Shown piece by piece: positions 1 through 64,000 of a stretch of 64,000 bases of DNA. Source of the DNA: Brooklawnia cerclae (lineage in GTDB: Bacteria; Actinomycetota; Actinomycetes; Propionibacteriales; Propionibacteriaceae). The number at the start of each line of letters is the position of its first letter. Positions within the stretch are counted from its first letter, which is position 1. Where the stretch lies: assembly GCF_011758645.1 (NCBI RefSeq), contig NZ_JAAMOZ010000001.1, forward strand, positions 868,001 to 932,000, read 5' to 3'. Made by a program: the position numbers and the translations under genes. A model generated the notes under the pieces. That model ran no database searches and was not told the origin of the DNA. It saw only the letters and a program-made list of their open reading frames with translations.

Positions 1-118
1 GCAGGGGGAACGGCTGCGGGGCCGCGCCGACAGCCGGCATGCCGTCGACGGGAGGGGACGACGGCGGATCCGCCGGGCCTTGGGGCGGTTGCTGGGAATC
101 GGACGAGTAATCAGACAT
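1..118 (-). CDS. Partial N-terminus of an unidentified protein
   Basis: An ATG at 118 opens a minus-strand frame that runs off the left edge of the window, giving 39 residues. The visible part is rich in proline, serine and glutamine, with runs such as QQPPQGP and PPSSPP. This fits the disordered cytoplasmic tail found at the start of many actinobacterial membrane proteins. No domain is visible. The gene diverges from the MoxR operon, and the shared upstream region is about 165 bp. The ribosome site is weak (GGTGA a few bases before the ATG). The frame and position are seen; the membrane-protein idea is a guess from composition. Confidence 0.45.
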   Translation of the reverse strand, partial: MSDYSSDSQQPPQGPADPPSSPPVDGMPAVGAAPQPFPL

Positions 119-282
119 CGTCACCCATCTCACCACACCCGTGGTTGAACCTGAAGGCGTGGCCGAACCTGTGTGCTAGCCGTGTGTGGCCGTCCACCAC
201 TCCGGATGTGGCCGTGGCCACGGTATCGTGGCAGGGACGCGCTTTCCGGGCGTCAGCACCGCCAGGCACACAGGAGACTTGA

Positions 283-1344
283 GTGACGAGCACCCCGAGG
301 GACCAGCGCCCGATGTCGATCCAGGAAGCAGCCAAGGTCGTCGGCGAGGCCATCGCCCAGGTCCAGAGGGTCATCGTCGGCCAGGAGCACATGGTCGAGC
401 AGTTGATGGTCGGTCTGCTCGCCCAGGGGCACATCCTGCTGGAAGGCGTGCCCGGCACCGCCAAGACGCTCGCCGTGCGCACCTTCGCGACGGTGGTGGG
501 TGGGACGTTCGCCCGCGTCCAGTTCACCCCCGACCTCGTGCCGTCCGACATCGTGGGCACGCGGGTCTATTCCGCGTCCAAGGAGGAGTTCGACATCGAA
601 CTCGGTCCGGTGTTCACCAACTTCGTCCTGGCGGACGAGATCAACCGTGCGCCCGCGAAGGTGCAGTCGGCGATGCTCGAGCTGATGGCCGAGAAGCAGG
701 TCTCCATTGCCGGCACCACCTACCCGATGCCGAAGCCGTTCATCGTGATCGCGACGCAGAACCCGGTCGAATCCGAGGGCGTCTACCCGCTGCCCGAGGC
801 CCAGCGCGACCGGTTCCTGCTGAAGGTCGACGTGCCCTATCCGAAGGGCAACGAGGAGTTCGAGATCCTGCGGCGCATGTCGGTGAGCCCGCCGACGGCC
901 TCGCCCGTGCTCAATCCCGAGCTCACGCTGCAGTTGCAGGACATGGCCTCGCACGTGTTCGTCCACAATCTGGTGGCGGAGTACATCGTGCGGCTCGTAC
1001 TGGCCACGCGCAATCCCGCGGAGTTCAACATGCCCGACCTGTCGCGGGTGATCCAGATCGGCAACTCCTCGCGTGCCACGCTCGGCCTCACCGCCGCTGC
1101 GCGGGCTCTGGCACTCATCCATGGACGCGACTACGTGCTCCCCACCGATGTACAGGCCGTTGCCAAGGACGTCATGCCGCACCGGCTCGTCCTCAGCTTC
1201 GATGCCATCGCCGATGACATCAGTGCACCCCAGGTGGTGGAACGGATCCTCGCCATGGTGCCCGCACCGACGCCGGTGTGGAACAAGGAACAGCGCGCGG
1301 CCAGCCACACCCAGCACCGGCACCAGCCCACCTACAACAACTGA
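283..1344 (+). CDS. MoxR-family AAA+ ATPase
   Basis: This is a 353-residue MoxR-type AAA+ ATPase, a chaperone-like motor that works with von Willebrand A (VWA) proteins to mature or assemble partner complexes. Walker A (GVPGTAKT) lies at residues 55-62 and Walker B (ADEINR) near 117-122, followed by the AAA lid region. The start is GTG at 283, chosen because AGGAG sits at 272-276. Length is normal for the family. It is the first gene of a four-gene operon with DUF58 and two VWA membrane proteins, the standard MoxR partners. The family is certain, but the client complex cannot be read from sequence. Confidence 0.95.
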   Translation: MTSTPRDQRPMSIQEAAKVVGEAIAQVQRVIVGQEHMVEQLMVGLLAQGHILLEGVPGTAKTLAVRTFATVVGGTFARVQFTPDLVPSDIVGTRVYSASKEEFDIELGPVFTNFVLADEINRAPAKVQSAMLELMAEKQVSIAGTTYPMPKPFIVIATQNPVESEGVYPLPEAQRDRFLLKVDVPYPKGNEEFEILRRMSVSPPTASPVLNPELTLQLQDMASHVFVHNLVAEYIVRLVLATRNPAEFNMPDLSRVIQIGNSSRATLGLTAAARALALIHGRDYVLPTDVQAVAKDVMPHRLVLSFDAIADDISAPQVVERILAMVPAPTPVWNKEQRAASHTQHRHQPTYNN

Positions 1345-1351
1345 CCGCCCG

Positions 1352-2425
1352 ATGACCTCTCCCGACTTCGCCGCACCGCAGACCGGCAACACGCTGGCCA
1401 ACGGCAGAGGCGACGTGGGTGCCGCCGGCAGCGTCCTGAGGGAGCCGACCGGGCCGACCATCCCCCTCAACCGGCTCGCGCCCGAGGCCGCGTTGCGTCG
1501 GCTGGAGCTCACGATCGTCCGCCGCCTCGAGGGGTTCCTGCAGGGCGATCACCTCGGGCTCATGCCGGGCCCGGGCTCCGACCTCAACGATGCCCGTATC
1601 TACGTCCCGGGGCAGGACGACGTCCGCCGCATGGACTGGGCCGTGACCGCACGCACGACGATCCCGCACGTCCGCGACACCATTGCCGACCGGGAACTGG
1701 AGGTGTGGGCGTTGCTGGACGCCACCCCGTCCATGAACTGGGGGACCGCCGGGGTGACCAAACGTGATCTGGGCATCGCCGCCATCGCGACGCTCGGGTT
1801 CGTCAGCCAGAAGATGGGGGACCGCTTCGGCGGCATGGTGATGCACTCCGACTCGGTGCACAGGTTCCCCGCTCGGTCGGGCCGCCAGGCGCTGTACGGC
1901 CTGCTCGGCAAGTTGCTGGACGATCCCATCGAGCGCGACAACCAACCCTCCCTGCTCACGTTGTCCGACGGCATCGAGGCCATGATCCGTACGCAGCGGC
2001 GCAGGGGCATGCGAATCGTGGTGTCCGACTTCCTCACGCCCGGTGACGAGGAACTCGACCCGGGAACCCCTCCCGCCTGGGAGCGTCCCCTGCGGCGTCT
2101 CGCTGTGCGCAACCAGGTGCTGTGCGTCGAGGTGATGGACGCAGGTGAGATCGAGTTCCCCGATGTCGGCGAGCTGCTGATCCGCGACCCCGAGACCGAC
2201 TTCGCCAGGTATGTGAACACCTCGGACCCGAGGGCCCGCAAGATGATCGACGGAGCCTCGCAGGCTCAGCGCCAGCGGGTGGACGCCGCGATGCGTCGCG
2301 CGGGCGTCGGGCACCTGCGGCTGCAGACCGACCGCGACTGGGTGCAGGACATCGCGCGGTTCGTGCTCACCTATCGCCGGACCGCCGCTGTGCTGCACAC
2401 CCCGCCGCAGGGGGTGGCCCGATGA
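1352..2425 (+). CDS. DUF58 (VWA-like) protein
   Basis: This 357-residue protein belongs to the DUF58 family, which accompanies MoxR ATPases. The DUF58 core (GSDLNDARIYVPG) is near residues 75-87, followed by RRMDW. A degenerate MIDAS-like motif (DATPSM) begins at residue 123, where the beta-strand leading to a VWA metal site would be. No signal peptide or clear membrane segment is seen, so it is probably cytoplasmic, unlike many DUF58 proteins that have N-terminal membrane helices. The ATG at 1352 starts 7 bases after the moxR stop. Its stop overlaps the next start (ATGA), which indicates translational coupling. Confidence 0.9.
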   Translation: MTSPDFAAPQTGNTLANGRGDVGAAGSVLREPTGPTIPLNRLAPEAALRRLELTIVRRLEGFLQGDHLGLMPGPGSDLNDARIYVPGQDDVRRMDWAVTARTTIPHVRDTIADRELEVWALLDATPSMNWGTAGVTKRDLGIAAIATLGFVSQKMGDRFGGMVMHSDSVHRFPARSGRQALYGLLGKLLDDPIERDNQPSLLTLSDGIEAMIRTQRRRGMRIVVSDFLTPGDEELDPGTPPAWERPLRRLAVRNQVLCVEVMDAGEIEFPDVGELLIRDPETDFARYVNTSDPRARKMIDGASQAQRQRVDAAMRRAGVGHLRLQTDRDWVQDIARFVLTYRRTAAVLHTPPQGVAR

Positions 2426-3402
2426 GTGGGGACACCACGCGGGTGCTGTGGGTCGACTTCTTCAACGCCGAACGCCTCTGGGCGCTGCTGCTCATCCCGC
2501 TGCTGGTCATCGCATACATCGCGTTGCTGCAACTCAAGCGCAATCGCGGCATGCGCTACACGCAGACCGGCATCGTCGGTGCGGTGCTGCCCCGGCAGTC
2601 GCAGTGGCGCAGGCACGTGTCGGTGGCGATGACGCTGTGCGCGCTGGTGGCGATCACCGGCGCGTGGGCCCGGCCGGTGGGCACCGAGAAAGTGCCCCGG
2701 GAACGGGCCACCGTGGTCGTCGTCCTCGACCGCTCCTTGTCGATGCAGGCCACAGATGTGGAGCCGAACCGGATGGACGCGTCCAAACAGGCCGCGAAGG
2801 ACTTCATCGACCAGTTGCCCTCGCAGTACAACGTGTCGATCGTCGGTCTCAGCGGGGCGAGCTCGGTGCTGGCGCCGCCCACGACCGACCGCGGCATGGT
2901 CGACCGTGTCATCGACGCGATGGATCTGCAGGACGGTACGAACATCGGGGACGCCATCACGGCCAGCCTCAGCGCGATAGCGCAGGCCCCGGGGGACGAG
3001 GGGGACGATCCCGCGCCCGCGATCATCGTCCTGCTCTCGGACGGGCAGAACACGGGAGGCTCCACGGATCCGCTCACGGCGGCCGACCAGGCCAAACAGC
3101 AGGACGTCCCCATCTACACGATCGCTTTCGGCACGCTGAACGGCTACGTCGACGTCGACGGGCAGCGGTACAACGTGGCCCCCGACACCGAACTTCTGGG
3201 GCAGATCGCCACCGCCACCGGTGGGCAGGCACTGGACGCGAAGTCCGCCAGTCAGCTGAACGACGTCTACACGCACATGCAGAGCGAGGTCGGGTACGAG
3301 GACGTGAAGAAGGAAGTCACCGCCCAGTGGGCGCTGTATGCCCTGGCATTCGCGATCGTCGCCGCCTTCGGCGCGGTGTCGATGGCTGCGAGGTGGCCGT
3401 GA
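2422..3402 (+). CDS. VWA-domain membrane protein (BatA-like), first copy
   Basis: This 326-residue protein has two N-terminal hydrophobic segments (about 18-36 and 67-83), a VWA domain and one C-terminal segment (about 305-322). The arrangement is that of BatA/aerotolerance-type proteins, with the VWA domain outside the membrane. The MIDAS motif DRSLSM begins at residue 103, so metal-dependent ligand binding is probably intact. The start overlaps the DUF58 stop by 4 bases. It is clearly paralogous to the next gene, sharing the VPRERATVV stretch just before the MIDAS. It probably acts with the MoxR ATPase; the ligand is unknown. Confidence 0.9.
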   Translation: MSGDTTRVLWVDFFNAERLWALLLIPLLVIAYIALLQLKRNRGMRYTQTGIVGAVLPRQSQWRRHVSVAMTLCALVAITGAWARPVGTEKVPRERATVVVVLDRSLSMQATDVEPNRMDASKQAAKDFIDQLPSQYNVSIVGLSGASSVLAPPTTDRGMVDRVIDAMDLQDGTNIGDAITASLSAIAQAPGDEGDDPAPAIIVLLSDGQNTGGSTDPLTAADQAKQQDVPIYTIAFGTLNGYVDVDGQRYNVAPDTELLGQIATATGGQALDAKSASQLNDVYTHMQSEVGYEDVKKEVTAQWALYALAFAIVAAFGAVSMAARWP

Positions 3403-4361
3403 TGGTGCCCCTGATCAGCTTCATGCACCCCGGCCGGTTGTGGTTGGCGTTGATCGCGGTCGCGATCGGTCTGCTGTACGTCGTGTTGTCTCAGCGGCTG
3501 CGTGCCGGTGGGACGAAGGGCCGGACGCGGCTCGACCTCGTCCTGCCACGCGATCCGGCGCTCAAGCGGCATCTGTCCGTGGCCGCCGCTCTGCTGTCGG
3601 TGCTGTCCCTGGTGGTCGCGTACGCCCAGCCGCAGGACATGACGCAGGTGCCGCGCGAACGGGCGACCGTGGTGATCACGATCGACGTCTCGCGGTCGAT
3701 GCGTGCCCAGGACGTGTCGCCGAGCCGTATCGAGGCCGCCCAGGAGGCGGCCAAGGAGTTCGTGGACATGCTGCCGACCACGTTCAACGTGGCGTTGGTC
3801 GCGTTCTCGGGGACGGCGTCGATGGTCTCGCCGCCCACCCTCGACCGTGAGGCGGTCAAACGGGCCATCGACTCGCTGGAACTCGCTCCGGCGACGGCGG
3901 TGGGCGAGGGCATCTACACGTCGTTGGACGCGCTCGCGCTCGCACCGGCTGACCCCGACAACCCTGACGAGCCCGCCCCGGGTGCCATCGTCCTGCTCTC
4001 GGACGGGTACACCAACATCGGGCGCGATTCGGCGCTGGCCGCCCAGGCGGCGAAGGACCAGAACGTGCCCGTGTACACGATTGCCTACGGCACGGCGGGC
4101 GGTTATGTGTACGAGCAGGGGGTGCGCGTCCCCGTGCCTGTGAACCATGCCGAGTTGGCGCGGGTGGCGCAGATCTCCGGGGGGAAGAAGTACTCCGCGG
4201 AGTCGTTGAGCGATCTGAAGAACATCTATCAGACGCTCGCGCGGTCGATCGGCTACGAGCAGGTCGAGACGGAGGTCACCGCGCGGTACGCGCTGCTGGC
4301 GCTCGTGTTCGGGTTGCTCGCCTCCATGGGCGTCATCTCCCTGGCGGCGCGCTGGCCGTGA
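3402..4361 (+). CDS. VWA-domain membrane protein (BatA-like), second copy
   Basis: This 319-residue paralogue of the preceding gene is the last gene of the MoxR operon. The ATG at 3402 overlaps the previous stop (TGATG). It has N-terminal hydrophobic segments (about 12-29 and 57-75), a VWA domain with MIDAS DVSRSM starting at residue 95, and a C-terminal hydrophobic segment. Having two adjacent VWA membrane proteins fits a heteromeric pair such as BatA/BatB. Nothing shows whether they differ in ligand. Only about 20 bp separates its stop from a convergent small gene. Confidence 0.9.
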   Translation: MVPLISFMHPGRLWLALIAVAIGLLYVVLSQRLRAGGTKGRTRLDLVLPRDPALKRHLSVAAALLSVLSLVVAYAQPQDMTQVPRERATVVITIDVSRSMRAQDVSPSRIEAAQEAAKEFVDMLPTTFNVALVAFSGTASMVSPPTLDREAVKRAIDSLELAPATAVGEGIYTSLDALALAPADPDNPDEPAPGAIVLLSDGYTNIGRDSALAAQAAKDQNVPVYTIAYGTAGGYVYEQGVRVPVPVNHAELARVAQISGGKKYSAESLSDLKNIYQTLARSIGYEQVETEVTARYALLALVFGLLASMGVISLAARWP

Positions 4362-4383
4362 GGGTCGAGAGGCACCGAGGAAC

Positions 4384-4680
4384 TCAACTGGTGGAATATA
4401 TGCCGACCGCGACTGTTGTGCCGCCCCCCGGCTCGTTTCCGTGGATCCTGATCCAGTCGTCATCCGCTATCACGAACAGTTCAATAGGCAGGCCGTCTGC
4501 TCGCGTGTGAGCCCAGTCGAGCGCTTCCATGACACTCGTGGTCCCGGTTATGAGCCATTCATCACGCATCTCCGATTCGCTCGGCTTCACGGAAGGGATC
4601 CAGATCCTGACGATGTAATCGGCTTGCCTGCCCTTGAATTGAACTTCGCCCACAAAAGGCTCAACTCTCATTTGGCTCAC
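4384..4680 (-). CDS. Small hypothetical protein (about 95-98 aa)
   Basis: I do not recognise this protein. It is short, soluble and acidic, with a plausible alternating beta/alpha pattern and aromatic-rich strands (DYIVRIWIP, ELFVIADDDWIRI). The start is either GTG at 4680 or ATG at 4671; AAGGG at about 4684-4688 precedes both. The 4380-4800 interval is visibly less GC-rich than its neighbours, which suggests imported DNA. A plus-strand frame overlaps it (4441-4761) but has poor codon structure. The size resembles small immunity or cargo proteins, but nothing in the sequence supports a specific role. Confidence 0.55.
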   Translation of the reverse strand: MSQMRVEPFVGEVQFKGRQADYIVRIWIPSVKPSESEMRDEWLITGTTSVMEALDWAHTRADGLPIELFVIADDDWIRIHGNEPGGGTTVAVGIYSTS

Positions 4681-4856
4681 TTTCCCTTGTGCCGCACAGG
4701 TAAGAGTTCGGCAACTCGGCTGTGTCGGATCAACTCTTCACTGAGGCACCCAATTCGCTGATAATGCCTCCCAGAAGCCGATGACCTTGTATACGGTGGG
4801 TTGCTCGCTCAGTCGGCAACCACTTGTCCTGACCCCGGAAGGAGCACGATGCTCGT

Positions 4857-4900
4857 TTCGACAGGCTCAACGAGCGCAGTCGGTCCCTGAGCCTGTCGAA
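4857..4900. repeat. REP-like inverted repeat
   Basis: TTCGACAGGCTCA (4857-4869) and its exact complement TGAGCCTGTCGAA (4888-4900) form a 13-bp stem around an 18-nt loop. It lies about 30 bp downstream of the stop of the FGGY kinase gene and could act as its terminator. The rest of 4681-4930 shows no gene. Further members of the family lie at 6508-6680 and 29996-30302. Confidence 0.8.
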
Positions 4901-4930
4901 GGGGCGTCGTGGTGAAGCGGCCGCAAGGCG

Positions 4931-6424
4931 TCAACGATCCGCCGCCGCGTTCTGGCGTGCGGCCAACCGGTGCGTGATGGACGCGGTCGCCGGATACAGC
5001 TCCCGGTACAGGGCGTAGAGCTCGGCGTAACCCTCGGCGTTCTGTGGCCTTGGGGTCAGTGTCCTGGCGGGCGGGTTCCATTCGGACGCAGGGATGGGTG
5101 CCTTCAGACAGGCCGCGAGCCAGGCGCTGCCGTAGCTGGCGCCGATGGTCTCGCGTGGGATGACCTGGGGACGCCCGCTGATGTCGCTGACGATCTGCGT
5201 CCACACGTCACCCTTCGTCCCGCCGCCCACGGCTACGATCCGGTCGATCCGCCCGCCCGCGGCCTCGATGGCTTCGATGTTGTGGCGCACCGCCAGCCCG
5301 GTGGCCTCCAGGGCAGCCCGGTAGAGATCGCCGCGCGTGTGGTCGATCGTCAGGCCGGCGACGACCCCCCGGGCGGCCGGGTCCATCAGCGGGGTGCGTT
5401 CGCCGGCGAAGTAGGGCAGCATCAACAGACCGTGCGCGCCCGGCCCGGCGGCGTCCGCCTCGGCCACGAGCTCGGTGAAGTCGGGGGAGCCGAACAGGTC
5501 GCGGAGCCAGTTCGTGATCGCACCGGACGTGGCCATGCCCCCGGCGACGTTGCGGGTGTCGGGCAGCGCGCCGATCGTCCCCCACAACGAGGGGCTGCGG
5601 ACGGGCTCGGTCACGGTGTTGACGAAGAACATCGTCGTCCCGTACATGAGCATCAGATCGCCCGGGTTGTGTGCGTCGACGGACAATGCCTCGGCCCAGG
5701 CATCGATCGTGCCGGTGGTGACCGGGATGCCCTCGGGCAGGCCGGTTGCTTCGGCGGCGGCGGCCGACACGGTCCCGGCGGCATCACCCGCCCATGCGAG
5801 CCGGGGCAGCTCGATGCCGGGGGCGATCTGCTCGGCCCACGGTGTGTACCAGGCCCGAGCCTCGATGTCGTACATCGGGGTGCACTGCGAGGCCGACTGG
5901 TGGTCGAGCACGTAGGCACCGGTGAGGTTCCACACGAGCCAGCTGGCAGGCATGAACAGGCGCCGGGCGCGGGCGCGTACGTCGGGCTCGTGCCGGGCCA
6001 CCCAGGCGATCTTGGGGCCGGCGGCCTGGGTGGTGAGTACCGAGCCACAACGGGCGATGATGGCGTCGTCCCCGCCCAGGCGCGTCGTCCACTCCTCGAT
6101 CTCGGCCACCGCGCGTGTGTCGACACCGTAGAGGATCGCGGGACGCACGGGCGTGGAGTCGTCGTCGGCGAGGGCCACACACGGGCCCATGCCGCTGACG
6201 CCCACCGCCTCCACGGTCGCCTCAGGGTCGGCGGCGAGCAGTTCGTGGCTGAGCGAGCAGAACTCGTCCCACCAGATTTCCGGGGCCATCTCGACGTGGC
6301 CGGGCCGTGGCCGCCGAACGTCATGGGTTCTCGTTAAGGTCGCCAGCACGGTGCCGTCCAGGCTTGTCAGCACGCCTTTTGTGCTGGAGGTGCCGACGTC
6401 GATCCCGATCACTGCTGCAGTCAT
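4931..6424 (-). CDS. FGGY-family carbohydrate kinase
   Basis: This 497-residue FGGY sugar kinase is of the xylulokinase/ribulokinase type and would phosphorylate a ketose or polyol with ATP in the cytoplasm. The N-terminal phosphate loop GIDVGTSSTKG starts near residue 7. TIDAWAE in mid-protein fits the catalytic-aspartate region, and a GGGTKGDVW segment marks the second ATPase-fold domain. Length is typical. It is the distal gene of a minus-strand carbohydrate locus with a ROK repressor, a ribose-type ABC importer and an SDR dehydrogenase. That context suggests that a polyol is imported, oxidised by the SDR to a ketose and phosphorylated here. The exact sugar cannot be assigned. Confidence 0.88.
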   Translation of the reverse strand: MTAAVIGIDVGTSSTKGVLTSLDGTVLATLTRTHDVRRPRPGHVEMAPEIWWDEFCSLSHELLAADPEATVEAVGVSGMGPCVALADDDSTPVRPAILYGVDTRAVAEIEEWTTRLGGDDAIIARCGSVLTTQAAGPKIAWVARHEPDVRARARRLFMPASWLVWNLTGAYVLDHQSASQCTPMYDIEARAWYTPWAEQIAPGIELPRLAWAGDAAGTVSAAAAEATGLPEGIPVTTGTIDAWAEALSVDAHNPGDLMLMYGTTMFFVNTVTEPVRSPSLWGTIGALPDTRNVAGGMATSGAITNWLRDLFGSPDFTELVAEADAAGPGAHGLLMLPYFAGERTPLMDPAARGVVAGLTIDHTRGDLYRAALEATGLAVRHNIEAIEAAGGRIDRIVAVGGGTKGDVWTQIVSDISGRPQVIPRETIGASYGSAWLAACLKAPIPASEWNPPARTLTPRPQNAEGYAELYALYRELYPATASITHRLAARQNAAADR

Positions 6425-6507
6425 GGTGTTCGTCCGATCAGATGGAAATAGGTGTCGTTACGTCCCGGACGCTGTTGTCGCGGGAGGTGCGTGTGGAGTT
6501 GTAGAGC

Positions 6508-6680
6508 TGGCTTCGACAGGCTCAGCCAGCGTTGGCCGGGTTGGCTTCGACGGGCTCAGCCAGCGTTTCTGTGTGATCCCTGAGCTTGTCGAAGGGTGGT
6601 GGTCATTTCGACAAGCTCAATGACCGCTGGGCGGCTGTTCCCTGAGCCTGTCGAAGGGTGGTCCCTGAGCTTGTCGAAGG
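6508..6680. repeat. Cluster of six REP-like repeat units
   Basis: Six variants of the TTCGACAGGCTCA / TGAGCYTGTCGAA unit occur in about 170 bp between the ROK gene and the FGGY kinase gene, some direct and some inverted. One copy reads TTCGACAAGCTCAATGAC and two are followed by GCCAGCG. The mixed orientation would give several alternative hairpins. They separate the regulator from the kinase and may act as a terminator or mRNA end-stabiliser. The rest of 6425-6688 holds no gene. Confidence 0.8.
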
Positions 6681-6688
6681 GTCGTCGT

Positions 6689-7882
6689 CTAGTAGGAGGC
6701 CAGAGGAACGGCTTTGCGAAGGGCACGGCCGGATGTGCCGCCCGCTCGTGGCTGGCCGGGGCCGAGATCCTGGCGGAACTCGTCCACGAGGTAGAGGGCC
6801 GCACCGGTCGCGACCGGTTGTGTGGTGTAGCTGCACGGCACGAGGAACGTCTCGGAGTGGCTGGCCAGGAAGCTCAGCCGGTCGACCTTCGAGCGCAGGG
6901 GAGTCATGTGGTCGCGGATGTGGGCACCGACGTCGCCGCCCAGGATGATGGTGCAGCCGAACAGGACGCGGATGTTGTGGATGGCCTGGGCGAGATCGGA
7001 GGTGTACCGGTCCCACACGTCCGACAAGGTGTCGTCGCCATCACCGAGCCGTGAGAAGAACCCCTCCAGCGAGCCGTCCGCATGCCGCGCCAGGACGCTC
7101 GCGTTGCAGTAGGCGTCCATGCATCCGTTCTGCCCGCAGTAGCAGCGCCGACCGCCCTGGTGTATGCGCAGGTGCCCGATCTCTCCCGCGAATTCCCCGT
7201 CGCCCCGGTAGATCTCGCCGTTGATCAGTACCGAGCCGCCGATGCTCTTCGACAAGCTGATGTAGAAGGCGTTGTCGACCCCGTGATCGGGCCAGAACTC
7301 GGCCAGGCCGGCAGCGTCCGAATCGTGGAGCAACCGGGTGCGGAACCTGAGGTGACGCCCGAAGTCGGCAGCGGTGATGCCGTAGTTGTCGATCACGCGC
7401 CCGTAGGTCACCTGCCCGGTGGTCTCGCTGATGAGACCGGGAACGGCGACCCCGACCCCGAGGATCCGATCCCGGTCGACGCCGGCGTCGGCCAGCAGGG
7501 TCTCCACCTCGGCGCCGACGAACGCGAAGTAGTCGTCCGACCGGGCGAAGTCGCGATGAGCCTGGCGCTGGCACAACACCTGCCGCTCGAGGTTCACGAC
7601 CAGGCAGGTGACGCGGTCCTGCGTGACATCGACGCCCACAGCAAGCCTCCCGTCGGCCACGCAGGCGTACGCGATCGGGCTGCGACCGCCGTTGGAACCG
7701 GACGACAGCTTCGCGCCCTGCTCCAGGAGCCCCGCCTCCATGAAATGCGTCAGATATTTCGAGACGGTCGGGAGGCTGATCCCCAGAGCGCCGGCGATGT
7801 CGTTCTTCGTCGCCATGCCGCGTTCGCGGATGAAGTCGTAGATCGCGCGGCGGGTTCGTTTCCTGATGCCGGACGTCTTCAT
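6689..7882 (-). CDS. ROK-family transcriptional repressor
   Basis: This protein of about 397 residues has an N-terminal winged helix-turn-helix (about 10-55; NDIAGALGISLPTVSKYL) and a C-terminal ROK sugar-kinase-like domain (AVGVDVTQDR near 81-90). The ROK zinc site is present as CYCGQNGCMD. XylR/NagC-type ROK proteins release DNA when a sugar binds. I chose ATG 7882 because a GTG at 7894 would sit directly on the GGGAG ribosome site. It lies between the importer genes and the FGGY kinase and probably controls both. A TTTA-N-TAAA palindrome upstream of the SDR gene is a candidate target. Confidence 0.88.
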   Translation of the reverse strand: MKTSGIRKRTRRAIYDFIRERGMATKNDIAGALGISLPTVSKYLTHFMEAGLLEQGAKLSSGSNGGRSPIAYACVADGRLAVGVDVTQDRVTCLVVNLERQVLCQRQAHRDFARSDDYFAFVGAEVETLLADAGVDRDRILGVGVAVPGLISETTGQVTYGRVIDNYGITAADFGRHLRFRTRLLHDSDAAGLAEFWPDHGVDNAFYISLSKSIGGSVLINGEIYRGDGEFAGEIGHLRIHQGGRRCYCGQNGCMDAYCNASVLARHADGSLEGFFSRLGDGDDTLSDVWDRYTSDLAQAIHNIRVLFGCTIILGGDVGAHIRDHMTPLRSKVDRLSFLASHSETFLVPCSYTTQPVATGAALYLVDEFRQDLGPGQPRAGGTSGRALRKAVPLASY

Positions 7883-7985
7883 CTCTGGGTTCACCTCCCG
7901 GTTCGTGTGGTCAGCGTGAGTGTCCTGGCGCCCGATGTGAGAGGGGGCCCGCGTCCGGATCGGAAACCATCCTAGTGGGTTCGGC

Positions 7986-7998
7986 AGGAGTTACTCCT
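7986..7998. promoter_or_regulatory. Short perfect palindrome upstream of the ROK gene
   Basis: AGGAGTTACTCCT is a perfect dyad (6-bp arms, 1-nt centre) about 104 bp upstream of the ROK start. It is a possible autoregulatory operator; position and symmetry are the only evidence. Confidence 0.3.
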
Positions 7999-8030
7999 AA
8001 CCGCCCCGCACTTGCGTGCCGCGTCGGCTG

Positions 8031-8106
8031 CACCCGGCCCGGGGCGCCGGGACCCCGGGCCGGGTGGGTGCCCCGGGGCGCGTGATGCGTCCACGCCCCG
8101 GGGCAC
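8031..8106 (-). terminator. Two tandem GC-rich hairpins after the permease gene
   Basis: The first hairpin has 14-bp perfect arms (8031-8044 and 8053-8066, 8-nt loop). The second has 13-bp perfect arms (8068-8080 and 8094-8106, 13-nt loop). They follow the permease stop and have no clear U-tract. They probably end or strongly attenuate the importer transcript before the ROK gene. Confidence 0.7.
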
Positions 8107-8123
8107 GTCGGTGGGCCGCACGC

Positions 8124-9086
8124 TCATCTGCGCGCGTTGTAGAGGTTGCGCACTGCGTCGATCAGGACGGCGACGAAGATCATCAGGCCACCGGCCAGGG
8201 TGATGAGCGTCGACTCGATCCCGAGGATCGCCAGCCCCACCTGGATGACGGTGAGCAGCAGCGTGCCGGCCAGAACGCCGAGCATGCTGCCACGGCCGCC
8301 GGTGAGGCTCACACCACCGATCACCGCGGCGGCGATGACCTGCATCTCGTAGGTCGTGCCGAACGACGAGGTCACCGCGCCCATGTAGCCCGACAGCAGC
8401 CAGCCGGCGACGCCGGACAACAGGCCCGAGACCACGTAGGCCCAGATCTTCGTCCGCTCGACGTTGATACCCGCGATGTAGGCGCCCCGGTAGTTGCCGC
8501 CGACCGCGAACAACGCGCGGCCGAACCGCGTGCGCTCCCAGATGACGTGGAACGCGGCGAAGGCGACGATCAGGACGATGGGCAGCGCGGGGAACGCGCC
8601 GATCTTGCCCTGGCTGACGAACTTGTACGAGTCGGGGAGCTGCGAGATGGTCGTGCCGCCGGTGATGGCGAGCAGCCCACCCTGCAGCACCATGTTCATC
8701 GCCAGCGTGGTGATGAGCGCGTTGGCCTTCAGCTTCGTGACGATCAGCCCGTTGACGAGGCCGATCAGGGAACCCACGACGAGAATGAGCAGGATGGACA
8801 GCAGTACCGGCAGGCCGGACTTCATGGCCAGCACCCCGATGAGTGCGGAGAAGCCGGCCGTGCCGACCGTGGCCAGGTTGATGTCCCCCAGGAGGATGAT
8901 CATCGAGATGGCGATGGCCAGCAGCCCCAGCACAGTCGCCTGGACGAGGATGTTCGAGAGGATCCCGAACGAGTAGAAGGACGATCGGAACAACCCCATG
9001 ATCAGGATCGAGAGGACCAGCAGGATCCACACCGCCTGATTCATGCAGAAGTCGACGATCTTCCGGGCAGCAGATGTCGATTGCAT
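8124..9086 (-). CDS. Ribose-type ABC transporter permease
   Basis: This 320-residue hydrophobic protein of the RbsC/XylH/AraH permease family has roughly 8-10 membrane segments. It forms the channel of a sugar importer with the adjacent double ATPase and binding protein. The ATG at 9086 lies 4 bases after the ATPase stop and overlaps an AGGA ribosome site, so the two genes are co-translated. It is one permease gene rather than two, consistent with a homodimeric channel as in ribose systems. Two strong hairpins lie downstream. Confidence 0.92.
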   Translation of the reverse strand: MQSTSAARKIVDFCMNQAVWILLVLSILIMGLFRSSFYSFGILSNILVQATVLGLLAIAISMIILLGDINLATVGTAGFSALIGVLAMKSGLPVLLSILLILVVGSLIGLVNGLIVTKLKANALITTLAMNMVLQGGLLAITGGTTISQLPDSYKFVSQGKIGAFPALPIVLIVAFAAFHVIWERTRFGRALFAVGGNYRGAYIAGINVERTKIWAYVVSGLLSGVAGWLLSGYMGAVTSSFGTTYEMQVIAAAVIGGVSLTGGRGSMLGVLAGTLLLTVIQVGLAILGIESTLITLAGGLMIFVAVLIDAVRNLYNARR

Positions 9087-9090
9087 AGTC

Positions 9091-10599
9091 CTAAACAGCT
9101 TCCTTCTCGCGGTCCCTGATGGCCGTGAGCTCGTCGATGGTGATGTCCGTGTTGTCGAGCACCGTCACGATCCGGCCGTCGTCGAAGAACACGAGACGAT
9201 CGGCCACGCGCAGGAGTTCCTCGTAGTCGTTGGTGAGATAGATGGTGCTCATGCCGCGGTGCGTCAGGTCGAGGATCGTGGAGATGATCTCCTCGCGGCT
9301 CTTGATGTCGATGCCGACCGTGGGCTCGTCCAGGATGAGCAGCCGGGGGTCGGTGTTCAGGAGACGGCTCACGATGACCTTCTGCTGGTTGCCGCCCGAC
9401 AGACTGTCCATGCTGTCGTCGATCGAGTTGCACTTGATCTTCAGCGCCTGCCGGTACTGCTCCGACAGCGACCGCTGCAGGGCGAGGTTGACGAACCCGC
9501 CGAGTGCGCGCAGCTTGCCGGCGTGGCTGCTGATACCGATGTTCTCGTTGACGTCGAACGTGGGCATGATGCCCTCGCGCTGGCGGTCGTACGAGATGTA
9601 CGAGATGCCCTCCGCGATGGCTCGTTCGGGGCTTGGCAGCGCGACTTTCTGGCCGCCGGCGGTGATCGTCCCCGAGTCGAGTCTGGTGAGCCCGAAGAGT
9701 GCACGGCAGAACTCGCGCGCGCCGGAGCCCGGGAACCCCACCACCCCGAGGATCTCGCCCTTCCGGACGTCGATGGAGACCCCCTCGAGGTTGTCCCCGT
9801 GGAGGTCGGTGACCTTCAGGAACACACCGTCCGCGTCGGGGCCGCGATCGATTGCGCGGTGGGCGAGTTCGACCTCCTCGCCTGCCACCAGGCTGGCCAG
9901 GTGAGCCTCGGACACGTGGTCGGAGGTGTCCACGGGGAACATCCGCCCGTCACGCAGCACGGTGATCGCGTCCGACAGTTCCAGCACCTCGCCCAGGTAG
10001 TGGGAGATGAAGATGAACGCGGTGCCCCGTGCCTTCAACTCGCGGACGAACGTGAACAACTCGGCGCGCTCGCGGTTGGTCAGCGCGGTCGTGGGCTCGT
10101 CCAGGATGATGAGCTTCGCGCCGCTGTGCATCGCCCGGATGATGTTGAGCTTGCGGGCGTCGATGGAGCTGAGCTCGCGGACCAACGTCCTGGGGTCCAC
10201 GGCCAGACCGTAGGCGGCCAGTTCCTCGGCGGCCACGTCGTTGATCTGTTTCCAGTCGACGAGCCCGCCACGGGTGGGCAGGACGCCGGAGAAGATGTTC
10301 TCGGCCACGGAGAGGTCGGGGAACGAGTTCTCGTGCTGGGGGACGAGCCTGATCCCGAGCTCCTGGCGGGTGAAGATGTTGAGCGAGCGGATGTCGCGTC
10401 CCTCGAACAACACGTCGCCGGTGGTGGGCGGGTAGATGCCCGCGATGATGTTGACGAGGGTCGACTTGCCCGCGCCGTTGCGGCCGAGGAGGGAATGTAT
10501 CCCGCCCTCGCTGACCTCCAGGCTGACGTCGGAGAGGGCGGGAGTGGCGCCGAACACTTTCGATATGTTGTTGACCTGCAGTAATGGTGGCTTGTTCAC
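9091..10599 (-). CDS. Ribose-type ABC transporter, fused double ATPase
   Basis: This 502-residue protein has two ABC domains in tandem, as in RbsA, XylG and MglA. The first Walker A (GRNGAGKS) is at about 39-46. The second domain has the usual degenerate P-loop (GFPGSGAREF) but keeps a good signature (LSGGNQQKV) and Walker B (LLILDEPTVGID). The GTG start at 10599 is chosen from AAGGA about 9 bases upstream and agreement with family length. It energises import through the downstream permease. A large hairpin separates it from the binding-protein gene, probably to lower its expression. Confidence 0.93.
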   Translation of the reverse strand: MNKPPLLQVNNISKVFGATPALSDVSLEVSEGGIHSLLGRNGAGKSTLVNIIAGIYPPTTGDVLFEGRDIRSLNIFTRQELGIRLVPQHENSFPDLSVAENIFSGVLPTRGGLVDWKQINDVAAEELAAYGLAVDPRTLVRELSSIDARKLNIIRAMHSGAKLIILDEPTTALTNRERAELFTFVRELKARGTAFIFISHYLGEVLELSDAITVLRDGRMFPVDTSDHVSEAHLASLVAGEEVELAHRAIDRGPDADGVFLKVTDLHGDNLEGVSIDVRKGEILGVVGFPGSGAREFCRALFGLTRLDSGTITAGGQKVALPSPERAIAEGISYISYDRQREGIMPTFDVNENIGISSHAGKLRALGGFVNLALQRSLSEQYRQALKIKCNSIDDSMDSLSGGNQQKVIVSRLLNTDPRLLILDEPTVGIDIKSREEIISTILDLTHRGMSTIYLTNDYEELLRVADRLVFFDDGRIVTVLDNTDITIDELTAIRDREKEAV

Positions 10600-10615
10600 G
10601 GCTGGTTCCTTCGTT

Positions 10616-10676
10616 GGGTGCGGTGCCGCCGCATGATCCCGCCATGGGAGGCGGTTGGTGCGGCGGCACCGCACCC
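10616..10676 (-). terminator. 18-bp perfect hairpin between binding-protein and ATPase genes
   Basis: GGGTGCGGTGCCGCCGCA (10616-10633) pairs exactly with 10659-10676 across a 25-nt loop. It lies between the binding-protein stop and the ATPase start on the same strand. The likely role is partial termination or 3'-end protection, so that the binding protein is made in excess, as is common in ABC importer operons. Confidence 0.75.
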
Positions 10677-10694
10677 GATTGCGTCGAGGCCGGG

Positions 10695-11792
10695 CTACTT
10701 GGTCGCGTTGCCCCAGATGAGGGGGTTGTCGGCGTTGGACGCGTCCACGACCAGCGGGTCGAGCATGACGGTGGCGCCGGAGTCACCCGAGGTGAAGGTG
10801 ACCTCGGTGTTCAGGTATTCGCCCTCGGGAGTGAAGGTGCCCGATGTCGGGACCTCCTTGCCCTGCATCGGGTAGGCGTGCAGGATCTCGGTGGCGATGC
10901 CGCCGACGCCGAAGACGTCGATGACGACCTCAGCGTCCACATAGCCCTCCTGCACCAGGTCGAGGACATCGCCCAGGCCGTCGTGCGAGATGAAGAAGAC
11001 GTGGCCGTCCTCGCCGGTCTTGTACCACATGTCGTTCGTCTTGAGCGCCTCGACGGCACCGAGCGTCGCCGTGTCGGTAGGTGTGTTGACAAGGTCGATC
11101 GTCTTACCGGACGACTTGGCGTCCGCGATCACGTTGTTCAGCGCGCTGGTGGCGACGTCGGACTCGGGAGCGCCGAGCACCGAGATCAGCTCGATATCGG
11201 GGTACTGCTTGATGACGTTCTCGAATCCCTCCGAGCGTTCCTTGAAGACCTGCGAGACGACCTCGCCGTAGAGATTGACGACGACGCCCTTCGGCTCGCC
11301 GTACTTCTCGGTCAGGAGTTCGACGGCCTTGTTCCCGGCTTCCTCGCCCGACTTGATGCTGTCGAACAGCACCGCGACGTCGGCTTGCGCGTTGTTGGCC
11401 TTGTTGTCGATGACTGCGATCGGAATGTTGGCGTCGTTGGCGCGAGCCATCACGTCGGAGATGCTGTCGCTGTCGTAGGGATTGACCACGATGGCGGCGG
11501 GAACGATGTTTTGGATGAGGTTGTTCATCTGGTCGTTCTGCTTCGCGGCATCGGCCTCGGCGACCGCGACCTCGCCGGTGTAACCGAGCATCTCGGCCGC
11601 CTGGGTGACGCCGTCGGCCATGGCGACGTGGACGAGTTCGGTGGAGTTCTTGGTCGAGTACCAGATCTCGTTCGAACTCGAACCTCCCGAACCCGAGGAG
11701 CCGGTGTCAGCGTCTGTGCTGCCCGACCCACAGGCTGCCAGGGAAATGGCCACGAGCGTCGTGGTCACGATGGCGGTGAGTTTCTTGAGCAT
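10695..11792 (-). CDS. Sugar-binding lipoprotein of ribose-type ABC importer
   Basis: This 365-residue periplasmic-binding-protein-like (RbsB family) protein has a lipoprotein signal peptide; lipobox LAAC puts the lipid-modified cysteine at residue 21. It captures the sugar or polyol outside the membrane and delivers it to the adjacent permease. The ATG at 11792 is chosen because residues 1-20 then form a clean signal peptide and AAGAGA lies upstream. The cysteine is followed by a long Ser/Gly/Asp linker. Flanking hairpins on both sides suggest a stable, abundant transcript segment. Substrate is not determinable, though the SDR and FGGY kinase nearby point to a polyol or ketose. Confidence 0.93.
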   Translation of the reverse strand: MLKKLTAIVTTTLVAISLAACGSGSTDADTGSSGSGGSSSNEIWYSTKNSTELVHVAMADGVTQAAEMLGYTGEVAVAEADAAKQNDQMNNLIQNIVPAAIVVNPYDSDSISDVMARANDANIPIAVIDNKANNAQADVAVLFDSIKSGEEAGNKAVELLTEKYGEPKGVVVNLYGEVVSQVFKERSEGFENVIKQYPDIELISVLGAPESDVATSALNNVIADAKSSGKTIDLVNTPTDTATLGAVEALKTNDMWYKTGEDGHVFFISHDGLGDVLDLVQEGYVDAEVVIDVFGVGGIATEILHAYPMQGKEVPTSGTFTPEGEYLNTEVTFTSGDSGATVMLDPLVVDASNADNPLIWGNATK

Positions 11793-11835
11793 GCGAGTCT
11801 CTTCTTTCGGGTGTGATGTGGCGTGCTTTCCTGCA

Positions 11836-11865
11836 CGTCCCCTCGCCTTCGTTGGTGAGGGGACG
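11836..11865 (-). terminator. 9-bp hairpin between SDR and binding-protein genes
   Basis: CGTCCCCTC (11836-11844) pairs with GAGGGGACG (11857-11865). It lies in the 118-bp gap between the SDR stop and the binding-protein start. It may be a processing or stabilising hairpin rather than a full terminator. Confidence 0.5.
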
Positions 11866-11911
11866 AACGACATGGCTCACGCGGTCGCGTGCGCCGGTGA
11901 TGCGGGGGCCG

Positions 11912-12676
11912 CTAGACGACGGTGAAGCAGCCGTCGATGATGAGATCGGCGCCGGAGGTGTAGGTCGACGCGTCCGACAGCAGGTAGATGACGGCACCCG
12001 CGAGTTCCTCGGGGGCGCCCATCCGCTTGAAGGGGATCATGTCGGTCCAGATCTGGCGCCAGTCCTCACGGACGTTGCCGGTCATCTCGGTGTTGATGTA
12101 GCCAGGGCTGATCGAGTTGACCCGGATTCCCAGGGGAGCCCACTCGACGGCCAGCGACTTCGTCAGGTGTGCGACGCCCGCCTTCGAGGAGTTGTACGAC
12201 GCCTGCCCCTGCGGGATGTTGACGATCGTCGCCGACATGGACGCCGTGTTCACGATGTTGCCCTGCTTGCCGTTGGCCACCAGGTACCGCGCGAACGCCT
12301 GGGCGACGAAGAAGATGCCGTTCAGGTTGACGTCGACGACCCGGGTGAAATCGGTCGGCGTGCACTCCAACGCCGGCTTGTGCAGGCAGATCCCGGCATT
12401 GTTGAACAGCAGGTCCAGCGTCCCGAGTCGGCTCGCGGCCTCCTCGATGGTCCGGGCGACCTGCTCGGGATCCGTGACATCGCACACCAGGGCGATCGCA
12501 CGGACCTTGTGCTGCTCGGCGATCTCCGCGGCCACCTCCGTGGCATCGGCCATGTCGATGATGACGACGTCGGAGCCCTGACTGGCCAGCGCGTGAGCCA
12601 CGACCTTGCCGATTCCCTGACGCCCGCCGGTCACGATCGTGACCTTGCCGTCCAACGAGAAACGATCACTTTCCAC
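11912..12676 (-). CDS. SDR-family dehydrogenase, probably polyol dehydrogenase
   Basis: This 254-residue classical short-chain dehydrogenase/reductase has the nucleotide site TGGRQGIG at 16-23, NNAG at 92-95, and catalytic Ser146 and Tyr161-x3-Lys165. It is cytoplasmic and NAD(P)-dependent. The start is GTG at 12676, supported by GGAGG at 12686-12690 and by normal SDR length; an upstream ATG would add 24 unlikely residues. It is the first gene of the sugar-importer operon. With an FGGY kinase in the same locus it most likely oxidises an imported sugar alcohol to a ketose. The substrate is inferred, the fold is certain. Confidence 0.9.
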   Translation of the reverse strand: MESDRFSLDGKVTIVTGGRQGIGKVVAHALASQGSDVVIIDMADATEVAAEIAEQHKVRAIALVCDVTDPEQVARTIEEAASRLGTLDLLFNNAGICLHKPALECTPTDFTRVVDVNLNGIFFVAQAFARYLVANGKQGNIVNTASMSATIVNIPQGQASYNSSKAGVAHLTKSLAVEWAPLGIRVNSISPGYINTEMTGNVREDWRQIWTDMIPFKRMGAPEELAGAVIYLLSDASTYTSGADLIIDGCFTVV

Positions 12677-12756
12677 GGTTTCTGTCCTCCAAACCCTCGC
12701 ACCCTTGCGATCTCGAACCGGTCGCCTCGGTGCGGCCTCTGAGTTCAAGAAAGTGG

Positions 12757-12765
12757 TTTACTAAA
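12757..12765. promoter_or_regulatory. TTTA-N-TAAA palindrome, candidate ROK operator
   Basis: TTTACTAAA lies in an AT-rich patch (about 12750-12778) 81-89 bp upstream of the SDR start codon, in otherwise GC-rich DNA. Its AT-rich dyad form suits ROK-family repressors, and a ROK gene lies in the same locus. The leader could hold the operon promoter, although no clean -35/-10 pair is visible. Confidence 0.45.
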
Positions 12766-12917
12766 AGCATATAGATGAACTGGGGTGGGGTGTCAAGAGG
12801 GGATTTCGGGCAGATCGTGAAAGGGTGTGGCCGGGCGTCCAGCACAGGGGGCATACCCGACGCCGGCGGCACCGACCGGCGCCCCGGTGGACAGATGCCC
12901 GGTATCGGGCCGGACGA

Positions 12918-14786
12918 TCAGTGTGCGCCCGGACGTCGGCGATCGCGCGCGGCCAGTTCCTCGGCGTAGAGCTGATCGATCTCGTCGGCGAAATGCTCGA
13001 CGATCGTGGTGCGACGCGCCTTCTGGGAGGCACTCAGCTCACCGTCCGCGGTGGAGAACGGCCTGCTCGTGACGCGGAACGCACGCACCGACTCGGCGCG
13101 CGACACGAGTCGATTGGCCTGGTCGACGGCGTGTTGCAGTTCGGCGATCACCGCCGGATGACGGGCCGCCTCGCGCAGACCGGTGTCACCGATGCCCTGT
13201 GATTCCAGCCACGCGGGCACCATCTGCTCGTCCAGATCGATGAGCGCCGCCACGAAGGGCCGCCCGTTGCCGACGACGACAACCTCGGAGACGAGCGGAT
13301 CGGACCGGATCGAGTTCTCGAGCGGCGCCGGCTGGACGTTCTTTCCGCCGGCCGTGATGATCAGGTCCTTCTTGCGGCCGACGATCGTCAGATAGCCGTC
13401 CTCGTCCAGCCGCCCGAGGTCGCCCGTGCGGAACCACCCGTCGGCGGTCATGACCTCCGCGGTCGCCTCCGGGTCATTGAGGTAGCCGGCGAACACATTG
13501 GGGCCCTTGACGAGCACCTCGCCGTCGTCCGCGATCCTGATGCCGGTGGCCGGATAGGGCGCACCGACCGTCCCGATCTTGATCAGGCCCGGCAGCCCGA
13601 CGCAGGTCGGCGCAGCCACCTCGGTGAGCCCATAGCCCTCCATGACGATGATCCCGAGCCCGCGGAAGAAATGGCCCAGGCGAATGCCGAGCGGAGCGCT
13701 GCCGGAGATCGCATATCCGACGTGCCCACCCATGATCGCGGTGATCCGGTCGAGCACCAGTGCGCGTGCGACCCTGTGCCGGAGGCGCAGCCAGACAGAG
13801 GGACCCTCGGCGTCCAGCGACATGGAGTAGTCGACGGCGATGTCGGAGGCCCACCGGAAGATCGCGTGGCGCAGCCCGCCGCCCGCGGTGAGCTCGGCGC
13901 GGTTGTAGATCGTCTCGAAAACTCGTGGAACGGCCAGCAGCCAGGTCGGCCGGAACGCCTGCAGATCGTCCACGATGGTCTTCATGCTGGGCACGTAGCC
14001 GATGACACATTCGGCGTAGAGGCAAGCGATCACGATGTAGCGGGCGAAGGCGTGGGCCAGCGGTAGGAACAGCAGCAGCCGCTTGTCCTGCCCCTTGATC
14101 ATGATGGAGAAGTGGGGGTCGTCCACCCCGTGGATCATGTGCTCCGCCAGGTTGCCGTGGGTGAGGACGACACCCTTGGGTGTGCCGGTGGTGCCCGAGG
14201 TGTAGACGATCGTGGCCACCGTGGTCAGGTCACAGGCCTCCGACCGGGCACGGACCACCGAATCCTCGACGTGGTAGCCGCGCTCGGCCAGTTCGGCCAG
14301 CCCGCCGTCGTCGATGACCGCGATGCGCCGGAACGTGCCCGCGCCGAGCAGGGGACGAAGCAGCGCGGCCATCTCGTCGGTCTCCACGATCGCCAGGCTC
14401 ACTCCAGCGTCCTCGACGATTCGTTGGGCCTGGCCTGCCGACGAGGTCTCGTACACCGGGACGACCACCGCGCCCGCGGACAGCACGGCGAAGTCGGCGA
14501 CCGTCCACTCGTAGCGCGTGTGCCCCATGATCAGCACCCGGTCGCCGGGTTCGATTCCCGAAGCGACCAGCCCCTTGGCGGTCTTCGCCACGTCCTCGGC
14601 CAGTTGCCGGACGGTGACGGGCACGAAGGCCCCGTCGTCCTGTTTGATCTCGGCGAAGACACCGTCCGGATGTTCGGCGACCCTCCGACTGAGCAGGGCG
14701 GGCAGATTCAGATGAGGCGGGATCGTTGCTGTTGTCGGAGTCCAATGCTCGTGGATCGCGGGCTTGGGTCGGGCGGGATCACTCAC
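12918..14786 (-). CDS. Long-chain fatty acid-CoA ligase (AMP-forming)
   Basis: This 622-residue ANL-superfamily enzyme activates long-chain fatty acids to acyl-CoA through acyl-AMP. The phosphate-binding motif YTSGTTGTPKGV is near the middle of the N-terminal domain. The hinge region WFRTGDLG and the catalytic-lysine region (GRKKDLIITAGGKNVQP) follow in the C-terminal domain. The long form with the GGKNV motif matches the FAA1/FadD15 subgroup common in Actinobacteria. The GTG start at 14786 is supported by AAGGA six bases upstream. It is monocistronic; the 12777-12917 stretch downstream shows no gene. It probably feeds lipid synthesis or beta-oxidation. Confidence 0.93.
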   Translation of the reverse strand: MSDPARPKPAIHEHWTPTTATIPPHLNLPALLSRRVAEHPDGVFAEIKQDDGAFVPVTVRQLAEDVAKTAKGLVASGIEPGDRVLIMGHTRYEWTVADFAVLSAGAVVVPVYETSSAGQAQRIVEDAGVSLAIVETDEMAALLRPLLGAGTFRRIAVIDDGGLAELAERGYHVEDSVVRARSEACDLTTVATIVYTSGTTGTPKGVVLTHGNLAEHMIHGVDDPHFSIMIKGQDKRLLLFLPLAHAFARYIVIACLYAECVIGYVPSMKTIVDDLQAFRPTWLLAVPRVFETIYNRAELTAGGGLRHAIFRWASDIAVDYSMSLDAEGPSVWLRLRHRVARALVLDRITAIMGGHVGYAISGSAPLGIRLGHFFRGLGIIVMEGYGLTEVAAPTCVGLPGLIKIGTVGAPYPATGIRIADDGEVLVKGPNVFAGYLNDPEATAEVMTADGWFRTGDLGRLDEDGYLTIVGRKKDLIITAGGKNVQPAPLENSIRSDPLVSEVVVVGNGRPFVAALIDLDEQMVPAWLESQGIGDTGLREAARHPAVIAELQHAVDQANRLVSRAESVRAFRVTSRPFSTADGELSASQKARRTTIVEHFADEIDQLYAEELAARDRRRPGAH

Positions 14787-14862
14787 CGATGTTCCTTCCC
14801 AGTGGCACAGTTTTCGGTGACAAGTTTAGGTAGGGGCGGGCCGAGGGAGGACGTGGGCCGAT

Positions 14863-15449
14863 ATGACGCAGCTTCGCATCGCACCGGTGGGCCCGGACGA
14901 GTGGCAGGCCGTCGAACACGCGCTGGTCGGTGGGGGAGACGGGGCATCGTGCTGGTGCCAATGGTTCCGGCTTTCCAGCCGCGAGTGGGAGGCCACCAGC
15001 CGCGACCAGCGACGTGCTCTCTTCAAGGACGAGGTGGAGCGCGCGGACGTGGCCCCGGGGCTGGTCGCCTATGCCGACGACGAGGCGGTCGGGTGGTGCC
15101 GCGTCGGCCCGCGCGTCCACCAGCCTCGCCTGGCCCGCTCGCGGGTGGTGAAGGCAGGAGGAGCGCTGCCGACGGACGATCCCCAGGTGTGGGCGGTGAC
15201 GTGTTTCGTGGTGCGGCGGGAGCACCGGAGAACGGGCGTCGCACGCAGGCTCGCGGAGGAGGCCGTCGAGTTCGCCCGGATCCAGGGCGCGAGCCTCCTG
15301 GAGGCATACGCCATCGACACGGCCGTCAAGACGCGGGTGACGCCGAACGAGCTGTTCGTCGGAGCGTCTCGCTGTTCGAAGACGCGGGGTTCGCGGTGGT
15401 GGCGCGGCCAAGTTCTGGTCGTGTTGTGCTTGCGTACCGTTTTGGGTAG
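14863..15449 (+). pseudogene. GNAT acetyltransferase gene with a frameshift near its 3' end
   Basis: From ATG 14863 the frame gives a GNAT N-acetyltransferase with the acetyl-CoA loop RREHRRTGVARRLAEEA, ending sensibly at NELFVG. At about 15361-15368 the conserved ending jumps to another frame: from 15366 that frame reads VSLFEDAGFAVVARPSSGRV and stops at 15449, as intact homologues do. One base appears to be missing. Without correction the first frame runs on to 15651 through GC-rich repeats. Either the gene is decayed or the assembly has a 1-base error. The acetyl acceptor is unknown. CWCQWF near the N-terminus is typical of this actinobacterial GNAT subgroup. Confidence 0.75.
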
Positions 15450-15479
15450 CCCCGGGGCTGCGAGGGTCGCGTTCTGTCG

Positions 15480-15508
15480 GGTGGCTCGGGTGGCTCGGGT
15501 GGCTCGGG
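15480..15508 (+). repeat. Short tandem repeat, 10-bp unit
   Basis: About three copies of GGTGGCTCGG stand in the gene-free stretch 15450-15778, just after the frameshifted GNAT gene. Nothing else in that stretch is coding. It also holds the G-rich motif at 15680-15712 and the ribosome site of the next gene. Confidence 0.7.
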
Positions 15509-15679
15509 CAGGGTCGTGCTTCAGGTGGGCCGCGTGGTCGGGCAGAACCGTTGTGTTCACCAGCCTCCGGTCGGGCTCCGCCTTTTCACGCGGGTGGCGT
15601 GTGCTCCCGCGGGTGATGTACGGCCTGCGGGAAGCGCTGGGGCCCGCGTGAGGTCAGACGGGCCGCGGGAAGGCCGGGG

Positions 15680-15712
15680 TTGTCCACAGGTGGTGGGTGT
15701 GGGCGGGTGGGG
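15680..15712 (+). other. DnaA-box-like 9-mer next to a G-quadruplex-type motif
   Basis: TTGTCCACA (15680-15688) matches the actinobacterial DnaA box. It is followed at 15695-15712 by four G-runs with short loops (GGG tgt GGG c GGG t GGGG), a canonical G-quadruplex pattern on the coding strand, about 67 bp upstream of the lipoprotein gene. A single box is not an origin. A regulatory role is possible but unproven. Confidence 0.4.
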
Positions 15713-15778
15713 TGGTCTGGGGGTGTGGCAGGATCTGGCCATCGTTGTGGTTCTTCCACCCCCTGGGAGGTCTGTCTG

Positions 15779-16369
15779 ATGGGACGCTGTGTGGGCGGTC
15801 GTTGGGGTGTAGTGGCCGGTGTTGTTGTGGGTGTGGTGTGGGTTGCGGGATGTTCTGCGGGGCAGGCCGATCCGGTGGTGACACCCCTGGTATCGAGTTC
15901 GAGCACGTCCCCGACTGTCTCGCCGACTCCCTCGGTAGATGTGTCGGCGGACGCACTGTACGCGGAGGCCGAACAGGTCTACCTGCGATCACTGGAAGTA
16001 CAGAAGCGGTTCGAACTCCGTATGGACTATTCCGAATTTCCGCCAGAGTTGGAGGAGTTGTGGGCCGATCCCTATTTGGGGTGGGGACGCGCCTATTTTG
16101 AGGAAGCTAAAGCTCACGGCTGGCATTCCCCAGAGGGATCTTCATTTGAAGTGGTGTCTACTCAACTGCCTGGGGTATCCCGGGACGGCTCCGAGGTAGC
16201 TCTGCAGACATGCCGGGATGCCCGTGGTATCCCGATGCTCGATGCGGCGGGTAACGAGGTCGGTGAGGGATCGCTGGTCTATGAGACGTTGTTCTTCAAG
16301 CATGTCGACGGCCGGTTGAAGCTGTTCACAGGCACGACGGACCAGAGGGACTCATGCCCATTCGAGTAA
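15779..16369 (+). CDS. Secreted lipoprotein of unknown function
   Basis: This 196-residue predicted lipoprotein has a hydrophobic signal segment (about 9-23) ending in lipobox VAGC, with the lipidated cysteine at 25. A Ser/Thr/Pro-rich linker follows, then a globular domain with many aromatic and acidic residues (YSEFPPELEELW). ATG 15779 is chosen because GGGAGG lies at 15765-15770 and gives a proper signal peptide. The fold of the C-terminal domain is not recognised. The stop overlaps the next gene by 16 bases, so the pair is co-expressed and both products are exported. They may work together at the cell surface. Confidence 0.75.
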   Translation: MGRCVGGRWGVVAGVVVGVVWVAGCSAGQADPVVTPLVSSSSTSPTVSPTPSVDVSADALYAEAEQVYLRSLEVQKRFELRMDYSEFPPELEELWADPYLGWGRAYFEEAKAHGWHSPEGSSFEVVSTQLPGVSRDGSEVALQTCRDARGIPMLDAAGNEVGEGSLVYETLFFKHVDGRLKLFTGTTDQRDSCPFE

Positions 16370-17223
16370 GACATGGCGTAGTGCTGGTAGTGGTAGCAGT
16401 GGCGCTATTCCAAATTCCCGTATCGCCTGCTCGGGCGGACTGCGGTGGTTTGGGTTTCGGTAGAAGCTTAGGCGGCGCTGATGCGTGTGTGTCGGGTGAC
16501 ACGGTGACGGTGACGGCCGGAACCACCAGCGAGGTGGGCGGAGCCCCCGCCGCAAACGACACCGGCTGGACCACCCACACCGGGGATGCAACCAACACCG
16601 GATGGCAGGCCCCCACAGACCCAACCACACCCACCCGAACCACCCCCTGCAACACCACAGACCTGGCCACCGCCCCCAGAATCGGACTCTGGACCCTATG
16701 CCGACCCGCCACCACCGACCCGGAACCGGTCAACCCCGACACCCCACCCGAACAAGCCATCCCTGTGAACGCGATCGCCGCCTCAGCCGCCGCCTCCCTC
16801 CACATCCCGCCCCCCACCATCCACATCGGCCCCAACCCCGCCAACAACCAATGGAACGCCCTCGCCGTCGGCCTACCCATCTGGCTGTGGACAACAGACC
16901 CCCGCCACGTCAACGAGCAGGTATCGCGAGAAGGCATCAACATCACACTGTCAGCCACGAGCAGCCAGGTAAGCTTCGACATGGGCGACGGCTCCGTGGT
17001 CACCTGCCAGTCGATGACACCCCGACCACCCCGCACCGATCCGATGACACGGTCACCAGACTGCGGACACGTCTACAAACAACCAGGCATCTACCAGATC
17101 CGGGCATCCGCCAACTGGCAAGTGGCATGGCAGGCATTGGGGTACTCGGGCCAAGAACAGGTGACATCATCTGGCGGTTACCGGCTGGACATGCGAGAGT
17201 TCTCCACCGTGGTGGTCGGCTGA
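16354..17223 (+). CDS. Secreted PKD-like protein
   Basis: This 289-residue protein has a Sec signal peptide (about 1-27, ending SPARA). A low-complexity Thr/Pro-rich region follows, then a C-terminal PKD-like beta-sandwich: the SFDMGDGSVVTC core and the CGHVYKQPGIYQIRASANW strand are typical, and the two cysteines probably form a disulfide. PKD domains are usually structural or adhesive modules outside the cell. ATG 16354 lies inside the lipoprotein gene, with AGAGGGA upstream. The 16560-16900 part is strikingly C-rich (runs of ACC, CCC and CAC codons), unlike neighbouring genes. The function beyond surface location is unknown. Confidence 0.75.
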   Translation: MPIRVRHGVVLVVVAVALFQIPVSPARADCGGLGFGRSLGGADACVSGDTVTVTAGTTSEVGGAPAANDTGWTTHTGDATNTGWQAPTDPTTPTRTTPCNTTDLATAPRIGLWTLCRPATTDPEPVNPDTPPEQAIPVNAIAASAAASLHIPPPTIHIGPNPANNQWNALAVGLPIWLWTTDPRHVNEQVSREGINITLSATSSQVSFDMGDGSVVTCQSMTPRPPRTDPMTRSPDCGHVYKQPGIYQIRASANWQVAWQALGYSGQEQVTSSGGYRLDMREFSTVVVG

Positions 17224-17253
17224 CGAAAACCGGGATCCCCGTTCCGTCCCCAG

Positions 17254-17276
17254 CGGCGTGTCGCAACGACACGCCG
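17254..17276. terminator. Bidirectional hairpin between convergent genes
   Basis: CGGCGTGTCG (17254-17263) and CGACACGCCG (17267-17276) form a perfect 10-bp stem with a 3-nt loop. It lies between the PKD-like gene and the convergent S9 peptidase gene and could serve both. Confidence 0.7.
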
Positions 17277-17342
17277 ACACCCGCCACAACGACATCCCAA
17301 TTCTCGTCAATCAACTCACGCCGTCGCGTCGACGGCCCGGTC

Positions 17343-19325
17343 TCAGCGCCCCGGCAGGTTGTCACCCGGCAGGTTGTCGATCGGTAGCCGCGGTATGTCG
17401 TCGGCGGGCGTGAACCCGAACAGCTGCGACAGGAAGCTGAGCTGCGCCTCCAGCGTCCGGCTGCGGGCCGCTGCGGTGTGGAAACCGTGGCCCTCGCCCT
17501 CGAACATGACCAATGCAACGGGCAGACCCCGGCGCCTGGCCGCGTCCGCCATGGCCGATGCCTGATCGGGCGGGACGACCGGGTCGTCGGTGCCCTGCAG
17601 GAGCAGGATCGGGCTCGCCAGCTTGTCGAGATTGTTGATGGGGGAGCGGTCGCGATAGACGCGTTCGTCCTCGGGCCACGGCCCCACCAGGGAGTCCATG
17701 TAGTGCGACTCGAACTTGTGCCCGCCGACAAGGGCTTTGAGATCGGCGATGCCGTAGCGGCTGATCGCGGCGGCGAACCGGTCGCTGGTCGTCACCGCAC
17801 GCAACGCCGTGTACCCACCGGCGCTTCCGCCGACGATGACGACGCGTCCCGGATCGGCCAGCCCCGCGTCGACAGCGGCCTCGGTGGCGTCGATGCAGTC
17901 GTCGACGTCGGCCACGCCCCACATTCCACGCAGCCGGTCGCGCCACGCGCGCCCGAACCCGGCCGAGCCGGAGTAGTTGACGTCCAGTACCGCGAAGCCG
18001 CGTGAGGTCCAGAACTGGTAGGTCGGGTAGTAGGCGTTGGTGGCGATGGCCGTCGGCCCGCCGTGCACCTGGACGAGCAGGGGTGGCCTTGTGGCGCGCG
18101 GCGCGGCGAAGCGTGCGTTGGTCGGCGGGTAGTACCAGGCCTGGACGGGGCCGTGGCGCCCGGTGAACATGAGCGAACGGGCCACCGATGTGACGTCGCG
18201 ATCGGGCAGTCCCGCAAGGGTGCGGAGGGTGTCCAACGTGCCGTCCGGGCAGACCCGGACCAAGGCACGCGGCCCGACCGGCCGATCGACCAGTGCATAT
18301 CCCTCGCCGAGCGCGACGCACACCGAGTCCACCGACGACACGCCGGCCATGCGCCGCGTGGGCTCACCCCGCGTCGAGACCACGGCCAGATGGCACAGCC
18401 CCTCCGAGAAGTACCACGTGAGGACACGCGCTTCGTCGAGGGCTGCGAAGGCATGGTTGCCGAGGGTGAACATCGGCAGGTCGAAGTCGTGCGCGTCGGA
18501 GTGCAGGGGCCGCACCGGATCGTCCCGGTCGTCGCGCCACGAGTGGAGCCGGAAGAAGCCGTCGGGGTCGGCTGTGAAGAGCAGGCTGCCGTCCGGGGCC
18601 CATCGTGGATGATGGGCAGCAGCCCCGTCGGGGCCGAAGCCTCGTCGTCCGGCAATCTGGACGGCGTCCCTGATGGCGAGGCCGCCGCCACGGTGCAGTC
18701 GTCCTACATGGAGCGTCGCGCAATCCCAGGGCATCGCGGGGTGATCCCACTGGAGCCATGCCAGCCGGAGTCCGGGCCCGAGCTCCGGATTGGCGTAGAA
18801 GGATGCACCACGGCGCAGCACATGTTCGGCGACGGGGCGATCGTCTCCGGCGGGCCATTCCAGGGCGACGATCGTGGTCTCGGGCTCACCCGGCCCTCGA
18901 TGATCCTCACGGACCGCCAGCACGACGGGGACGCCCGGGTACACACGCACGTCGCCGTACCTGACCAGGGGATCCCCGTCCGTCAGAGTGCACACGGTCC
19001 CGTTGGGCGCCCTCAGCTTGATCGTGCGATCCGACTCGTCGCAATAGACGATGACTCCACCGGACGCGTGGAACGCGCCCCCGCCGTATTCGTTGACGCG
19101 GCTGCGCACGTTCGCGTGCCGCGGTGTCAGTTCGTTCACCACTCCGTTGTGAAGCCGCATGATGGCCTGACGCCCGTCCTGGTCGGGCCTGGACTCCAGC
19201 CACAGGAGGTCGGCTTCGTCCGCTTGCAGGGACGACATCTGGCCGCCTCCCGCGATGACGTCGTCGATACCGATGGGAGACGCCCAGCTGCCGTGGGGTG
19301 CGACGACCGGTTCGGGGTGGTCCAT
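17343..19325 (-). CDS. S9-family prolyl oligopeptidase-like peptidase
   Basis: This 660-residue cytoplasmic serine peptidase has an N-terminal beta-propeller-like region and a C-terminal alpha/beta-hydrolase domain. The nucleophile is in GGSAGGY (Ser501), the acid in QGTDDPVVP (about 580), and the histidine in EGEGHGF (about 613), so the triad is complete. The family cleaves short peptides after proline or hydrophobic residues. ATG 19325 is used, but the ribosome site is weak, so a few residues' uncertainty remains. The last residues (IDNLPGDNLPGR) come from a short direct repeat. It is monocistronic, upstream of the LacI gene on the same strand with a 28-bp gap. Confidence 0.92.
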   Translation of the reverse strand: MDHPEPVVAPHGSWASPIGIDDVIAGGGQMSSLQADEADLLWLESRPDQDGRQAIMRLHNGVVNELTPRHANVRSRVNEYGGGAFHASGGVIVYCDESDRTIKLRAPNGTVCTLTDGDPLVRYGDVRVYPGVPVVLAVREDHRGPGEPETTIVALEWPAGDDRPVAEHVLRRGASFYANPELGPGLRLAWLQWDHPAMPWDCATLHVGRLHRGGGLAIRDAVQIAGRRGFGPDGAAAHHPRWAPDGSLLFTADPDGFFRLHSWRDDRDDPVRPLHSDAHDFDLPMFTLGNHAFAALDEARVLTWYFSEGLCHLAVVSTRGEPTRRMAGVSSVDSVCVALGEGYALVDRPVGPRALVRVCPDGTLDTLRTLAGLPDRDVTSVARSLMFTGRHGPVQAWYYPPTNARFAAPRATRPPLLVQVHGGPTAIATNAYYPTYQFWTSRGFAVLDVNYSGSAGFGRAWRDRLRGMWGVADVDDCIDATEAAVDAGLADPGRVVIVGGSAGGYTALRAVTTSDRFAAAISRYGIADLKALVGGHKFESHYMDSLVGPWPEDERVYRDRSPINNLDKLASPILLLQGTDDPVVPPDQASAMADAARRRGLPVALVMFEGEGHGFHTAAARSRTLEAQLSFLSQLFGFTPADDIPRLPIDNLPGDNLPGR

Positions 19326-19353
19326 GAGACTCAAGCTATCGCAACGACTGGGA

Positions 19354-20301
19354 TCAGGGCTGCCAGACCATGGGCACCGGGAGCCTGTCGCGCGTCGGCG
19401 GCGTCCCGGGCGAGGCGATCCTCTCGACGAGCAGGTCGGCCGCCGCTCGTCCCAACGCGACGCCGTCGACATCGATCGCGGGGACGTCCTTGAGGCCGAG
19501 CGCGTCGACGATAACCTGCTCGGAACTGACCAGGGGAGCGGGCTGCCCGGCCGAGAGGTAGGCGTGCTGGATGCCGAGTCCGATCGCCGTCGCGTAGGGG
19601 ATGACCGCGGTCGGGGCGAACCTGCGCACCTCCGCGGCGGCCCACACCCCCGCCGCGAACGTCGCCGGGTAGGGTCCCACGACGGCCAGTTCGGCACCCG
19701 TGGACTCGGTGGCGGCGCGCACGGTGCTGGCCCGTTGCTTGTCCTGCCACGACCCCGCCGGCCCCCCCACGTAGACGATCCGCCGATGCCCGGCCTCGAT
19801 CAGCCGGCGGGCGAGGCCACCGAAGGCCGATGCCGTGTCGGCGATCACCGAGGCCATGCCGTCGATCTCGCGGTCGACGAGCACTGCCGGGGTGCCCTCG
19901 GTGGCGGTGACGACCAGCTCGTCGGTTCCTGCGGGAGCGACCACGATGAACCCGTCGACCTGGCGCGCCAGCCTGCCGAACGCGGTGAGTTCGTCACTGG
20001 CGGCCAGCGGATGCACGACCACGGTGAGCTGCAGCCCCGCCTCGGAGGTGCGCGCCTGGGCGCCGGCGATCACCGGGGTGAAGAAGCTGTTGTCGAGTGT
20101 GGGGACGACCAGGGCGACGATGCCCGTCCTGCCACCCGCGAGGAGCCGTGCCGCGGCGTTGGCGACGAAACCCAGGCGCTCGGCGGCGTCCTTGACCCGC
20201 TGCGCCGTGGCGGGGGAGACCAGTTCGGGACGGGTGAAGGTGCGCGATGCTGTCGCCTTGGAGACGCCGGCGAGCGCGGCCACATCCGCGATCGTCGCCA
20301 T
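19354..20301 (-). CDS. LacI-family transcriptional repressor
   Basis: This 315-residue LacI-type regulator has an N-terminal helix-turn-helix (ATIADVAALAGVSKATASRT, residues 2-21) and hinge, followed by a periplasmic-binding-like effector domain. The start ATG 20301 follows a strong GAGGAGG site. It diverges from the importer/deaminase operon at 20426. Between them is a LacI-type dyad, TGAAACCGGTTACA, at 20390-20403, and a weaker GTTT-N5-AAAC dyad at 20344-20356. It most likely represses the importer operon and itself until a ligand (probably the imported compound or a product) binds. Confidence 0.93.
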   Translation of the reverse strand: MATIADVAALAGVSKATASRTFTRPELVSPATAQRVKDAAERLGFVANAAARLLAGGRTGIVALVVPTLDNSFFTPVIAGAQARTSEAGLQLTVVVHPLAASDELTAFGRLARQVDGFIVVAPAGTDELVVTATEGTPAVLVDREIDGMASVIADTASAFGGLARRLIEAGHRRIVYVGGPAGSWQDKQRASTVRAATESTGAELAVVGPYPATFAAGVWAAAEVRRFAPTAVIPYATAIGLGIQHAYLSAGQPAPLVSSEQVIVDALGLKDVPAIDVDGVALGRAAADLLVERIASPGTPPTRDRLPVPMVWQP

Positions 20302-20343
20302 GGTCCTCCTCACGGACTCGGTTTCCGGCGAGCGTAACACGAC

Positions 20344-20356
20344 GTTTACATGAAAC
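20344..20356. promoter_or_regulatory. Weaker dyad, possible second LacI operator
   Basis: GTTTACATGAAAC has matching GTTT/AAAC outer arms around a non-symmetric centre. It lies 43 bp upstream of the repressor start and would suit repressor autoregulation. Confidence 0.35.
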
Positions 20357-20389
20357 CCTGGCGCCGGAACCACGCTTCACCGTAGGTTA

Positions 20390-20403
20390 TGAAACCGGTT
20401 ACA
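20390..20403. promoter_or_regulatory. LacI-type operator
   Basis: TGAAACCGGTTACA is a near-perfect dyad (12 of 14 positions) with the central AACCGGTT typical of LacI-family operators. It ends 22 bp before the TTG start of the first permease gene and sits in the intergenic region shared with the divergent LacI gene, so it is well placed to block transcription of the importer operon. Confidence 0.75.
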
Positions 20404-20425
20404 TTTTCGACGGCTTGGAGTCACT

Positions 20426-21250
20426 TTGCATTCACGCATCGCGCCCTTGCTTCTTCTGGCACCCGGACTGGGTTTCCTGCTCGTCGGCTTCCTCGTACCC
20501 TCGGTCGCCATGCTCTTCTCCCCGCCGGGTACATCGACCGGTGAGGTCTTCGTACGGCTCGGGCAGATGCTGACCGATCCCTACGACCTGCAGATCATCG
20601 GCCGCACGTTGATGTTCGGGCTCGTCGTGACCGTGATCTGCGTCGTCCTCGGCTTCCCGGTCGCCTATCTGCTGGCCCGCACCTCGTCGCGCTGGTCGGG
20701 GCTGCTCCTCGCGCTGGCGATCTTCCCGCTGCTGCTCAGCAACGTCGTCCGGACCTTCGGGTGGCTCGTGGTGCTCGGCTCCAACGGCGCCATCGGGCAG
20801 CTGCTGGTGGGCCTCGGCCTGGTCGACCAGGCTCCCCAGCTGCTCTACACCCCGCTTGCCGTCGTCCTCGGTCTGACGCAGCTGTTCCTGCCGCTGTCGA
20901 TCATCACGTGCTACTCGGCGGTCTCCCAGGTGGACGCGGGGCTCGACGACGCGGCCCGGGGCCTGGGAGCCTCGCGCACCCGGACGTTCTGGGACGTGGT
21001 GCTTCCGCTGTCGCTGCCGGGGATCATCGTGGCGGCGACGCTCGTCTTCGCCGGATCAGTCACCGCATACACCACGCCCTATCTGCTGGGCGGATCGAGC
21101 AACCGCATGCTGTCGACCCAGCTGTTCGCGTATTCGAGCGTCACGGTCGACTGGGCGAGCGCGTCGGCCACCGCGATCATCATGACGGTGCTGGTGTTCG
21201 CCGTCTCGGCGCTGTCGAGCCTGGCAGGCCGGAAGGGGGCGACGGCGTGA
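20426..21250 (+). CDS. PotB-like ABC transporter permease
   Basis: This 274-residue inner-membrane permease has about six hydrophobic segments and the binding-protein-dependent permease loop (DDAARGLGASRTRTF), where EAA-type residues contact the ATPase. It is closest in style to PotB/PotC of polyamine importers. The start is TTG at 20426, supported by GGAG five bases upstream. Its stop overlaps the GTG start of the second permease. It is the first gene of an operon that ends with an adenosine-deaminase-family gene, so the cargo may not be a polyamine. Confidence 0.9.
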   Translation: MHSRIAPLLLLAPGLGFLLVGFLVPSVAMLFSPPGTSTGEVFVRLGQMLTDPYDLQIIGRTLMFGLVVTVICVVLGFPVAYLLARTSSRWSGLLLALAIFPLLLSNVVRTFGWLVVLGSNGAIGQLLVGLGLVDQAPQLLYTPLAVVLGLTQLFLPLSIITCYSAVSQVDAGLDDAARGLGASRTRTFWDVVLPLSLPGIIVAATLVFAGSVTAYTTPYLLGGSSNRMLSTQLFAYSSVTVDWASASATAIIMTVLVFAVSALSSLAGRKGATA

Positions 21251-22044
21251 GGACACGGCATCCCGTCGCCGCCGCCTTCGCCGTGGCGGGCTACATCGTC
21301 ATGATCGTGCCGATCCTCTTCGTCGTCGCCACGGCGTTCACCGCGGGCAAGACCCTGAAGTTCCCGCCCGAGGGCTTCTCCCTCCGTTGGTTCGGGCAGG
21401 CCCTGTCGTACCAGCCTTTCGTCGGCTCGCTCGCCACGAGCGCCGAGATCGCGGTTCTCGCGACCCTGCTCGCTCTCCTGGTCGGCGTACCGGCCACGCT
21501 GGCCATCCATCGCGGCCGGCTACCGGGCAAGGGCATCGTCGAGGCGCTCTTCCTCTCGCCGCTCGTGGTCCCCGAGCTCGTGGTCGGCCTCGCGCTGTTC
21601 CAGCAGCTGATCGTCACCTTCCGGTTCGACAACTGGCCGGTTCTGCTCATCGGGCACACGGCATTGCTGCTTCCCTACGCGGTGCGCGTCACCGGCGCGT
21701 CCCTGGCGGGGATGGATCCGGCGCTCGAGGAGGCCGCTCGTGGTCTCGGCGCGTCACCCCTGGTCGCGTTCTGGACCGTCACACTGCCCGTGCTGCGCCC
21801 CGGGATCTTCTCGGCCGCACTGCTGAGCTTCATCACGTCGTTCAACAACGTGCCGCTGTCGCTGCTGTTGCAGAGCCGTACCACCCGAACCCTGCCCGTC
21901 ACGATGCTCGATTACGTACAGCAGAGCTACGACCCCATGGTCGCCGCGGCCTCGACCCTGATCCTCGCGGTCACCGTCGTCATCGCCGTCATCGCCGAGC
22001 GCACAGTCGGCTTCACCAGGATCTTCGGAGGCATCAACCGATGA
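21247..22044 (+). CDS. PotC-like ABC transporter permease
   Basis: This 265-residue second permease has six predicted membrane segments and the loop EEAARGLGASPLVAF that docks to the ATPase. The GTG start at 21247 overlaps the stop of the first permease (GTGA), and its own stop overlaps the ATPase start (ATGA), so all three are translationally coupled. It would pair with the first permease to form the channel. Confidence 0.9.
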   Translation: MRTRHPVAAAFAVAGYIVMIVPILFVVATAFTAGKTLKFPPEGFSLRWFGQALSYQPFVGSLATSAEIAVLATLLALLVGVPATLAIHRGRLPGKGIVEALFLSPLVVPELVVGLALFQQLIVTFRFDNWPVLLIGHTALLLPYAVRVTGASLAGMDPALEEAARGLGASPLVAFWTVTLPVLRPGIFSAALLSFITSFNNVPLSLLLQSRTTRTLPVTMLDYVQQSYDPMVAAASTLILAVTVVIAVIAERTVGFTRIFGGINR

Positions 22045-23036
22045 GCGTCGCAGCACAGTTCGACAAGGTCACGCAGGTCTTCGGCACGTTCACGGCAGTC
22101 GACGGCATCGATCTGGCCATCCAGGCCGGCAGGCTCACGACCCTGCTCGGTCCCTCGGGCTGCGGGAAGACGACCTCGCTCCGCATGCTGGCCGGCTACC
22201 TGCGTCCCACCTCGGGCCGCATCATGATCGACGGCACGGACGCGACGTCCGCCCCACCCGAGAAGCGCGGCCTCGGCATGGTCTTCCAGTCCTACGCGCT
22301 CTTCCCCCACATGACCGTCGCGGACAACGTCGGGTACGGCCTCAAGCTGCGGCGCGTCCCCCGGGACGAACGGGCGGCGCGTGTGGCCGAGTGCCTCGAT
22401 CTCGTCGGTCTCGGCGACGTGGCTGCCCGCAAGCCGAAGGCGCTCTCCGGCGGCCAGCAGCAGCGCGTCGCTCTCGCCCGCGCCATCGCGATCCGCCCCA
22501 AGCTGCTCCTCCTCGACGAGCCGCTGTCCAACCTCGACGCGCGCCTGCGCGTGCAGATGCGCTCGGAGATCCGCAGGATCCAGTCCGAGACGGGGCTGAC
22601 CGTCGTGCTCGTCACCCACGATCAGGACGAAGCCCTGGAGATGAGCGACGAGATGGTGCTCATGCGATCCGGGCGGATCATGCAGCACGGTGCGCCCGCC
22701 GAGGTCTTCAGTGCGCCCGTCAATCGTTTCGTGGCCGACTTCCTCGGCTACGAGAACTTCTGGCACACGCGCGACGGTCTGGTCACCGTCCGCCCCGAGC
22801 ATCTGAATGTGTCCACCACCGCGCCGGCGGGCGACGGCGGGCTCGCGCTCGACGCGGTCGTCTCCGAGATCGTCTATCGCGGTGTCGACATGCTCGTCAC
22901 CCTCGTCGCACACGACGACCAGGGTGAGACGAAGCTCGTCTCCAGCGTCCGCGCCGACGGCTCCGTCCAGTTCTCCCCCGGCGATCGTGTGGCTGTGACG
23001 GCACCAGCCGCCCGCCTGATCGCACTGACCGACTGA
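22041..23036 (+). CDS. PotA-like ABC transporter ATPase
   Basis: This 331-residue ATPase of the PotA/FbpC/MalK type has Walker [10 protein letters not shown] near 36-44, Q-loop FQSYALFPH, signature LSGGQQQR, Walker B LLLLDEP and the switch histidine in [10 protein letters not shown]-terminal TOBE-like regulatory region follows (about 245-331; VRPEHLNVS). ATG 22041 has GGAGG at 22027-22031. It powers the two preceding permeases. Confidence 0.93.
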
Positions 23037-23058
23037 CTCCACCACGAAAGGAATCCAT

Positions 23059-24132
23059 ATGCACCGCACGACCCGCGCCCTCGCACTGGGGGTCGCGTCC
23101 GCTTTCCTGGGCGTCGCGGCTCTCACCGGTTGTTCCGGCTCGGACGACGAGCAGGAGGGCACCCAGACGCTCGTCGTCAGCACCTTCTCCTTCGGCGTCG
23201 AGGCCTTCCAGGAGGCTGTGATCGACCCGTTCACCGCTGAGACCGGCATCCAGGTCGAGGTCGAGACCGGTTCGAACTCCGATCGGCTCTCGCAGCTTCA
23301 GCTCGCCGCCGGAGACAACCCGGGCATCGACATCATGCTCATCAGCGACTACTACGCGGCACTGGGCCAGGAGGACGACCTGTTCGCCGAGGTCGACCAG
23401 AGCGCCATCCCCAACCTCTCCGAGATCGCCGACTTCGCCGTCGACGACGCGTACAACGGCCCCGCCTACAGCTACCAGCTCAACGGCACGCTCTACCGCA
23501 CCGACGAACTGAGCCAGGAGCAGGCAGCCAGCTGGGACCTGTACGGGGACGCCGCCTACTCCGGCAGGCTCGCGCTGCCCGACATCTCGGTGACGGCCGG
23601 CCAGCTCGCGATCAGCGGGGTGGCGGCGACGTATGGCAGCGGGCCGTACGACGTCGACACGGCCTTCGCGAAGATGGGCGACTGGGCCCCCGGCATCCTG
23701 CAGTTCTACAGCTCGTCGACGGAGGTGACCAACCTCATCACGCAGGGCGAGATCGTCGCGGCGGACTCGCTCAACGGCTTCGCCACCGACCTGGTGGCCT
23801 CCGGCGAGCCCATCGCCTGGACCCCGCCGTCCGAGGGCGCCTACATGGCAACCAACCGGGTGATGATCCCCAAGGGCGCGGCCAACGTGGACGCGGCCAA
23901 CACGTTCATCAACTACCTGCTGGGCGTCGAGGCACAGTCCAAGTCCGCCGAACTCGTCGGTGACCTGCCTGTGAACCCGGGAGCCACCATCCCCGATGAG
24001 CTGACCGACGTCGTCGGCGACATCGCGACCGACCCGATCGCGGCGGGATACCAGGCGCTTGATCCCACGGAGCTCGTCCCGACGCGCAGCGAGTGGGTCG
24101 ACCGCTTCGCCCGCGAAGTGACCGGGAAGTGA
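23059..24132 (+). CDS. PotD-like solute-binding lipoprotein
   Basis: This 357-residue extracellular solute-binding protein has a signal peptide and lipobox LTGC (Cys25). The mature part has the PotD/family-1 arrangement, including the DIMLISDYYAALGQ strand and the PAYSYQLNGTLYRTDEL region at the domain boundary. AAAGGAAT precedes ATG 23059. The typical acidic polyamine-binding residues cannot be confirmed by eye. Because the next gene is an adenosine-deaminase-family enzyme overlapping its stop, the ligand may be a purine nucleoside or related amino-heterocycle. That is inference from coupling only. Confidence 0.9.
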   Translation: MHRTTRALALGVASAFLGVAALTGCSGSDDEQEGTQTLVVSTFSFGVEAFQEAVIDPFTAETGIQVEVETGSNSDRLSQLQLAAGDNPGIDIMLISDYYAALGQEDDLFAEVDQSAIPNLSEIADFAVDDAYNGPAYSYQLNGTLYRTDELSQEQAASWDLYGDAAYSGRLALPDISVTAGQLAISGVAATYGSGPYDVDTAFAKMGDWAPGILQFYSSSTEVTNLITQGEIVAADSLNGFATDLVASGEPIAWTPPSEGAYMATNRVMIPKGAANVDAANTFINYLLGVEAQSKSAELVGDLPVNPGATIPDELTDVVGDIATDPIAAGYQALDPTELVPTRSEWVDRFAREVTGK

Positions 24133-25235
24133 CCGGGGTCCCCGCCGGCTGGATCGAGCGACTGCCCAAGGTCGACCTGCACTGTCATCTCATCGGCACC
24201 GTGCGAGCGAGTACCTTCGCCGAACTGGCGCGCCGCGAGCGGCTCGATCTGCCCGACACCCCGGAACAGATCTACGCCGACATCAACTCGCTGCCCCCGG
24301 ATCCGGACCTGTACCGCGACACCGTCATCCCGGTGCCGCAGGGACGCTCCGCCGACGAGCCCGAGGTGTCGTACTCGCTGTTCCAGGTGTCGAAGTGGGT
24401 CACCAGCGTCCTGCGTGACGCCGACGACCTGACACGCATCGTCCACGAGGCGTTCGAGGACGCCCACCGCTGCAATGTGCGGCACCTCGAACTCTTCTTC
24501 GACGACGTACCCGAGCACCTCGCGGGGCTCGGGTACGAGGGCAGCGTCGCGGCCTACGCCGAGGGCATCCGGATGGCCGAGCGTGACTTCGGCATGACGG
24601 GGCGGATGATCAAGGGCATCGATCGATCGAAGAGCGGCGGGGAGGCCCTGGAGCACGTGCGGGAGATGGTCGCGCACCCGCACGAGTATGTCGCGGGTAT
24701 CGGGCTGGACAACCTCGAGACGGCCGGTCCGCCCGAGCGCTTCGCCGATGCCTACCGCCTGGCGGGGCAAGCAGGCCTGCGCCGCACCGCCCACGCCTCC
24801 GAGCATGCCCCCACGGCGGTCAACACCGTCACCTGCCTCGACGTGCTCGGCTGCGATCGCATCGACCACGGTTACTACGTGTTGCAGGATCCGCGGGTGG
24901 TGGCGCGGGTGCGCGACGAGTCGGTCACGTTCACCGTCGCGTCCACCACCTCGCGGCGCTCGTGGCGTCCGTGGCGACGGGCCTCGATCCGGGCCATGCT
25001 CGACGCGGGGATCGGCGTGATCCCCTGCTCGGACGACCCCGGCATGTTCCCGACCACCCTGACCAGCGAGTACGCGATCCTCGCCGGACAGGTGGGCGCC
25101 ACGCACGACCAGTTGACGGCGATGGCGCTGCGCGCCGCCGATGCCTGCTGGTTGCCCGACGACGCCCGGGCCGACCTGAGGAGCCGCGTGCAGGCCGAGG
25201 TCACGGCGCTCGACGCCGAGTTCGGCCTCGCGTAG
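24129..25235 (+). CDS. Adenosine deaminase-family metal hydrolase, divergent
   Basis: This 368-residue amidohydrolase of the adenosine/AMP deaminase family has the first metal-ligand pair HCH (His18, His20) and HASE (His222, Glu225) in place of the usual HAGE. It also has RIDHG (His247) and SDDP (Asp302/303) in place of TDDP. All predicted zinc ligands and the catalytic Glu and His are therefore kept, with variation around them. The usual CPTSN-type substrate loop is replaced by VASTTSRRSW, so the substrate may not be plain adenosine. The GTG start overlaps the binding-protein stop (GTGA). It likely deaminates the compound brought in by the preceding importer. Confidence 0.85.
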   Translation: MTGVPAGWIERLPKVDLHCHLIGTVRASTFAELARRERLDLPDTPEQIYADINSLPPDPDLYRDTVIPVPQGRSADEPEVSYSLFQVSKWVTSVLRDADDLTRIVHEAFEDAHRCNVRHLELFFDDVPEHLAGLGYEGSVAAYAEGIRMAERDFGMTGRMIKGIDRSKSGGEALEHVREMVAHPHEYVAGIGLDNLETAGPPERFADAYRLAGQAGLRRTAHASEHAPTAVNTVTCLDVLGCDRIDHGYYVLQDPRVVARVRDESVTFTVASTTSRRSWRPWRRASIRAMLDAGIGVIPCSDDPGMFPTTLTSEYAILAGQVGATHDQLTAMALRAADACWLPDDARADLRSRVQAEVTALDAEFGLA

Positions 25236-25240
25236 AAAGA

Positions 25241-25278
25241 CCCCGTGGAGCCCTCCTTCCACCGAGGGCCCCACGGGG
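25241..25278. terminator. Hairpin terminator between convergent genes
   Basis: CCCCGTGGAGCCCT (25241-25254) pairs with AGGGCCCCACGGGG (25265-25278), with one mismatch and a 10-nt loop. It lies between the deaminase gene and the convergent GntP-type permease gene. Confidence 0.75.
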
Positions 25279-25329
25279 CTCCAGCTTTCCGTTCCGATCT
25301 CTCCGACCCCGGCATGTGCCGGGTTCGTC

Positions 25330-26712
25330 CTACACGATCAGACCCAGGACGATCACCAGCGGCAGGGAGAAGACCGATGCGCTCGCCGTGGCCACCGTCA
25401 GGGTCTTCAGCGCTCCCTGGGTGGAAAGGCCGAGCAGCGACTGGAACATCCAGAAGAAGTTGCTGTTGACCTGGACGGCGAACATCGAGCCCGATCCGAC
25501 GGCCAGCCCGACGACGACGGGGTCGATCCCCAGGGAACCGACGAACGGTGCCAGGATTCCCGCGGCCGCGATGGCGGCCACCGACACCGAGCCGATGGCG
25601 AAGTGCATCAATGCTGCGATGAACCAGGCGAAGACGAGGGTCAGGACGACCGAGCCGGCCGCGCCGCCGCTGGTGAACAGCGAGCCCAGCGTCTCGTCCA
25701 GGGTCGTCGCCTCGATGATCGCGCCCAGCGAGCCGCCGATGCCGGTGATCAGCAGGATCTGCCCGGTGGTGTTCAGCCCGCGCTCCACGGCCTTGTCGGT
25801 GCGTTCGCGTCCGATGGTGAACCGGGCCAGCAGGTAGGCGCCCAGTAGACCGATGAACAGCGCGAGGTTCGCGAACGACTTGTCGGCCATGGTCGCGACC
25901 AGGGCGTTGCGTCCTTCCTCGGGCACGATGGCCCCGGCGATGGCTCCGGCGGCGATCAGGGCGAGCGGGATCAGGATCGGCAGCAGCGACACCCACAGGG
26001 CGGGCAGCTTCGGCGCGTGGTCCCCGGCCAGTTCCCCGTCCAGTTCCTCCTGGGCTCGCAGCGCCTCGTTCACGTCCTCGTCGGTCTCCGGCTTCCACCA
26101 GCCGCTCACGCCCCGCAGGAAGATCAGCTTGTACAGCAGCGGGACGACGATGGAGGTCAGCGGCCCGATCAACAGGCCGAGCAGCAGGTAGCGTCCCAGC
26201 GACAGGTCGAGCTGCCCGGAGATCACCAGGGTTCCCAGCCCGGGGACGACGAACACGTACCCGCTGAAGATGCCGACGCCCAGCGCGGCCGACAGCAGCG
26301 GGAGCCCCTTGGGACCGACCTTCCGCGCCGCCCCGCGGGCCAGGGGAGAGGCCAGCACGACCTGCACGTCGACGTAGATGGACGAGAACAGGGTGGTGAG
26401 CGCGCCGCTGAGGGCGTACGGGATTCGGTTCGGACCGAACCAGCGCAGCAGCACTTCCACGAGCCTCTGCAACGCGCCCAGCGCGTACAACAGGGCGCCC
26501 AGCAGGACGCCGAAGCCGATCAGCAGGCCGACCGACTGCATGATGTCGCCGAATCCGACGATGAGTGCCTCGATGGTTCCCTGCACCCCGACGCCCCCGG
26601 CGATGCCGAGGTAGAAAGACCCGATGACCAGGGCTATCACCGGGTCCCACTTGCGCCAGATGATGAGGACCAGGACGATGCCGATCGCGATGACGGCATG
26701 GACAGCGATCAC
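25330..26712 (-). CDS. GntP-family organic acid/gluconate permease
   Basis: This 460-residue integral membrane protein has about 12-14 hydrophobic segments and the look of the GntP family (gluconate, hydroxy acids and related anions). A conserved SSIYVDVQVVLASPLARG loop is near the first third. The start is GTG at 26712, chosen over an upstream ATG because AAAGGAG sits 6 bases before it and the next residues begin a membrane helix. It lies downstream of a CitA/CitB-type sensor pair, which probably induces it in response to its substrate. Whether that is gluconate, citrate or another carboxylate is open. Confidence 0.85.
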   Translation of the reverse strand: MIAVHAVIAIGIVLVLIIWRKWDPVIALVIGSFYLGIAGGVGVQGTIEALIVGFGDIMQSVGLLIGFGVLLGALLYALGALQRLVEVLLRWFGPNRIPYALSGALTTLFSSIYVDVQVVLASPLARGAARKVGPKGLPLLSAALGVGIFSGYVFVVPGLGTLVISGQLDLSLGRYLLLGLLIGPLTSIVVPLLYKLIFLRGVSGWWKPETDEDVNEALRAQEELDGELAGDHAPKLPALWVSLLPILIPLALIAAGAIAGAIVPEEGRNALVATMADKSFANLALFIGLLGAYLLARFTIGRERTDKAVERGLNTTGQILLITGIGGSLGAIIEATTLDETLGSLFTSGGAAGSVVLTLVFAWFIAALMHFAIGSVSVAAIAAAGILAPFVGSLGIDPVVVGLAVGSGSMFAVQVNSNFFWMFQSLLGLSTQGALKTLTVATASASVFSLPLVIVLGLIV

Positions 26713-26737
26713 GGTTGCTCCTTTGCACGAATGATCC

Positions 26738-26753
26738 GCTGCAGACCTGCAGC
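26738..26753. promoter_or_regulatory. Perfect inverted repeat upstream of the GntP gene
   Basis: GCTGCAG-AC-CTGCAGC lies 26-41 bases before the GTG start of the permease gene. It could be a binding site for the adjacent response regulator or a leader hairpin. No -10/-35 pair is obvious in the 26713-26909 gap. Confidence 0.4.
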
Positions 26754-26909
26754 AATCCCACACGTGCTTTCGTAGTTCCCGCGATCACGTGGTCGCCACT
26801 TGCGTAGATAGTGGTCAGTTTGTGTTCGTATTGGTCGCTCGCGCCATGCCCGCCGCTCGTCGCCGTGGACGCGGCGGGTGCTGGATGCCGGTTCGAACGC
26901 GGCCGGTGG

Positions 26910-27584
26910 TTACCCGCGCGGCCTGTACACGAGTTCGGGCCGCCCCGTCCGTCCGTAGACCGGAACTCGCTCGCATCCACCGGTCTCCGACAGGTACTCC
27001 AGATATCGGCGGGCCGTGACACGCGAGATGCCGACTGCTTCGGCGGCCCTGGTCTCCGTGAGGCCGTCTGGCTCCGCCAGCAGAGCCTCACGGACGGCGG
27101 CCAGGGTCTCCTTCGACATCCCCTTTGCGATGGCGGTGCCCGACGGGTCGCGGAGCGCCGCCAGGGCGGAGTCGATCTCGCCCTGATCGAGCACATCGCG
27201 CTGGCCGGCCGCGGCCTGCGTGAACCGGGCGTAGTTGACCAGCTTGGCCTGAAGGGTGGCGAACGAGAACGGTTTCAGTACGTAATGCAGCGCTCCGCCG
27301 CGCATGGCCGCGCGCACCGTGTGCAGGTCGCGGGAGGCGGTGAGCACCATCACGTCCGGCCCGTCGGGCATCGCCTGTAGCGCGCGAGCGACCTCCAGCC
27401 CACTCATCCCGGGCATCGCCAGGTCGAGAAGCACCAGGTCGACGCCACCTGCGGCACAGCGCTCCACCGCTTGCGGGCCGTTGTAGGCCACAGCGACGAC
27501 CTCGAACCCGGGGACACGCTCCACGAGTGTGCGATGCCCCTCGGCGACTGTTCGCTGGTCGTCCACCACGAGAACCCTGATCAT
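26910..27584 (-). CDS. CitB/DcuR-type response regulator
   Basis: This 224-residue regulator has an N-terminal receiver domain with acidic pocket DD (residues 8-9), phosphoacceptor Asp in LLDLAMPG (about 54) and conserved Lys in VLKPFSF (about 104). A C-terminal helix-turn-helix follows (ETRAAEAVGISRVTARRYLEYL). This is the CitB/DpiA/DcuR class, which activates carboxylate transport genes. Its ATG overlaps the stop of the sensor kinase gene (ATGA). The GntP-type permease gene follows 197 bp downstream and is the natural target. Confidence 0.92.
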   Translation of the reverse strand: MIRVLVVDDQRTVAEGHRTLVERVPGFEVVAVAYNGPQAVERCAAGGVDLVLLDLAMPGMSGLEVARALQAMPDGPDVMVLTASRDLHTVRAAMRGGALHYVLKPFSFATLQAKLVNYARFTQAAAGQRDVLDQGEIDSALAALRDPSGTAIAKGMSKETLAAVREALLAEPDGLTETRAAEAVGISRVTARRYLEYLSETGGCERVPVYGRTGRPELVYRPRG

Positions 27585-29281
27585 GGCCCCACCTCGTCAT
27601 TCGATTCTGGCACCGGCAGCCGCACCGCGAACCTGGAAGGCGACGTGGTGACCTCGATGGTGCCGTGCAACCGGCGAACGGTGCCCGCAACCAGGGAAAG
27701 CCCGATGCCATGTCCCTGCGGCCGGAGGTCGGGGTCGGTGACAGATTTCGTGGTCCACCCACGCCGGAACGCGTCCCCGATCAGGTCGCCGGGGATACCG
27801 GGACCGGAGTCGGTGACCTCCATCACGACGGTCTCCTCCTGCCCCGATCGCTCCAGGCGTCCACCGACCTCGACCCAGCCCCGCTCTGTGGACGCGGCGG
27901 CATCCAGCGCGTTGTCGACCAGATTGCCGAGGACGAGCACGAGATCGGTGGAGGCCAACCCGGTCTCCGGGATGTCGATGCCGTCCGCGAGCCGCAACTC
28001 CACCCCGCGTTCCTCGGCCTGCGCCGACTTGCCCAGCAGCAGCGCGGCGACTGGGGCGTCCCGAACGGCCTCGGTGACCCGGTCGATGAGAGCTTGGCTA
28101 CGCTCGATGGCCGCCGTGGCGAACTCGACGGCCTCCTCGCCGCGGCCCAGCTCGACCAGCAGTATGACGGTGTGCAGCCGGTTGTCGGCCTCGTGCGCCC
28201 TACTGCGCAGCATCTCGCTGAACGACCGCAGGGAGTCCAGCTCGCCGGTGAGCCGCACCAGGTCTGTGCGATCCTGCAGGGTGGTCACCCAGCCCAGGTC
28301 GCGCCCGTCCAGTACGGCTCTGGTCTGTGTGACGATCAGTGCCCGACCACCGGCGGTGAAGTGTGTCTCGCCCGCGCAGACGCGTCCTGAGGCCATCAGG
28401 TCGCTCAGCCCCTGCCCGATGCCCAACTGGGCGACAGGGGTTCCCAGCACCGCCCCGGACGCGTCCAGCAGCTCGCGGGCCTCGTCGTTGCACAGGACGA
28501 CCGCTCCGTCGTGCCCGACCAGCACCAGGCCGGCGCGCACCGAGTGCAGCAGCGCCTCGTGGTACGAGTACAGGCGGCCGAGCCCGATCGAGCCGAGCCC
28601 CAGGGTCTGACGGCGCAGCCGGCGGGCGACCACCCAGCTGCCCACCGTGCCGAGTGCCAGGGAGGCGACCGTGATGGCCACCACCTGGACCGATCGCTCC
28701 ATGCCTGCCTGGCGCACCGATTCGGTGGGGATGCCCGCGGCGACCATCGCGATCACCCGGCCGTCCGAACGCACCGGGTGCACCACACGGAACGAGGGCC
28801 CCATGGTGCCCTGGGTCTCTTCGACGACCTCGCCGCCGGCCTGTGCCGCGGCGATCGAGCCCACGTACTGCCTGCCCACCTGCTCGGGGTTCGGGTGGGT
28901 CCACCGAGTGCCGTCGACGTCCATCACGACGACGAAGGACAGGTCGTTCGCGGCCCGGATTCGCTCGATCGGCTCCCCGAGGGCTTCGGCGGGATCCTCG
29001 CTCTGGACGGCCTGGATCACCCACGGCGATTCGGCCAGGGTCGTGGCGGTGGAGGTGACGTGGGCGATCGCCTCGGCCCGGGCGGCCTCCTCGGCGGCAC
29101 GCACGGACAGCAGCCAGACCGGAACCACCACGACGACCAGCATCAACGCCATCAGGACGAAGATCTGGGCCGACAGGCTCCAGCGGTCGGTCGAACTCGA
29201 CCACAGCGGGACGCGTCCACGGTAGGGGACTCCGGGGCGTGCCGCGTGGGGATCGATCGATGCGACGGGCTTCCTTGCCAC
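27581..29281 (-). CDS. CitA/DcuS-type sensor histidine kinase
   Basis: This 566-residue membrane kinase has a membrane segment at about 36-60, an extracellular sensor domain of the Cache/PAS-like CitA type (about 62-200), a second membrane segment (about 205-225) and a cytoplasmic PAS domain (about 245-340). A SpoOB-type dimerisation helix with the phospho-acceptor histidine in RSRAHEADNRLHT follows, then a HATPase domain (NLVDNALDAA, DSGPGIP, GHGIGLSLV). The class senses citrate, fumarate or similar carboxylates outside the cell. The GTG start at 29281 has only a weak ribosome site. It is transcribed first in the sensor-regulator pair. Confidence 0.9.
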   Translation of the reverse strand: MARKPVASIDPHAARPGVPYRGRVPLWSSSTDRWSLSAQIFVLMALMLVVVVVPVWLLSVRAAEEAARAEAIAHVTSTATTLAESPWVIQAVQSEDPAEALGEPIERIRAANDLSFVVVMDVDGTRWTHPNPEQVGRQYVGSIAAAQAGGEVVEETQGTMGPSFRVVHPVRSDGRVIAMVAAGIPTESVRQAGMERSVQVVAITVASLALGTVGSWVVARRLRRQTLGLGSIGLGRLYSYHEALLHSVRAGLVLVGHDGAVVLCNDEARELLDASGAVLGTPVAQLGIGQGLSDLMASGRVCAGETHFTAGGRALIVTQTRAVLDGRDLGWVTTLQDRTDLVRLTGELDSLRSFSEMLRSRAHEADNRLHTVILLVELGRGEEAVEFATAAIERSQALIDRVTEAVRDAPVAALLLGKSAQAEERGVELRLADGIDIPETGLASTDLVLVLGNLVDNALDAAASTERGWVEVGGRLERSGQEETVVMEVTDSGPGIPGDLIGDAFRRGWTTKSVTDPDLRPQGHGIGLSLVAGTVRRLHGTIEVTTSPSRFAVRLPVPESNDEVGP

Positions 29282-29483
29282 AGTCCCACTATGGCAACAG
29301 CGGCGTCCAGGTGGAATGCCCGACCACGGATCACCGTCCGGCCATCAGGTGTTTACCGGCAGTCTTCACATTGCGCTGGAAGAGTCGCCACGATTGAGGC
29401 ACAATCGCTAAGAGCAACACCCATCAGCGGCACGGACGCTCAGGTTGCAGGGGAAGGCACACCTGGGAGCGAAAGGAGCCGGG

Positions 29484-29984
29484 ATGGGAAACATGTCGCG
29501 TGGAGTTGTTTTCGTCCACTCCACACCGGCCGCGCTGTGCCCGCATCTCGAATGGGGCGTGGGCGCGGTCCTCGGTGTGCCTGTCCACTTCGATTGGACG
29601 CATCAACCCGCGCAGCCGGGGACGTTGCGCGCGGAGTACTCGTGGGCCGGGCCGGTGGGGGCCTCGGCGGCGCTGGCCAGCGCGCTGCGCTCCTGCCAGC
29701 GCGCCCGCTTCGAGGTCACGGAGGACGCTGTCGGCAGCGAGCTGGGGCAGCGCTACGCCTTCACACCCGACCTGGGCATGTTCCATGCGATCGCGGGCCC
29801 GAACGGCGACCTGCAGATCCCCGAACAACGGCTGCGCGCGGCGATGGGAGCCGCCGACGCGGGGTCGACCACGCTCGAACAGGCCTTGTCCGATCTGCTG
29901 GGGGAGCGCTGGGACGCCGAGCTCGAGGTCTTCCGTTATGCGGGCGAGGACGCCCCCGTCCGTTGGCTGCACCGCGTCGGCTGA
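29484..29984 (+). CDS. DUF3145 family protein
   Basis: This 166-residue protein is of the actinobacteria-specific DUF3145 family. The N-terminal segment SRGVVFVHSTPAALCPHLEW and the later FEVTEDA and GERWDAELEVFRYAGE blocks are its usual landmarks. It has no signal peptide or membrane segment, so it is cytoplasmic. ATG 29484 has GAAAGGAG ending five bases upstream. Function is unknown in all members I know of. It stands alone, divergent from the sensor kinase and followed by a repeat array, near the fatty acid synthesis cluster. Confidence 0.85.
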   Translation: MGNMSRGVVFVHSTPAALCPHLEWGVGAVLGVPVHFDWTHQPAQPGTLRAEYSWAGPVGASAALASALRSCQRARFEVTEDAVGSELGQRYAFTPDLGMFHAIAGPNGDLQIPEQRLRAAMGAADAGSTTLEQALSDLLGERWDAELEVFRYAGEDAPVRWLHRVG

Positions 29985-29995
29985 GGTGCCAGAGG

Positions 29996-30302
29996 TCGTT
30001 TCGACAGGCTCAACGAGCGGTCCTTGAGCTTGTCGAAAGGACTACGGCAGGCTTCAGTGGTCGTTTCGACGGACGGTCCTTGAGCTTGTCGAAAGGACTA
30101 CGACAGGCTCAACGGTCGTTTCGACAGGCTCAACGGTCGTTTCGACAGGCTCAACGGTCGTTTCGACAGGCTCAACGGTCGTTTCGACAGGCTCAACGGT
30201 CGTTTCGACAGGCTCAACGGTCGTTTCGACGGGCTCAACGGTCGTTTCGACGGGCTCAACGGTCGTTTCGACAACGGTCCTTGAGCTTGTCGAAAGGACT
30301 GC
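29996..30302. repeat. REP-like array with seven 21-bp tandem units
   Basis: A gene-free stretch between the DUF3145 gene and fabF is filled with the TTCGACAGGCTCAA family. From 30116 to 30262 there are seven exact-length 21-bp tandem units with core CGTTTCGACAGGCTCAACGG; the last two carry a single A-to-G change. A truncated eighth follows. Inverted partners (CCTTGAGCTTGTCGAAAGGAC) flank the array at about 30020-30045, 30075-30100 and 30277-30300. The array can fold into large hairpins and probably ends both convergent transcripts. There are no unique spacers, so it is not a CRISPR. Confidence 0.92.
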
Positions 30303-30308
30303 GCCGAC

Positions 30309-31571
30309 TCAACGGGCGTCGGTGGCGTTCTCGTTCGTCACCGCGACGGCCACATTGTGCCCGCCGAAACCGAACGAGTTGTTCAGGGCCGCCAGCGGCC
30401 CTGCGGGCAGTTCACGGGTCTGATTCGTCGCGATGTCGATACCCAGGTCCGGCTCGATGTTGTCGAGGTTGATCGTCGGCGGGACGATCCGGTCGTGCAG
30501 GGCCATGACCGTCGCGAAGGTCTCCAGCGCGCCCGCGCCGCCGAGCAGGTGCCCGGTCATCGACTTCGTGCTGGTGACCACGGCCTGATCAGCGGCGTCC
30601 CCCAGCGCGGTACGGATCGAGCGCGCCTCGGTGACGTCACCCTGGGGAGTCGAGGTGCCATGGGCGTTGACATGCTTGATGTCGGAGGCCTGCAGCCCCG
30701 AGCTGCGCAATGCCTTCACCATCGCGGACACCTGCCCGACGCCTGCGGGGTCCGGTTGGACGATGTCGTGCGAGTCTGCGCTGATCCCCGCACCGGCGAG
30801 CGTGCCGTAGATGCGCGCGCCGCGCGCACGGGCGGACTCGAGCGTCTCGATCACCATGATCGCCGCGCCCTCGCCGATGACGAACCCGTCGCGATCGACG
30901 TCCCAGGGACGCGAGGCGCGCTCGGGCTCGTCGTTGCGTCGGCTCAGCGCCTGCATCTGCGCGAAGGCGCCGATGGGCATGGCGTGGATGACGGCTTCGC
31001 TGCCGCCGACGACGGCCACGTCGGCCTCGCCCAGGCGAAGCATGTTGAGTCCCAGGGCGATGGCCTCGTTGGACGACGCGCAGGCCGACACCGGTGCGTG
31101 GATGCCGGCGCGGGCGCCGACCATCAGCCCCACCTGCGCTGCCGAGGCGTTGGCCATGAGCATGGGGACGGTGAACGGGCTCATGCGCCGCACACCCTTC
31201 TCACGCTGGATGTCCCACTGGTCGAGGGTGGTGACCAGTCCGCCGATCCCGGTGCCCACGGACACGGCCAGCCGGTCGGGGTCGACGGTGTTCTCCTCGC
31301 CGAGGCCCAGCCCCGCGTCCGCCCATGCCTCGCGTGCAGCGACGACGGCCAGCTGCGAGACGCGGTCCATCCGGCGGGCGTCGACCCGTGAGATCCACTG
31401 GCCGAGGTCGGTGGACACCTGTCCGGCGAACCGGACCGGAAGGTCCTGCACCCAGTCGGCGTCGATGGTGTGGACGCCGCTGCGTCCGGCCAGAAGGGAC
31501 TGCCAGGTGCTGGGCGCGTCCTCGCCCAGCGGGGTGATGGCACCGAAACCGGTGATGACGACTGTGGTCAT
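30309..31571 (-). CDS. fabF: 3-oxoacyl-ACP synthase II
   Basis: This 420-residue condensing enzyme (KAS II) elongates acyl-ACP with malonyl-ACP. The triad is complete: Cys164 in SACASS, His304 in NAHGTST and His341 in GHLLGGAG, with Lys336 upstream. ATG 31571 follows GGAGC. It is the last gene of fabD-fabH-acpP-fabF, the standard actinobacterial type II fatty acid cluster, and is separated from acpP by a strong hairpin that probably lowers its level relative to ACP. Confidence 0.96.
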   Translation of the reverse strand: MTTVVITGFGAITPLGEDAPSTWQSLLAGRSGVHTIDADWVQDLPVRFAGQVSTDLGQWISRVDARRMDRVSQLAVVAAREAWADAGLGLGEENTVDPDRLAVSVGTGIGGLVTTLDQWDIQREKGVRRMSPFTVPMLMANASAAQVGLMVGARAGIHAPVSACASSNEAIALGLNMLRLGEADVAVVGGSEAVIHAMPIGAFAQMQALSRRNDEPERASRPWDVDRDGFVIGEGAAIMVIETLESARARGARIYGTLAGAGISADSHDIVQPDPAGVGQVSAMVKALRSSGLQASDIKHVNAHGTSTPQGDVTEARSIRTALGDAADQAVVTSTKSMTGHLLGGAGALETFATVMALHDRIVPPTINLDNIEPDLGIDIATNQTRELPAGPLAALNNSFGFGGHNVAVAVTNENATDAR

Positions 31572-31637
31572 GAGTGCTCCAGGGACAGTAGGTGGTGAGG
31601 CCGGGCTCCGAAGCCGGGGATCTCGGCCGAATGTGCG

Positions 31638-31682
31638 TGAGCGGCCCGTGGGCCCCGGCAGAGGGCGCCGTCGGGCCGCTCA
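31638..31682 (-). terminator. 11-bp hairpin between acpP and fabF
   Basis: TGAGCGGCCCG (31638-31648) pairs exactly with CGGGCCGCTCA (31672-31682). It lies just downstream of the acpP stop on the transcribed strand. It probably acts as a partial terminator or stability element, letting ACP, which is needed in excess, be made above FabF. Confidence 0.7.
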
Positions 31683-31692
31683 GGACGAGGCG

Positions 31693-31938
31693 TCAGCCTT
31701 GTGCGCGCTCGATGTAGGTCACGGCGTCGCCCACGGTCTTCAGCGTCTTGGCGTCCTCGTCGGGAATCGAGACGTTGAACGCCTCTTCGCAGGCGTAGAT
31801 GATCTCGACCATCGACAGGGAGTCGACGTCCAGGTCGTCCACGAAGCTCTTCTCGAGCTGCACATCGTCCTGCGCGACCCCCGCCACGTCGTTGACGATG
31901 TCGGCGAGCTGGGTGCGGATCTCTTCAGTGGTGGCCAT
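31693..31938 (-). CDS. acpP: Acyl carrier protein
   Basis: This 81-residue acidic acyl carrier protein carries the growing fatty acyl chain on a phosphopantetheine arm attached to Ser40 in the DSLSMVE motif. Size and charge are typical. AAAAGGAA precedes ATG 31938. It lies between fabH and fabF in the fatty acid synthase II operon. Confidence 0.97.
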   Translation of the reverse strand: MATTEEIRTQLADIVNDVAGVAQDDVQLEKSFVDDLDVDSLSMVEIIYACEEAFNVSIPDEDAKTLKTVGDAVTYIERAQG

Positions 31939-32007
31939 GGGGATTCCTTTTCTGTTTCTGTGAGGTGGTGCGGGTGGGTTTTAGGTTGTACCGACGGGGC
32001 CGGCTGG

Positions 32008-32997
32008 TCAGGGTAGGACGACGACCTGCCCGGCGAAGACCAGCCCCGCCCCGAAGCCGATGATGAGCGCGTTGTCGCCGGACTTCGCCTCGCCCGACTC
32101 GAGCATCGACTCCATGGCGATCGGCACGGACGCCGCGGACGAATTGCCCATGTGCTTGATGTCGCGGCTTACCACGACGCTATCGGGAAGATCGAGTCGC
32201 TTGAGCATCGCGTCCGTGATGCGGTTGTTCGCCTGGTGCGGGATGAAGACGTCGAGTTCTGCGGGCGTGAGCCCGGCCGCGTCGAGTGCCTCCGCGGTCT
32301 TCTCGGCGATCTCGGAGATCGCCCATTTGAAGACTTTGTTGCCGGCCATGTGGATGACCGGCTTCTTGCCGGTGGCGAGCGCCTCGTCCCAGTACTCGGT
32401 CCAGATGACGTCCGCGTCCTCGCCGCGTGAGCCCCACACGACCGGTCCGACACCGGGGGTCTCGCTGGGCCCGATGACCACCGCGCCCGCGCCGTCCCCG
32501 AAGAGGAAAGCCGTCCCGCGATCGGCGAAGTTCGTCTGGCGGCTCAGGATCTCCAGGCCGATCACGAGCACGTGGTGGGCCGACCCCGCGCGGATCAGCG
32601 AATCGGCCATGGCGACCCCGTAGCAGAAACCGGCGCACGCCGCGCTGAGATCGACCGCGGCCGGGTGGTCGAGCCCCAACTCGTCGGCCACCTGGACGGC
32701 GAGCGAGGGGAACTGGCGCATGTGCGAGACGGTCGAGAGCAACACCGCGTCCACCTGCGAGGCATCGATGCCTGATCGCTCGATGGCCTTGCGAGCCGCG
32801 CCGGTCGCCATCGACAGGGGAGTCTGGTCGTCGGTCGCCCACCGCCGCTCGATGATGCCGGTGCGTTGCTGGATCCACTCGTCGGACGAGTCGATGATCG
32901 TGCACATCTCGGCGTTGTCGACGACCCGCTTGCCGCGCTCACCCCCGACACCGAGGATGCGGGAGTAGGGCGAACCCTGGGAGGCTCGAATGGCCAT
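32008..32997 (-). CDS. fabH: 3-oxoacyl-ACP synthase III
   Basis: This 329-residue KAS III starts fatty acid synthesis by condensing an acyl-CoA primer with malonyl-ACP. The triad Cys121 (AACAGFCYG), His254 (HQANNRI) and Asn285 (GNSSAAS) is intact. GAAAGG precedes ATG 32997, 10 bases after the fabD stop. In Actinobacteria FabH usually accepts branched primers, but primer choice cannot be read here. Confidence 0.96.
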
Positions 32998-33007
32998 GGG
33001 GAACCTT

Positions 33008-33937
33008 TCAGTTGGCGTGGCGCTCGCAGAACGCGCGGGCGTCGTCGAGCTGGTCGGGGGTGTTGAGATTGAAGAGTTCGACGCCCTTGAGATTGCGCTT
33101 GGCGATGCCCGTCAGGGTGCCCGCGGGAGCGAGCTCCAAAATCCCGGTGACGCCGCGTGCCGCCATGGTCTGCATCACCAGGTCCCATCGGACAGGGTTG
33201 GAGACCTGGTCGACGAGCCGGCGCAGGTAGTCGGCCCCGCTCGTGACCACCTGGCCGTCGCGGTTGGACGCCAGCGCCACGGTCGGGTCGTTCGGCTGGA
33301 TGGACCTGGCGAGCAGCGCGAGGTGCTCGACCGCGGGAGCCATGTGCACAGTGTGGAAGGCACCGGCGACCTGAAGCGGAATGACGCGCGCCCGGGTGGG
33401 CGGATCGTCCTTCAGCGCCTGGAGCTGCTCCAGGGTGCCCGCCGCGACGATCTGCCCCGAGCCGTTGAAGTTCGCCGGGGTGAGCCCGTACTGCGCGATT
33501 CGGGCGAGCACCTCGTCGGGATCACCGGCGATGACCGCCGACATACCGGTCGGCCGGACCGCTGCCGCAGCCGCCATACCCTGTCCGCGTTCGCGGACGA
33601 AGACCATCGCGGCTTCAGGATTCAGGACACCGGTGAGGGCCGCGGCCGCGATCTCGCCGACACTGTGACCGGCCACGAACCCCGCGGCGCCCCAGGACAC
33701 CGGGTCGCCCCCCGCGAGCTCGTGGGCCACCGCGATCGCCGAGGCCACCAGCAGCGGCTGTGCGACGGCCGTGTCGCGGATGGTGTCGGCATCGGCCTGC
33801 GTCCCGTAGTGGGCGAGGTCGAGACCGCTCACCGCCGACAGCCAGGCGACGCGGTCGCTGAAGGAGCCGATTTCCAGCCAACTCGACCAGAAGCCGACGG
33901 TCTGGGCACCCTGACCGGGCGCGACTATGGAAAGCAC
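33008..33937 (-). CDS. fabD: Malonyl-CoA:ACP transacylase
   Basis: This 309-residue acyltransferase loads malonate from CoA onto ACP. The nucleophile elbow GHSVGE gives Ser92, the catalytic His195 lies in AFHTVHM, and the oxyanion motif PGQGAQ is at the N-terminus. The start is GTG at 33937, directly preceded by a run of G. It is the first gene of the cluster, downstream of the regulator fasR on the same strand with a 167-bp gap that holds a candidate operator. Confidence 0.96.
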
Positions 33938-34004
33938 CCCCCCATCGTGCCCCGGGGGCCATCCGGGATGTCCCGGGCGCTGGAACGAAATCGGGCGGGT
34001 GACA

Positions 34005-34021
34005 TTGTGTGCTCCCTACAA
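34005..34021. promoter_or_regulatory. TTGT-N9-ACAA dyad upstream of fabD
   Basis: In the fasR-fabD gap, TTGT (34005-34008) and ACAA (34018-34021) form a spaced dyad 68-84 bp upstream of the fabD start. The position suits the FasR activator, which in Streptomyces binds the fabD promoter. The match to a published FasR motif has not been checked. Confidence 0.35.
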
Positions 34022-34104
34022 AGCGGGTGCCGGTCGCATGTGGGACGACCGGGTGCCCGTCGTGGGGAGCCCCCGGATGCTCCGGTCGGTGCCGGGCCGT
34101 CGGG

Positions 34105-35310
34105 TCAGGTGTCCTGGAGCCGTCCGATCGTCAGGGCGAGGCGCAGCACATAGGCGTCGCGGGGATCCGACGGCGAGTGCCCGGTGACCTCGGCGATGCG
34201 TTTGAGCCGGTAGCGGACGGTGTTGGGATGGACGAACAGTGCCCGCGCGGTCGCCTCGACCGAGCCCCCGTGGTCGAGGAAGCTCACGCAGGTGACGAGC
34301 AGGTCGCCGCCGGCTTCGGCGAGCGGGGTGTACACGGAGTCGACGAGCTCGCGCCGAGCGCGGCCGTTGCCCGCGAGCACCCGCTCGGGCAGCAGGTCGC
34401 GGGTGGTGAGCACTCGCGGTCCCTCGGGCCAGGCCGAGGCCGATCGGGAGCCGGACATCGCGGCTCTCGCCGACTCCGAGGCCCGCGACAGGCCGGGGAC
34501 CGCCGGCCCGACGACGATGCGTCCGGGGCCGAAGTGTGGTGCCAACGCGGTGAGCCATCCCACGGTGGCACCGTCGTCGGTCGGTGCGTCCGGCGAGACG
34601 GGGGAGAGCACGGTCACTAGGCGATCCCCGTGGACGGCGGCCATGGCCAGCAACCCGAGCTTGTCCGCAGTGCGGCGAAGCGCGGCCAGGTCGCCGCCCG
34701 GGACGCTGCCCACTGCCACCACCACAGCGGATCTCGTCTGCCAGCCGAGGGTGGACGCTCTGGACAGCAGTTCGTCATGGGAGTCGGAACGGACGATCGC
34801 GTCCACGACCTGGGACTCGACCCGTTCGTCCCAGGTGACGCGTAGCTCGGCGGCGTGGGCGTACACCTCGGCGGAGGCGAACGCGATCTCGCGGGAGTAG
34901 TGGAGGATCGCGGTCTGCAGCGCAGGACGATCACCCCGCGGCATGAGCAGGCCGATCTGGGCCTCGACGACGTCGATGGTGGTGCGGATGAGGTCGACGG
35001 TCTGGTGCAGCGTGACCTTGCGGGTCAGCGCCCGCGGGGCCACGTTGAAGATGGACCCGGGGCCGACCTCGGAGTCGGTGTCGTCGGCGAACCACCGGAC
35101 GAAGCCGTTGATGCCGTTGCTGGCGACGACGCTGATCCAGGACCGCTCCTCGGCACCCAGCTCCGAGTACCAGGGGTGGCGTGCCTCCATCTCGGCGATG
35201 ACGGCTGTGGTCATCCGGCCGGCCTGCGCAGCGAGTCTCTTGGCCATGGCTGTGCGGGTCCGGGTGACGGGAACCAGGGCCCTCCCTGTGCCGGGCGCAG
35301 GCTTGGACAT
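34105..35310 (-). CDS. fasR: FasR-like fatty acid synthesis regulator (PucR family)
   Basis: This 401-residue cytoplasmic regulator has a long N-terminal sensor-like region and a C-terminal PucR-type helix-turn-helix (VEATARALFVHPNTVRYRLKRI, about 352-373). A protein of this family immediately upstream of fabD-fabH-acpP-fabF is the hallmark of FasR in Streptomyces, an activator of that operon. The unrelated mycobacterial FasR is a TetR protein, so the name here refers to the Streptomyces type. GAGGAGG lies about 10 bases before ATG 35310. The effector is unknown, probably a fatty-acid intermediate. Confidence 0.85.
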   Translation of the reverse strand: MSKPAPGTGRALVPVTRTRTAMAKRLAAQAGRMTTAVIAEMEARHPWYSELGAEERSWISVVASNGINGFVRWFADDTDSEVGPGSIFNVAPRALTRKVTLHQTVDLIRTTIDVVEAQIGLLMPRGDRPALQTAILHYSREIAFASAEVYAHAAELRVTWDERVESQVVDAIVRSDSHDELLSRASTLGWQTRSAVVVAVGSVPGGDLAALRRTADKLGLLAMAAVHGDRLVTVLSPVSPDAPTDDGATVGWLTALAPHFGPGRIVVGPAVPGLSRASESARAAMSGSRSASAWPEGPRVLTTRDLLPERVLAGNGRARRELVDSVYTPLAEAGGDLLVTCVSFLDHGGSVEATARALFVHPNTVRYRLKRIAEVTGHSPSDPRDAYVLRLALTIGRLQDT

Positions 35311-35385
35311 GGGGCGTCAGTCCTCCTCGCGTTGTCGACGGGACGCGGGCTCCACTCTAGGACCAGCCCGTGCCGAACCGGTCTC

Positions 35386-36003
35386 CTACAGGCTCTCGCC
35401 GAGCTCGCGAGCCTTGTCGAGGGCCTCTGCCATGATCTCCTCGGCGCGGTCGGGTTCGTGATCCATGCCCTCGGCGGTCAGTTCCTCGTAGCGGCAGCCG
35501 AGGAAGGTGAACATCGCCCGCAGGTACTTGCAGGCGGGGTCCTCGCCGTTGAAATGCCCGCCGCTGGCCTGCAGGTGAACCACCGTGCGGCCGCCGGCCA
35601 GCCCTTCGGCCTCGCCCTTCTCGTTGTAGCGGAAGGTGACGCCCGCGCGGCAGACGGTGTCGATCCAGGCCTTCAGCCGCGTGGGGATGGACAGGTTCCA
35701 CAGGGGGTTGGCCACGACGACGACGTCGGCGCTCAGGAACTGCATGGTGTAGTTCTCGAAGAGCGTGAGCTTCGCCTGCTGCGTCGGGGTCAGGTGGATG
35801 AACGCCTCACCGCTGCGCAGGGCATCCCAGCCGGTGATGAGGTCGATGTCGATCTCCGGGACGGCGGCGTTGTACAGGTTGATGTCCTCCACGAGGGCGT
35901 CGGGGTGCTTCGCGCGGAAGCCCTCGATGAAGGTATCAACCATGCGCATGCTCCGCGAGCGTGTGGAGTCGAGCGGGTGTGCGCGAACGACAAGCAGTTT
36001 CAT
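35386..36003 (-). CDS. azoR: FMN-dependent NADH-azoreductase / quinone reductase
   Basis: This 205-residue flavodoxin-2-fold oxidoreductase carries FMN-binding segments HPLDSTRSRSM (about 9-19), NPLWNLSIPTRLKAWID and QASGG, as in AzoR. It reduces quinones, and incidentally azo dyes, with NAD(P)H in two-electron steps. Length is typical. GAGGAG precedes ATG 36003. It lies upstream of fasR and downstream of a sugar kinase gene, all on the minus strand but with gaps of 75-133 bp, so operon membership is uncertain. Confidence 0.88.
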   Translation of the reverse strand: MKLLVVRAHPLDSTRSRSMRMVDTFIEGFRAKHPDALVEDINLYNAAVPEIDIDLITGWDALRSGEAFIHLTPTQQAKLTLFENYTMQFLSADVVVVANPLWNLSIPTRLKAWIDTVCRAGVTFRYNEKGEAEGLAGGRTVVHLQASGGHFNGEDPACKYLRAMFTFLGCRYEELTAEGMDHEPDRAEEIMAEALDKARELGESL

Positions 36004-36136
36004 GTGATCTCCTCAACCAGATGAGCGGATGTGCGAAGATGTCGCCGCGGGCGCGGGGCTTCGGACGCGAGGACGCAGCGTGGCGAGCGGTCGACAGACC
36101 GCCCGCCACGTCGTTGTTGGGGCCAGCCGTTGTGGT

Positions 36137-37210
36137 TCAGCGCTTGATCCGGGCGTTGCCCTCCCAGACCGCCCAGATCTGTTCCTCGTCGGCCGGCATG
36201 GCGTAGTCGGTGAGGAAGGTGGTGGTGATGGCGCCGGAGGCCCAGCCGAACTGCAGGCACTTCTCGGCCTCCCATCCCTTGATCAGTCCGTAGAGGATGC
36301 CGCCGACGGTCGCGTCGCCGCCGCCGATGCGGTCGAGGACGCCGATGTCGCGGGGCTCGGCCACGAAGAACTGGCCGTCCGACCACAGGATGGCGCCCCA
36401 CAGGTGGTGGTTGGCGTTGACGACCTCGCGCAGGGTGGTAGCGAACACCTGGACGCCGGGGAAGCGCTCGTGAGCGGTGGTGATCATGCCCTTGAAGCCG
36501 TCGATCTTGCTGGCGATGCCCTTGCCGCCGGCCTCGGGGCCTTCCAGCCCGAGTGCGAGCTGGAAGTCCTCCTCGTTGCCGATGAGGATGCTGCACAGGC
36601 TCGCGATCTCGGTGAAGCCGTCGCGGAGTTCCTGCTCACGTCCCTTCCAGAAGGACGCGCGGAAGTTGAGGTCGAAGCTGATGGCGCTGCCGTACTCCTT
36701 CGCCTTGCGCGCGATGGCCAGGCAGAACTGCAGTGTGCTCGGCGACAGGGCGGCGATCAGGCCCGACATGTGGACGATCTTGGCGCCCTCGGAGCCGAAG
36801 ATGCGGTCGAGGTCGAAGTCCTTCGCGTCCAGGAGCAGGCCGACCTCGCCGGCGCGGTCGTTCCAGACGCGGGCGCCGCGGTTCCCGTAGCCGGAGTCGG
36901 CGATGTTGAACTGGTGACGGTGGCCCCAGGCGCCACCCTGCTCGACCTCGGGCCCCTCGTAGTCCATGAACCTCGACGAGAGGTTGGACTTGATCATCAT
37001 CGCAACGGGGCTGCCCTTCACGAAGTTGGTGAGGATCTTCACCGGCTGCCCCAGGAAACTCGAGACCGAGCCGACGTTGCTCTCGGCCGAGGTGACCTGC
37101 ATGAGGAAGCGGTTGGCCGCTTGGACGGGCTGGCCGTCCTCGGGGCTGATGCGGATGCCCATGCTGGTCGGGATGACCAATGACCAACGGGCGTCTTCGC
37201 GGAGATCCAT
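36137..37210 (-). CDS. PfkB-family sugar kinase, KDG kinase-like
   Basis: This 357-residue PfkB/ribokinase-fold kinase has a central strand FDLNFRASFW, a GNEEDFQLALG segment and an anion hole/catalytic motif DRIGGGDAT with the catalytic Asp. These resemble 2-keto-3-deoxygluconate kinases, which phosphorylate KDG to KDPG. The ATG 37210 is chosen because AAAGG lies 7 bases upstream and the family length fits. It diverges from aceE. No KDPG aldolase or dehydratase lies nearby, so the substrate is inferred only from motif similarity; other ketoses remain possible. Confidence 0.78.
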   Translation of the reverse strand: MDLREDARWSLVIPTSMGIRISPEDGQPVQAANRFLMQVTSAESNVGSVSSFLGQPVKILTNFVKGSPVAMMIKSNLSSRFMDYEGPEVEQGGAWGHRHQFNIADSGYGNRGARVWNDRAGEVGLLLDAKDFDLDRIFGSEGAKIVHMSGLIAALSPSTLQFCLAIARKAKEYGSAISFDLNFRASFWKGREQELRDGFTEIASLCSILIGNEEDFQLALGLEGPEAGGKGIASKIDGFKGMITTAHERFPGVQVFATTLREVVNANHHLWGAILWSDGQFFVAEPRDIGVLDRIGGGDATVGGILYGLIKGWEAEKCLQFGWASGAITTTFLTDYAMPADEEQIWAVWEGNARIKR

Positions 37211-37345
37211 GTAACTGCCTTTCGTGCTTGTGCCAGGGTCGGGGCCGATGGCGCCAGCGCCCTGCTTCGAGCGGACACGCGACAGCCTAATCGTTGACGA
37301 CGGCCTTGGACACGGCTGTTGCATCTCGCGGCAGCCTGTTGCCCA

Positions 37346-37370
37346 TTGACAGCGTTCTCAGCGAAACGCT
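37346..37370 (+). promoter_or_regulatory. Candidate aceE promoter element with overlapping dyad
   Basis: TTGACA (37346-37351) is a consensus -35 hexamer. Sharing its last base is an inverted repeat AGCGTT-N8-AACGCT (37351-37370) that would occupy the promoter spacer. No good -10 is visible at 17-18 bp. A repressor binding here would block aceE. The divergent kinase gene shares this region. Confidence 0.45.
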
Positions 37371-37442
37371 TGAGTTCGAGGGAAGATGGATGGGATCGGC
37401 GGCGTTGCAATGGTGACCGCCTTACAACCGAAAGGATGCAGC

Positions 37443-40202
37443 GTGATTCCTCGCGAGCAACCCGGCCCCCTGCTCAATGGCCTGCCAACGAACCTTCCAG
37501 ACACGGATCCGGACGAGACCAGCGAGTGGTTGGAATCATTCGACGGGCTGATCGACGCGGGCGGACGGAACCGGGCGCGCTACGTCATGCTGAAGCTTAA
37601 CGAACGCGCTCGGGAGAAGCAGGTCGGGGTACCCTCACTGGTCTCGACCGACTTCGTCAACACCATTCCGAAGTCGAGGGAAGTGGAGTACCCCGGCGAC
37701 CGCGACCTCGAACAGCAGGTGCGCCACATGCTCCGCTGGAACGCCGCGGTGCAGGTGCACAGGCAGCAGCGGCCCGGTGTCGGCGTGGGCGGGCACATCG
37801 CGAGCTACGCCTCGATCGCGACCCTCTACGAGGTCGGGCTCATGCACTTCTGGCGAGGCAAGGACCACCCCGGCGGTGGCGACCAGGTCTTCTTCCAGGG
37901 CCATGCGTCCCCCGGTATGTACGCCCGGGCCTACCTCGAGGGGCGGCTCAGCGAGGACGATCTCGACGGCTTCCGCCAGGAGTACAGCCGGCCTCGTGGC
38001 GGACGCGGGCTGCCGAGCTACCCGCACCCGCGCCGGATGCCCGATTTCTGGGAGTTCCCGACCGTGTCCATGGGTATCGGCCCGATCAACGCGATCTACC
38101 AGGCGTCCTTCAACAAGTACCTCGACAACCGCGGTATCAAGGAGACCGGCCAGCAGCATGTGTGGGCGTTCCTCGGCGACGGCGAGATGGACGAGCCCGA
38201 AGCTCGCGGTGCGCTGCAACTCGCGGCTAACGAGGGGCTGGACAACCTGACCTTCGTCGTCAACTGCAACCTGCAGCGTCTCGACGGCCCGGTCCGTGGC
38301 AACGGCAAGATCATCCAGGAGTTGGAGTCGTTCTTCCGGGGCGCGGGCTGGAACGTCATCAAGCTGATCTGGGGCTCCAACTGGGACGAGCTGCTCGACC
38401 GTGACACCGATGGTGCGCTGGTCAACGTCATGAACAGCACCCGGGACGGTGACTACCAGACGTTCAAGGCCAACGACGGCGCCTACGTCCGCGAGCACTT
38501 CTTCGGCCAGGATCCGCGCACCGCTGCGATGGTGGCCGACTGGAGCGACGACAAGATCTGGTCGCTGCGGCGCGGTGGCCTCGACTACGCGAAGATCTAC
38601 AACGCCTACAAGGCGGCCACCGAGTTCACCGGTGCACCGACGGTCATCCTCGCCCACACCATCAAGGGCTATTTCCTCGGCAGCCACTTCGCCGGCCGCA
38701 ACGCGACGCACCAGATGAAGAAGCTCGCCATCGACGACCTCAAGGGCCTGCGCGATCGGTGCCGTATCCCGATCAGTGACGAGGTGCTGGAGGCCAACCC
38801 CTACGAGCCGCCCTACTACAACCCGGGTGCCGACAACCCCGCGATCAGGTATCTGCTCGACCGGCGCCAGCAGCTGGGTGGCTTCGTCCCCGAGCGGCGG
38901 CCCGACCACGGCAAGAAGCTGCAGCTGCCCGACGAGAAGACCTACAAGAGCTCCCGCAAGGGCTCGGGCAACCAGAAGGTCGCGACCACGATGGCCTTCG
39001 TGCGGCTGGTGAAGGACCTGCTGCGCGATCGCAATCTGGCGCCGTTCGTCGTCCCGATCATCCCGGACGAGGCCCGTACCTTCGGCATGGACTCGTTCTT
39101 CCCGACGATCAAGATCTACAACCCGAACGGTCAGCAGTACACGCCGGTCGACCACGACCTGATGCTGTCGTACCGCGAGTCGACCAACGGCCAGATCCTC
39201 CACATGGGCATCAACGAGGCGGGCTCGGTGGCGGCTTTCACCGCGGCGGGCACGAGCTACGCGACCCATGGCCAGCCGATGGTGCCGATCTACATCTTCT
39301 ATTCGATGTTCGGCTACCAGCGCACCGGCGACCTGATGTGGGCGGCCGCTGACCAACTGGCACGCGGCTTCTACGTCGGTGCCACGGCGGGCAAGACGAC
39401 GCTCACCGGCGAGGGCACCCAGCACATGGACGGTCACTCGCATCTCTTGACGCTGACCAACGAGGGCATCGTGAGCTACGACCCGGCCTACGGCTACGAG
39501 ATCAGCCACATCGTCGAGGACGGGCTGCGGCGTATGTACGGTGACGAGCCGGAGGACATCTCGTACTACATCACCATGTACAACGAGCCGATGGTTCAGC
39601 CGGCCGAGCCCGAGGGTGTGGACGTGGAGGGCATCCTCAAGGGGATGCACCTGATCAGCCAGGGCGATCCCGAGGGTCTTCCGGGTGACGCGCCACGAGC
39701 CCAGTTGCTGGCGTCCGGTGTCGGTGTGCCGTGGGCGCTGGAGGCCCAGCAGTTGCTGCGGGACGACTTCGGTGTCGTCGCGGACGTGTGGAGCGTGACC
39801 AGCTGGAACGAGTTGCGCCGCGACGGCGTCCGCTGCGACGAGGTCGCCTACCTGCATCCCGAGCAGGAGCGCCCGGTGCCGTTCGTCACCCGGAAGCTGC
39901 AGGGACGCCCGGGTCCGGCGGTCGCCGTGAGCGACTTCATGCGTGCGGTCCAGGACCAGATCCGCGAGTGGGTACCGACCGACTACTACACGCTCGGTGC
40001 CGACGGGTTCGGTTTCTCCGACACGCGGCAGGCGGCCAGGCGTCATCTGCACATCGACGGCCCCTCGATCGTGGTGCGGACGCTGCAGGCACTGGCTGAT
40101 CGCGGCGAGGTGGCGCGCGAGCGCGTGGCCGAGGGGATCGAGAAGTACCGCTTGCACGACGTGAACGCGGGCGCTTCGGGTGAGGTGGGCGGCGACGCCT
40201 GA
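37443..40202 (+). CDS. aceE: Pyruvate dehydrogenase E1 component (homodimeric)
   Basis: This 919-residue thiamine-diphosphate enzyme decarboxylates pyruvate and passes the acetyl group to E2 of the pyruvate dehydrogenase complex. The ThDP motif starts with GDGEMDEP (245-252) and ends with NCN (274-276). The single-chain length is that of AceE. The GTG start at 37443 is set by GAAAGGA six bases upstream; an in-frame ATG at 37386 lacks a ribosome site. It is followed by a strong terminator. A 906-codon open frame on the opposite strand is an artefact of GC-rich wobble positions. Confidence 0.97.
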
Positions 40203-40234
40203 TTCCTCCCGCTCTACGGAGTGATATGACGGCA

Positions 40235-40279
40235 CGCCGGTGGTGTGACCTGACCAGGGTCGCACCACCGGCGCGTTTT
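40235..40279 (+). terminator. Rho-independent terminator after aceE
   Basis: An 11-bp plus 4-bp stem (40235-40250 with 40258-40273, one T/G pair inside) has a 7-nt loop and is followed by CGTTTT. It is the clearest intrinsic terminator in the host part of the window. Confidence 0.88.
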
Positions 40280-40345
40280 CTGGCAGGCTTGTGACAAGCA
40301 GCCCGTCGAGTGGCGTGGCTTGAGTGTCTGTGGTGAAGTGGAGGA

Positions 40346-40771
40346 ATGGTGGCATCCCCGAACGGACCCCACGAGGGTCCGGTTGGCGTCGAGCAGCTCG
40401 GGCTGGACGAGGGCATGGTGGTCCAGGAGCTGGGCTGGGATGAAGACGTCGACCAGGAATTGCGTGATGACGTGATGGATGTGATCGACGCGGAGCTCAT
40501 CGAGGATGCGGTGGAGGCAGTGGACGTCGTCCTGCTGTGGCTCCGCGACGAATCCGACGTGGCCGACGCGCTCGTCGACGCGCTTCGGGATCTGTCCGAC
40601 TCGGGGTACATCTGGTTGCTCACCCCGAAGATCGGTCGCCCGGGCTACGTGGATCCAGCCGACATCAACGAAGGCGCGAACACAGCCGGCCTCGCTCTCA
40701 CGAGCGTTGTCGAGGTCAGCACCGATTGGCAGGCCCGCAAGGTCGTTCGCCCTCGTAGCAGTCGCCGCTGA
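40346..40771 (+). CDS. DUF3052 family protein
   Basis: This 141-residue acidic protein is of the actinobacterial DUF3052 family. GLDEGMVVQELGWDEDVDQELR near residues 19-40 and the WLLTPKIGRPGYVDPADI segment later are typical landmarks. It is cytoplasmic with no known function. It often sits next to aceE in Actinobacteria, as here, though a terminator separates them. GGAGG is only one base from the ATG at 40346, so GTG at 40349 may be the real start. Confidence 0.85.
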   Translation: MVASPNGPHEGPVGVEQLGLDEGMVVQELGWDEDVDQELRDDVMDVIDAELIEDAVEAVDVVLLWLRDESDVADALVDALRDLSDSGYIWLLTPKIGRPGYVDPADINEGANTAGLALTSVVEVSTDWQARKVVRPRSSRR

Positions 40772-40822
40772 GCCGTCGTCCACCCCTGGTGTGACACCGT
40801 CGCGCCAGCTGGTACGGAAAAG

Positions 40823-40841
40823 TTGAGTCGGGTCGACTCAA
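40823..40841 (+). promoter_or_regulatory. HAIR element (HspR operator)
   Basis: TTGAGT-N7-ACTCAA is a perfect match to the core of the HspR-associated inverted repeat (consensus CTTGAGT-N7-ACTCAAG). It lies 92-110 bp upstream of the hsp20 start, just ahead of the predicted promoter. HspR with DnaK represses genes bearing this site until heat or misfolded protein draws DnaK away. Confidence 0.9.
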
Positions 40842-40844
40842 TTC

Positions 40845-40870
40845 GGGAATATGCCGTTCTCCGGTGCGTT
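40845..40870 (+). promoter_or_regulatory. SigH/SigR/SigE-type stress promoter
   Basis: GGGAAT (40845-40850) and GTT (40868-40870) are separated by 17 nt, matching the actinobacterial ECF sigma consensus GGAAT-N16-19-GTT. It follows the HAIR element directly and precedes hsp20 by about 62 bp. Co-control of an hsp20 gene by HspR and an ECF sigma factor is known in mycobacteria. Confidence 0.75.
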
Positions 40871-40932
40871 ATAACTGGTGTCGACGCCGCAAGGCGTCAC
40901 GAAGCACACGAGAAAGCACAAAGGAGCGAACG

Positions 40933-41415
40933 ATGACTGTGGCATACAACCCGTTCCGCGAGATGGACCGTGTCTTCAACCAGCTGGCACGCACCGCAGC
41001 CTCTGAGGCCCGCATGATGCCCATGGACCTCTACCGCGACGGTGACCGTTTCGTCGTCAAGATGGACCTGCCTGGTGTGGACGCGGACAGCATCGACATC
41101 GATGTTGACGATCGCACCCTGACTGTGCGCGCGGAGCGCGAGCAGGAGAAGGAAACCGCGGACGAGACCAACCGCTGGGTCACCCGGGAGCGCAGCTACG
41201 GCAGCTATGCACGCCAGTTGACGCTGGGATCCGGCCTCAACCTGGCCGCGATCAAGGCCGAGTACACCGACGGCGTCCTGACGCTGACCATTCCGGTCGC
41301 CGAGGAGGCCAAGCCCCGCAAGGTGAAGATCACCAAGGGCGAGGCGGTCACCGCCGAGGTCGAGGCGCCGAAGGTCGAGCAGGCCGTGAAGGAGCCGGTC
41401 GGCGCGGGGATCTGA
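40933..41415 (+). CDS. Hsp20/alpha-crystallin small heat-shock protein
   Basis: This 160-residue ATP-independent holdase binds unfolding proteins. It has a short N-terminal arm (NPFREMDRVFNQL), an alpha-crystallin domain (about 35-130; VKMDLPGVDADSIDIDVDD and GVLTLTIPVAEEAKP) and a charged C-terminal tail. ATG 40933 follows AAGGAG by 6 bases. Upstream lie a HAIR operator and an ECF-type promoter, so it should respond to heat and to thiol or envelope stress. A terminator follows at 41460-41485, and the prophage-bearing tRNA is next. Confidence 0.95.
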   Translation: MTVAYNPFREMDRVFNQLARTAASEARMMPMDLYRDGDRFVVKMDLPGVDADSIDIDVDDRTLTVRAEREQEKETADETNRWVTRERSYGSYARQLTLGSGLNLAAIKAEYTDGVLTLTIPVAEEAKPRKVKITKGEAVTAEVEAPKVEQAVKEPVGAGI

Positions 41416-41459
41416 GCGGTGCATCGTCCCGGCAGGGACTGACACGATCGCATGACATG

Positions 41460-41485
41460 GGGGAGGGCCTGATCGGGCCCTCCCC
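41460..41485 (+). terminator. Terminator after hsp20
   Basis: GGGGAGGGCC (41460-41469) and GGCCCTCCCC (41476-41485) form a 10-bp stem with a 6-nt loop, followed by TTCGTCGT. Confidence 0.8.
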
Positions 41486-41595
41486 TTCGTCGTGTCCGTT
41501 CGCCGATCGGAATCCGTGACCGTGGGGCGGAGTTTCGCGCTGGCGGCGGCTGCTGTCACAATGGGGCATCGGCAACCGGCCCGCTCTCGGGCCAG

Positions 41596-41669
41596 GGGCG
41601 CATAGCTCAGTTGGTTAGAGCACCTGCCTTACAAGCAGGGGGTCGTTGGTTCGAGTCCGACTGCGCCCA
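41596..41669 (+). tRNA. tRNA-Val (anticodon UAC)
   Basis: This 74-nt tRNA folds as a standard cloverleaf: acceptor arms GGGCGCA/TGCGCCC, D-arm GCTC/GAGC, anticodon stem CCTGC/GCAGG around CTTACAA, T-arm GTTGG/CCGAC with TTCGAGT. The discriminator base is A and CCA is not encoded. Anticodon UAC reads GUA/GUG valine codons. Its 3' end is the boundary with prophage DNA, so it probably contains the attachment core. Confidence 0.97.
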
Positions 41670-41679
41670 CAACCTTGTC

Positions 41680-41850
41680 AGCCCGCTTTCGGGCTTGTCA
41701 GTGACAATTTGTGCTGTCGTTGTGGTGCCCCTGGAGTGCCTTTCAGTGCCGTGGAGTGGTGGCAAGTGGTTGTGCCGGGCACAACGGTGACTAGGGGAGA
41801 CGTTGGAGGGTCGGCGCCGAGTTGTGCCAGTTTTGTACCCGGTAACGCAA
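41680..41850. other. Attachment-side region with several palindromes
   Basis: No gene is supported here. Structures seen are: AGCCCG-CTTT-CGGGCT (41680-41695), a small hairpin that may end the tRNA transcript; TTGTCAGTGACAA (41695-41707), a perfect 13-nt dyad; GTTGTGCCGGGCACAAC (41769-41785), a perfect 17-nt dyad; and a further GTTGTGCC half-site at 41821-41828. The spaced, repeated motifs between the tRNA and the lysis genes could be integrase or excisionase binding sites of the attachment region. Confidence 0.45.
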
Positions 41851-41853
41851 CGA

Positions 41854-41883
41854 TGGCCCCCACCCTGTGATGGGTGGGGGCCA
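41854..41883 (-). terminator. Terminator of the phage late operon
   Basis: TGGCCCCCACCC (41854-41865) and GGGTGGGGGCCA (41872-41883) form a perfect 12-bp stem with a 6-nt loop, 20 bp after the holin stop. It would stop late transcription before it runs into the tRNA. Confidence 0.85.
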
Positions 41884-41903
41884 GTTTGCGTGTGTACGCG
41901 GGT

Positions 41904-42167
41904 TCAGCTGGTGGCAACAGGGAGGACGCTGTCGACGGGCGTCCCGACAACTGCGCCGCTCACGACGCCGGGTTCGGTGAGGTTGGCGCGGGCGAGGGTG
42001 GAGGTGATGGTGGTGATGGCGCCGACCCCGGAGGTGACGACGAGTGCCCACTGGTCGCCGACGCCGAGTGCGGCCACGACGGGCGGGACGACGGTGGCGA
42101 GGATGCCGACGATGATGCTGATGACGTAGAGGATGCCTCGGACGCGGGTGCTGATGGGGTTGGTCAT
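41904..42167 (-). CDS. Phage holin
   Basis: This 87-residue protein has two hydrophobic segments (about 11-34 and 40-58) joined by a short turn, the class II holin layout. It permeabilises the membrane so that the endolysin reaches the wall. AAAGGAA precedes ATG 42167, 18 bp after the endolysin stop. The assignment rests on size, topology and position next to the endolysin. Confidence 0.75.
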   Translation of the reverse strand: MTNPISTRVRGILYVISIIVGILATVVPPVVAALGVGDQWALVVTSGVGAITTITSTLARANLTEPGVVSGAVVGTPVDSVLPVATS

Positions 42168-42185
42168 GCTGGGTTCCTTTCGGGG

Positions 42186-42989
42186 TTACTTGGAGAGTTG
42201 GGCGTAGTCGTCCCACCAGACCTGGCCGTAGTACTGGGTGCCGGGCATTTCGGCGCGCTGGAAGCGGGCGACGGCGTCGGCGGTGGGCTGCTCGAAGATC
42301 CCGTCGGCCCATCCGTTGCCGATGTCGGTGATGCCGGGGACGTAGCCCTTGGCGATGAGGCGTTGCTGGATGATGCGGATCACGGGACGCTCGGCCTCGT
42401 AGTAGCCGCCGTGGGAGGCGTTGGGGCCGGAGATGAGGCCGTAGTACTCACTGCGGGGCAGCGGGAACGGCTGCGGCAGTCCGGGGACACTCTGAGCGGC
42501 GGGAGCCGGAGCCGGACTGGCAGGAGCCGGAGCAGGGGCCTGGGTGGTGACGTCGACGTAGCGGCGGGCGACGATGGTGTGGGCGGCGTCCCACTGGGAC
42601 TTCAGTCCCTTGACGGTGGGTCCGTTGCCGGGGCCGCCGTGGCCGATGGTCTGGCCTGCGCCCATGTACATTTCGACGTGGTCGAGTTGCTTGATGCCGA
42701 CGCCGTCCCAGTCGAAGAAGACGAGGTCGCCGGGCTGGAGCAGGCTTACGGCAGTGGCATAGTCGGCTTCGTCCCCAAACACCTGGACTCCGTAGGACTG
42801 CTGGCCGCCGGTCCACGAGCCGACCTCGATCCCGGCGACCTGCTTGTAGCAGTACTCGACCAGGGCGGAGCAGTCGGTCCCTCCGGACACGTCGGGCTGG
42901 GACCGGGCGGTCATGTCTTGGGTGTAGTAGTACTTCAGCTGGCGATCGCGCATCCACGCGACGAGACGGTCTTGAACGGCAGTAGACAT
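42186..42989 (-). CDS. Endolysin, NlpC/P60 peptidase with wall-binding domain
   Basis: This 267-residue lysin has an N-terminal NlpC/P60 cysteine peptidase domain (about 5-145) with Cys40 (GTDCSALV), His104 (LDHVEMYMG) and His117 as likely catalytic residues. An Ala/Pro linker (about 151-164) and a C-terminal peptidoglycan-binding-like domain (about 180-267; IIQQRLIAKGYVPGI) follow. It would cut wall peptides at the end of the lytic cycle. ATG 42989 is set by GAGGAGC 8 bases upstream. No signal peptide is present, consistent with release through the holin. Confidence 0.9.
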   Translation of the reverse strand: MSTAVQDRLVAWMRDRQLKYYYTQDMTARSQPDVSGGTDCSALVEYCYKQVAGIEVGSWTGGQQSYGVQVFGDEADYATAVSLLQPGDLVFFDWDGVGIKQLDHVEMYMGAGQTIGHGGPGNGPTVKGLKSQWDAAHTIVARRYVDVTTQAPAPAPASPAPAPAAQSVPGLPQPFPLPRSEYYGLISGPNASHGGYYEAERPVIRIIQQRLIAKGYVPGITDIGNGWADGIFEQPTADAVARFQRAEMPGTQYYGQVWWDDYAQLSK

Positions 42990-43056
42990 AGTGATGTGCT
43001 CCTCGGGCATGAGAAAAGCCCCCGCGGTTGCGAGGGCTTGATGGGTGGATGGCGGG

Positions 43057-43440
43057 TTAGGCGGTCTTGTTTTCCAGGTCTCCGAGTCTGCGGAAGATCT
43101 CGGAGTTGGTGCGTCGGGTGGAGTCGTCGAGGGTTTGGCGGGCGATGCGTTCGGTTTCCATTTCGCGGCGGAACTGGCGGACGTCTTCGGCGATGCCGGC
43201 GACGAGTTGTTCGGTGCGGGCGACCGCGTCTTTGGTGGAGCTGCCTGAGTTGTGCTGCAGCTCGTGGGCCGCGGTTTGGGCGTTCGCGCGGACTTCGGCG
43301 AGCATTACCTGAGTCTCGGCCGCCATTCGGTCGGCTTCCGCCCGGGCGCGTCGTCCCTGGACGAGGACGACGGTGAGGACACCGCCGATCGCGACGAGCA
43401 GGGCCGCCAGGGCGGTCAGGAGGTCGATGGTCGTCTGCAT
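43057..43440 (-). CDS. Small membrane protein of the lysis module
   Basis: This 127-residue protein has one N-terminal membrane segment (about 5-28) followed by a long, charged, probably coiled-coil region rich in Ala, Glu, Arg and Gln. It lies between the fibre genes and the endolysin, where actinophages often carry a second holin-like or DUF2746-type membrane protein. It might modulate lysis timing. ATG 43440 lies two bases after the upstream stop. No specific function is proven. Confidence 0.65.
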   Translation of the reverse strand: MQTTIDLLTALAALLVAIGGVLTVVLVQGRRARAEADRMAAETQVMLAEVRANAQTAAHELQHNSGSSTKDAVARTEQLVAGIAEDVRQFRREMETERIARQTLDDSTRRTNSEIFRRLGDLENKTA

Positions 43441-43442
43441 CG

Positions 43443-45929
43443 TCACCAGCCCATCGCGATCCAATTGACGCGGTAGGGGCCGTTGACGCCACCTCGCAGG
43501 GAGCTATAGAAACCGGTGAGGCCGATGTTGTGGACGACGACGTGGCCGTCGGGTTGGGCGTTGCTGTCTCCGTTCGTCGCAACCACGGACATGACGCCGT
43601 GCGGGAATGCTCCTGGGAAGATGATCGGCTGCGAGGTGTCTGTTGCTGTGTTCCGCACCGAGCTGGACGCGTAGATGATCGGGGTGACTCCCGCTCCGTT
43701 TGTTGGCCAGGTTCCGAGGATTAGGTCGACGGGGTCGGGGGCGAGGGCCGGGACGTTGCGCCCGGCAAGTTTCACTTCGGGGGCGGTGAGGGTGATTCTG
43801 CTGCCCGAGGTGATGCCCAGGTCGCCGGTGGCGAGGATGACGGCGTTGCCGTCACGTCCGAACAGGAGCCGCCCGACAGGGTTCTGGATTCCGGCCGCGC
43901 GCTGCTCGACGATGACGGAGTCGGGGGTGCATCCGACGCGGGCGAGGTCCCCGTCTGTGAGCCCGTTGTCGAGCCAGATGCCTGCCTGGCCGGTGCCGGG
44001 GACGCTGACCCGGCCGATCGTGGTGCCCTCGGAGTCGTACCAGCGGGCGCCGGGGATGTTGCCGTGGACACCGATGGTCATGCCGATAGTGATCTGGGCG
44101 ACCTGGACGAGCACATCGTCAACAAGCTTGGGCAGCAGGTTCCCGGCGGACGACGCCGACACGCCTGACAGGCTGGCTGCGATAGTGAACGGGAAGGTTG
44201 CCCCCAGCCCGGATACCCACGTGGTGAGGTCGATGTCCACCCATCCGGTCGCCCCGCCGAGGCTCGCCGAGGTCATCACGGTCGTGGTGTTCAGCACGGT
44301 GACGGCAACCGCTGCATTGCCGATGCTCCAGAACCCTACGGGGATGTTCAAGGCGAAGGCGACGTGGACGCGCCTGCCCCCGGATCCCAGGCCGGACGGT
44401 GTGGTGATCGTCCGGATCGCTCGTGCCGCCGAATCGCCGCCATTGGACAGGGTCGTGCCCATCTGCATCGACACGGAGCCTGTGTTGGCGGTGGACGATG
44501 CAGTGGGGTCGGCGATACCGGTTCCGCCGGTCCACTCGGTGATCTCGCTGCTGTCCTCGAAGCCGGTGTCTAGGGCGGTCACCCACGGGTCTGCGACGTC
44601 ACCGGCGACGGTGAACTCCGAGCCGGTGATTTCCGCTCCGGTCGCCGTGAGCGTCCCGTCCGGGGTGATGGTGACGTTAGCATCCCCGCCCGGTAGTCCT
44701 GCAGCGATACCGGTCCCGGACACGCTGACCTGCCCGGTCTCGGCGATCGTCTGGAGGCCGGCGTCGTTGATCCGCAGCCCGGTCCCGCCGTCGAATCCGC
44801 TGGTCTTGAGCTCGTCGGAGGTGATGATTCCGGGAACGTCGATTTCGGCGGCGGTGAGCTGGCGGACGAGGAGTTTGCCGAGGAGGGCTTCGTCGGCCAG
44901 GACTTTCGCGGCGGTGACGGCGTTGGCGGCGATGACGTTGGCGGTGACCGCGTTCGCGGAGAGTTTGGGGGTGGTGATGGCGCCGTTGGCGATCTGGGCG
45001 GCGACGGTGACTTCCATGGCTTCCACGGAGTCGATGTAGATCGCGGTGCCCGAGGTGGTGACGGAGTTGACGAGCCCGATCCGCATGTACTTCGCGGCTG
45101 ACGGCGGGGTGACGGTGCCTTCCAGCCTCTTCCAGGTGGTCGACAGGGCCTGCCCGGAAGTGACGGTGGTGGTGGACACGACGGTGGTCTTGTCGGCGTC
45201 CATCCAGTAGACGCGGAGCGCAAACGCTGAGGTGAGCGAGGCTCCAGCCCCTGCGGTCACCGACACATACCAGGAGCGGGAGACGCTGCCGGTGACCGGA
45301 ATCGCGGCCTCGGCGGCCTGGGTGACGGTAGTGGTGCCGCTCGTGCGGGTGATCCGCAGGGCGTACTGGCCGGAGGAGGCCACCCCGGTGACGATGTCGG
45401 CGGTGCCGGCGGTCTCGGTGTTCGTGGGGGTGCCCAGCCCCCAGCCCTGCACGCCGTCCTCGAATGACCCGTTCACCACCATGTTGTCGGACACGGCACC
45501 GATGGACAGTTTGGATGCGGTGATCGCCCCGGCCGCGAGGGCGTCAGTGGTGACAGCTCCGGCGGCGATCGCGTTCGCGGTGACCGCGCCCGCGTCGATG
45601 TGGAACGCCTGGATCTGGTTGGCGGCGATCGCGTCCGCCAGGATCGACCCGGCCACGATCAGGCTGCCGTCGATGACCGACGCGGTCGGTGCCAGTACCC
45701 CGATACCAGACTTGTTGAGGAACAGGAGCAGGTCGTCGGCGGTCAGGTCGTTCGGCAGGGTGTCGGAGAATTCGAGGGTGGGTGCTCCGTTGTATCGCCA
45801 GCACGTGAACTTCTTGTTCGTGTTCCCGGCCGCCACCGTGTAGGAGACGCCGTTGTATTGGATCGAGAACGCGGTCCAGGCGATGTAGCCCGAGGACGGG
45901 GAGTTCGACGTGATGGTCGGCAACGCCAT
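43443..45929 (-). CDS. Large tail fibre / receptor-binding protein
   Basis: This 828-residue protein is probably the main host-binding fibre. Residues about 7-80 form a domain shared with the 46625-47563 product. Repeats of the IAANAVT/AAGAVTTDAL type follow (about 95-145 and again about 370-415), likely a beta-helical or trimeric stalk. A carbohydrate-binding-like module begins near residue 150 (NGSFEDGVQGW), with another related region after about 500. The C-terminal 60 residues (VMSVVATNGDSN and onward) look like a knob. GGAGG precedes ATG 45929. Receptor unknown, probably a cell-wall glycan. Confidence 0.8.
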   Translation of the reverse strand: MALPTITSNSPSSGYIAWTAFSIQYNGVSYTVAAGNTNKKFTCWRYNGAPTLEFSDTLPNDLTADDLLLFLNKSGIGVLAPTASVIDGSLIVAGSILADAIAANQIQAFHIDAGAVTANAIAAGAVTTDALAAGAITASKLSIGAVSDNMVVNGSFEDGVQGWGLGTPTNTETAGTADIVTGVASSGQYALRITRTSGTTTVTQAAEAAIPVTGSVSRSWYVSVTAGAGASLTSAFALRVYWMDADKTTVVSTTTVTSGQALSTTWKRLEGTVTPPSAAKYMRIGLVNSVTTSGTAIYIDSVEAMEVTVAAQIANGAITTPKLSANAVTANVIAANAVTAAKVLADEALLGKLLVRQLTAAEIDVPGIITSDELKTSGFDGGTGLRINDAGLQTIAETGQVSVSGTGIAAGLPGGDANVTITPDGTLTATGAEITGSEFTVAGDVADPWVTALDTGFEDSSEITEWTGGTGIADPTASSTANTGSVSMQMGTTLSNGGDSAARAIRTITTPSGLGSGGRRVHVAFALNIPVGFWSIGNAAVAVTVLNTTTVMTSASLGGATGWVDIDLTTWVSGLGATFPFTIAASLSGVSASSAGNLLPKLVDDVLVQVAQITIGMTIGVHGNIPGARWYDSEGTTIGRVSVPGTGQAGIWLDNGLTDGDLARVGCTPDSVIVEQRAAGIQNPVGRLLFGRDGNAVILATGDLGITSGSRITLTAPEVKLAGRNVPALAPDPVDLILGTWPTNGAGVTPIIYASSSVRNTATDTSQPIIFPGAFPHGVMSVVATNGDSNAQPDGHVVVHNIGLTGFYSSLRGGVNGPYRVNWIAMGW

Positions 45930-45930
45930 G

Positions 45931-46614
45931 TCATCCTCCAAAGGTGTAGTGGCCGTGGTGATGCAGGGTCGGTCCCTGGATGTCGGCCATGACGAGCCCG
46001 CCGAGACGCTGCCAGCGGCGGCAGAACGTGTAGTCCTCCGACAGGTAACGGCCAGCGTCGATCGAGGTGTCGAACAGTGCGTACTGGGTGCCAGCGGGCA
46101 TCCCGATCTGGTCGGACTGGTAAGCGAGCTCCGGCATCGCGGCACACATGAGGTCGATGGCCCGCCGGTGGATCAGCATGAACCCGGTCCCGGCGTCCAG
46201 GACCGGCGCGAAACCGTCCGGGCCCGGCTCACCGGCAGCGTTCACCACGCTGTACACGCCCGCCTCACGGGCTTGGACAACGGTGGCAGGACGAGCGGCC
46301 ACAACCCGGTCCCAGTCGATGGCCTTCATCGGATACGGCGTCGCACACACCGGGTGCCCCGAGTCGACTAGCCTGCGCACGTTCTCGGGCTGGAACTCGA
46401 TGTCAGCGTCGACGAACAGCAGGGCATCTCCGTCGCCGGCCATGAACTGGGCCACGATCGCGTTCCGGGCCCTGGTGATCAGGGACTCCCCGGTGGTGGT
46501 CAGCACGGCGATATCGATGCCATCGAGACCCGCGAACACCAACCGGAGCACGGACTGCATGTACGGCTCGGTCACCTGACCCCCGTAGCAGGGAGTCGCC
46601 AGCACGATCTTCAC
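45931..46614 (-). CDS. Phage-encoded family-2-like glycosyltransferase
   Basis: This 227-residue GT-A-fold glycosyltransferase begins MKIVLATPCYGG and has the DxD motif in FVDADIEF (Asp69, Asp71), which binds a metal and nucleotide-sugar. A GTGFMLIHR segment and a C-terminal acidic pocket (YLSEDYTFCRRW) are usual for the family. The GTG start at 46614 has GAGGGG five bases upstream. It stands between two tail fibre genes, so likely targets are the fibre proteins themselves; glycosylation of the host surface is an alternative. Confidence 0.82.
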   Translation of the reverse strand: MKIVLATPCYGGQVTEPYMQSVLRLVFAGLDGIDIAVLTTTGESLITRARNAIVAQFMAGDGDALLFVDADIEFQPENVRRLVDSGHPVCATPYPMKAIDWDRVVAARPATVVQAREAGVYSVVNAAGEPGPDGFAPVLDAGTGFMLIHRRAIDLMCAAMPELAYQSDQIGMPAGTQYALFDTSIDAGRYLSEDYTFCRRWQRLGGLVMADIQGPTLHHHGHYTFGG

Positions 46615-46624
46615 GGTGCGCCCC

Positions 46625-47563
46625 TCAGTAGAGGACGTGCTGGAGGATGTTCAGCTTCGCCGCGGACACCGCACCAGCGGCCAGAGCCCCCGAGTCGACC
46701 GCATTGTCGGCCAGCTGGGAGGCACCGACCACGTTCGCGGCGAGCTGCCCAGACCGCGACACCGCCCCATCGGCGAGTTTCGCGCCCGTGACCGCGTTCG
46801 CCGCGATGTTCGTCGACCCCACCACGTTCGCCGACAATTGCCCCGACCGGGACACCGCACCATCGGCCACCTTCGCAGCCGTGACAGCGTTCGCACCCAA
46901 CTCGGTCGCCGTGACCGCGTTCGCGGCGATCGCGCTGGTCGACACCACGTTCGCCGCCAGCTGTGCCGTGCGGGACACCGCCCCATCGGCGATCTTCGCT
47001 CCCGTGACCGCGTTCGCCGCGATCGCGGCCGCGCCCACCGCACCGTCAGCGAGCGCTGTGGAGGTCACCGCATTCGCCAGGATTGCACTCGAGTCGACCG
47101 CCCCGTTGGCCAGCGTGGACGGCAGGGATTGGTTCGTCGACGACAACGCCACAACCGGTGTTCCGTTGTTGTTGACGAACACCAAGGTTTCGCCGTCTGA
47201 CAGGGTCGGCTTCGTGTTCGAGACCTGCAGCGCGGTCGGCGTAGTTGTCGGGGACCACCACGCATACTTCATCGCCGTGTTCGCGTCGACGATCGCCGTG
47301 TCGGTGCCGTTGTAGACCATGTGCAGATCCGTCCACGCGATGCTGCCTGCAGACGGCGAGTTCGCTGTCACCGCATACCCGGTTAACATCGCGTGGCCCT
47401 GCAAGTTCAGGTCCTCGGCGAACACCTGTCTGCCCGCCGGGTCCGGTGAAGCCTGCACCTGGCGGAGTTGATCCAGCCGCCAGGAGATGTCCGCGAGGAT
47501 GTGGGCGAGCCGGGTGTGGAGGATACGTTCGATTCGCTGGTCGATGGTTTCACGCTTGGCCAT
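46625..47563 (-). CDS. Repeat-rich tail fibre protein
   Basis: This 312-residue protein has a helical N-terminus (1-60), a domain at about 67-140 that matches the N-terminal domain of the large fibre (NSPSAGSIAW), and a C-terminal half (about 152-310) of near-identical repeats. Each repeat carries ADGAVSRSGQLAANV followed by an IAANAVT variant, with a period close to 30 residues. Such repeats form elongated trimeric stalks. GAGGGG precedes ATG 47563. It may extend or present the receptor-binding fibre. The repeats at DNA level (about 46648-47113) are prone to recombination. Confidence 0.75.
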   Translation of the reverse strand: MAKRETIDQRIERILHTRLAHILADISWRLDQLRQVQASPDPAGRQVFAEDLNLQGHAMLTGYAVTANSPSAGSIAWTDLHMVYNGTDTAIVDANTAMKYAWWSPTTTPTALQVSNTKPTLSDGETLVFVNNNGTPVVALSSTNQSLPSTLANGAVDSSAILANAVTSTALADGAVGAAAIAANAVTGAKIADGAVSRTAQLAANVVSTSAIAANAVTATELGANAVTAAKVADGAVSRSGQLSANVVGSTNIAANAVTGAKLADGAVSRSGQLAANVVGASQLADNAVDSGALAAGAVSAAKLNILQHVLY

Positions 47564-47574
47564 GACGGCCCCCC

Positions 47575-48018
47575 TCAATACAAGTAGTGATCGGTTCGAG
47601 ACGCCGCGAACTTCGTCACGGCCACACTCCAGTCGGCGATCTTGTCCCCAGAAACCGCGCCAGCCGCGATCTTGTCGGCCGTCACCGCACCATCAGCCAG
47701 CCGCTGCCCGGTCACGATCGACGCAGCCGCCTCATCGATCGCCGCCGGAAGATCCACATCCACGGCCTGCCGCACCTCAGCCATCGTCTCGGCCACATCG
47801 ACCGCGGCCTGCTCCAGCTGCTCCGTCGACTCCCGCACCGACTTCGACGTGCCCGGCTCCCCACCCTCGCCAGGCTTCGTCCACGTGACATCACCGGAAG
47901 CGCCGAGGTCTTTCACGCCGGTCGGCACCGTGGTGCCCGACATGACGGCTTGCGACAGCCGTTGCCCGAGCTGGCGGTCCTGCTGCTCGGGCGACGGACG
48001 AAGGTTTACGCGCTTCAT
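47575..48018 (-). CDS. Small fibre-associated protein
   Basis: This 147-residue protein is predicted to be largely helical, with a coiled-coil-like middle (SVRESTEQLEQAAVDVAETM). It ends in the same style of repeat as the fibres (LADGAVTADKIAAGAVSGDKI). AGGAGG precedes ATG 48018, immediately after the upstream stop. It probably attaches or trimerises with the neighbouring fibre. This is a hypothetical structural role based on shared repeats and position. Confidence 0.65.
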   Translation of the reverse strand: MKRVNLRPSPEQQDRQLGQRLSQAVMSGTTVPTGVKDLGASGDVTWTKPGEGGEPGTSKSVRESTEQLEQAAVDVAETMAEVRQAVDVDLPAAIDEAAASIVTGQRLADGAVTADKIAAGAVSGDKIADWSVAVTKFAASRTDHYLY

Positions 48019-49212
48019 TCAGTCCTCCTGTAGCTGGACCGCGATCTCCTCGGAGTCGAGGCCTCCGCGCGCCGAGATGATCGTCATCAAGTGCTCGCCG
48101 GCATCCAAGTCGCGCAGCCTCGGAGTGATGACCTGCACCCGGTCACCGACATGCCACGAGCCGACGACGGCCTGGGGGTGATCCCCCCGGACCTTGAGAT
48201 CGAGCTGCACCGTCGGCTTGGAGGAGGCTGCAAGATCGGCCTGTGCGTGATCCAGCAGGGGCGGCAGGTTCGTTACCGACTGGTACGCCGCGGACTGTTC
48301 AAGCAGCGGCATGCCGTCGGCCAGCGCGCCATCGTCCTCGGACACTTGCATGGCGATCCCCGCGCCCTCACCGGCGCCGGTCGCCCAGCGCCGGGTACGG
48401 ATACCACCCGCGTCGGCAGCCGGGTCGAGGCCGTACACCGGGCCGTTCGGAGCCGTGGCATCCCACACGATCTGGCGCTCCTGGGGCAGCCACGGTTGCC
48501 CCTCCAGGCCGTGCAGGCAGGTCGCGTAGGCCCGCCACACGTCATCGGCCCGGGTGTCGAGCCCGGGCCGCAGCATGAAATCAGGGCCGCCGATCACCTC
48601 CGACAGTTCGGTGATGAGCTTGTCGGCATCGTTGTTGGCAACATTCCAGCCCTCATAGTTGCGGGTGTGCCCGTCGTCCTGGGCGAGGCCGGTCTGCCGC
48701 CAGCGCTCGTCGAAGCGGATCGGCAGCCGCCCCGCTTTCCGGGCGATCGCCAGCCTGACGATCTCCTCCTGGATCGTCCCCAGGGACATGCCGGTAAAGG
48801 TCGCGACCGAGTTCTTAAGGGCGTCGAGGGCATCATTGCTGGTCCAGTCGACGACGCCGGTGATCTTCCGCCATCGCAGGATCTCGCGGAGCCCCGTACC
48901 CGACAGGGTGTCGATGACCGTCTTCTGCTTGTCGGCCGAGGTGACCGTCGATGCCTTCGGGACGCTGGTCACCGGACCGAGCACCCACGGGTGATCCTCG
49001 GGCCACAGCGGACAGGAGTGGCAGATCAGCGCGGACGCCTGCCACTTGTTCCACCAGCGGCGCGGTACCGTGTCGAGCCACCTGTCCGGGAGGCTGAGAG
49101 TCCACGACTCGATGCCGTTGAGGGTGATCTCCCACGACCCCCCGGCAGCGAGCGGCACCTGCGGGCCGACGGCTCCGGTCGTCGTCTCGACCAGCCACGC
49201 GGACCAGGTCAT
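48019..49212 (-). CDS. Minor tail protein (baseplate-type)
   Basis: This 397-residue protein resembles minor tail proteins that follow the distal tail protein in actinophages. Its N-terminal part (WEITLNGIESWTLSLPDRW, about residues 28-46) looks like the start of a baseplate hub domain, and the C-terminus has a beta-rich region (VGSWHVGDRVQVITPRL). ATG 49212 overlaps the upstream stop (ATGA). It probably forms the tail tip to which the fibres attach. Confidence 0.7.
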   Translation of the reverse strand: MTWSAWLVETTTGAVGPQVPLAAGGSWEITLNGIESWTLSLPDRWLDTVPRRWWNKWQASALICHSCPLWPEDHPWVLGPVTSVPKASTVTSADKQKTVIDTLSGTGLREILRWRKITGVVDWTSNDALDALKNSVATFTGMSLGTIQEEIVRLAIARKAGRLPIRFDERWRQTGLAQDDGHTRNYEGWNVANNDADKLITELSEVIGGPDFMLRPGLDTRADDVWRAYATCLHGLEGQPWLPQERQIVWDATAPNGPVYGLDPAADAGGIRTRRWATGAGEGAGIAMQVSEDDGALADGMPLLEQSAAYQSVTNLPPLLDHAQADLAASSKPTVQLDLKVRGDHPQAVVGSWHVGDRVQVITPRLRDLDAGEHLMTIISARGGLDSEEIAVQLQED

Positions 49213-50069
49213 ACCGCGACGCCTTGATCCCAGACCCGGAAGACTCGGCCGATGTACTGCGTCGACTGCTGCCCTTCCACGCTCTTCGAGTTGTAATGGA
49301 AAACCGGAGCTGCTCCCCAAGAGTTGCAGGAGCGCACATGAGCCGTGTGCATACCCTCGGGCAACTCCACCGTGACCTCCCAGTGCTTCCCCTGCCAGAT
49401 GTTGTCGAGGCTGAACTCGCACCCAGAACCCGGGACGTCGGCTCCATCGATACGGAAGTTGATGAACCAACCACCCCGCGCAGCCTCCCCGCCGCTCGCC
49501 GATATGCATCCCGTGAAATCCAGCTTCACAAGCCTTGAGGTGGGAAGGTAGAAGGTGACGGGTTGTTCGACGTACCACTCCCACGGGGTTCCGCTTCCCG
49601 TGCCATCCATCGGCATAACATCCTGGCCAAGGAGGCCGAGGCTCGCGCCGTACGGCATGGCATACCGCCGCCCCCACGTGCTCGTGGTAGCCGCTGTCGA
49701 GATGGTCCCGGCCGCGACGTTCCGCTTGTCCAGGACGCATACATCGGTGGGCATGTCGGCCTCGCGGGACAGGTTGACGTCCCCGTCCGCGTCGACCCAG
49801 ATCGCGTCGACGGCGGTGCCCGACGGTGGCGCGGTGGTGAGCGCCGTCTGACCAGCCGTCCAGCAGACCAGCACCGCTCCCGCCGCCGTTTTCACCACAC
49901 CGACACCAGCGGTGTAGGCGTAGGCCATCGTGGCGAGCCCGGACACCAGGCCGCCCGCAACGATCGGCGAATCCGCGCTGTTGGTGTACTGGGCGGCAAT
50001 CATCTGCTGCACGTCCTCCGGCTGGGACCGGTGGCCGTTCGAGTCGGCCGAAGCGCCGTACTGGCCCAT
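49209..50069 (-). CDS. Minor tail protein
   Basis: This 286-residue beta-rich structural protein is found between the distal tail protein and the tip protein. The C-terminal half (WYVEQPVTFYLPTSRLVKLD and later strands) looks like a jelly-roll or carbohydrate-binding fold. GAGGGGG precedes ATG 50069. It has no enzymatic motif. It is assigned from position and composition. Confidence 0.65.
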   Translation of the reverse strand: MGQYGASADSNGHRSQPEDVQQMIAAQYTNSADSPIVAGGLVSGLATMAYAYTAGVGVVKTAAGAVLVCWTAGQTALTTAPPSGTAVDAIWVDADGDVNLSREADMPTDVCVLDKRNVAAGTISTAATTSTWGRRYAMPYGASLGLLGQDVMPMDGTGSGTPWEWYVEQPVTFYLPTSRLVKLDFTGCISASGGEAARGGWFINFRIDGADVPGSGCEFSLDNIWQGKHWEVTVELPEGMHTAHVRSCNSWGAAPVFHYNSKSVEGQQSTQYIGRVFRVWDQGVAV

Positions 50070-50086
50070 GAGGGCCCCCTCTCATC

Positions 50087-50935
50087 TCACAGGTAGGTAT
50101 CGCGGATCTCGACGTCGGCGTATCCACCACCCGAGCCGAGCGGCTGGAGCACCGGTGACACCGAGCCACCGGGTGGGACGCTCCAGAAGCCGCGCTCGGT
50201 CAGCGCCCACGACTGGTCCGCACCGCCGACCGTCACCGAGTGACTGGCGAAGTCGAACACCACCGGGGTCTGAGGCAGACAAGGCCTCCTCCATGCCACC
50301 CAGGCGCCGAGACCGTCACCCAGCCGGACTCCGGCCGGGAAGTCACCGACGACCGTGATGACCGGCCACGCCGGTGCCCGCCCCTGATTGGCGACGACGG
50401 CGGGCACCCGGGCGTCAGCTCCCCACGTCAGCTCGTCACCCTCGCTGAACAGAGGCCACACGAGCCCGGAATCCGCGCCCGGCGGCATGATCCGCCAGGT
50501 GCGGGATGAGCCGTACCGGAAGGGATCGGGCATGGACAGCGGGATCTCCCATTCCAGCCACCCGAACTCGGCATGCGTCGAGACCTTCGTCTCCCCGTCG
50601 AGCTCCACCTTCGCGGTGAGCACCCGCCCATCGCGTTCGACGACCTCGATCGTCCCGAGATTCGCGAGGTCGGCGAACATGCCCCGCAACCGGCGGCCCT
50701 CCTGATCCACGGCCGCCGCCGACCCGAGCCCCGTGGTGATCCCGCGCGCGGTGAGCTGGAGGCGCGACCGGTGGATGGTCGCCGGGAAGGTGCCGTCCCC
50801 GGTCGCCCGTTCGGCCCGCTCGGCCGTCAGGGCGGGAGTGTTGTCCCAGCCGTCCAGCACGATCGAGATCGTGGCCGACGAAGCGATCGCCACACCGGCC
50901 GGGTCGGTGATCGTCACATCCTTCGCCTCAGCCAT
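50087..50935 (-). CDS. Distal tail protein (Dit-like)
   Basis: This 282-residue protein directly downstream of the tape measure gene occupies the standard place of the distal tail protein in siphoviruses, which joins tail tube and tip. The central segment (FGWLEWEIPLSMPDPFRYG) is typical of phage tail-family proteins. Its ATG overlaps the tape measure stop by one base (TGATG). Confidence 0.78.
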   Translation of the reverse strand: MAEAKDVTITDPAGVAIASSATISIVLDGWDNTPALTAERAERATGDGTFPATIHRSRLQLTARGITTGLGSAAAVDQEGRRLRGMFADLANLGTIEVVERDGRVLTAKVELDGETKVSTHAEFGWLEWEIPLSMPDPFRYGSSRTWRIMPPGADSGLVWPLFSEGDELTWGADARVPAVVANQGRAPAWPVITVVGDFPAGVRLGDGLGAWVAWRRPCLPQTPVVFDFASHSVTVGGADQSWALTERGFWSVPPGGSVSPVLQPLGSGGGYADVEIRDTYL

Positions 50936-53900
50936 CAGGACACCCCCTCCAAGGCCTTGCTGACCTGGCTGAAGCGGTCGGTGGTGATCGCCCAGACGGC
51001 CGTCTCCGTGTCTCTCCGGATGTCTCCGGTGGACTCCAGGTGCACGTGCAGCTCCGGGCGCGACAGCGCCCCGGTACCGTTCGGCAGGACCTGCTCACCG
51101 CCTCCGAAGTTGATCCACTCCGGGCCGTATTCGCCGACCCTCGCCCAGCCCTTCGATGCCGACGAGGTGCCGTTCGCGTAGCCGACATACGACTGGCCGT
51201 TCATGACCGCGACCACACCGGGCACACTCCACGGTCCGCCGTAGCGGGAGTTCGCGTAGTTCCAGAACGCGAGCAGCTGATGAACCGGGTTCAGCCATTC
51301 GCCGAACCCAGCCTGCATGAAGGCTCTGAACGTCGGCAGAATGAACTGCATCAGGCCACCCGACGGGGTGCCGTTGACGGCGTTGACGTCCCAGTCGTTC
51401 ATCACGGCAGGCTGGAAGCCGGACTCGTGCTGGGCGACGATCTTCGCCGCCCCATAGGCGCTTGCCATGGCCGGGTTGATCGCCACGGCCTGCGCCCACC
51501 ATGTGTCGAACGCGTCTGACCCGGCGCCAGAGGAAACAATCGAGGAGATCGCTGTCTTGATCGCCGAGGCGAGCCCGTCGACCAGCGCGCCGGGAAGACC
51601 GGCGACGATCTGGGCAACGGGAAAGTCCCCGATCCCGCCGATCAGGCCGTCAATCACCCGGCGCAGGGATCCGATCGGATCGGAGATGAACCCCATGACC
51701 GCAGACACGGCGCTACCGATGCCGCCCACGATGTCGCCGACAATCCCGCCGTCCTCGTATCCGCGCCAGCGGCGCATCGCGTCGACCACGCCCGGGCCGC
51801 CCCAGGCATTGATGTCGTCCTGCGACCACACGACCTCGCCGCGGTGGACGACACCGGCGGGCACGTGCTTGCCGCCCATCCCGGTGTAGCCGCCCCCGGC
51901 GAAGCCGACAGGCGTCACGTAGTCGAGGCGCGGCGAATGGGCGAAATCGGCGACCTTGTTGAAGGCATCGATCAGACCGTGGTCGATGACGGTCGTCATG
52001 ACGAATCGAATCGGCTTCTTGACGTGCTCCTGGATGCCCTCCCAGACGCGGCCGATGAAGTCGACGGCGGACTCAAACCCGCCCCGAATGCCGTTCAGGG
52101 CGGTATCGATCCAGTCATGAGCTCGGTCGATCGGGCCCCGCATGGTGGCTTCGAGGGCTGACCACTTCGTGAGCGCCCACGACGACACGGCCGATCCGGC
52201 GGACTCGAACTTGTCGAGGATCCAGCCCCAGGCGGCCTGGATGGCGAGCCAGGCGTTGACGAATGGCCGCGTCACGAATTCGAGTGCCATGCTCCAGGCC
52301 GGGCCGAAGATCTGCTCGACCCACGTTCGGGCCTGATCGAACCGGTCGGTCACCCAGCCCCAGGCGATATCGATCAGCGTCCGGGCTAGGTTGATCGGCA
52401 GTAGCAGGATGGCCTGCACCTGCTCCCAGCCGGGACCGAAGATGTCCTGGACCCAGCGCAAGGCGCCCTCGAAAGCGCCGACGACCCCGTCGCGGAGACC
52501 GATCGCCCCGGAGACGATCGTCTCCCAGGCGCCGACGAGCCACGGAACGGCCGTTCCGGTGATCCAGCCGACCACGGACTGAACGACGTTGCCGACCATC
52601 CGGAAGGCGGTGTCGACGATCTCGCGGAACCGCTCCGAGTGGTTGTAGGCGTAGATCAGACCGGCCGCAAGGGCCATCAGCGCGATCACGACGAGCGCTA
52701 CCGGATTGGCCGACATGACCACATTAAGGGCGGCCTGAGCGGCCTTGTAGCCGTTGACGACGGCCTTCCCGACCGTCAAGGCGGTCTGGTACGCCTTCCA
52801 TCCGGCGACCAGCGCGAGGATGCTGATGGTGACCGGTGCGAGCCACTCCTGATTGGCCTGCACCCACGCCACCACGTCGACGAACGCATTCTTTGTTGCT
52901 ATGACAGCGTCGCGGATCCCGAACAGGAATCCGACTGCGGCAGAATCCTCTTCCATCCCGAAGGCGTCACGGAGGGCGCCGGTGAAGTCGCCGTTAACGA
53001 ACAGGTCGTACAGGCCGCGGGCGGCGTTCACGGCCCAGCCGATGCCGGTCGTGACCGCCGGGAAGACGGTGTCGGTCAGCCAGCCGGAGAGCCCACCGAG
53101 GGCCTCCTTCAGTTGCGGGATGATCGGCTGAACGGCGTTCGCGAGTCCCATCTGCGTGGTGTCGTTGAACGTCGAGAGCATGCCGGTCAGCGACTGGGAC
53201 TGCTTGTCCATCAGGCCGGAGAACCGCTCCAGCCCGGCACCGGACTCCAGGGCGCCCATCATCGCGTCGAGGGCATCCTTGCCGAGCTGGCCCTTCTGGA
53301 CCATGTCGGCGATCTCCTGCGTCGTCTTCCCGAGGGCGCCGGACAGCAGGTCGTAGACGGGGATACCGGCGTCGCGCAGCTGGTTGAGATCCTCGGCGGA
53401 GATCTTCTGTGCCGCGTTCATCTGCTGGATGGCGACGGTGGCGCGCTTGATGCCCTCCGAGCCGGTCCCCATGCCGGAGGTGACGTTGCCGAGCGTGGTC
53501 ATGATCGGGATGACCTTGTCGGCGTCGATCCCGATCGACACCAAGCTGCTGGCGGCGGTTTGCAGTTCGGGGAACTCGAAGGGCGTCTCTGCGGCGAACT
53601 TCTGCAGGTCGGACAGGAAGGATTGCGCCTTCTGCGCCGACCCGAGCATCGTGTCGAAGCCGATCTGCGCCGTCTCCATCCCGGCGGCGGTCTCGATACC
53701 GGTCTGGATGGCGTCCTTCGCCATCCGGCCCAGCCCGACGGCGGCCAGGACGCCGCTGATGCGCGCTGCCAGGCCGCTGGCGTCGAAGCCCCGGTCGAAG
53801 GACTCCGACGACTTCTTCCCGGCGTCCTCGGTCTGCTTGGGGGCTTCGTCACCGAGGCCTTCACCCAGCTTCTTGCCAGCGCTCTTGCCGAGCCCCGACA

Positions 53901-54012
53901 TCTGGTTGGACCACGACTGGATTCGCTGCACCGAGGTGCCGAGGCCGCGTTCCAGCGGGGAGATGTCGAGGCCGACACGGCCCGACAGAGTGCCGAGATC
54001 GAGGGTGCTCAC
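50935..54012 (-). CDS. Tape measure protein with transglycosylase-like domain
   Basis: This 1025-residue tape measure protein sets tail length. The N-terminal third is the conserved tape-measure region (TAAGMETAQIGFDTMLGSAQ), followed by hydrophobic segments (about 440-500) and repetitive Trp-rich helices. Residues about 830-940 form a lytic transglycosylase-like domain: AQHESGF supplies the likely catalytic Glu863, with NDWDVNA and GTPSGGLMQF following. Such a domain drills the wall during DNA entry. The GTG start at 54012 overlaps the chaperone stop (GTGA). The length suggests a tail of about 150 nm at 1.5 angstrom per residue. Confidence 0.92.
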   Translation of the reverse strand: MSTLDLGTLSGRVGLDISPLERGLGTSVQRIQSWSNQMSGLGKSAGKKLGEGLGDEAPKQTEDAGKKSSESFDRGFDASGLAARISGVLAAVGLGRMAKDAIQTGIETAAGMETAQIGFDTMLGSAQKAQSFLSDLQKFAAETPFEFPELQTAASSLVSIGIDADKVIPIMTTLGNVTSGMGTGSEGIKRATVAIQQMNAAQKISAEDLNQLRDAGIPVYDLLSGALGKTTQEIADMVQKGQLGKDALDAMMGALESGAGLERFSGLMDKQSQSLTGMLSTFNDTTQMGLANAVQPIIPQLKEALGGLSGWLTDTVFPAVTTGIGWAVNAARGLYDLFVNGDFTGALRDAFGMEEDSAAVGFLFGIRDAVIATKNAFVDVVAWVQANQEWLAPVTISILALVAGWKAYQTALTVGKAVVNGYKAAQAALNVVMSANPVALVVIALMALAAGLIYAYNHSERFREIVDTAFRMVGNVVQSVVGWITGTAVPWLVGAWETIVSGAIGLRDGVVGAFEGALRWVQDIFGPGWEQVQAILLLPINLARTLIDIAWGWVTDRFDQARTWVEQIFGPAWSMALEFVTRPFVNAWLAIQAAWGWILDKFESAGSAVSSWALTKWSALEATMRGPIDRAHDWIDTALNGIRGGFESAVDFIGRVWEGIQEHVKKPIRFVMTTVIDHGLIDAFNKVADFAHSPRLDYVTPVGFAGGGYTGMGGKHVPAGVVHRGEVVWSQDDINAWGGPGVVDAMRRWRGYEDGGIVGDIVGGIGSAVSAVMGFISDPIGSLRRVIDGLIGGIGDFPVAQIVAGLPGALVDGLASAIKTAISSIVSSGAGSDAFDTWWAQAVAINPAMASAYGAAKIVAQHESGFQPAVMNDWDVNAVNGTPSGGLMQFILPTFRAFMQAGFGEWLNPVHQLLAFWNYANSRYGGPWSVPGVVAVMNGQSYVGYANGTSSASKGWARVGEYGPEWINFGGGEQVLPNGTGALSRPELHVHLESTGDIRRDTETAVWAITTDRFSQVSKALEGVS

Positions 54013-54275
54013 CGAGTCACCCCCTCGTAGCAGGCGTGCTGTGTGCGGGTTCGCCACACCAGCCGGATCTCGTACCCCCCTTCAGTGGGCACGAGAATCC
54101 GGTTGGGTGGGGTTGACATGACGGCGTCGACGCGGGAGCGCAGCCACGGCCACGAGCGCTCCCAGACGACCGGATCGCCGGTGTCGATCCCGAACAGCTC
54201 GTGCAGGTCTGCGGCCAGCAGGCTCCAGTGGTCGAACGGGTCGAACCGGGGCCTTTCTGGCGCGTCCCGCCACAC
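54009..54275 (-). CDS. Tail assembly chaperone, frameshift-extension part
   Basis: This short frame (88 codons from a GTG at 54275) lies between the major chaperone and the tape measure gene. It is in the -1 frame relative to the upstream gene, and that -1 frame stays open from about 54518 to 54009, back through the end of the upstream gene. This is the classic siphovirus gpG/gpGT arrangement, in which ribosomes slip to make a fused protein that coats the tape measure. No ribosome site supports the GTG, so it is probably made only by frameshift. The slip site is not identified. Confidence 0.78.
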   Translation of the reverse strand: MWRDAPERPRFDPFDHWSLLAADLHELFGIDTGDPVVWERSWPWLRSRVDAVMSTPPNRILVPTEGGYEIRLVWRTRTQHACYEGVTR

Positions 54276-54304
54276 GCGGGGCAGGCCTGCGGGGTTGTCG
54301 GGGG

Positions 54305-54787
54305 TTACCTCGACGTAGCCCGCTTCCGGGATACCGGCTTCTTGGCCGCCGTCTTGGTGCCCTGCTTGGCCGCCGCCCGTCGCTGTGCCCGGTTCGCCGG
54401 GCTCGCAGTAGGGTCCTGCAGGAAGAACTCGGCGAGATCCTTCGAGGTCGTCACCCAGATGAACATCGCCTGCTCGACGATGCCGAACTGGTCGATGTCG
54501 AGGTCGTCGAGCAGCTGGTCATACAGATCGCCGAACAGGGCCACGTCGATGTCGTAGTTCACCGGATCGGTGATGCCGAGACGGCGTTGCAGGGCATCCA
54601 GGTCGACCGGGACGCCACGATCTTCGGCGTCCTGAATGGCTGACAGGATCTTCTTGGCTTGCAGACCGGCGCGCGCCGAGGGCGGCTTGATGTCGTAGAC
54701 GTGGCCGCCGATTTCGACGTGCAGGCACGGATTCAGGTCCTCGTTGACGGCAATGGTCTCGGGTTCGCTGCTGGTGGTGGTGGTCAT
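54305..54787 (-). CDS. Tail assembly chaperone
   Basis: This 160-residue acidic protein lies between the major tail and tape measure genes. It has an N-terminal beta-rich part (HVEIGGHVYDIKPPSA), helices, and a basic C-terminal tail (KKPVSRKRATSR) encoded in the region where slippage would occur. It keeps the tape measure protein soluble during tail assembly. ATG 54787 follows GGAGACC. The following frame is in -1 relation to it. Confidence 0.8.
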   Translation of the reverse strand: MTTTTSSEPETIAVNEDLNPCLHVEIGGHVYDIKPPSARAGLQAKKILSAIQDAEDRGVPVDLDALQRRLGITDPVNYDIDVALFGDLYDQLLDDLDIDQFGIVEQAMFIWVTTSKDLAEFFLQDPTASPANRAQRRAAAKQGTKTAAKKPVSRKRATSR

Positions 54788-54877
54788 AGTGGTCTCCTGA
54801 CTTGCTGTTCCTGACTTGCGGGCATGGGAACCACCCCGGGGGAGTCAGGAGGCCCCCGGGGTGGTCGTTGTGGTGGG

Positions 54878-55390
54878 TCAGGCCCCGGCGTTCGGGGCCG
54901 GATGGGTGATGGCGGTGCGCTTGCCCTGGCCCTTCAGCGAGACGCTGACAGAACGGGGGTCACTGTGCTTGCCACCGTCGTCGGCCCAGGCGACCGACAC
55001 GAAGCCCTGGTACGCCTCGACGCGGGGAAGGGGGGTGGTGAGAGTGCCGTCCCCGCCCATCTCGTAGTAGCGGACCTCGACAACCTGGCCGTCGTGCAGA
55101 CGGAGGTACTCCTGGCCGGGGTCGTAAGCCGCGGCGGAGCGCTGAGGCTTGCGGTACACCTTCGCATCGATCGACCACGACCGGCCGGTGGCCTGCTCGG
55201 CCGCCCAGCCGTCGGAGCTGAAGTCGGAGACGTCGGTGGTGCTGGTCTCGGCGGTGCCCTTGAAGTCGTAGATTCCGTTGACCGGAGTCCAGGCGGGAGC
55301 GATGGAGGTGCCGGTGTTGACGTCCAGCCACCAGTCGCCGTTGAGGGCCGCCGAGCCGAGCTCGGTACGCTCAGTGGGAGTTGCGCTCAC
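54878..55390 (-). CDS. Major tail protein
   Basis: This 170-residue protein of the phage tail tube family has a beta-rich core (WWLDVNTGTSIAPAWTPVNGI and GWAAEQATGRSWSIDAKVY) and sits in the standard place just before the tail chaperones. It polymerises to form the tail tube. Its start overlaps the previous gene by 4 bases (ATGA). The high expression expected of a structural protein fits its position. Confidence 0.85.
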   Translation of the reverse strand: MSATPTERTELGSAALNGDWWLDVNTGTSIAPAWTPVNGIYDFKGTAETSTTDVSDFSSDGWAAEQATGRSWSIDAKVYRKPQRSAAAYDPGQEYLRLHDGQVVEVRYYEMGGDGTLTTPLPRVEAYQGFVSVAWADDGGKHSDPRSVSVSLKGQGKRTAITHPAPNAGA

Positions 55391-55581
55391 TTCGTGGCCT
55401 CCTCGTCGGTCTCAGGCGCGGGCTTCGGGTCCGCCTTGGGCTTCGGGTTCGCCTTGGGCTTCGGGTCCGCCTTCGCCTTGGGCTTCGAGGTGTCCACGAG
55501 GACGTACCCCTCGCGCTTCATGGCCGGGACGAGGTCCGGATGCACCAGGACCACGTCCCCGCCCTTCTTCATGTTCGGCAT
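55387..55581 (-). CDS. Small Lys/Pro-repeat phage protein
   Basis: This 64-residue protein has a folded N-terminus (VVLVHPDLVPAMKREGYVL) and a C-terminal tail of KPKADPKPKAN-type repeats, encoded by an imperfect 18-bp tandem repeat at about 55410-55490. It lies between the tail terminator and the major tail protein. Basic proline-rich tails often serve as flexible linkers. Function unknown. Confidence 0.65.
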   Translation of the reverse strand: MPNMKKGGDVVLVHPDLVPAMKREGYVLVDTSKPKAKADPKPKANPKPKADPKPAPETDEEATK

Positions 55582-55588
55582 GTCTCTC

Positions 55589-56023
55589 CTAGTGGAAGTG
55601 AGGCGTGGGCCTCGGTGCGGTGATGTAGAAGTTGCTGCTCCAGCCCCAGCGATCCCGGTCGTCTTGCCCGAGTGACGCGCCCGACTGGTGCGCGCACAGC
55701 GTGATCGGCACGGTGCCGAGGTGCCCGCGCAGGTTGTGGAGCACCTGCCGGACCTGTTCGACGAATTCGTCGGTGGCCGCCGGGCAAGATCCGTCGGCCC
55801 GGATACGGACCTGCAACCCGATCACCTCGTCGTCGGGCGCGATGGCCGGTTGCACCGGATAGGTGGCCAGCGAGATCGCGTCGTCGGGGCTGTCGGGCAT
55901 CGCCCGGATGAACACGGCGGGAAGCCCGGAGGACGGATAGACCCCGGTCGGGATCCAGCGGGCCACCCCGGCATCGGCGAGGAGCTGGGCAGCGCCGGCC
56001 ATCAGATCGTTGTCGTAGCTCAC
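55589..56023 (-). CDS. Tail terminator / minor capsid-like protein
   Basis: This 144-residue protein just upstream of the major tail gene cluster matches the position and fold type of tail terminators, which cap the tail tube before it joins the head. The central VIGLQVRIRADGS and C-terminal beta-strands fit. Its start overlaps the previous gene (ATGA). Confidence 0.72.
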   Translation of the reverse strand: MSYDNDLMAGAAQLLADAGVARWIPTGVYPSSGLPAVFIRAMPDSPDDAISLATYPVQPAIAPDDEVIGLQVRIRADGSCPAATDEFVEQVRQVLHNLRGHLGTVPITLCAHQSGASLGQDDRDRWGWSSNFYITAPRPTPHFH

Positions 56024-56382
56024 TGGAACTCCATGTGCTGGGCGACGATCTTGCCGACGTTGTCGCGCTCCGAGTTCATGGCGTTCTCTAGGAACTTCGC
56101 GGTCTTCCCCTTGTCGTGGTGGAACGACAGGTTCTCGTGCTGGACGACCGCGTAGGGCGTGTCGTAGGAGATGGCTGCCTCCAGGCGTTGCTCGTCCCGG
56201 CTGGTGGTGCCGGAGTCCTGCAGGATGCCCTCCTCGTGCGGTACGTGCCGGTCGGAGACTGCGAGGATGTGTTCGGCGCCGAGTTGCAGCGCCTTGGCCG
56301 CCCTGTCGCGCTCGGTCGCCGAGAACGCGCGCAGCTTCGCGGTGACCTCGCCGATGTCGAAGCTGATTCCGTCATCGCTCAT
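56020..56382 (-). CDS. HK97 gp10-like head-tail protein
   Basis: This 120-residue protein of the gp10-like neck family has the N-terminal helix AKLRAFSATERDRAAKALQ and the conserved end YDTPYAVVQHENLSFHH followed by a Lys/Phe helix (KTAKFLENAMN). The last two are the signature of this family. ATG 56382 overlaps the next gene's stop. It is part of the head-tail joining set. Confidence 0.85.
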   Translation of the reverse strand: MSDDGISFDIGEVTAKLRAFSATERDRAAKALQLGAEHILAVSDRHVPHEEGILQDSGTTSRDEQRLEAAISYDTPYAVVQHENLSFHHDKGKTAKFLENAMNSERDNVGKIVAQHMEFQ

Positions 56383-56705
56383 CCGATGGTCACCTCCGTG
56401 TGCTCCCAGATGCCCTGGTCGCCGTCGATGTTCAGGTGGACGTCGCGGACGAACCCCAGCGCTCCAGGCCACAGGGTCACCCTGGAGCCGACCGAGAACA
56501 GGCCCGCCTTGTCGGGGACTGCGACGAGGGTGCCCTCGTAGACGGTGGTGTGCTTGCCGCCGTCCTCGACGCGGTCGGCAGCCTGTACCGACCTGCTCAC
56601 GGAGACCTCGACACCCTGACCGAAGACGGGCCCGTAGGCGCCGTTTCCGGTCAGGGGCTCGACGGTCACGGTGTGGGGGAGCATCCACTCGGGAATCGCT
56701 GCCAT
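56379..56705 (-). CDS. Head-tail closure protein
   Basis: This 108-residue beta-barrel-like protein (VTVEPLTGNGAYGPVFG, residues 13-29) resembles head closure proteins that plug the portal after packaging. It sits in the expected place between the connector and the gp10-like protein. Its stop overlaps the following ATG. Family assigned from length, position and the N-terminal pattern. Confidence 0.72.
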   Translation of the reverse strand: MAAIPEWMLPHTVTVEPLTGNGAYGPVFGQGVEVSVSRSVQAADRVEDGGKHTTVYEGTLVAVPDKAGLFSVGSRVTLWPGALGFVRDVHLNIDGDQGIWEHTEVTIG

Positions 56706-56708
56706 GGT

Positions 56709-57134
56709 TCACCCCACCGTCACGATGGTGCGGTGTGTCAGCCCCGCCACCCGCAGGATGCGGATCGCCTCCAGCGAGTAACCGGATGCGTCGACCGGAT
56801 TGGTGGCCTCCAGGGCAGCCCTGGCCGCCGATGCGTCGAAGGAGTAACTGACTCCATTGGACGAGGCACTGGTGAGGGCGACGGGCTTACTGGACGCCGA
56901 CATTCGCGCCTTGACCTCCCGGGTGGCGGCCACCTGCGCACAGGTGGCATCCCGGAAGGCCTCCGTGACGGCCGTCTCCAGCGGAAGATGGGTCGCCGGG
57001 TCAGCGTCGTAGATGACGCCGACAGTGAGCTCGGCGACTCGCAGGGAGGCTGACCGCAGTTCCTGTCCGGTCACGCTCGAGTTGTCACCCGACCACTCCT
57101 GGTAGTCGTTGACGGTCGCGTAGACGATGGCCAT
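56709..57134 (-). CDS. Head-tail connector protein
   Basis: This 141-residue mostly helical protein of the gp6/gp15-like connector type begins with short helices (TVNDYQEWSG) followed by a core of helices (LRSASLRVAELTVGV). It binds below the portal ring. ATG 57134 is preferred to the ATG three bases earlier because it gives a 5-base spacing to AAGGGGG. Confidence 0.75.
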   Translation of the reverse strand: MAIVYATVNDYQEWSGDNSSVTGQELRSASLRVAELTVGVIYDADPATHLPLETAVTEAFRDATCAQVAATREVKARMSASSKPVALTSASSNGVSYSFDASAARAALEATNPVDASGYSLEAIRILRVAGLTHRTIVTVG

Positions 57135-57150
57135 CATCGCCCCCTTCGGG

Positions 57151-57390
57151 TCATGCCTTCTTGCGGGTCGCCTTGGCGGGCTCGGCCGTCTCGGGTTCGG
57201 ACTCGGCCGTCTCGGGTTCGGGCTCGGCTGTGACGTAGGGGCATGCGCGCAGCCTCGCGATGACCTGCTCATCGTCGGTCTCGAATCGGCCGTCGATGAA
57301 CACCGCGAGAGGTGCAGGGGACGGCCCGCCCGAAGTGGACGGGCCGTCCTGCAGCACCAAGCCCTTGTAGTGGCTGGTGAAGGCGGTCAT
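57151..57390 (-). CDS. Small acidic phage protein
   Basis: This 79-residue protein has a short beta-rich N-terminus (HYKGLVLQDGP), a middle part FIDGRFETDDEQVIARL and an acidic C-terminal tail of EPETAE repeats ending in lysines. It lies just after the major capsid gene and overlaps its stop by one base. It may be a minor capsid component or connector partner. The repeat tail is encoded by a short tandem repeat at about 57180-57230. Confidence 0.7.
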   Translation of the reverse strand: MTAFTSHYKGLVLQDGPSTSGGPSPAPLAVFIDGRFETDDEQVIARLRACPYVTAEPEPETAESEPETAEPAKATRKKA

Positions 57391-58349
57391 CAGGACAGGT
57401 CTTTGATGAGGCCGTGGTAGACCTCGGGGCCGTACTCCAGGCCGCACTCGCCATAGATCTGGTACTTGTCGGACGACCCGACCTTGGCCAGCGGCTCGAC
57501 GAACAGGAAACCCTTGCCGGGAATGCGGAGGAAGACCGGCTGGCACACCGACAGGTCGATGATGCCGATCTGCCCGAGCGGGAACCAGCGGTCGGTCATG
57601 ATGCCGAACGTGCCGAAGTCGGTCACCAGGTCGGTGATGTTGACACCGCCGACCGTGCGGGACTGCACGGCGGCCGCCAGGGGGGCGGTGCCGTACAGAT
57701 TCGACACCTTCACCTTGGTGGCAGGGTGCATGAGGAGCACGGTGCGGTCCTGGGTGAGCGGGGCGCCGTTGGCCGACATGGTCGCCAGCGTCTCGTCGAC
57801 GATCGCCTTGGACAGCGCGCGCGGGGTCGCCGGATCGGCGGCCGCGTTCACGTTGGTCGTGATCGCCGACAGGATTCCCCGGGTCTTGCGCGGCAGGGCG
57901 TTGTCGGCGGGCTTCGCGTAGGTGCCGGACAGGAACGACTTCTCGATGTCGATCGCGATCGCCGACAGTTCGAGGTTCGTCTGGAAGGCGAGTTCGTCGG
58001 TGACCGGGTTGGTCTGGTCGGTGTTCACCCCGGCGAGCTGCTGGGTGGCGGCCTGCTTGGTGTAGCTGACCTCGATCGCCTTGTGGTGGATCTCCACCAC
58101 GTTCGACACGCTGGTGCGGGTCTGGTTGTTCGCGGTGGGGGCGTTCGCGCCCTCCAGTGCGGTGTCACCGGCGGCCGTGTTGCGGATGGTGGCGGTCTGC
58201 CACTCCCATTCCTTCGCGTTCACCCCCTTGCCGCCGGTCAGGCCGCCGATGGCGGACAGGAACGGGGTCTCGGTCGGCGAGATGTTGAACAGCTCGCCGG
58301 CGTAGTTGGGCAGGTTGAAGGTGGTCCCCTGCCCGACAACGGATGCCAT
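57390..58349 (-). CDS. Major capsid protein, SU10-like
   Basis: This 319-residue capsid protein of the SU10/DUF5309 class has the HK97 fold. Its opening (GQGTTFNLPNYAGELFNISPT) and the segment FGIMTDRWFPLGQIGIIDL near the C-terminus are typical. It assembles into the icosahedral head. AAGGAGA precedes ATG 58349. It is the largest gene between scaffold and connectors. Confidence 0.92.
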   Translation of the reverse strand: MASVVGQGTTFNLPNYAGELFNISPTETPFLSAIGGLTGGKGVNAKEWEWQTATIRNTAAGDTALEGANAPTANNQTRTSVSNVVEIHHKAIEVSYTKQAATQQLAGVNTDQTNPVTDELAFQTNLELSAIAIDIEKSFLSGTYAKPADNALPRKTRGILSAITTNVNAAADPATPRALSKAIVDETLATMSANGAPLTQDRTVLLMHPATKVKVSNLYGTAPLAAAVQSRTVGGVNITDLVTDFGTFGIMTDRWFPLGQIGIIDLSVCQPVFLRIPGKGFLFVEPLAKVGSSDKYQIYGECGLEYGPEVYHGLIKDLS

Positions 58350-58370
58350 GATGTCTCCTTGCGTTGGGCG

Positions 58371-59084
58371 TTACTTGATGTGCGGTTGCTGTTGCGCTTG
58401 CTGTGCGGTGAGCAGCTGGGCCTTGAGCAGGGCCGACGTCTTGAAGTCGTGCTTGGCTTCGGCGTCGGCGATCTGCTCGGCGATCCCCTTCGGCTGGCCC
58501 CCGGTCCCGCCGGAGAAGTCCGCGCCCGTCTGACCGGCGCCCGCCTGGAGGCTGGTCTTGAGCTTGGGGTTGGCGGCGACAGCCTTCTTGATGGCCTCGC
58601 CGATGGCCTTCGCGTCGGTGGAGTCCAGCTCCTTGACCGAGGCGAGGAACGAGTTGGAGTCGAGCAGGGCGTCGGGGTCGGCACCATGCTGACCGGCGGC
58701 CTTGTAGACCGCGAGCTGGAGTTGGGCGGAGCGGGAGGCGGCCTTCTCGGCGTCGCGCTCCTTCTGTGCCTGTTCGGCGAGTTTCACCGGGTCGTCGGTT
58801 CCGGCATCCTCGATTCCGAGAGCCTTGAGCGCCGCCGTGATCTTCGCGTTGGCCGCGTCCTCTGCGCCCTTCGCGGCGGTCCGCTTGGCCGCGTTCTCGG
58901 TGCGCAGCGACTTGATGATGTCCTGGGCACCCTGGGGGAGGCTCTCAACCTTCCCATCCCACTCGGCAGCCTGCTGGGCGGACTGCTGACTGCCTTGCTG
59001 GGCCGCTCCCGTGCTTCCGGATTGCTTGGTGCCCTCGGCCGTCTGGGTGGCGTTCTGGGAAGTCTGGATTGCTGGTTCGGACAT
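58371..59084 (-). CDS. Capsid scaffold protein
   Basis: This 237-residue protein is rich in Gln, Ala and Lys, with long coiled-coil helices (about 45-135) and a disordered N-terminus (SQNATQTAEGTKQSGSTG). It lies directly upstream of the major capsid gene, the usual place for the scaffold, which templates head assembly and is then removed. No protease motif is visible. AGGAGG lies about 10 bases before ATG 59084. Confidence 0.8.
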   Translation of the reverse strand: MSEPAIQTSQNATQTAEGTKQSGSTGAAQQGSQQSAQQAAEWDGKVESLPQGAQDIIKSLRTENAAKRTAAKGAEDAANAKITAALKALGIEDAGTDDPVKLAEQAQKERDAEKAASRSAQLQLAVYKAAGQHGADPDALLDSNSFLASVKELDSTDAKAIGEAIKKAVAANPKLKTSLQAGAGQTGADFSGGTGGQPKGIAEQIADAEAKHDFKTSALLKAQLLTAQQAQQQPHIK

Positions 59085-59149
59085 GATGGATTGGCCTCCT
59101 GGGCTTCTCGATCGGTGGTTTTCCGCCCCGGCGTCTGGCCGATGACGGC

Positions 59150-59551
59150 ATGCTTGACGGCATGGGTTGGTGGAAGGATCAGATGGAGCGCAGCCGCACA
59201 TTCGCGGCTGACCACAAGTTCGATGCTGTATTCCAGGGCGCCCGGATCAACGGGGGCGAGGTCAGCTACGGATTCAAGACGTGGCCGGTTGCCGACTGCT
59301 CAGCTCAGGCTCAGACAGGCGCCGAACTGCACAAGATGTCACTCGGGCGGGTGGCCGGTGGTGCCGTCCTCCTCGGGCCGCTGGGTGCGGTGCTCGGGGG
59401 CATGGCCAAGAAGGACAAGACGAAGGTCTACGTCGCCCTGCAAACCCCTGACGGCCCACAGGTCATCGAGGGACCGGCCAAGGACCAGGCGGCGGCGATG
59501 ACGTTCGCGGCCCGCCTGAACGCCGCCGCGGAGGCCGCCCGGGCTCAGTGA
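59150..59551 (+). CDS. Opposite-strand cargo (moron-type) gene, unknown function
   Basis: This 133-residue protein lies on the plus strand, between scaffold and minor capsid genes that all run the other way. The sequence is well structured: GGEVSYGFKTWPVAD, a Gly-rich hydrophobic segment (about 66-85) and KVYVALQTPDGPQVIEGPAKD. It resembles small soluble or membrane-associated host-type proteins with a glycine-rich segment. Start is ATG 59150 or 59162; no strong ribosome site. Its 3' end overlaps the minor capsid gene by 7 bases. Likely expressed in the lysogen; function unknown. Confidence 0.65.
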   Translation: MLDGMGWWKDQMERSRTFAADHKFDAVFQGARINGGEVSYGFKTWPVADCSAQAQTGAELHKMSLGRVAGGAVLLGPLGAVLGGMAKKDKTKVYVALQTPDGPQVIEGPAKDQAAAMTFAARLNAAAEAARAQ

Positions 59552-60609
59552 GCCTTGCCGACCTGCTCGCGGTAGGACAGGCGCTTGGTGCCCGTGTCGG
59601 CCACGTTCTCGCGCGCCCTGGCCTGCCAGTCGAGGACCTTGGCGTGAGCCTTCTTCCGGGCACCCTCGTCGAGGGCGACAGCCTCGCGGCGCTTCCACTC
59701 GCGGATCCGCCGCTCGATGTAACGCTGCTGTTGCCTGGCCTCGTACCCCTCGGGGTTCGCGGTGTCATGCATCGGCTCGGTGACGCCATGGAAGTAGGCG
59801 CCGAGACGATGCGTGCAGTTCGGGTGCATCAGGCCGGCCGCTCGGGCCTGCTCCAGCGTCCCGGCGACCGGCACATCGACATGCGGAATGCCGGTCAGCG
59901 ACAAGACCTTGCCCTCCCACGGGCGGCACAGCGGGCACTCTGCGGGCGAATCCGACACCTGCACGAGATCATGACCAAGATCCAGCAGCTTGGCCGTATG
60001 GGCGTCAAGGGTCGCCCGGGCGGTCGCCGACCTGACCGACATCTCCGCGTAGGAGGCCATGTCCCAGCGACGCCCGCGACTGTCGATGAACCCCGAGATT
60101 CCCCGCGTCGCCAGATCATCGAGCACCAGCTGGGCAGCCTCACGACGGGTGAGCACCCCCAGCAGGACTTGGGCATCAGCGCGGGACACAGCGGCCCGGT
60201 AGGCGTCGTCGACGGCCCGCAGGATCGCCGTGTTGGCGCCGGTGACCGTAGCCACGGTCTCGCCGACCAGGGCTTGCACGGCGGGCAGCCAGGCAGGGTC
60301 CTTCCCTGCGGCCACAGTGGCCAGCAGGTCCTTGGTGTCCCACGTGGCGATCGCCTCGCCACGCCCCCATGCCGTCACGATCGCCTCGACGATCGCATCC
60401 ACAGACCGATCGGTCAGCTTGTCGAGATCGCCCTTGACGCGGGCGATCAGCAGGCGCAGCTCGGCGAGCTTCCGCTCAGCCCAGTCCGGAGCATCCAGGC
60501 CTTGCCCGAGGGCGCGGGCGATGCGCTCCAGCAGCAGCCGTTCGGCATCGGTGTAGATGCCGAGGATCGGGTCCGCGAGGCCGTCGGCGTCCTGATTCGA
60601 GACGGGCAC
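59545..60609 (-). CDS. Phage minor capsid protein (MuF/min_cap2 type)
   Basis: This 354-residue protein follows the portal gene, as minor capsid proteins do. A conserved zinc-like cluster CPLCRPWEGKVLSLTG and HPNCTHRL at about 240-290 is diagnostic of the phage minor capsid protein 2/MuF group. A basic helical C-terminus (IERRIREWKRREA) follows. GTG 60609 has AGGA upstream. It is packaged in the head in small numbers and may act on DNA or host targets after ejection. Confidence 0.85.
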   Translation of the reverse strand: MPVSNQDADGLADPILGIYTDAERLLLERIARALGQGLDAPDWAERKLAELRLLIARVKGDLDKLTDRSVDAIVEAIVTAWGRGEAIATWDTKDLLATVAAGKDPAWLPAVQALVGETVATVTGANTAILRAVDDAYRAAVSRADAQVLLGVLTRREAAQLVLDDLATRGISGFIDSRGRRWDMASYAEMSVRSATARATLDAHTAKLLDLGHDLVQVSDSPAECPLCRPWEGKVLSLTGIPHVDVPVAGTLEQARAAGLMHPNCTHRLGAYFHGVTEPMHDTANPEGYEARQQQRYIERRIREWKRREAVALDEGARKKAHAKVLDWQARARENVADTGTKRLSYREQVGKAH

Positions 60610-60618
60610 GGCGTCATC

Positions 60619-62208
60619 CTACGTTCGGGCCGTCGCCGGTGGCTGCTGCTCAGGCTCAGGTGTGACCTGCTGCTCGGGCTGGACGGCACCGGCTTGGAGG
60701 CGCTGGACGGCGCGATCGGCGACCGTCGTCGGGTCCTCCACCTTGGTGGCGGATTCGATGGCCTCGACCTCCTCGTCCAGCTGTTCGTCATCCCAGTCGG
60801 GGTGCACCACGCGGACGCGCTCCCGGGTCGAGGCGGCCTCGGCGTTCTTGAGCGCCTGGGCCACGTTCGCCAGCTCCAGCGGGCTCGGGGCGACAGCCGC
60901 CGGGAACGTCACCTTCGTCTGGGCGTCCCCGATCCCGGCGAGAACGGCCACCTGGTCAATGAGAGCCTCCAGGCGCTCAGTCCAGTACCGCGTCTTCTTC
61001 TCCCGGGTCGATAGGGATCGCCGCTCGCGAGACCGTACCTCGGCGGCCGTCTGGGCGCCGCCTTCCGAATTCAGGCCGAACGTGGCGGCCGAGTAGCCGC
61101 AACGCTCGATCGTGTTGCGCACCAGCTCGCCGATGACCGACAGATGCTGCTCTGCACGGATCTCAGGCTGGAACTCCTCGAACGCCTTGCCTGCGTTCGG
61201 CGGGATGTTGAGCCCGGTGAACACCTCCTGGTCGATGTCGGCGAGCATCGGTTTGCCGGGCGTCGTCGGAATTAGCGAGGACTCCGGCACGATCAGGCGT
61301 GCCTTCCCGAGCCGGACGTCCCGCATGAGCGAGGTCCACGCCTCGTCGAGGGCATCAAACAGGGGCTCGGCCTGGTTGAAGTCCGAACGCCCCAGGTCGG
61401 GAGCGACATTCCACAGCCTGTTGGGCAGCATGTTCGGCACGTAGAACGCGTTCATGCCCGGCATGGGAATCGACGAGGACGCGTCAACCATCGCCGCCAC
61501 GCCGCGCGTCTCGGGCAAAGCCGTCAACTCACGGCGAACGCCCAGTTGGGTGTCTGACCCCTCGAACAATGCGTGCTCGACCACTCCGAGCCGGTACTCC
61601 TCGACGTGACGCCACACGGCGTTCCCGTCGGTGGGCAGTACGTGCCAGAACTGCACCGACTGGAAGCGCCCCCAGCGGAAGGTGGGAATGGCGCAGTCGG
61701 CGGGCACCACAGTGATGATGGGATCGCCGTTGTCGACTTCGGCATCCTGGACGATACGCAGGTAGGTGCCGCCGAGCGCCGCACCCGCCTCCGCCGCCTC
61801 CAGGAGGCGTGCATGGAGGCTGTTGGCGTCGAGGATCTTGTCCAGCCTCTCGCGCTGGGCCGTGCTGAGGCCGGGCGTCTCGATTGCCAGCTCCTCGCCG
61901 AACAGCAGATCGGCCGACCCGACCGCGATGTCGGCGGCCAGCGGCATGTGCAAGTTGGGGGACTGCTGATTGGGCTTGACAGGCTGACCCCACCACCAGC
62001 GTGCCCACCAGCCGACGACGCCGCCGGCGAGCTGAGCGGGGCGGGGCCGGTACAGGGCGTTCGACAGGTCGCCGTAGAAGCCGCCGCCGTAGTAGGAGGC
62101 CAGATGTTCACGGTCACCGGCCCACCACACCGACCACTCGGCCATCTTGTCGTAGACGGGGACCAGGCGCTTGGGTGGCCAGTCGGCATTGATGCCGTAG
62201 TCGATCAC
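60619..62208 (-). CDS. Portal protein
   Basis: This 529-residue portal protein forms the ring through which DNA enters and leaves the head. It has the typical portal layout: N-terminal strands with Trp-rich loops (WWARWWWGQ), a helical core (FNQAEPLFDALDEAWTSL), and a long C-terminal crown rich in Gln and Pro. GTG 62208 overlaps the large-terminase stop (GTGA), with GGAGGAGG upstream. Length is normal for siphovirus portals. Confidence 0.9.
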   Translation of the reverse strand: MIDYGINADWPPKRLVPVYDKMAEWSVWWAGDREHLASYYGGGFYGDLSNALYRPRPAQLAGGVVGWWARWWWGQPVKPNQQSPNLHMPLAADIAVGSADLLFGEELAIETPGLSTAQRERLDKILDANSLHARLLEAAEAGAALGGTYLRIVQDAEVDNGDPIITVVPADCAIPTFRWGRFQSVQFWHVLPTDGNAVWRHVEEYRLGVVEHALFEGSDTQLGVRRELTALPETRGVAAMVDASSSIPMPGMNAFYVPNMLPNRLWNVAPDLGRSDFNQAEPLFDALDEAWTSLMRDVRLGKARLIVPESSLIPTTPGKPMLADIDQEVFTGLNIPPNAGKAFEEFQPEIRAEQHLSVIGELVRNTIERCGYSAATFGLNSEGGAQTAAEVRSRERRSLSTREKKTRYWTERLEALIDQVAVLAGIGDAQTKVTFPAAVAPSPLELANVAQALKNAEAASTRERVRVVHPDWDDEQLDEEVEAIESATKVEDPTTVADRAVQRLQAGAVQPEQQVTPEPEQQPPATART

Positions 62209-63485
62209 GCTGCCTCCTCCTCGTCTTGGTCGATGGTCAGCACGGGCAGGAACGGGCGCCACAGATAGCGGGTCGAATGCACGACGTAGCGGGCGGCATC
62301 CATGGCGTGATCGTCACGTTTCACCGGGGCATCCAGGCCGCGCTCGGTTGCCTTGTCGTCCCACACGTAGCCGGGTATCTCCCGGATGAGGTTGCGGCAG
62401 CGGTCGGACACCAGCAGGTTGCCGGTCGCCAGCAGCGCCGACATGGTGCGGATGCCGGACACGACGTCGTTGGTGGCGTCAGTGACGTTCGGCACGCGGT
62501 CGGCGAACAGTTGCTCCTTGAACGCCGCGGCCGCCGGATCGACGTAGATCCATTCGGGGGCTCGAGTAGTGAGCCAGGACCGGAGGTCTTTCGAGTGGCC
62601 AGCTGGGGACATTCGCCCGGGGGCCCACTCGTCGACCAGGTAGAGGCGGGGCTGGGGGGTGATCGACAGCCCCAGCATGATTCCCCGGGTGGCGTTGGTG
62701 GTGCCGTAGTCGACGCCCAGACCGGGCGTGCGGATCATGGCGGGCAGGGATGCGTGAGGGACGATATGGGTGGCCTCGTCCCACATGTCGTAGATGGCGC
62801 CCTCTGCCTGCACCCACAGCCCGAGGATGAACCGCTTGTACCACAGGCCTGTGTATTCGCGCTTCAGTGAGCTGACATAGGAGGTTGTCAGGCTGGGGTT
62901 GTCCTCCAGGTTGAAGTGGAAGACCCGCCAGTCCGGCAGGGTGCTGGTGATGTTGCCGTTCCAGCCCGCCACACGGTCGAGGAAGTCGACCTTGAGCCAG
63001 TGACGGGGGCCGTCCGGGTTCGTGGTGCCGAACATTCGCGACCACGGCGTGGACATGCGGGCCAGCATCTGCTTGAAGAACTCCTCGGGCACCACGGTGA
63101 GCTCGTCACCGTAGGCTCCGAGGACGGTCATGCCGCGGATGACCTTCTCGGCTTTCGCGTCGGAGGCACCGAGGACATGGACGCGGCGGCCGAAGATACT
63201 GACCGTGGGCGCCCCGTAATTGCCGATGACCTGGGAGGCGACCCGGCCGAACAGCTCGGCGTCCTGCAAGGGACCGATGACGTTGCGCCACACGGCGTCG
63301 CGGGTGCGGCCGAACATGACGAGCTGGCCGGACCGGGCGAGGGTGGCGCGAACGAAGATCAGCCAGCGGACCAGCGAGCCGATGGTCTTGCCCGAGCGGA
63401 CCGCGCCCTCCCACAGGTTGACGCGGCGGTCGGCGTCACGGATCGACGCGACCTGCTTGGCCGACAGTCTCGGGCTCGCCGCCAT
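62205..63485 (-). CDS. Large terminase subunit
   Basis: This 426-residue packaging motor and nuclease has an ATPase with Walker A-like GAVRSGKT (residues 27-34) and Walker B YGDE (125-128). A C-terminal RNase H-like nuclease begins with LGVDYGTTNATRG and has a late acidic residue in HAMDAARY. It cuts phage concatemers and pumps DNA into the head. ATG 63485 is chosen from GGAGG upstream; GTG 63491 is possible. It overlaps the small terminase gene by 50 bases. Confidence 0.93.
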   Translation of the reverse strand: MAASPRLSAKQVASIRDADRRVNLWEGAVRSGKTIGSLVRWLIFVRATLARSGQLVMFGRTRDAVWRNVIGPLQDAELFGRVASQVIGNYGAPTVSIFGRRVHVLGASDAKAEKVIRGMTVLGAYGDELTVVPEEFFKQMLARMSTPWSRMFGTTNPDGPRHWLKVDFLDRVAGWNGNITSTLPDWRVFHFNLEDNPSLTTSYVSSLKREYTGLWYKRFILGLWVQAEGAIYDMWDEATHIVPHASLPAMIRTPGLGVDYGTTNATRGIMLGLSITPQPRLYLVDEWAPGRMSPAGHSKDLRSWLTTRAPEWIYVDPAAAAFKEQLFADRVPNVTDATNDVVSGIRTMSALLATGNLLVSDRCRNLIREIPGYVWDDKATERGLDAPVKRDDHAMDAARYVVHSTRYLWRPFLPVLTIDQDEEEAA

Positions 63486-64000
63486 CGTCACCGACCTCCT
63501 TGTTGTCGTCCAGGCCGAGTTGGGCGGCAATGCCATCGATGAGGCTGACGGCCTGCTCGTCGACACCGGACAGGTTGGCTGTCAGGCGGTCGATGGTCTG
63601 GGATGACGAGGAGCGGGCCCGGGCGGCCATGTCGGCGTCGCGGACGGGGACGAAGCCGAGCACTGTCGACTCCTCGACGCCCATCGCACCGCGCAGGATC
63701 GTCTTCCAGCCCTTCCGGCCGCGCTGGACGTCCAGGACGTCCTCCTGCATGATGCGCAGGAGCTGGAGTTCGGCGAGTGCGGCTTCGGCGCGAGCGGCCT
63801 TGGCGTCGGTGATGTGGGCTTCAGTGGCGACCGCTGTCTGTGCCCGATCCCAGTCGAGTTCGAGCTTTCGGGCGTGCAGGGAGACTGTCCCCTTGGATCG
63901 GCCCATCAGGTCGGCGATCTGGCCGAGCGTCTTCCCCTCGGCGTGGAGGGAGGTCAGGATCCGGGAGTCCTCGGTGGTCCACGGGTGGTTGCGGCCGGGG
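63436..64000 (-). CDS. Small terminase subunit (5' end beyond window)
   Basis: The frame runs off the right edge of the window; 188 residues are visible, of which about 30 precede the first ATG at 63906. These include WTTEDSRILTSLHAEGKTLG, a Myb/HTH-like DNA-binding helix set, followed by a helical body and an acidic C-terminus. Small terminase subunits bind pac or cos DNA and hand it to the large subunit. The gene overlaps the large terminase by 50 bases. The 5' end is not in the window, so the start is unknown. Confidence 0.82.
   Translation of the reverse strand, partial: PGRNHPWTTEDSRILTSLHAEGKTLGQIADLMGRSKGTVSLHARKLELDWDRAQTAVATEAHITDAKAARAEAALAELQLLRIMQEDVLDVQRGRKGWKTILRGAMGVEESTVLGFVPVRDADMAARARSSSSQTIDRLTANLSGVDEQAVSLIDGIAAQLGLDDNKEVGDDGGEPETVGQAGRVDP

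What the first reader, a model, noticed from the sequence alone, without database searches (positions are those of the whole stretch)
20390..25235. PotABCD-like importer translationally coupled to a divergent adenosine deaminase-family enzyme
A LacI repressor, a clear LacI operator, two permeases, ATPase, binding protein and an amidohydrolase form one locus in which each junction from first permease to ATPase, and from binding protein to deaminase, overlaps. The enzyme keeps all expected metal ligands (HCH, HASE, DHG, SDD) but has a serine in HAGE and lacks the CPTSN-type substrate loop. PotABCD importers normally carry polyamines; ending in a deaminase suggests instead a nucleoside, modified purine or another amino compound deaminated on entry. 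I do not know a described system with this composition.
Basis: partly seen in the sequence, partly recalled or inferred. Interest (0 to 1): 0.72.

Follow-up and report, generated by a model that had tools for sequence, protein, structure and literature searches.

The report
Purine importer with built-in deaminase
A compact set of six bacterial genes, labelled by similarity as a polyamine importer, more probably brings an adenine-like purine into the cell and strips off its amino group; it is real and widely conserved, but its exact substrate has not been measured.

Summary
LacI repressor, operator, two permeases, ATPase, binding protein and adenosine-deaminase-family enzyme form one module with 4-base overlaps at three junctions. 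Order and strands are the same in 64 of 68 close loci; three of the other four are cut by contig ends, one (L038) is a gapped scaffold and unresolved. No other gene recurred in more than 7 of 69 flanks.

The polyamine label fails: the binding protein has lost PotD's acidic and aromatic contacts. The main clue is the transporter's relatives. A sister module keeps LacI-permeases-ATPase-binding protein but ends in a nucleoside hydrolase plus an adenine-deaminase homologue; in a tree, window module, sister and other such importers form one clade apart from other importers of this type.

Best explanation: an adenine/adenosine-type purine importer in which one divergent PF00962 deaminase replaced the hydrolase-plus-deaminase pair. 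The enzyme's motifs resemble adenine more than adenosine deaminases, and 48 of 48 genomes searched with the module hold another adenosine-deaminase-type gene, so adenine or a substituted adenine is likelier than adenosine. The substrate is inferred, not measured. New variant of a known kind; nine paper searches found no description.

The parts
19354..20301 (-). LacI-family repressor, divergent
   Evidence: Pfam LacI + Peripla_BP; nearest NCBIfam models GntR 97.4 and UriR 93.6 bits, far below cut-offs 400 and 550; adjacent in 64 of 68 loci
20389..20404 (.). near-palindromic LacI-type operator ATGAAACCGGTTACAT
   Evidence: only exact match in own genome; AACCGGTT core in 64 of 64 testable gaps
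20426..21250 (+). permease 1 (PotB/PotH-like), TTG start
21247..22044 (+). permease 2 (PotC/PotI-like), 4-nt overlap
22041..23036 (+). ATPase (PhnT2/PotA-like, TOBE_2), 4-nt overlap
23059..24132 (+). lipoprotein-type solute-binding protein (SBP_bac_8); N266 and D302 align with PotD D257 and Y293
   Evidence: lipoprotein read by eye from LTGCSG
24129..25235 (+). divergent PF00962 deaminase (GLDNLE, HASE, DHG, SDD, STTSRRSWRPWRR), 4-nt overlap
25247..25282 (.). inverted repeat GGAGCCC...GGGCTCC after the last stop, possible transcript end
   Evidence: seen by eye; the terminator scan of 20250-25400 found nothing

Best explanation
A LacI-controlled purine scavenging module. Shown: gene order, overlaps, operator, family membership, conservation. 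Inferred: the repressor leaves the operator when a purine (or its product) accumulates; the lipoprotein binds an adenine/adenosine-type purine outside, two permeases and the ATPase pump it in, and the cytoplasmic metal-dependent deaminase replaces the 6-amino group by oxygen, giving ammonia (or an amine) and a hypoxanthine-type product for salvage or nitrogen supply. The deaminase took the place held in sister operons by a nucleoside hydrolase plus an adenine-deaminase homologue. Within this reading a free base (adenine or N6-substituted adenine) is likelier (about 60:40) than the nucleoside adenosine. The first two rivals below are sub-readings of this one.
For: (1) Sister modules: of 9 of 394 class genomes with the binding protein (E<=1e-40), 4 (own included) have the close deaminase; the other 5 carry LacI-permease-permease-ATPase-SBP (SBP 42-47%, permeases 55-61% identity) followed by a nucleoside hydrolase (L116: RihC model 218.7 bits, cut-off 382) and a TIGR01178 adenine-deaminase homologue (L114 410.6, L116 386.3 bits, cut-off 472.5). 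(2) Plasmid records of Loktanella, Palleronia, S. meliloti pSymB and Deinococcus show importer + nucleoside hydrolase + adenine deaminase(-domain) protein; two near-identical A. vitis loci have the deaminase-domain protein, Qingshengfaniella the hydrolase. (3) Transporter tree of SBP+2 permeases, 34 taxa (window, 8 of 68 close loci, 2 of 3 own-family loci, 5 sisters, 18 plasmid loci picked from hit lists, not at random): the 10 loci without purine genes are split from all the rest with support 100; hydrolase and/or adenine-deaminase genes in 13 of 13 non-ADA loci on the purine side, 0 of 10 on the other. (4) PotD contacts W34, D168, E171, W229, W255, D257, Y293 (list recalled; letters agree with E. 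coli PotD) read gap, I, T, L, A, N, D in the window; Asn at 257 and Asp at 293 in 48 of 48 purine-side SBPs compared (35 ADA-type of 68 held, 5, 8), mixed in 10 others. (5) Catalytic His/Glu/Asp kept in 69 of 69; GLDxxE as in PA0148 (adenine deaminase, recalled), not DLAGDE as in E. coli Add; I/L/T (61/7/1) where Add has Asp after HxHL. (6) A further, full-length TIGR01430 match of 201 bits or more in 48 of 48 searched genomes with the module (43 over cut-off) and one of 269.9 bits in the own genome, so adenosine deamination is probably covered elsewhere.
Against: No ligand or activity was measured. The purine link rests on homologous operons at 42-47% (sister) or 29-33% (other purine-side loci) SBP identity; specificity can shift at that distance. 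The window locus has no hydrolase or adenine deaminase beside it; its genome holds a nucleoside hydrolase elsewhere (256.8 bits) and no AdeC (only a 61-position match of 21.1 bits). Both sister enzymes score below their equivalog cut-offs. The window enzyme groups neither with PA0148 nor with Add. Absence of AdeC in module genomes (47 of 48) is uninformative, as only 15 of 394 class genomes have a match. Eleven other actinomycete AdeC loci show no SBP or permease relative beside them, three on contigs under 10 kb. L132, on the purine side, has only an unannotated adenine-deaminase homologue on the other strand. The two A. vitis loci are not independent. L038 is unresolved.
Confidence: 0.74

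Rival explanations
1. Sub-reading: importer and deaminase for N6-substituted adenines (cytokinins, N6-methyladenine); the deaminase releases an alkylamine rather than ammonia.
For: A cytokinin deaminase, Patl2390 of cog1816, uses N6-methyl- and N6,N6-dimethyladenine but not adenine or adenosine (passages of PMC13296781). The window enzyme has Ser for Gly in HAGE, a mostly hydrophobic residue at the Asp position after HxHL and an all but invariant STTSRRSWRPWRR loop. Many hosts are soil or plant-associated genera (names; ecology recalled).
Against: Patl2390's sequence was not obtained, so no relation was tested; sister operons use hydrolase plus adenine-deaminase homologues, which fit plain adenosine.
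Confidence: 0.2
2. Sub-reading: adenosine importer with a true adenosine deaminase (nucleoside substrate).
For: Sister operons contain a nucleoside hydrolase, so the ancestral importer probably carried a nucleoside. Best model is TIGR01430 at 209.8 bits, close to the 216.55 cut-off.
Against: Below cut-off; Asp after HxHL replaced by Ile; GLDxxE instead of DLAGDE; another TIGR01430-type gene in 48 of 48 genomes searched, 43 over cut-off.
Confidence: 0.28
3. Ordinary polyamine (putrescine/spermidine) importer with a deaminase parked beside it.
For: Top NCBIfam models are PotB, PotC and PotD for permeases and SBP; the ATPase's are PhnT2, then PotA, the latter at 334.4 of 355.6 bits.
Against: All below cut-offs (SBP 54.3 of 582); PotD acidic and aromatic contacts lost; deaminase present in 64 of 68 close loci with the rest cut off or unresolved; purine enzymes beside the relatives.
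Confidence: 0.04
4. Importer for an unrelated amino compound (pterin, modified pyrimidine, guanidino compound) deaminated by a repurposed enzyme.
For: The enzyme groups with PDB 4gxw and plasmid-borne relatives, for none of which a substrate was found in my searches.
Against: Purine enzymes beside 13 of 13 non-ADA loci on the purine side of the transporter tree.
Confidence: 0.07

Closest known systems
PotABCD / polyamine-opine-phosphonate type ABC importers (class name recalled)
   Same: same architecture: two BPD_transp_1 permeases, TOBE_2 ATPase, SBP_bac_8 binding protein
   Different: PotD ligand contacts absent; conserved deaminase partner; LacI control
Importer + nucleoside hydrolase + adenine deaminase operons (e.g. 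S. meliloti pSymB, Loktanella; found here, no description found in searches)
   Same: same side of the transporter tree, same Asn/Asp pair, LacI gene next to the importer in the actinomycete sisters, Loktanella and Palleronia
   Different: one PF00962 deaminase in place of two enzymes of other families
Adenine deaminase PA0148 (taken as PDB 3ou8/3pan; identity and activity recalled)
   Same: PF00962, metal and catalytic residues, GLDxxE motif
   Different: 100.8 bits only, HASE for HAGE, arginine/tryptophan loop, separate group in the tree, importer partner
Adenosine deaminase Add (TIGR01430)
   Same: Pfam family and catalytic residues
   Different: below equivalog cut-off; Asp after HxHL and DLAGDE missing
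Cytokinin deaminase Patl2390 (cog1816; passages of PMC13296781)
   Same: a deaminase of cog1816 acting on substituted adenines; the window enzyme is of the same Pfam family as Add, also cog1816
   Different: sequence not available here; relation untested
PDB 4gxw, deposited as adenosine deaminase (Burkholderia, recalled)
   Same: best solved relative (175.6 bits); shares LHCHL.G..R and DHGY
   Different: keeps HAGE, other loop; its close Burkholderia relative L104 is 35.7% identical to the window. Three annotated relatives sit beside an MFS transporter, beside another ABC binding protein, and beside no transporter; two records were unannotated

Membership tests
Polyamine importer (PotABCD function) | PotD acidic/aromatic ligand contacts (D168, E171, W229, W255, D257, Y293) | tested here: not met
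   I, T, L, A, N, D in the window (contact list recalled)
PotABCD-type ABC importer (architecture) | two BPD_transp_1 permeases + ABC_tran/TOBE_2 ATPase + SBP_bac_8 | tested here: met
Purine-linked group of these importers | transporter phylogeny | tested here: met
   split from 10 loci without purine genes with support 100
Purine-linked group of these importers | nucleoside hydrolase and/or adenine deaminase beside the importer | tested here: not met
   PF00962 deaminase instead; tblastn of both enzymes hit none of L003-L070
Purine-linked group of these importers | binds a purine | not testable with these tools
   needs ligand binding
Adenosine deaminase (TIGR01430 equivalog) | score over curated cut-off | tested here: not met
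   209.8 vs 216.55 bits
Adenosine deaminase (TIGR01430 equivalog) | metal/catalytic residues HxH, H, E, H, D | tested here: met
Adenosine deaminase (TIGR01430 equivalog) | ribose-side Asp after HxHL and DLAGDE | tested here: not met
   Ile22 and GLDNLE (ribose role recalled)
Adenine deaminase, PA0148 type | GLDxxE motif | tested here: met
Adenine deaminase, PA0148 type | same clade | tested here: not met
   groups with 4gxw and L102-L106, unrooted tree
Cytokinin deaminase (Patl2390) | sequence relation and activity on N6-substituted adenines | not testable with these tools
   primary paper not held

The most novel reading that the evidence does not exclude
A cross-phylum group of ABC importers now called spermidine/putrescine or left nameless (Actinomycetota, Alphaproteobacteria, Deinococcota) is in fact a family of adenosine/adenine importers, recognised by an Asn/Asp pair at the PotD D257/Y293 positions and by interchangeable cytoplasmic deamination cartridges; in actinomycetes a deaminase class for which I found no characterised member replaced the hydrolase-plus-deaminase pair and moved with, and between, transporter lineages.
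Probability: 0.55. Interest if true: 0.65.

Novelty: new variant of a known kind. Interest (0 to 1): 0.55.

Why it matters
If true, a set of automatic 'polyamine transporter' labels in soil bacteria should read purine importer, and a deaminase class without a characterised member that I could find gets a testable substrate range. The sister operon on S. meliloti pSymB offers a genetically easy place to test the transporter, and the replacement of two enzymes by one within one operon type would be a clean case of non-orthologous swapping.

Tried and rejected
Polyamine importer: rejected on PotD contacts. AdeC absence in module genomes as evidence for adenine deamination: looked good (match in 1 of 48), dropped once the base rate was known (15 of 394). 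Reverse test: of the places outside the sister genomes, the 11 that match the model nearly end to end were fetched (partial hits in G328, G368, G478 and G525 left out); 0 of 11 have an SBP or permease relative beside them; 6 of 11 have ATPase-only hits of 32-40%, taken as other ABC systems; three contigs are under 10 kb. Regulon by operator search: one exact site only; the three 2-mismatch places were not examined. Flanking genes as a clue: beyond groups whose coordinates lie on the module itself (read as frame shadows), none in more than 7 of 69 loci (flanks up to 8 kb). Rfam: 0 matches in 17000-28000. Promoter/terminator scan of 20250-25400: 0 found. Papers: searches gave no description of this system (locus tags in one search were recalled guesses); passages seen of PMC13296781, PMC4958253 and PMC9038784; PMC4961836 and PMC5929573 searched without a hit; all others seen only in listings.
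Full report
What is there. Six genes at 19354-25235 form a divergent LacI gene and a five-gene operon: permease, permease, ATPase, binding protein, PF00962 deaminase. Three junctions overlap by 4 nt; the ATPase-to-binding-protein junction is a 22-bp gap. A 16-bp near-palindrome between the divergent genes (20389-20404) is the only exact match to its pattern in the 3.79-Mb own genome, with three further places at 2 mismatches.

Is it more than chance. A scan of one genome per species (84,980 by the tool's description) with six exact peptide patterns gave 70 loci: 68 close (57-83% identity) and two Rhodococcus loci at 31%. All six genes lie in the same order and strand in 64 of the 68; L003, L054 and L065 are cut by contig ends and L038 is a gapped scaffold in which the permeases were not found. 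The scan favours close relatives and its count is a lower bound. Nearly all hosts are named actinomycetes; one is a Sporosarcina record (L067), possibly contaminated. An in-frame start codon overlapping the upstream stop by 4 nt exists at the permease-permease junction in 65 of 65 testable loci, permease-ATPase in 62 of 65, binding protein-deaminase in only 20 of 67. The AACCGGTT core occurs in 64 of 64 testable LacI-permease gaps. No other gene recurs in more than 7 of 69 flanks.

Distribution. In 394 class genomes the deaminase (E<=1e-60) occurs in 4 and the binding protein (E<=1e-40) in 9; the four with SBP identity of 58% or more, own genome included, are exactly the four with the deaminase. 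In the own family 4 of 197 genomes have a close copy (E<=1e-139): the own genome and three of one other genus; none of the 7 other own-genus genomes listed does, though four of them have weak matches at 23-26% identity. FastTree trees put the window's permeases+ATPase, deaminase and LacI inside Microbacterium groups (support 0.992; 0.992 with one Nesterenkonia MAG; 0.991); the SBP tree agrees weakly (0.633).

What the transporter carries. By NCBIfam the permeases are nearest PotB and PotC, the SBP nearest PotD, the ATPase nearest PhnT2 and then PotA; all are below cut-off, the PotA model only narrowly (334.4 of 355.6 bits). Aligned with E. coli PotD, the polyamine contacts (list recalled) are gone (two own-family SBPs in the alignment, L119 and L120, were not counted). 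The five other SBP-positive class genomes carry a sister module with nucleoside hydrolase and adenine-deaminase homologues directly after the binding protein (in L117 a transposase-like gene, judged by eye, splits permease and ATPase). Annotated plasmid relatives repeat this. Of 18 plasmid loci taken from the hit lists (8; chosen by rank and by spread, not at random), 8 fall on the purine side of the tree and 10 on the other; that split has support 100. tblastn finds hydrolase and/or adenine-deaminase genes in 13 of 13 non-ADA loci on the purine side and 0 of 10 on the other. With the 10 as outgroup the deaminase-type modules sit inside the hydrolase/adenine-deaminase modules, next to the actinomycete sisters, so the swap looks derived. 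L119 and L120 (own family, other genus) branch before the other deaminase-type transporters in the combined tree (support 93) and, with L121, at the base of the deaminase-type group in both permease trees, while in the SBP tree two others come before them; yet their deaminase nests among the others (0.949; 80.8% to a Promicromonospora). This points to exchange of the deaminase between transporter lineages.

What the enzyme does. Catalytic residues are invariant in 69 sequences. In an unrooted tree it groups with PDB 4gxw and plasmid-borne relatives L102-L106, apart from the PA0148-containing group and from E. coli Add. It shares GLDxxE with PA0148 and lacks Add's Asp after HxHL and DLAGDE, which, from recalled ADA structures, argues against a ribose-bearing substrate. 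In each of 48 searched genomes with the module there is another, full-length TIGR01430 match of 201 bits or more, over cut-off in 43 (50 of the 68 loci were given, two genomes were not held). The own genome has one at 269.9 bits, a nucleoside hydrolase elsewhere and no AdeC. On the other side, the sister operons' nucleoside hydrolase argues that the ancestral cargo was a nucleoside. I therefore hold an adenine/adenosine-type purine at 0.74 overall, free base over nucleoside about 60:40, and N6-substituted adenine as a serious sub-reading.

Limits. No structure could be predicted, no activity is known, and the paper library lacks most subscription papers, including the cytokinin deaminase paper. 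'Not described' means not found in searches.

Noticed in passing
window 30018-30273: Array of a 21-bp unit CGACAGGCTCAACGGTCGTTT (8.2 copies, 98% matches) overlapping a 56-bp repeat; inside a spurious-looking ORF.
   Followed up: partly
L067 (Sporosarcina beigongshangi scaffold, Bacillota name): Carries the module at 85.8% DNA identity over 6.1 kb to Arthrobacter L056; a contaminated assembly or a transfer.
   Followed up: partly
L154, L157, L161: In another actinomycete family (f19) an adenine-deaminase homologue sits next to a PF00962 deaminase relative (27-28% to the window's) without an SBP or permease relative.
   Followed up: no
Plasmids CP152066.1, CP076091.1, CP075014.1 (Salmonella enterica): Plasmid-borne deaminase 32.3% identical to the window's; context not examined.
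   Followed up: no
window 25330-26763 (-) and 26910-29281 (-): Downstream: a gluconate/citrate-type permease, then response regulator and sensor kinase, all judged by eye; not part of the module.
   Followed up: no
window 8124-11873 (-): A separate sugar-type ABC importer (binding protein, ATPase, permease) with an SDR gene beside it (11912-12748), judged by eye from translations.
   Followed up: no
L114 4058-4951 (-): Arginase-family gene after the adenine-deaminase homologue; not noticed in the other three sister loci whose ORFs I listed (L115-L117); L118 not listed.
   Followed up: no
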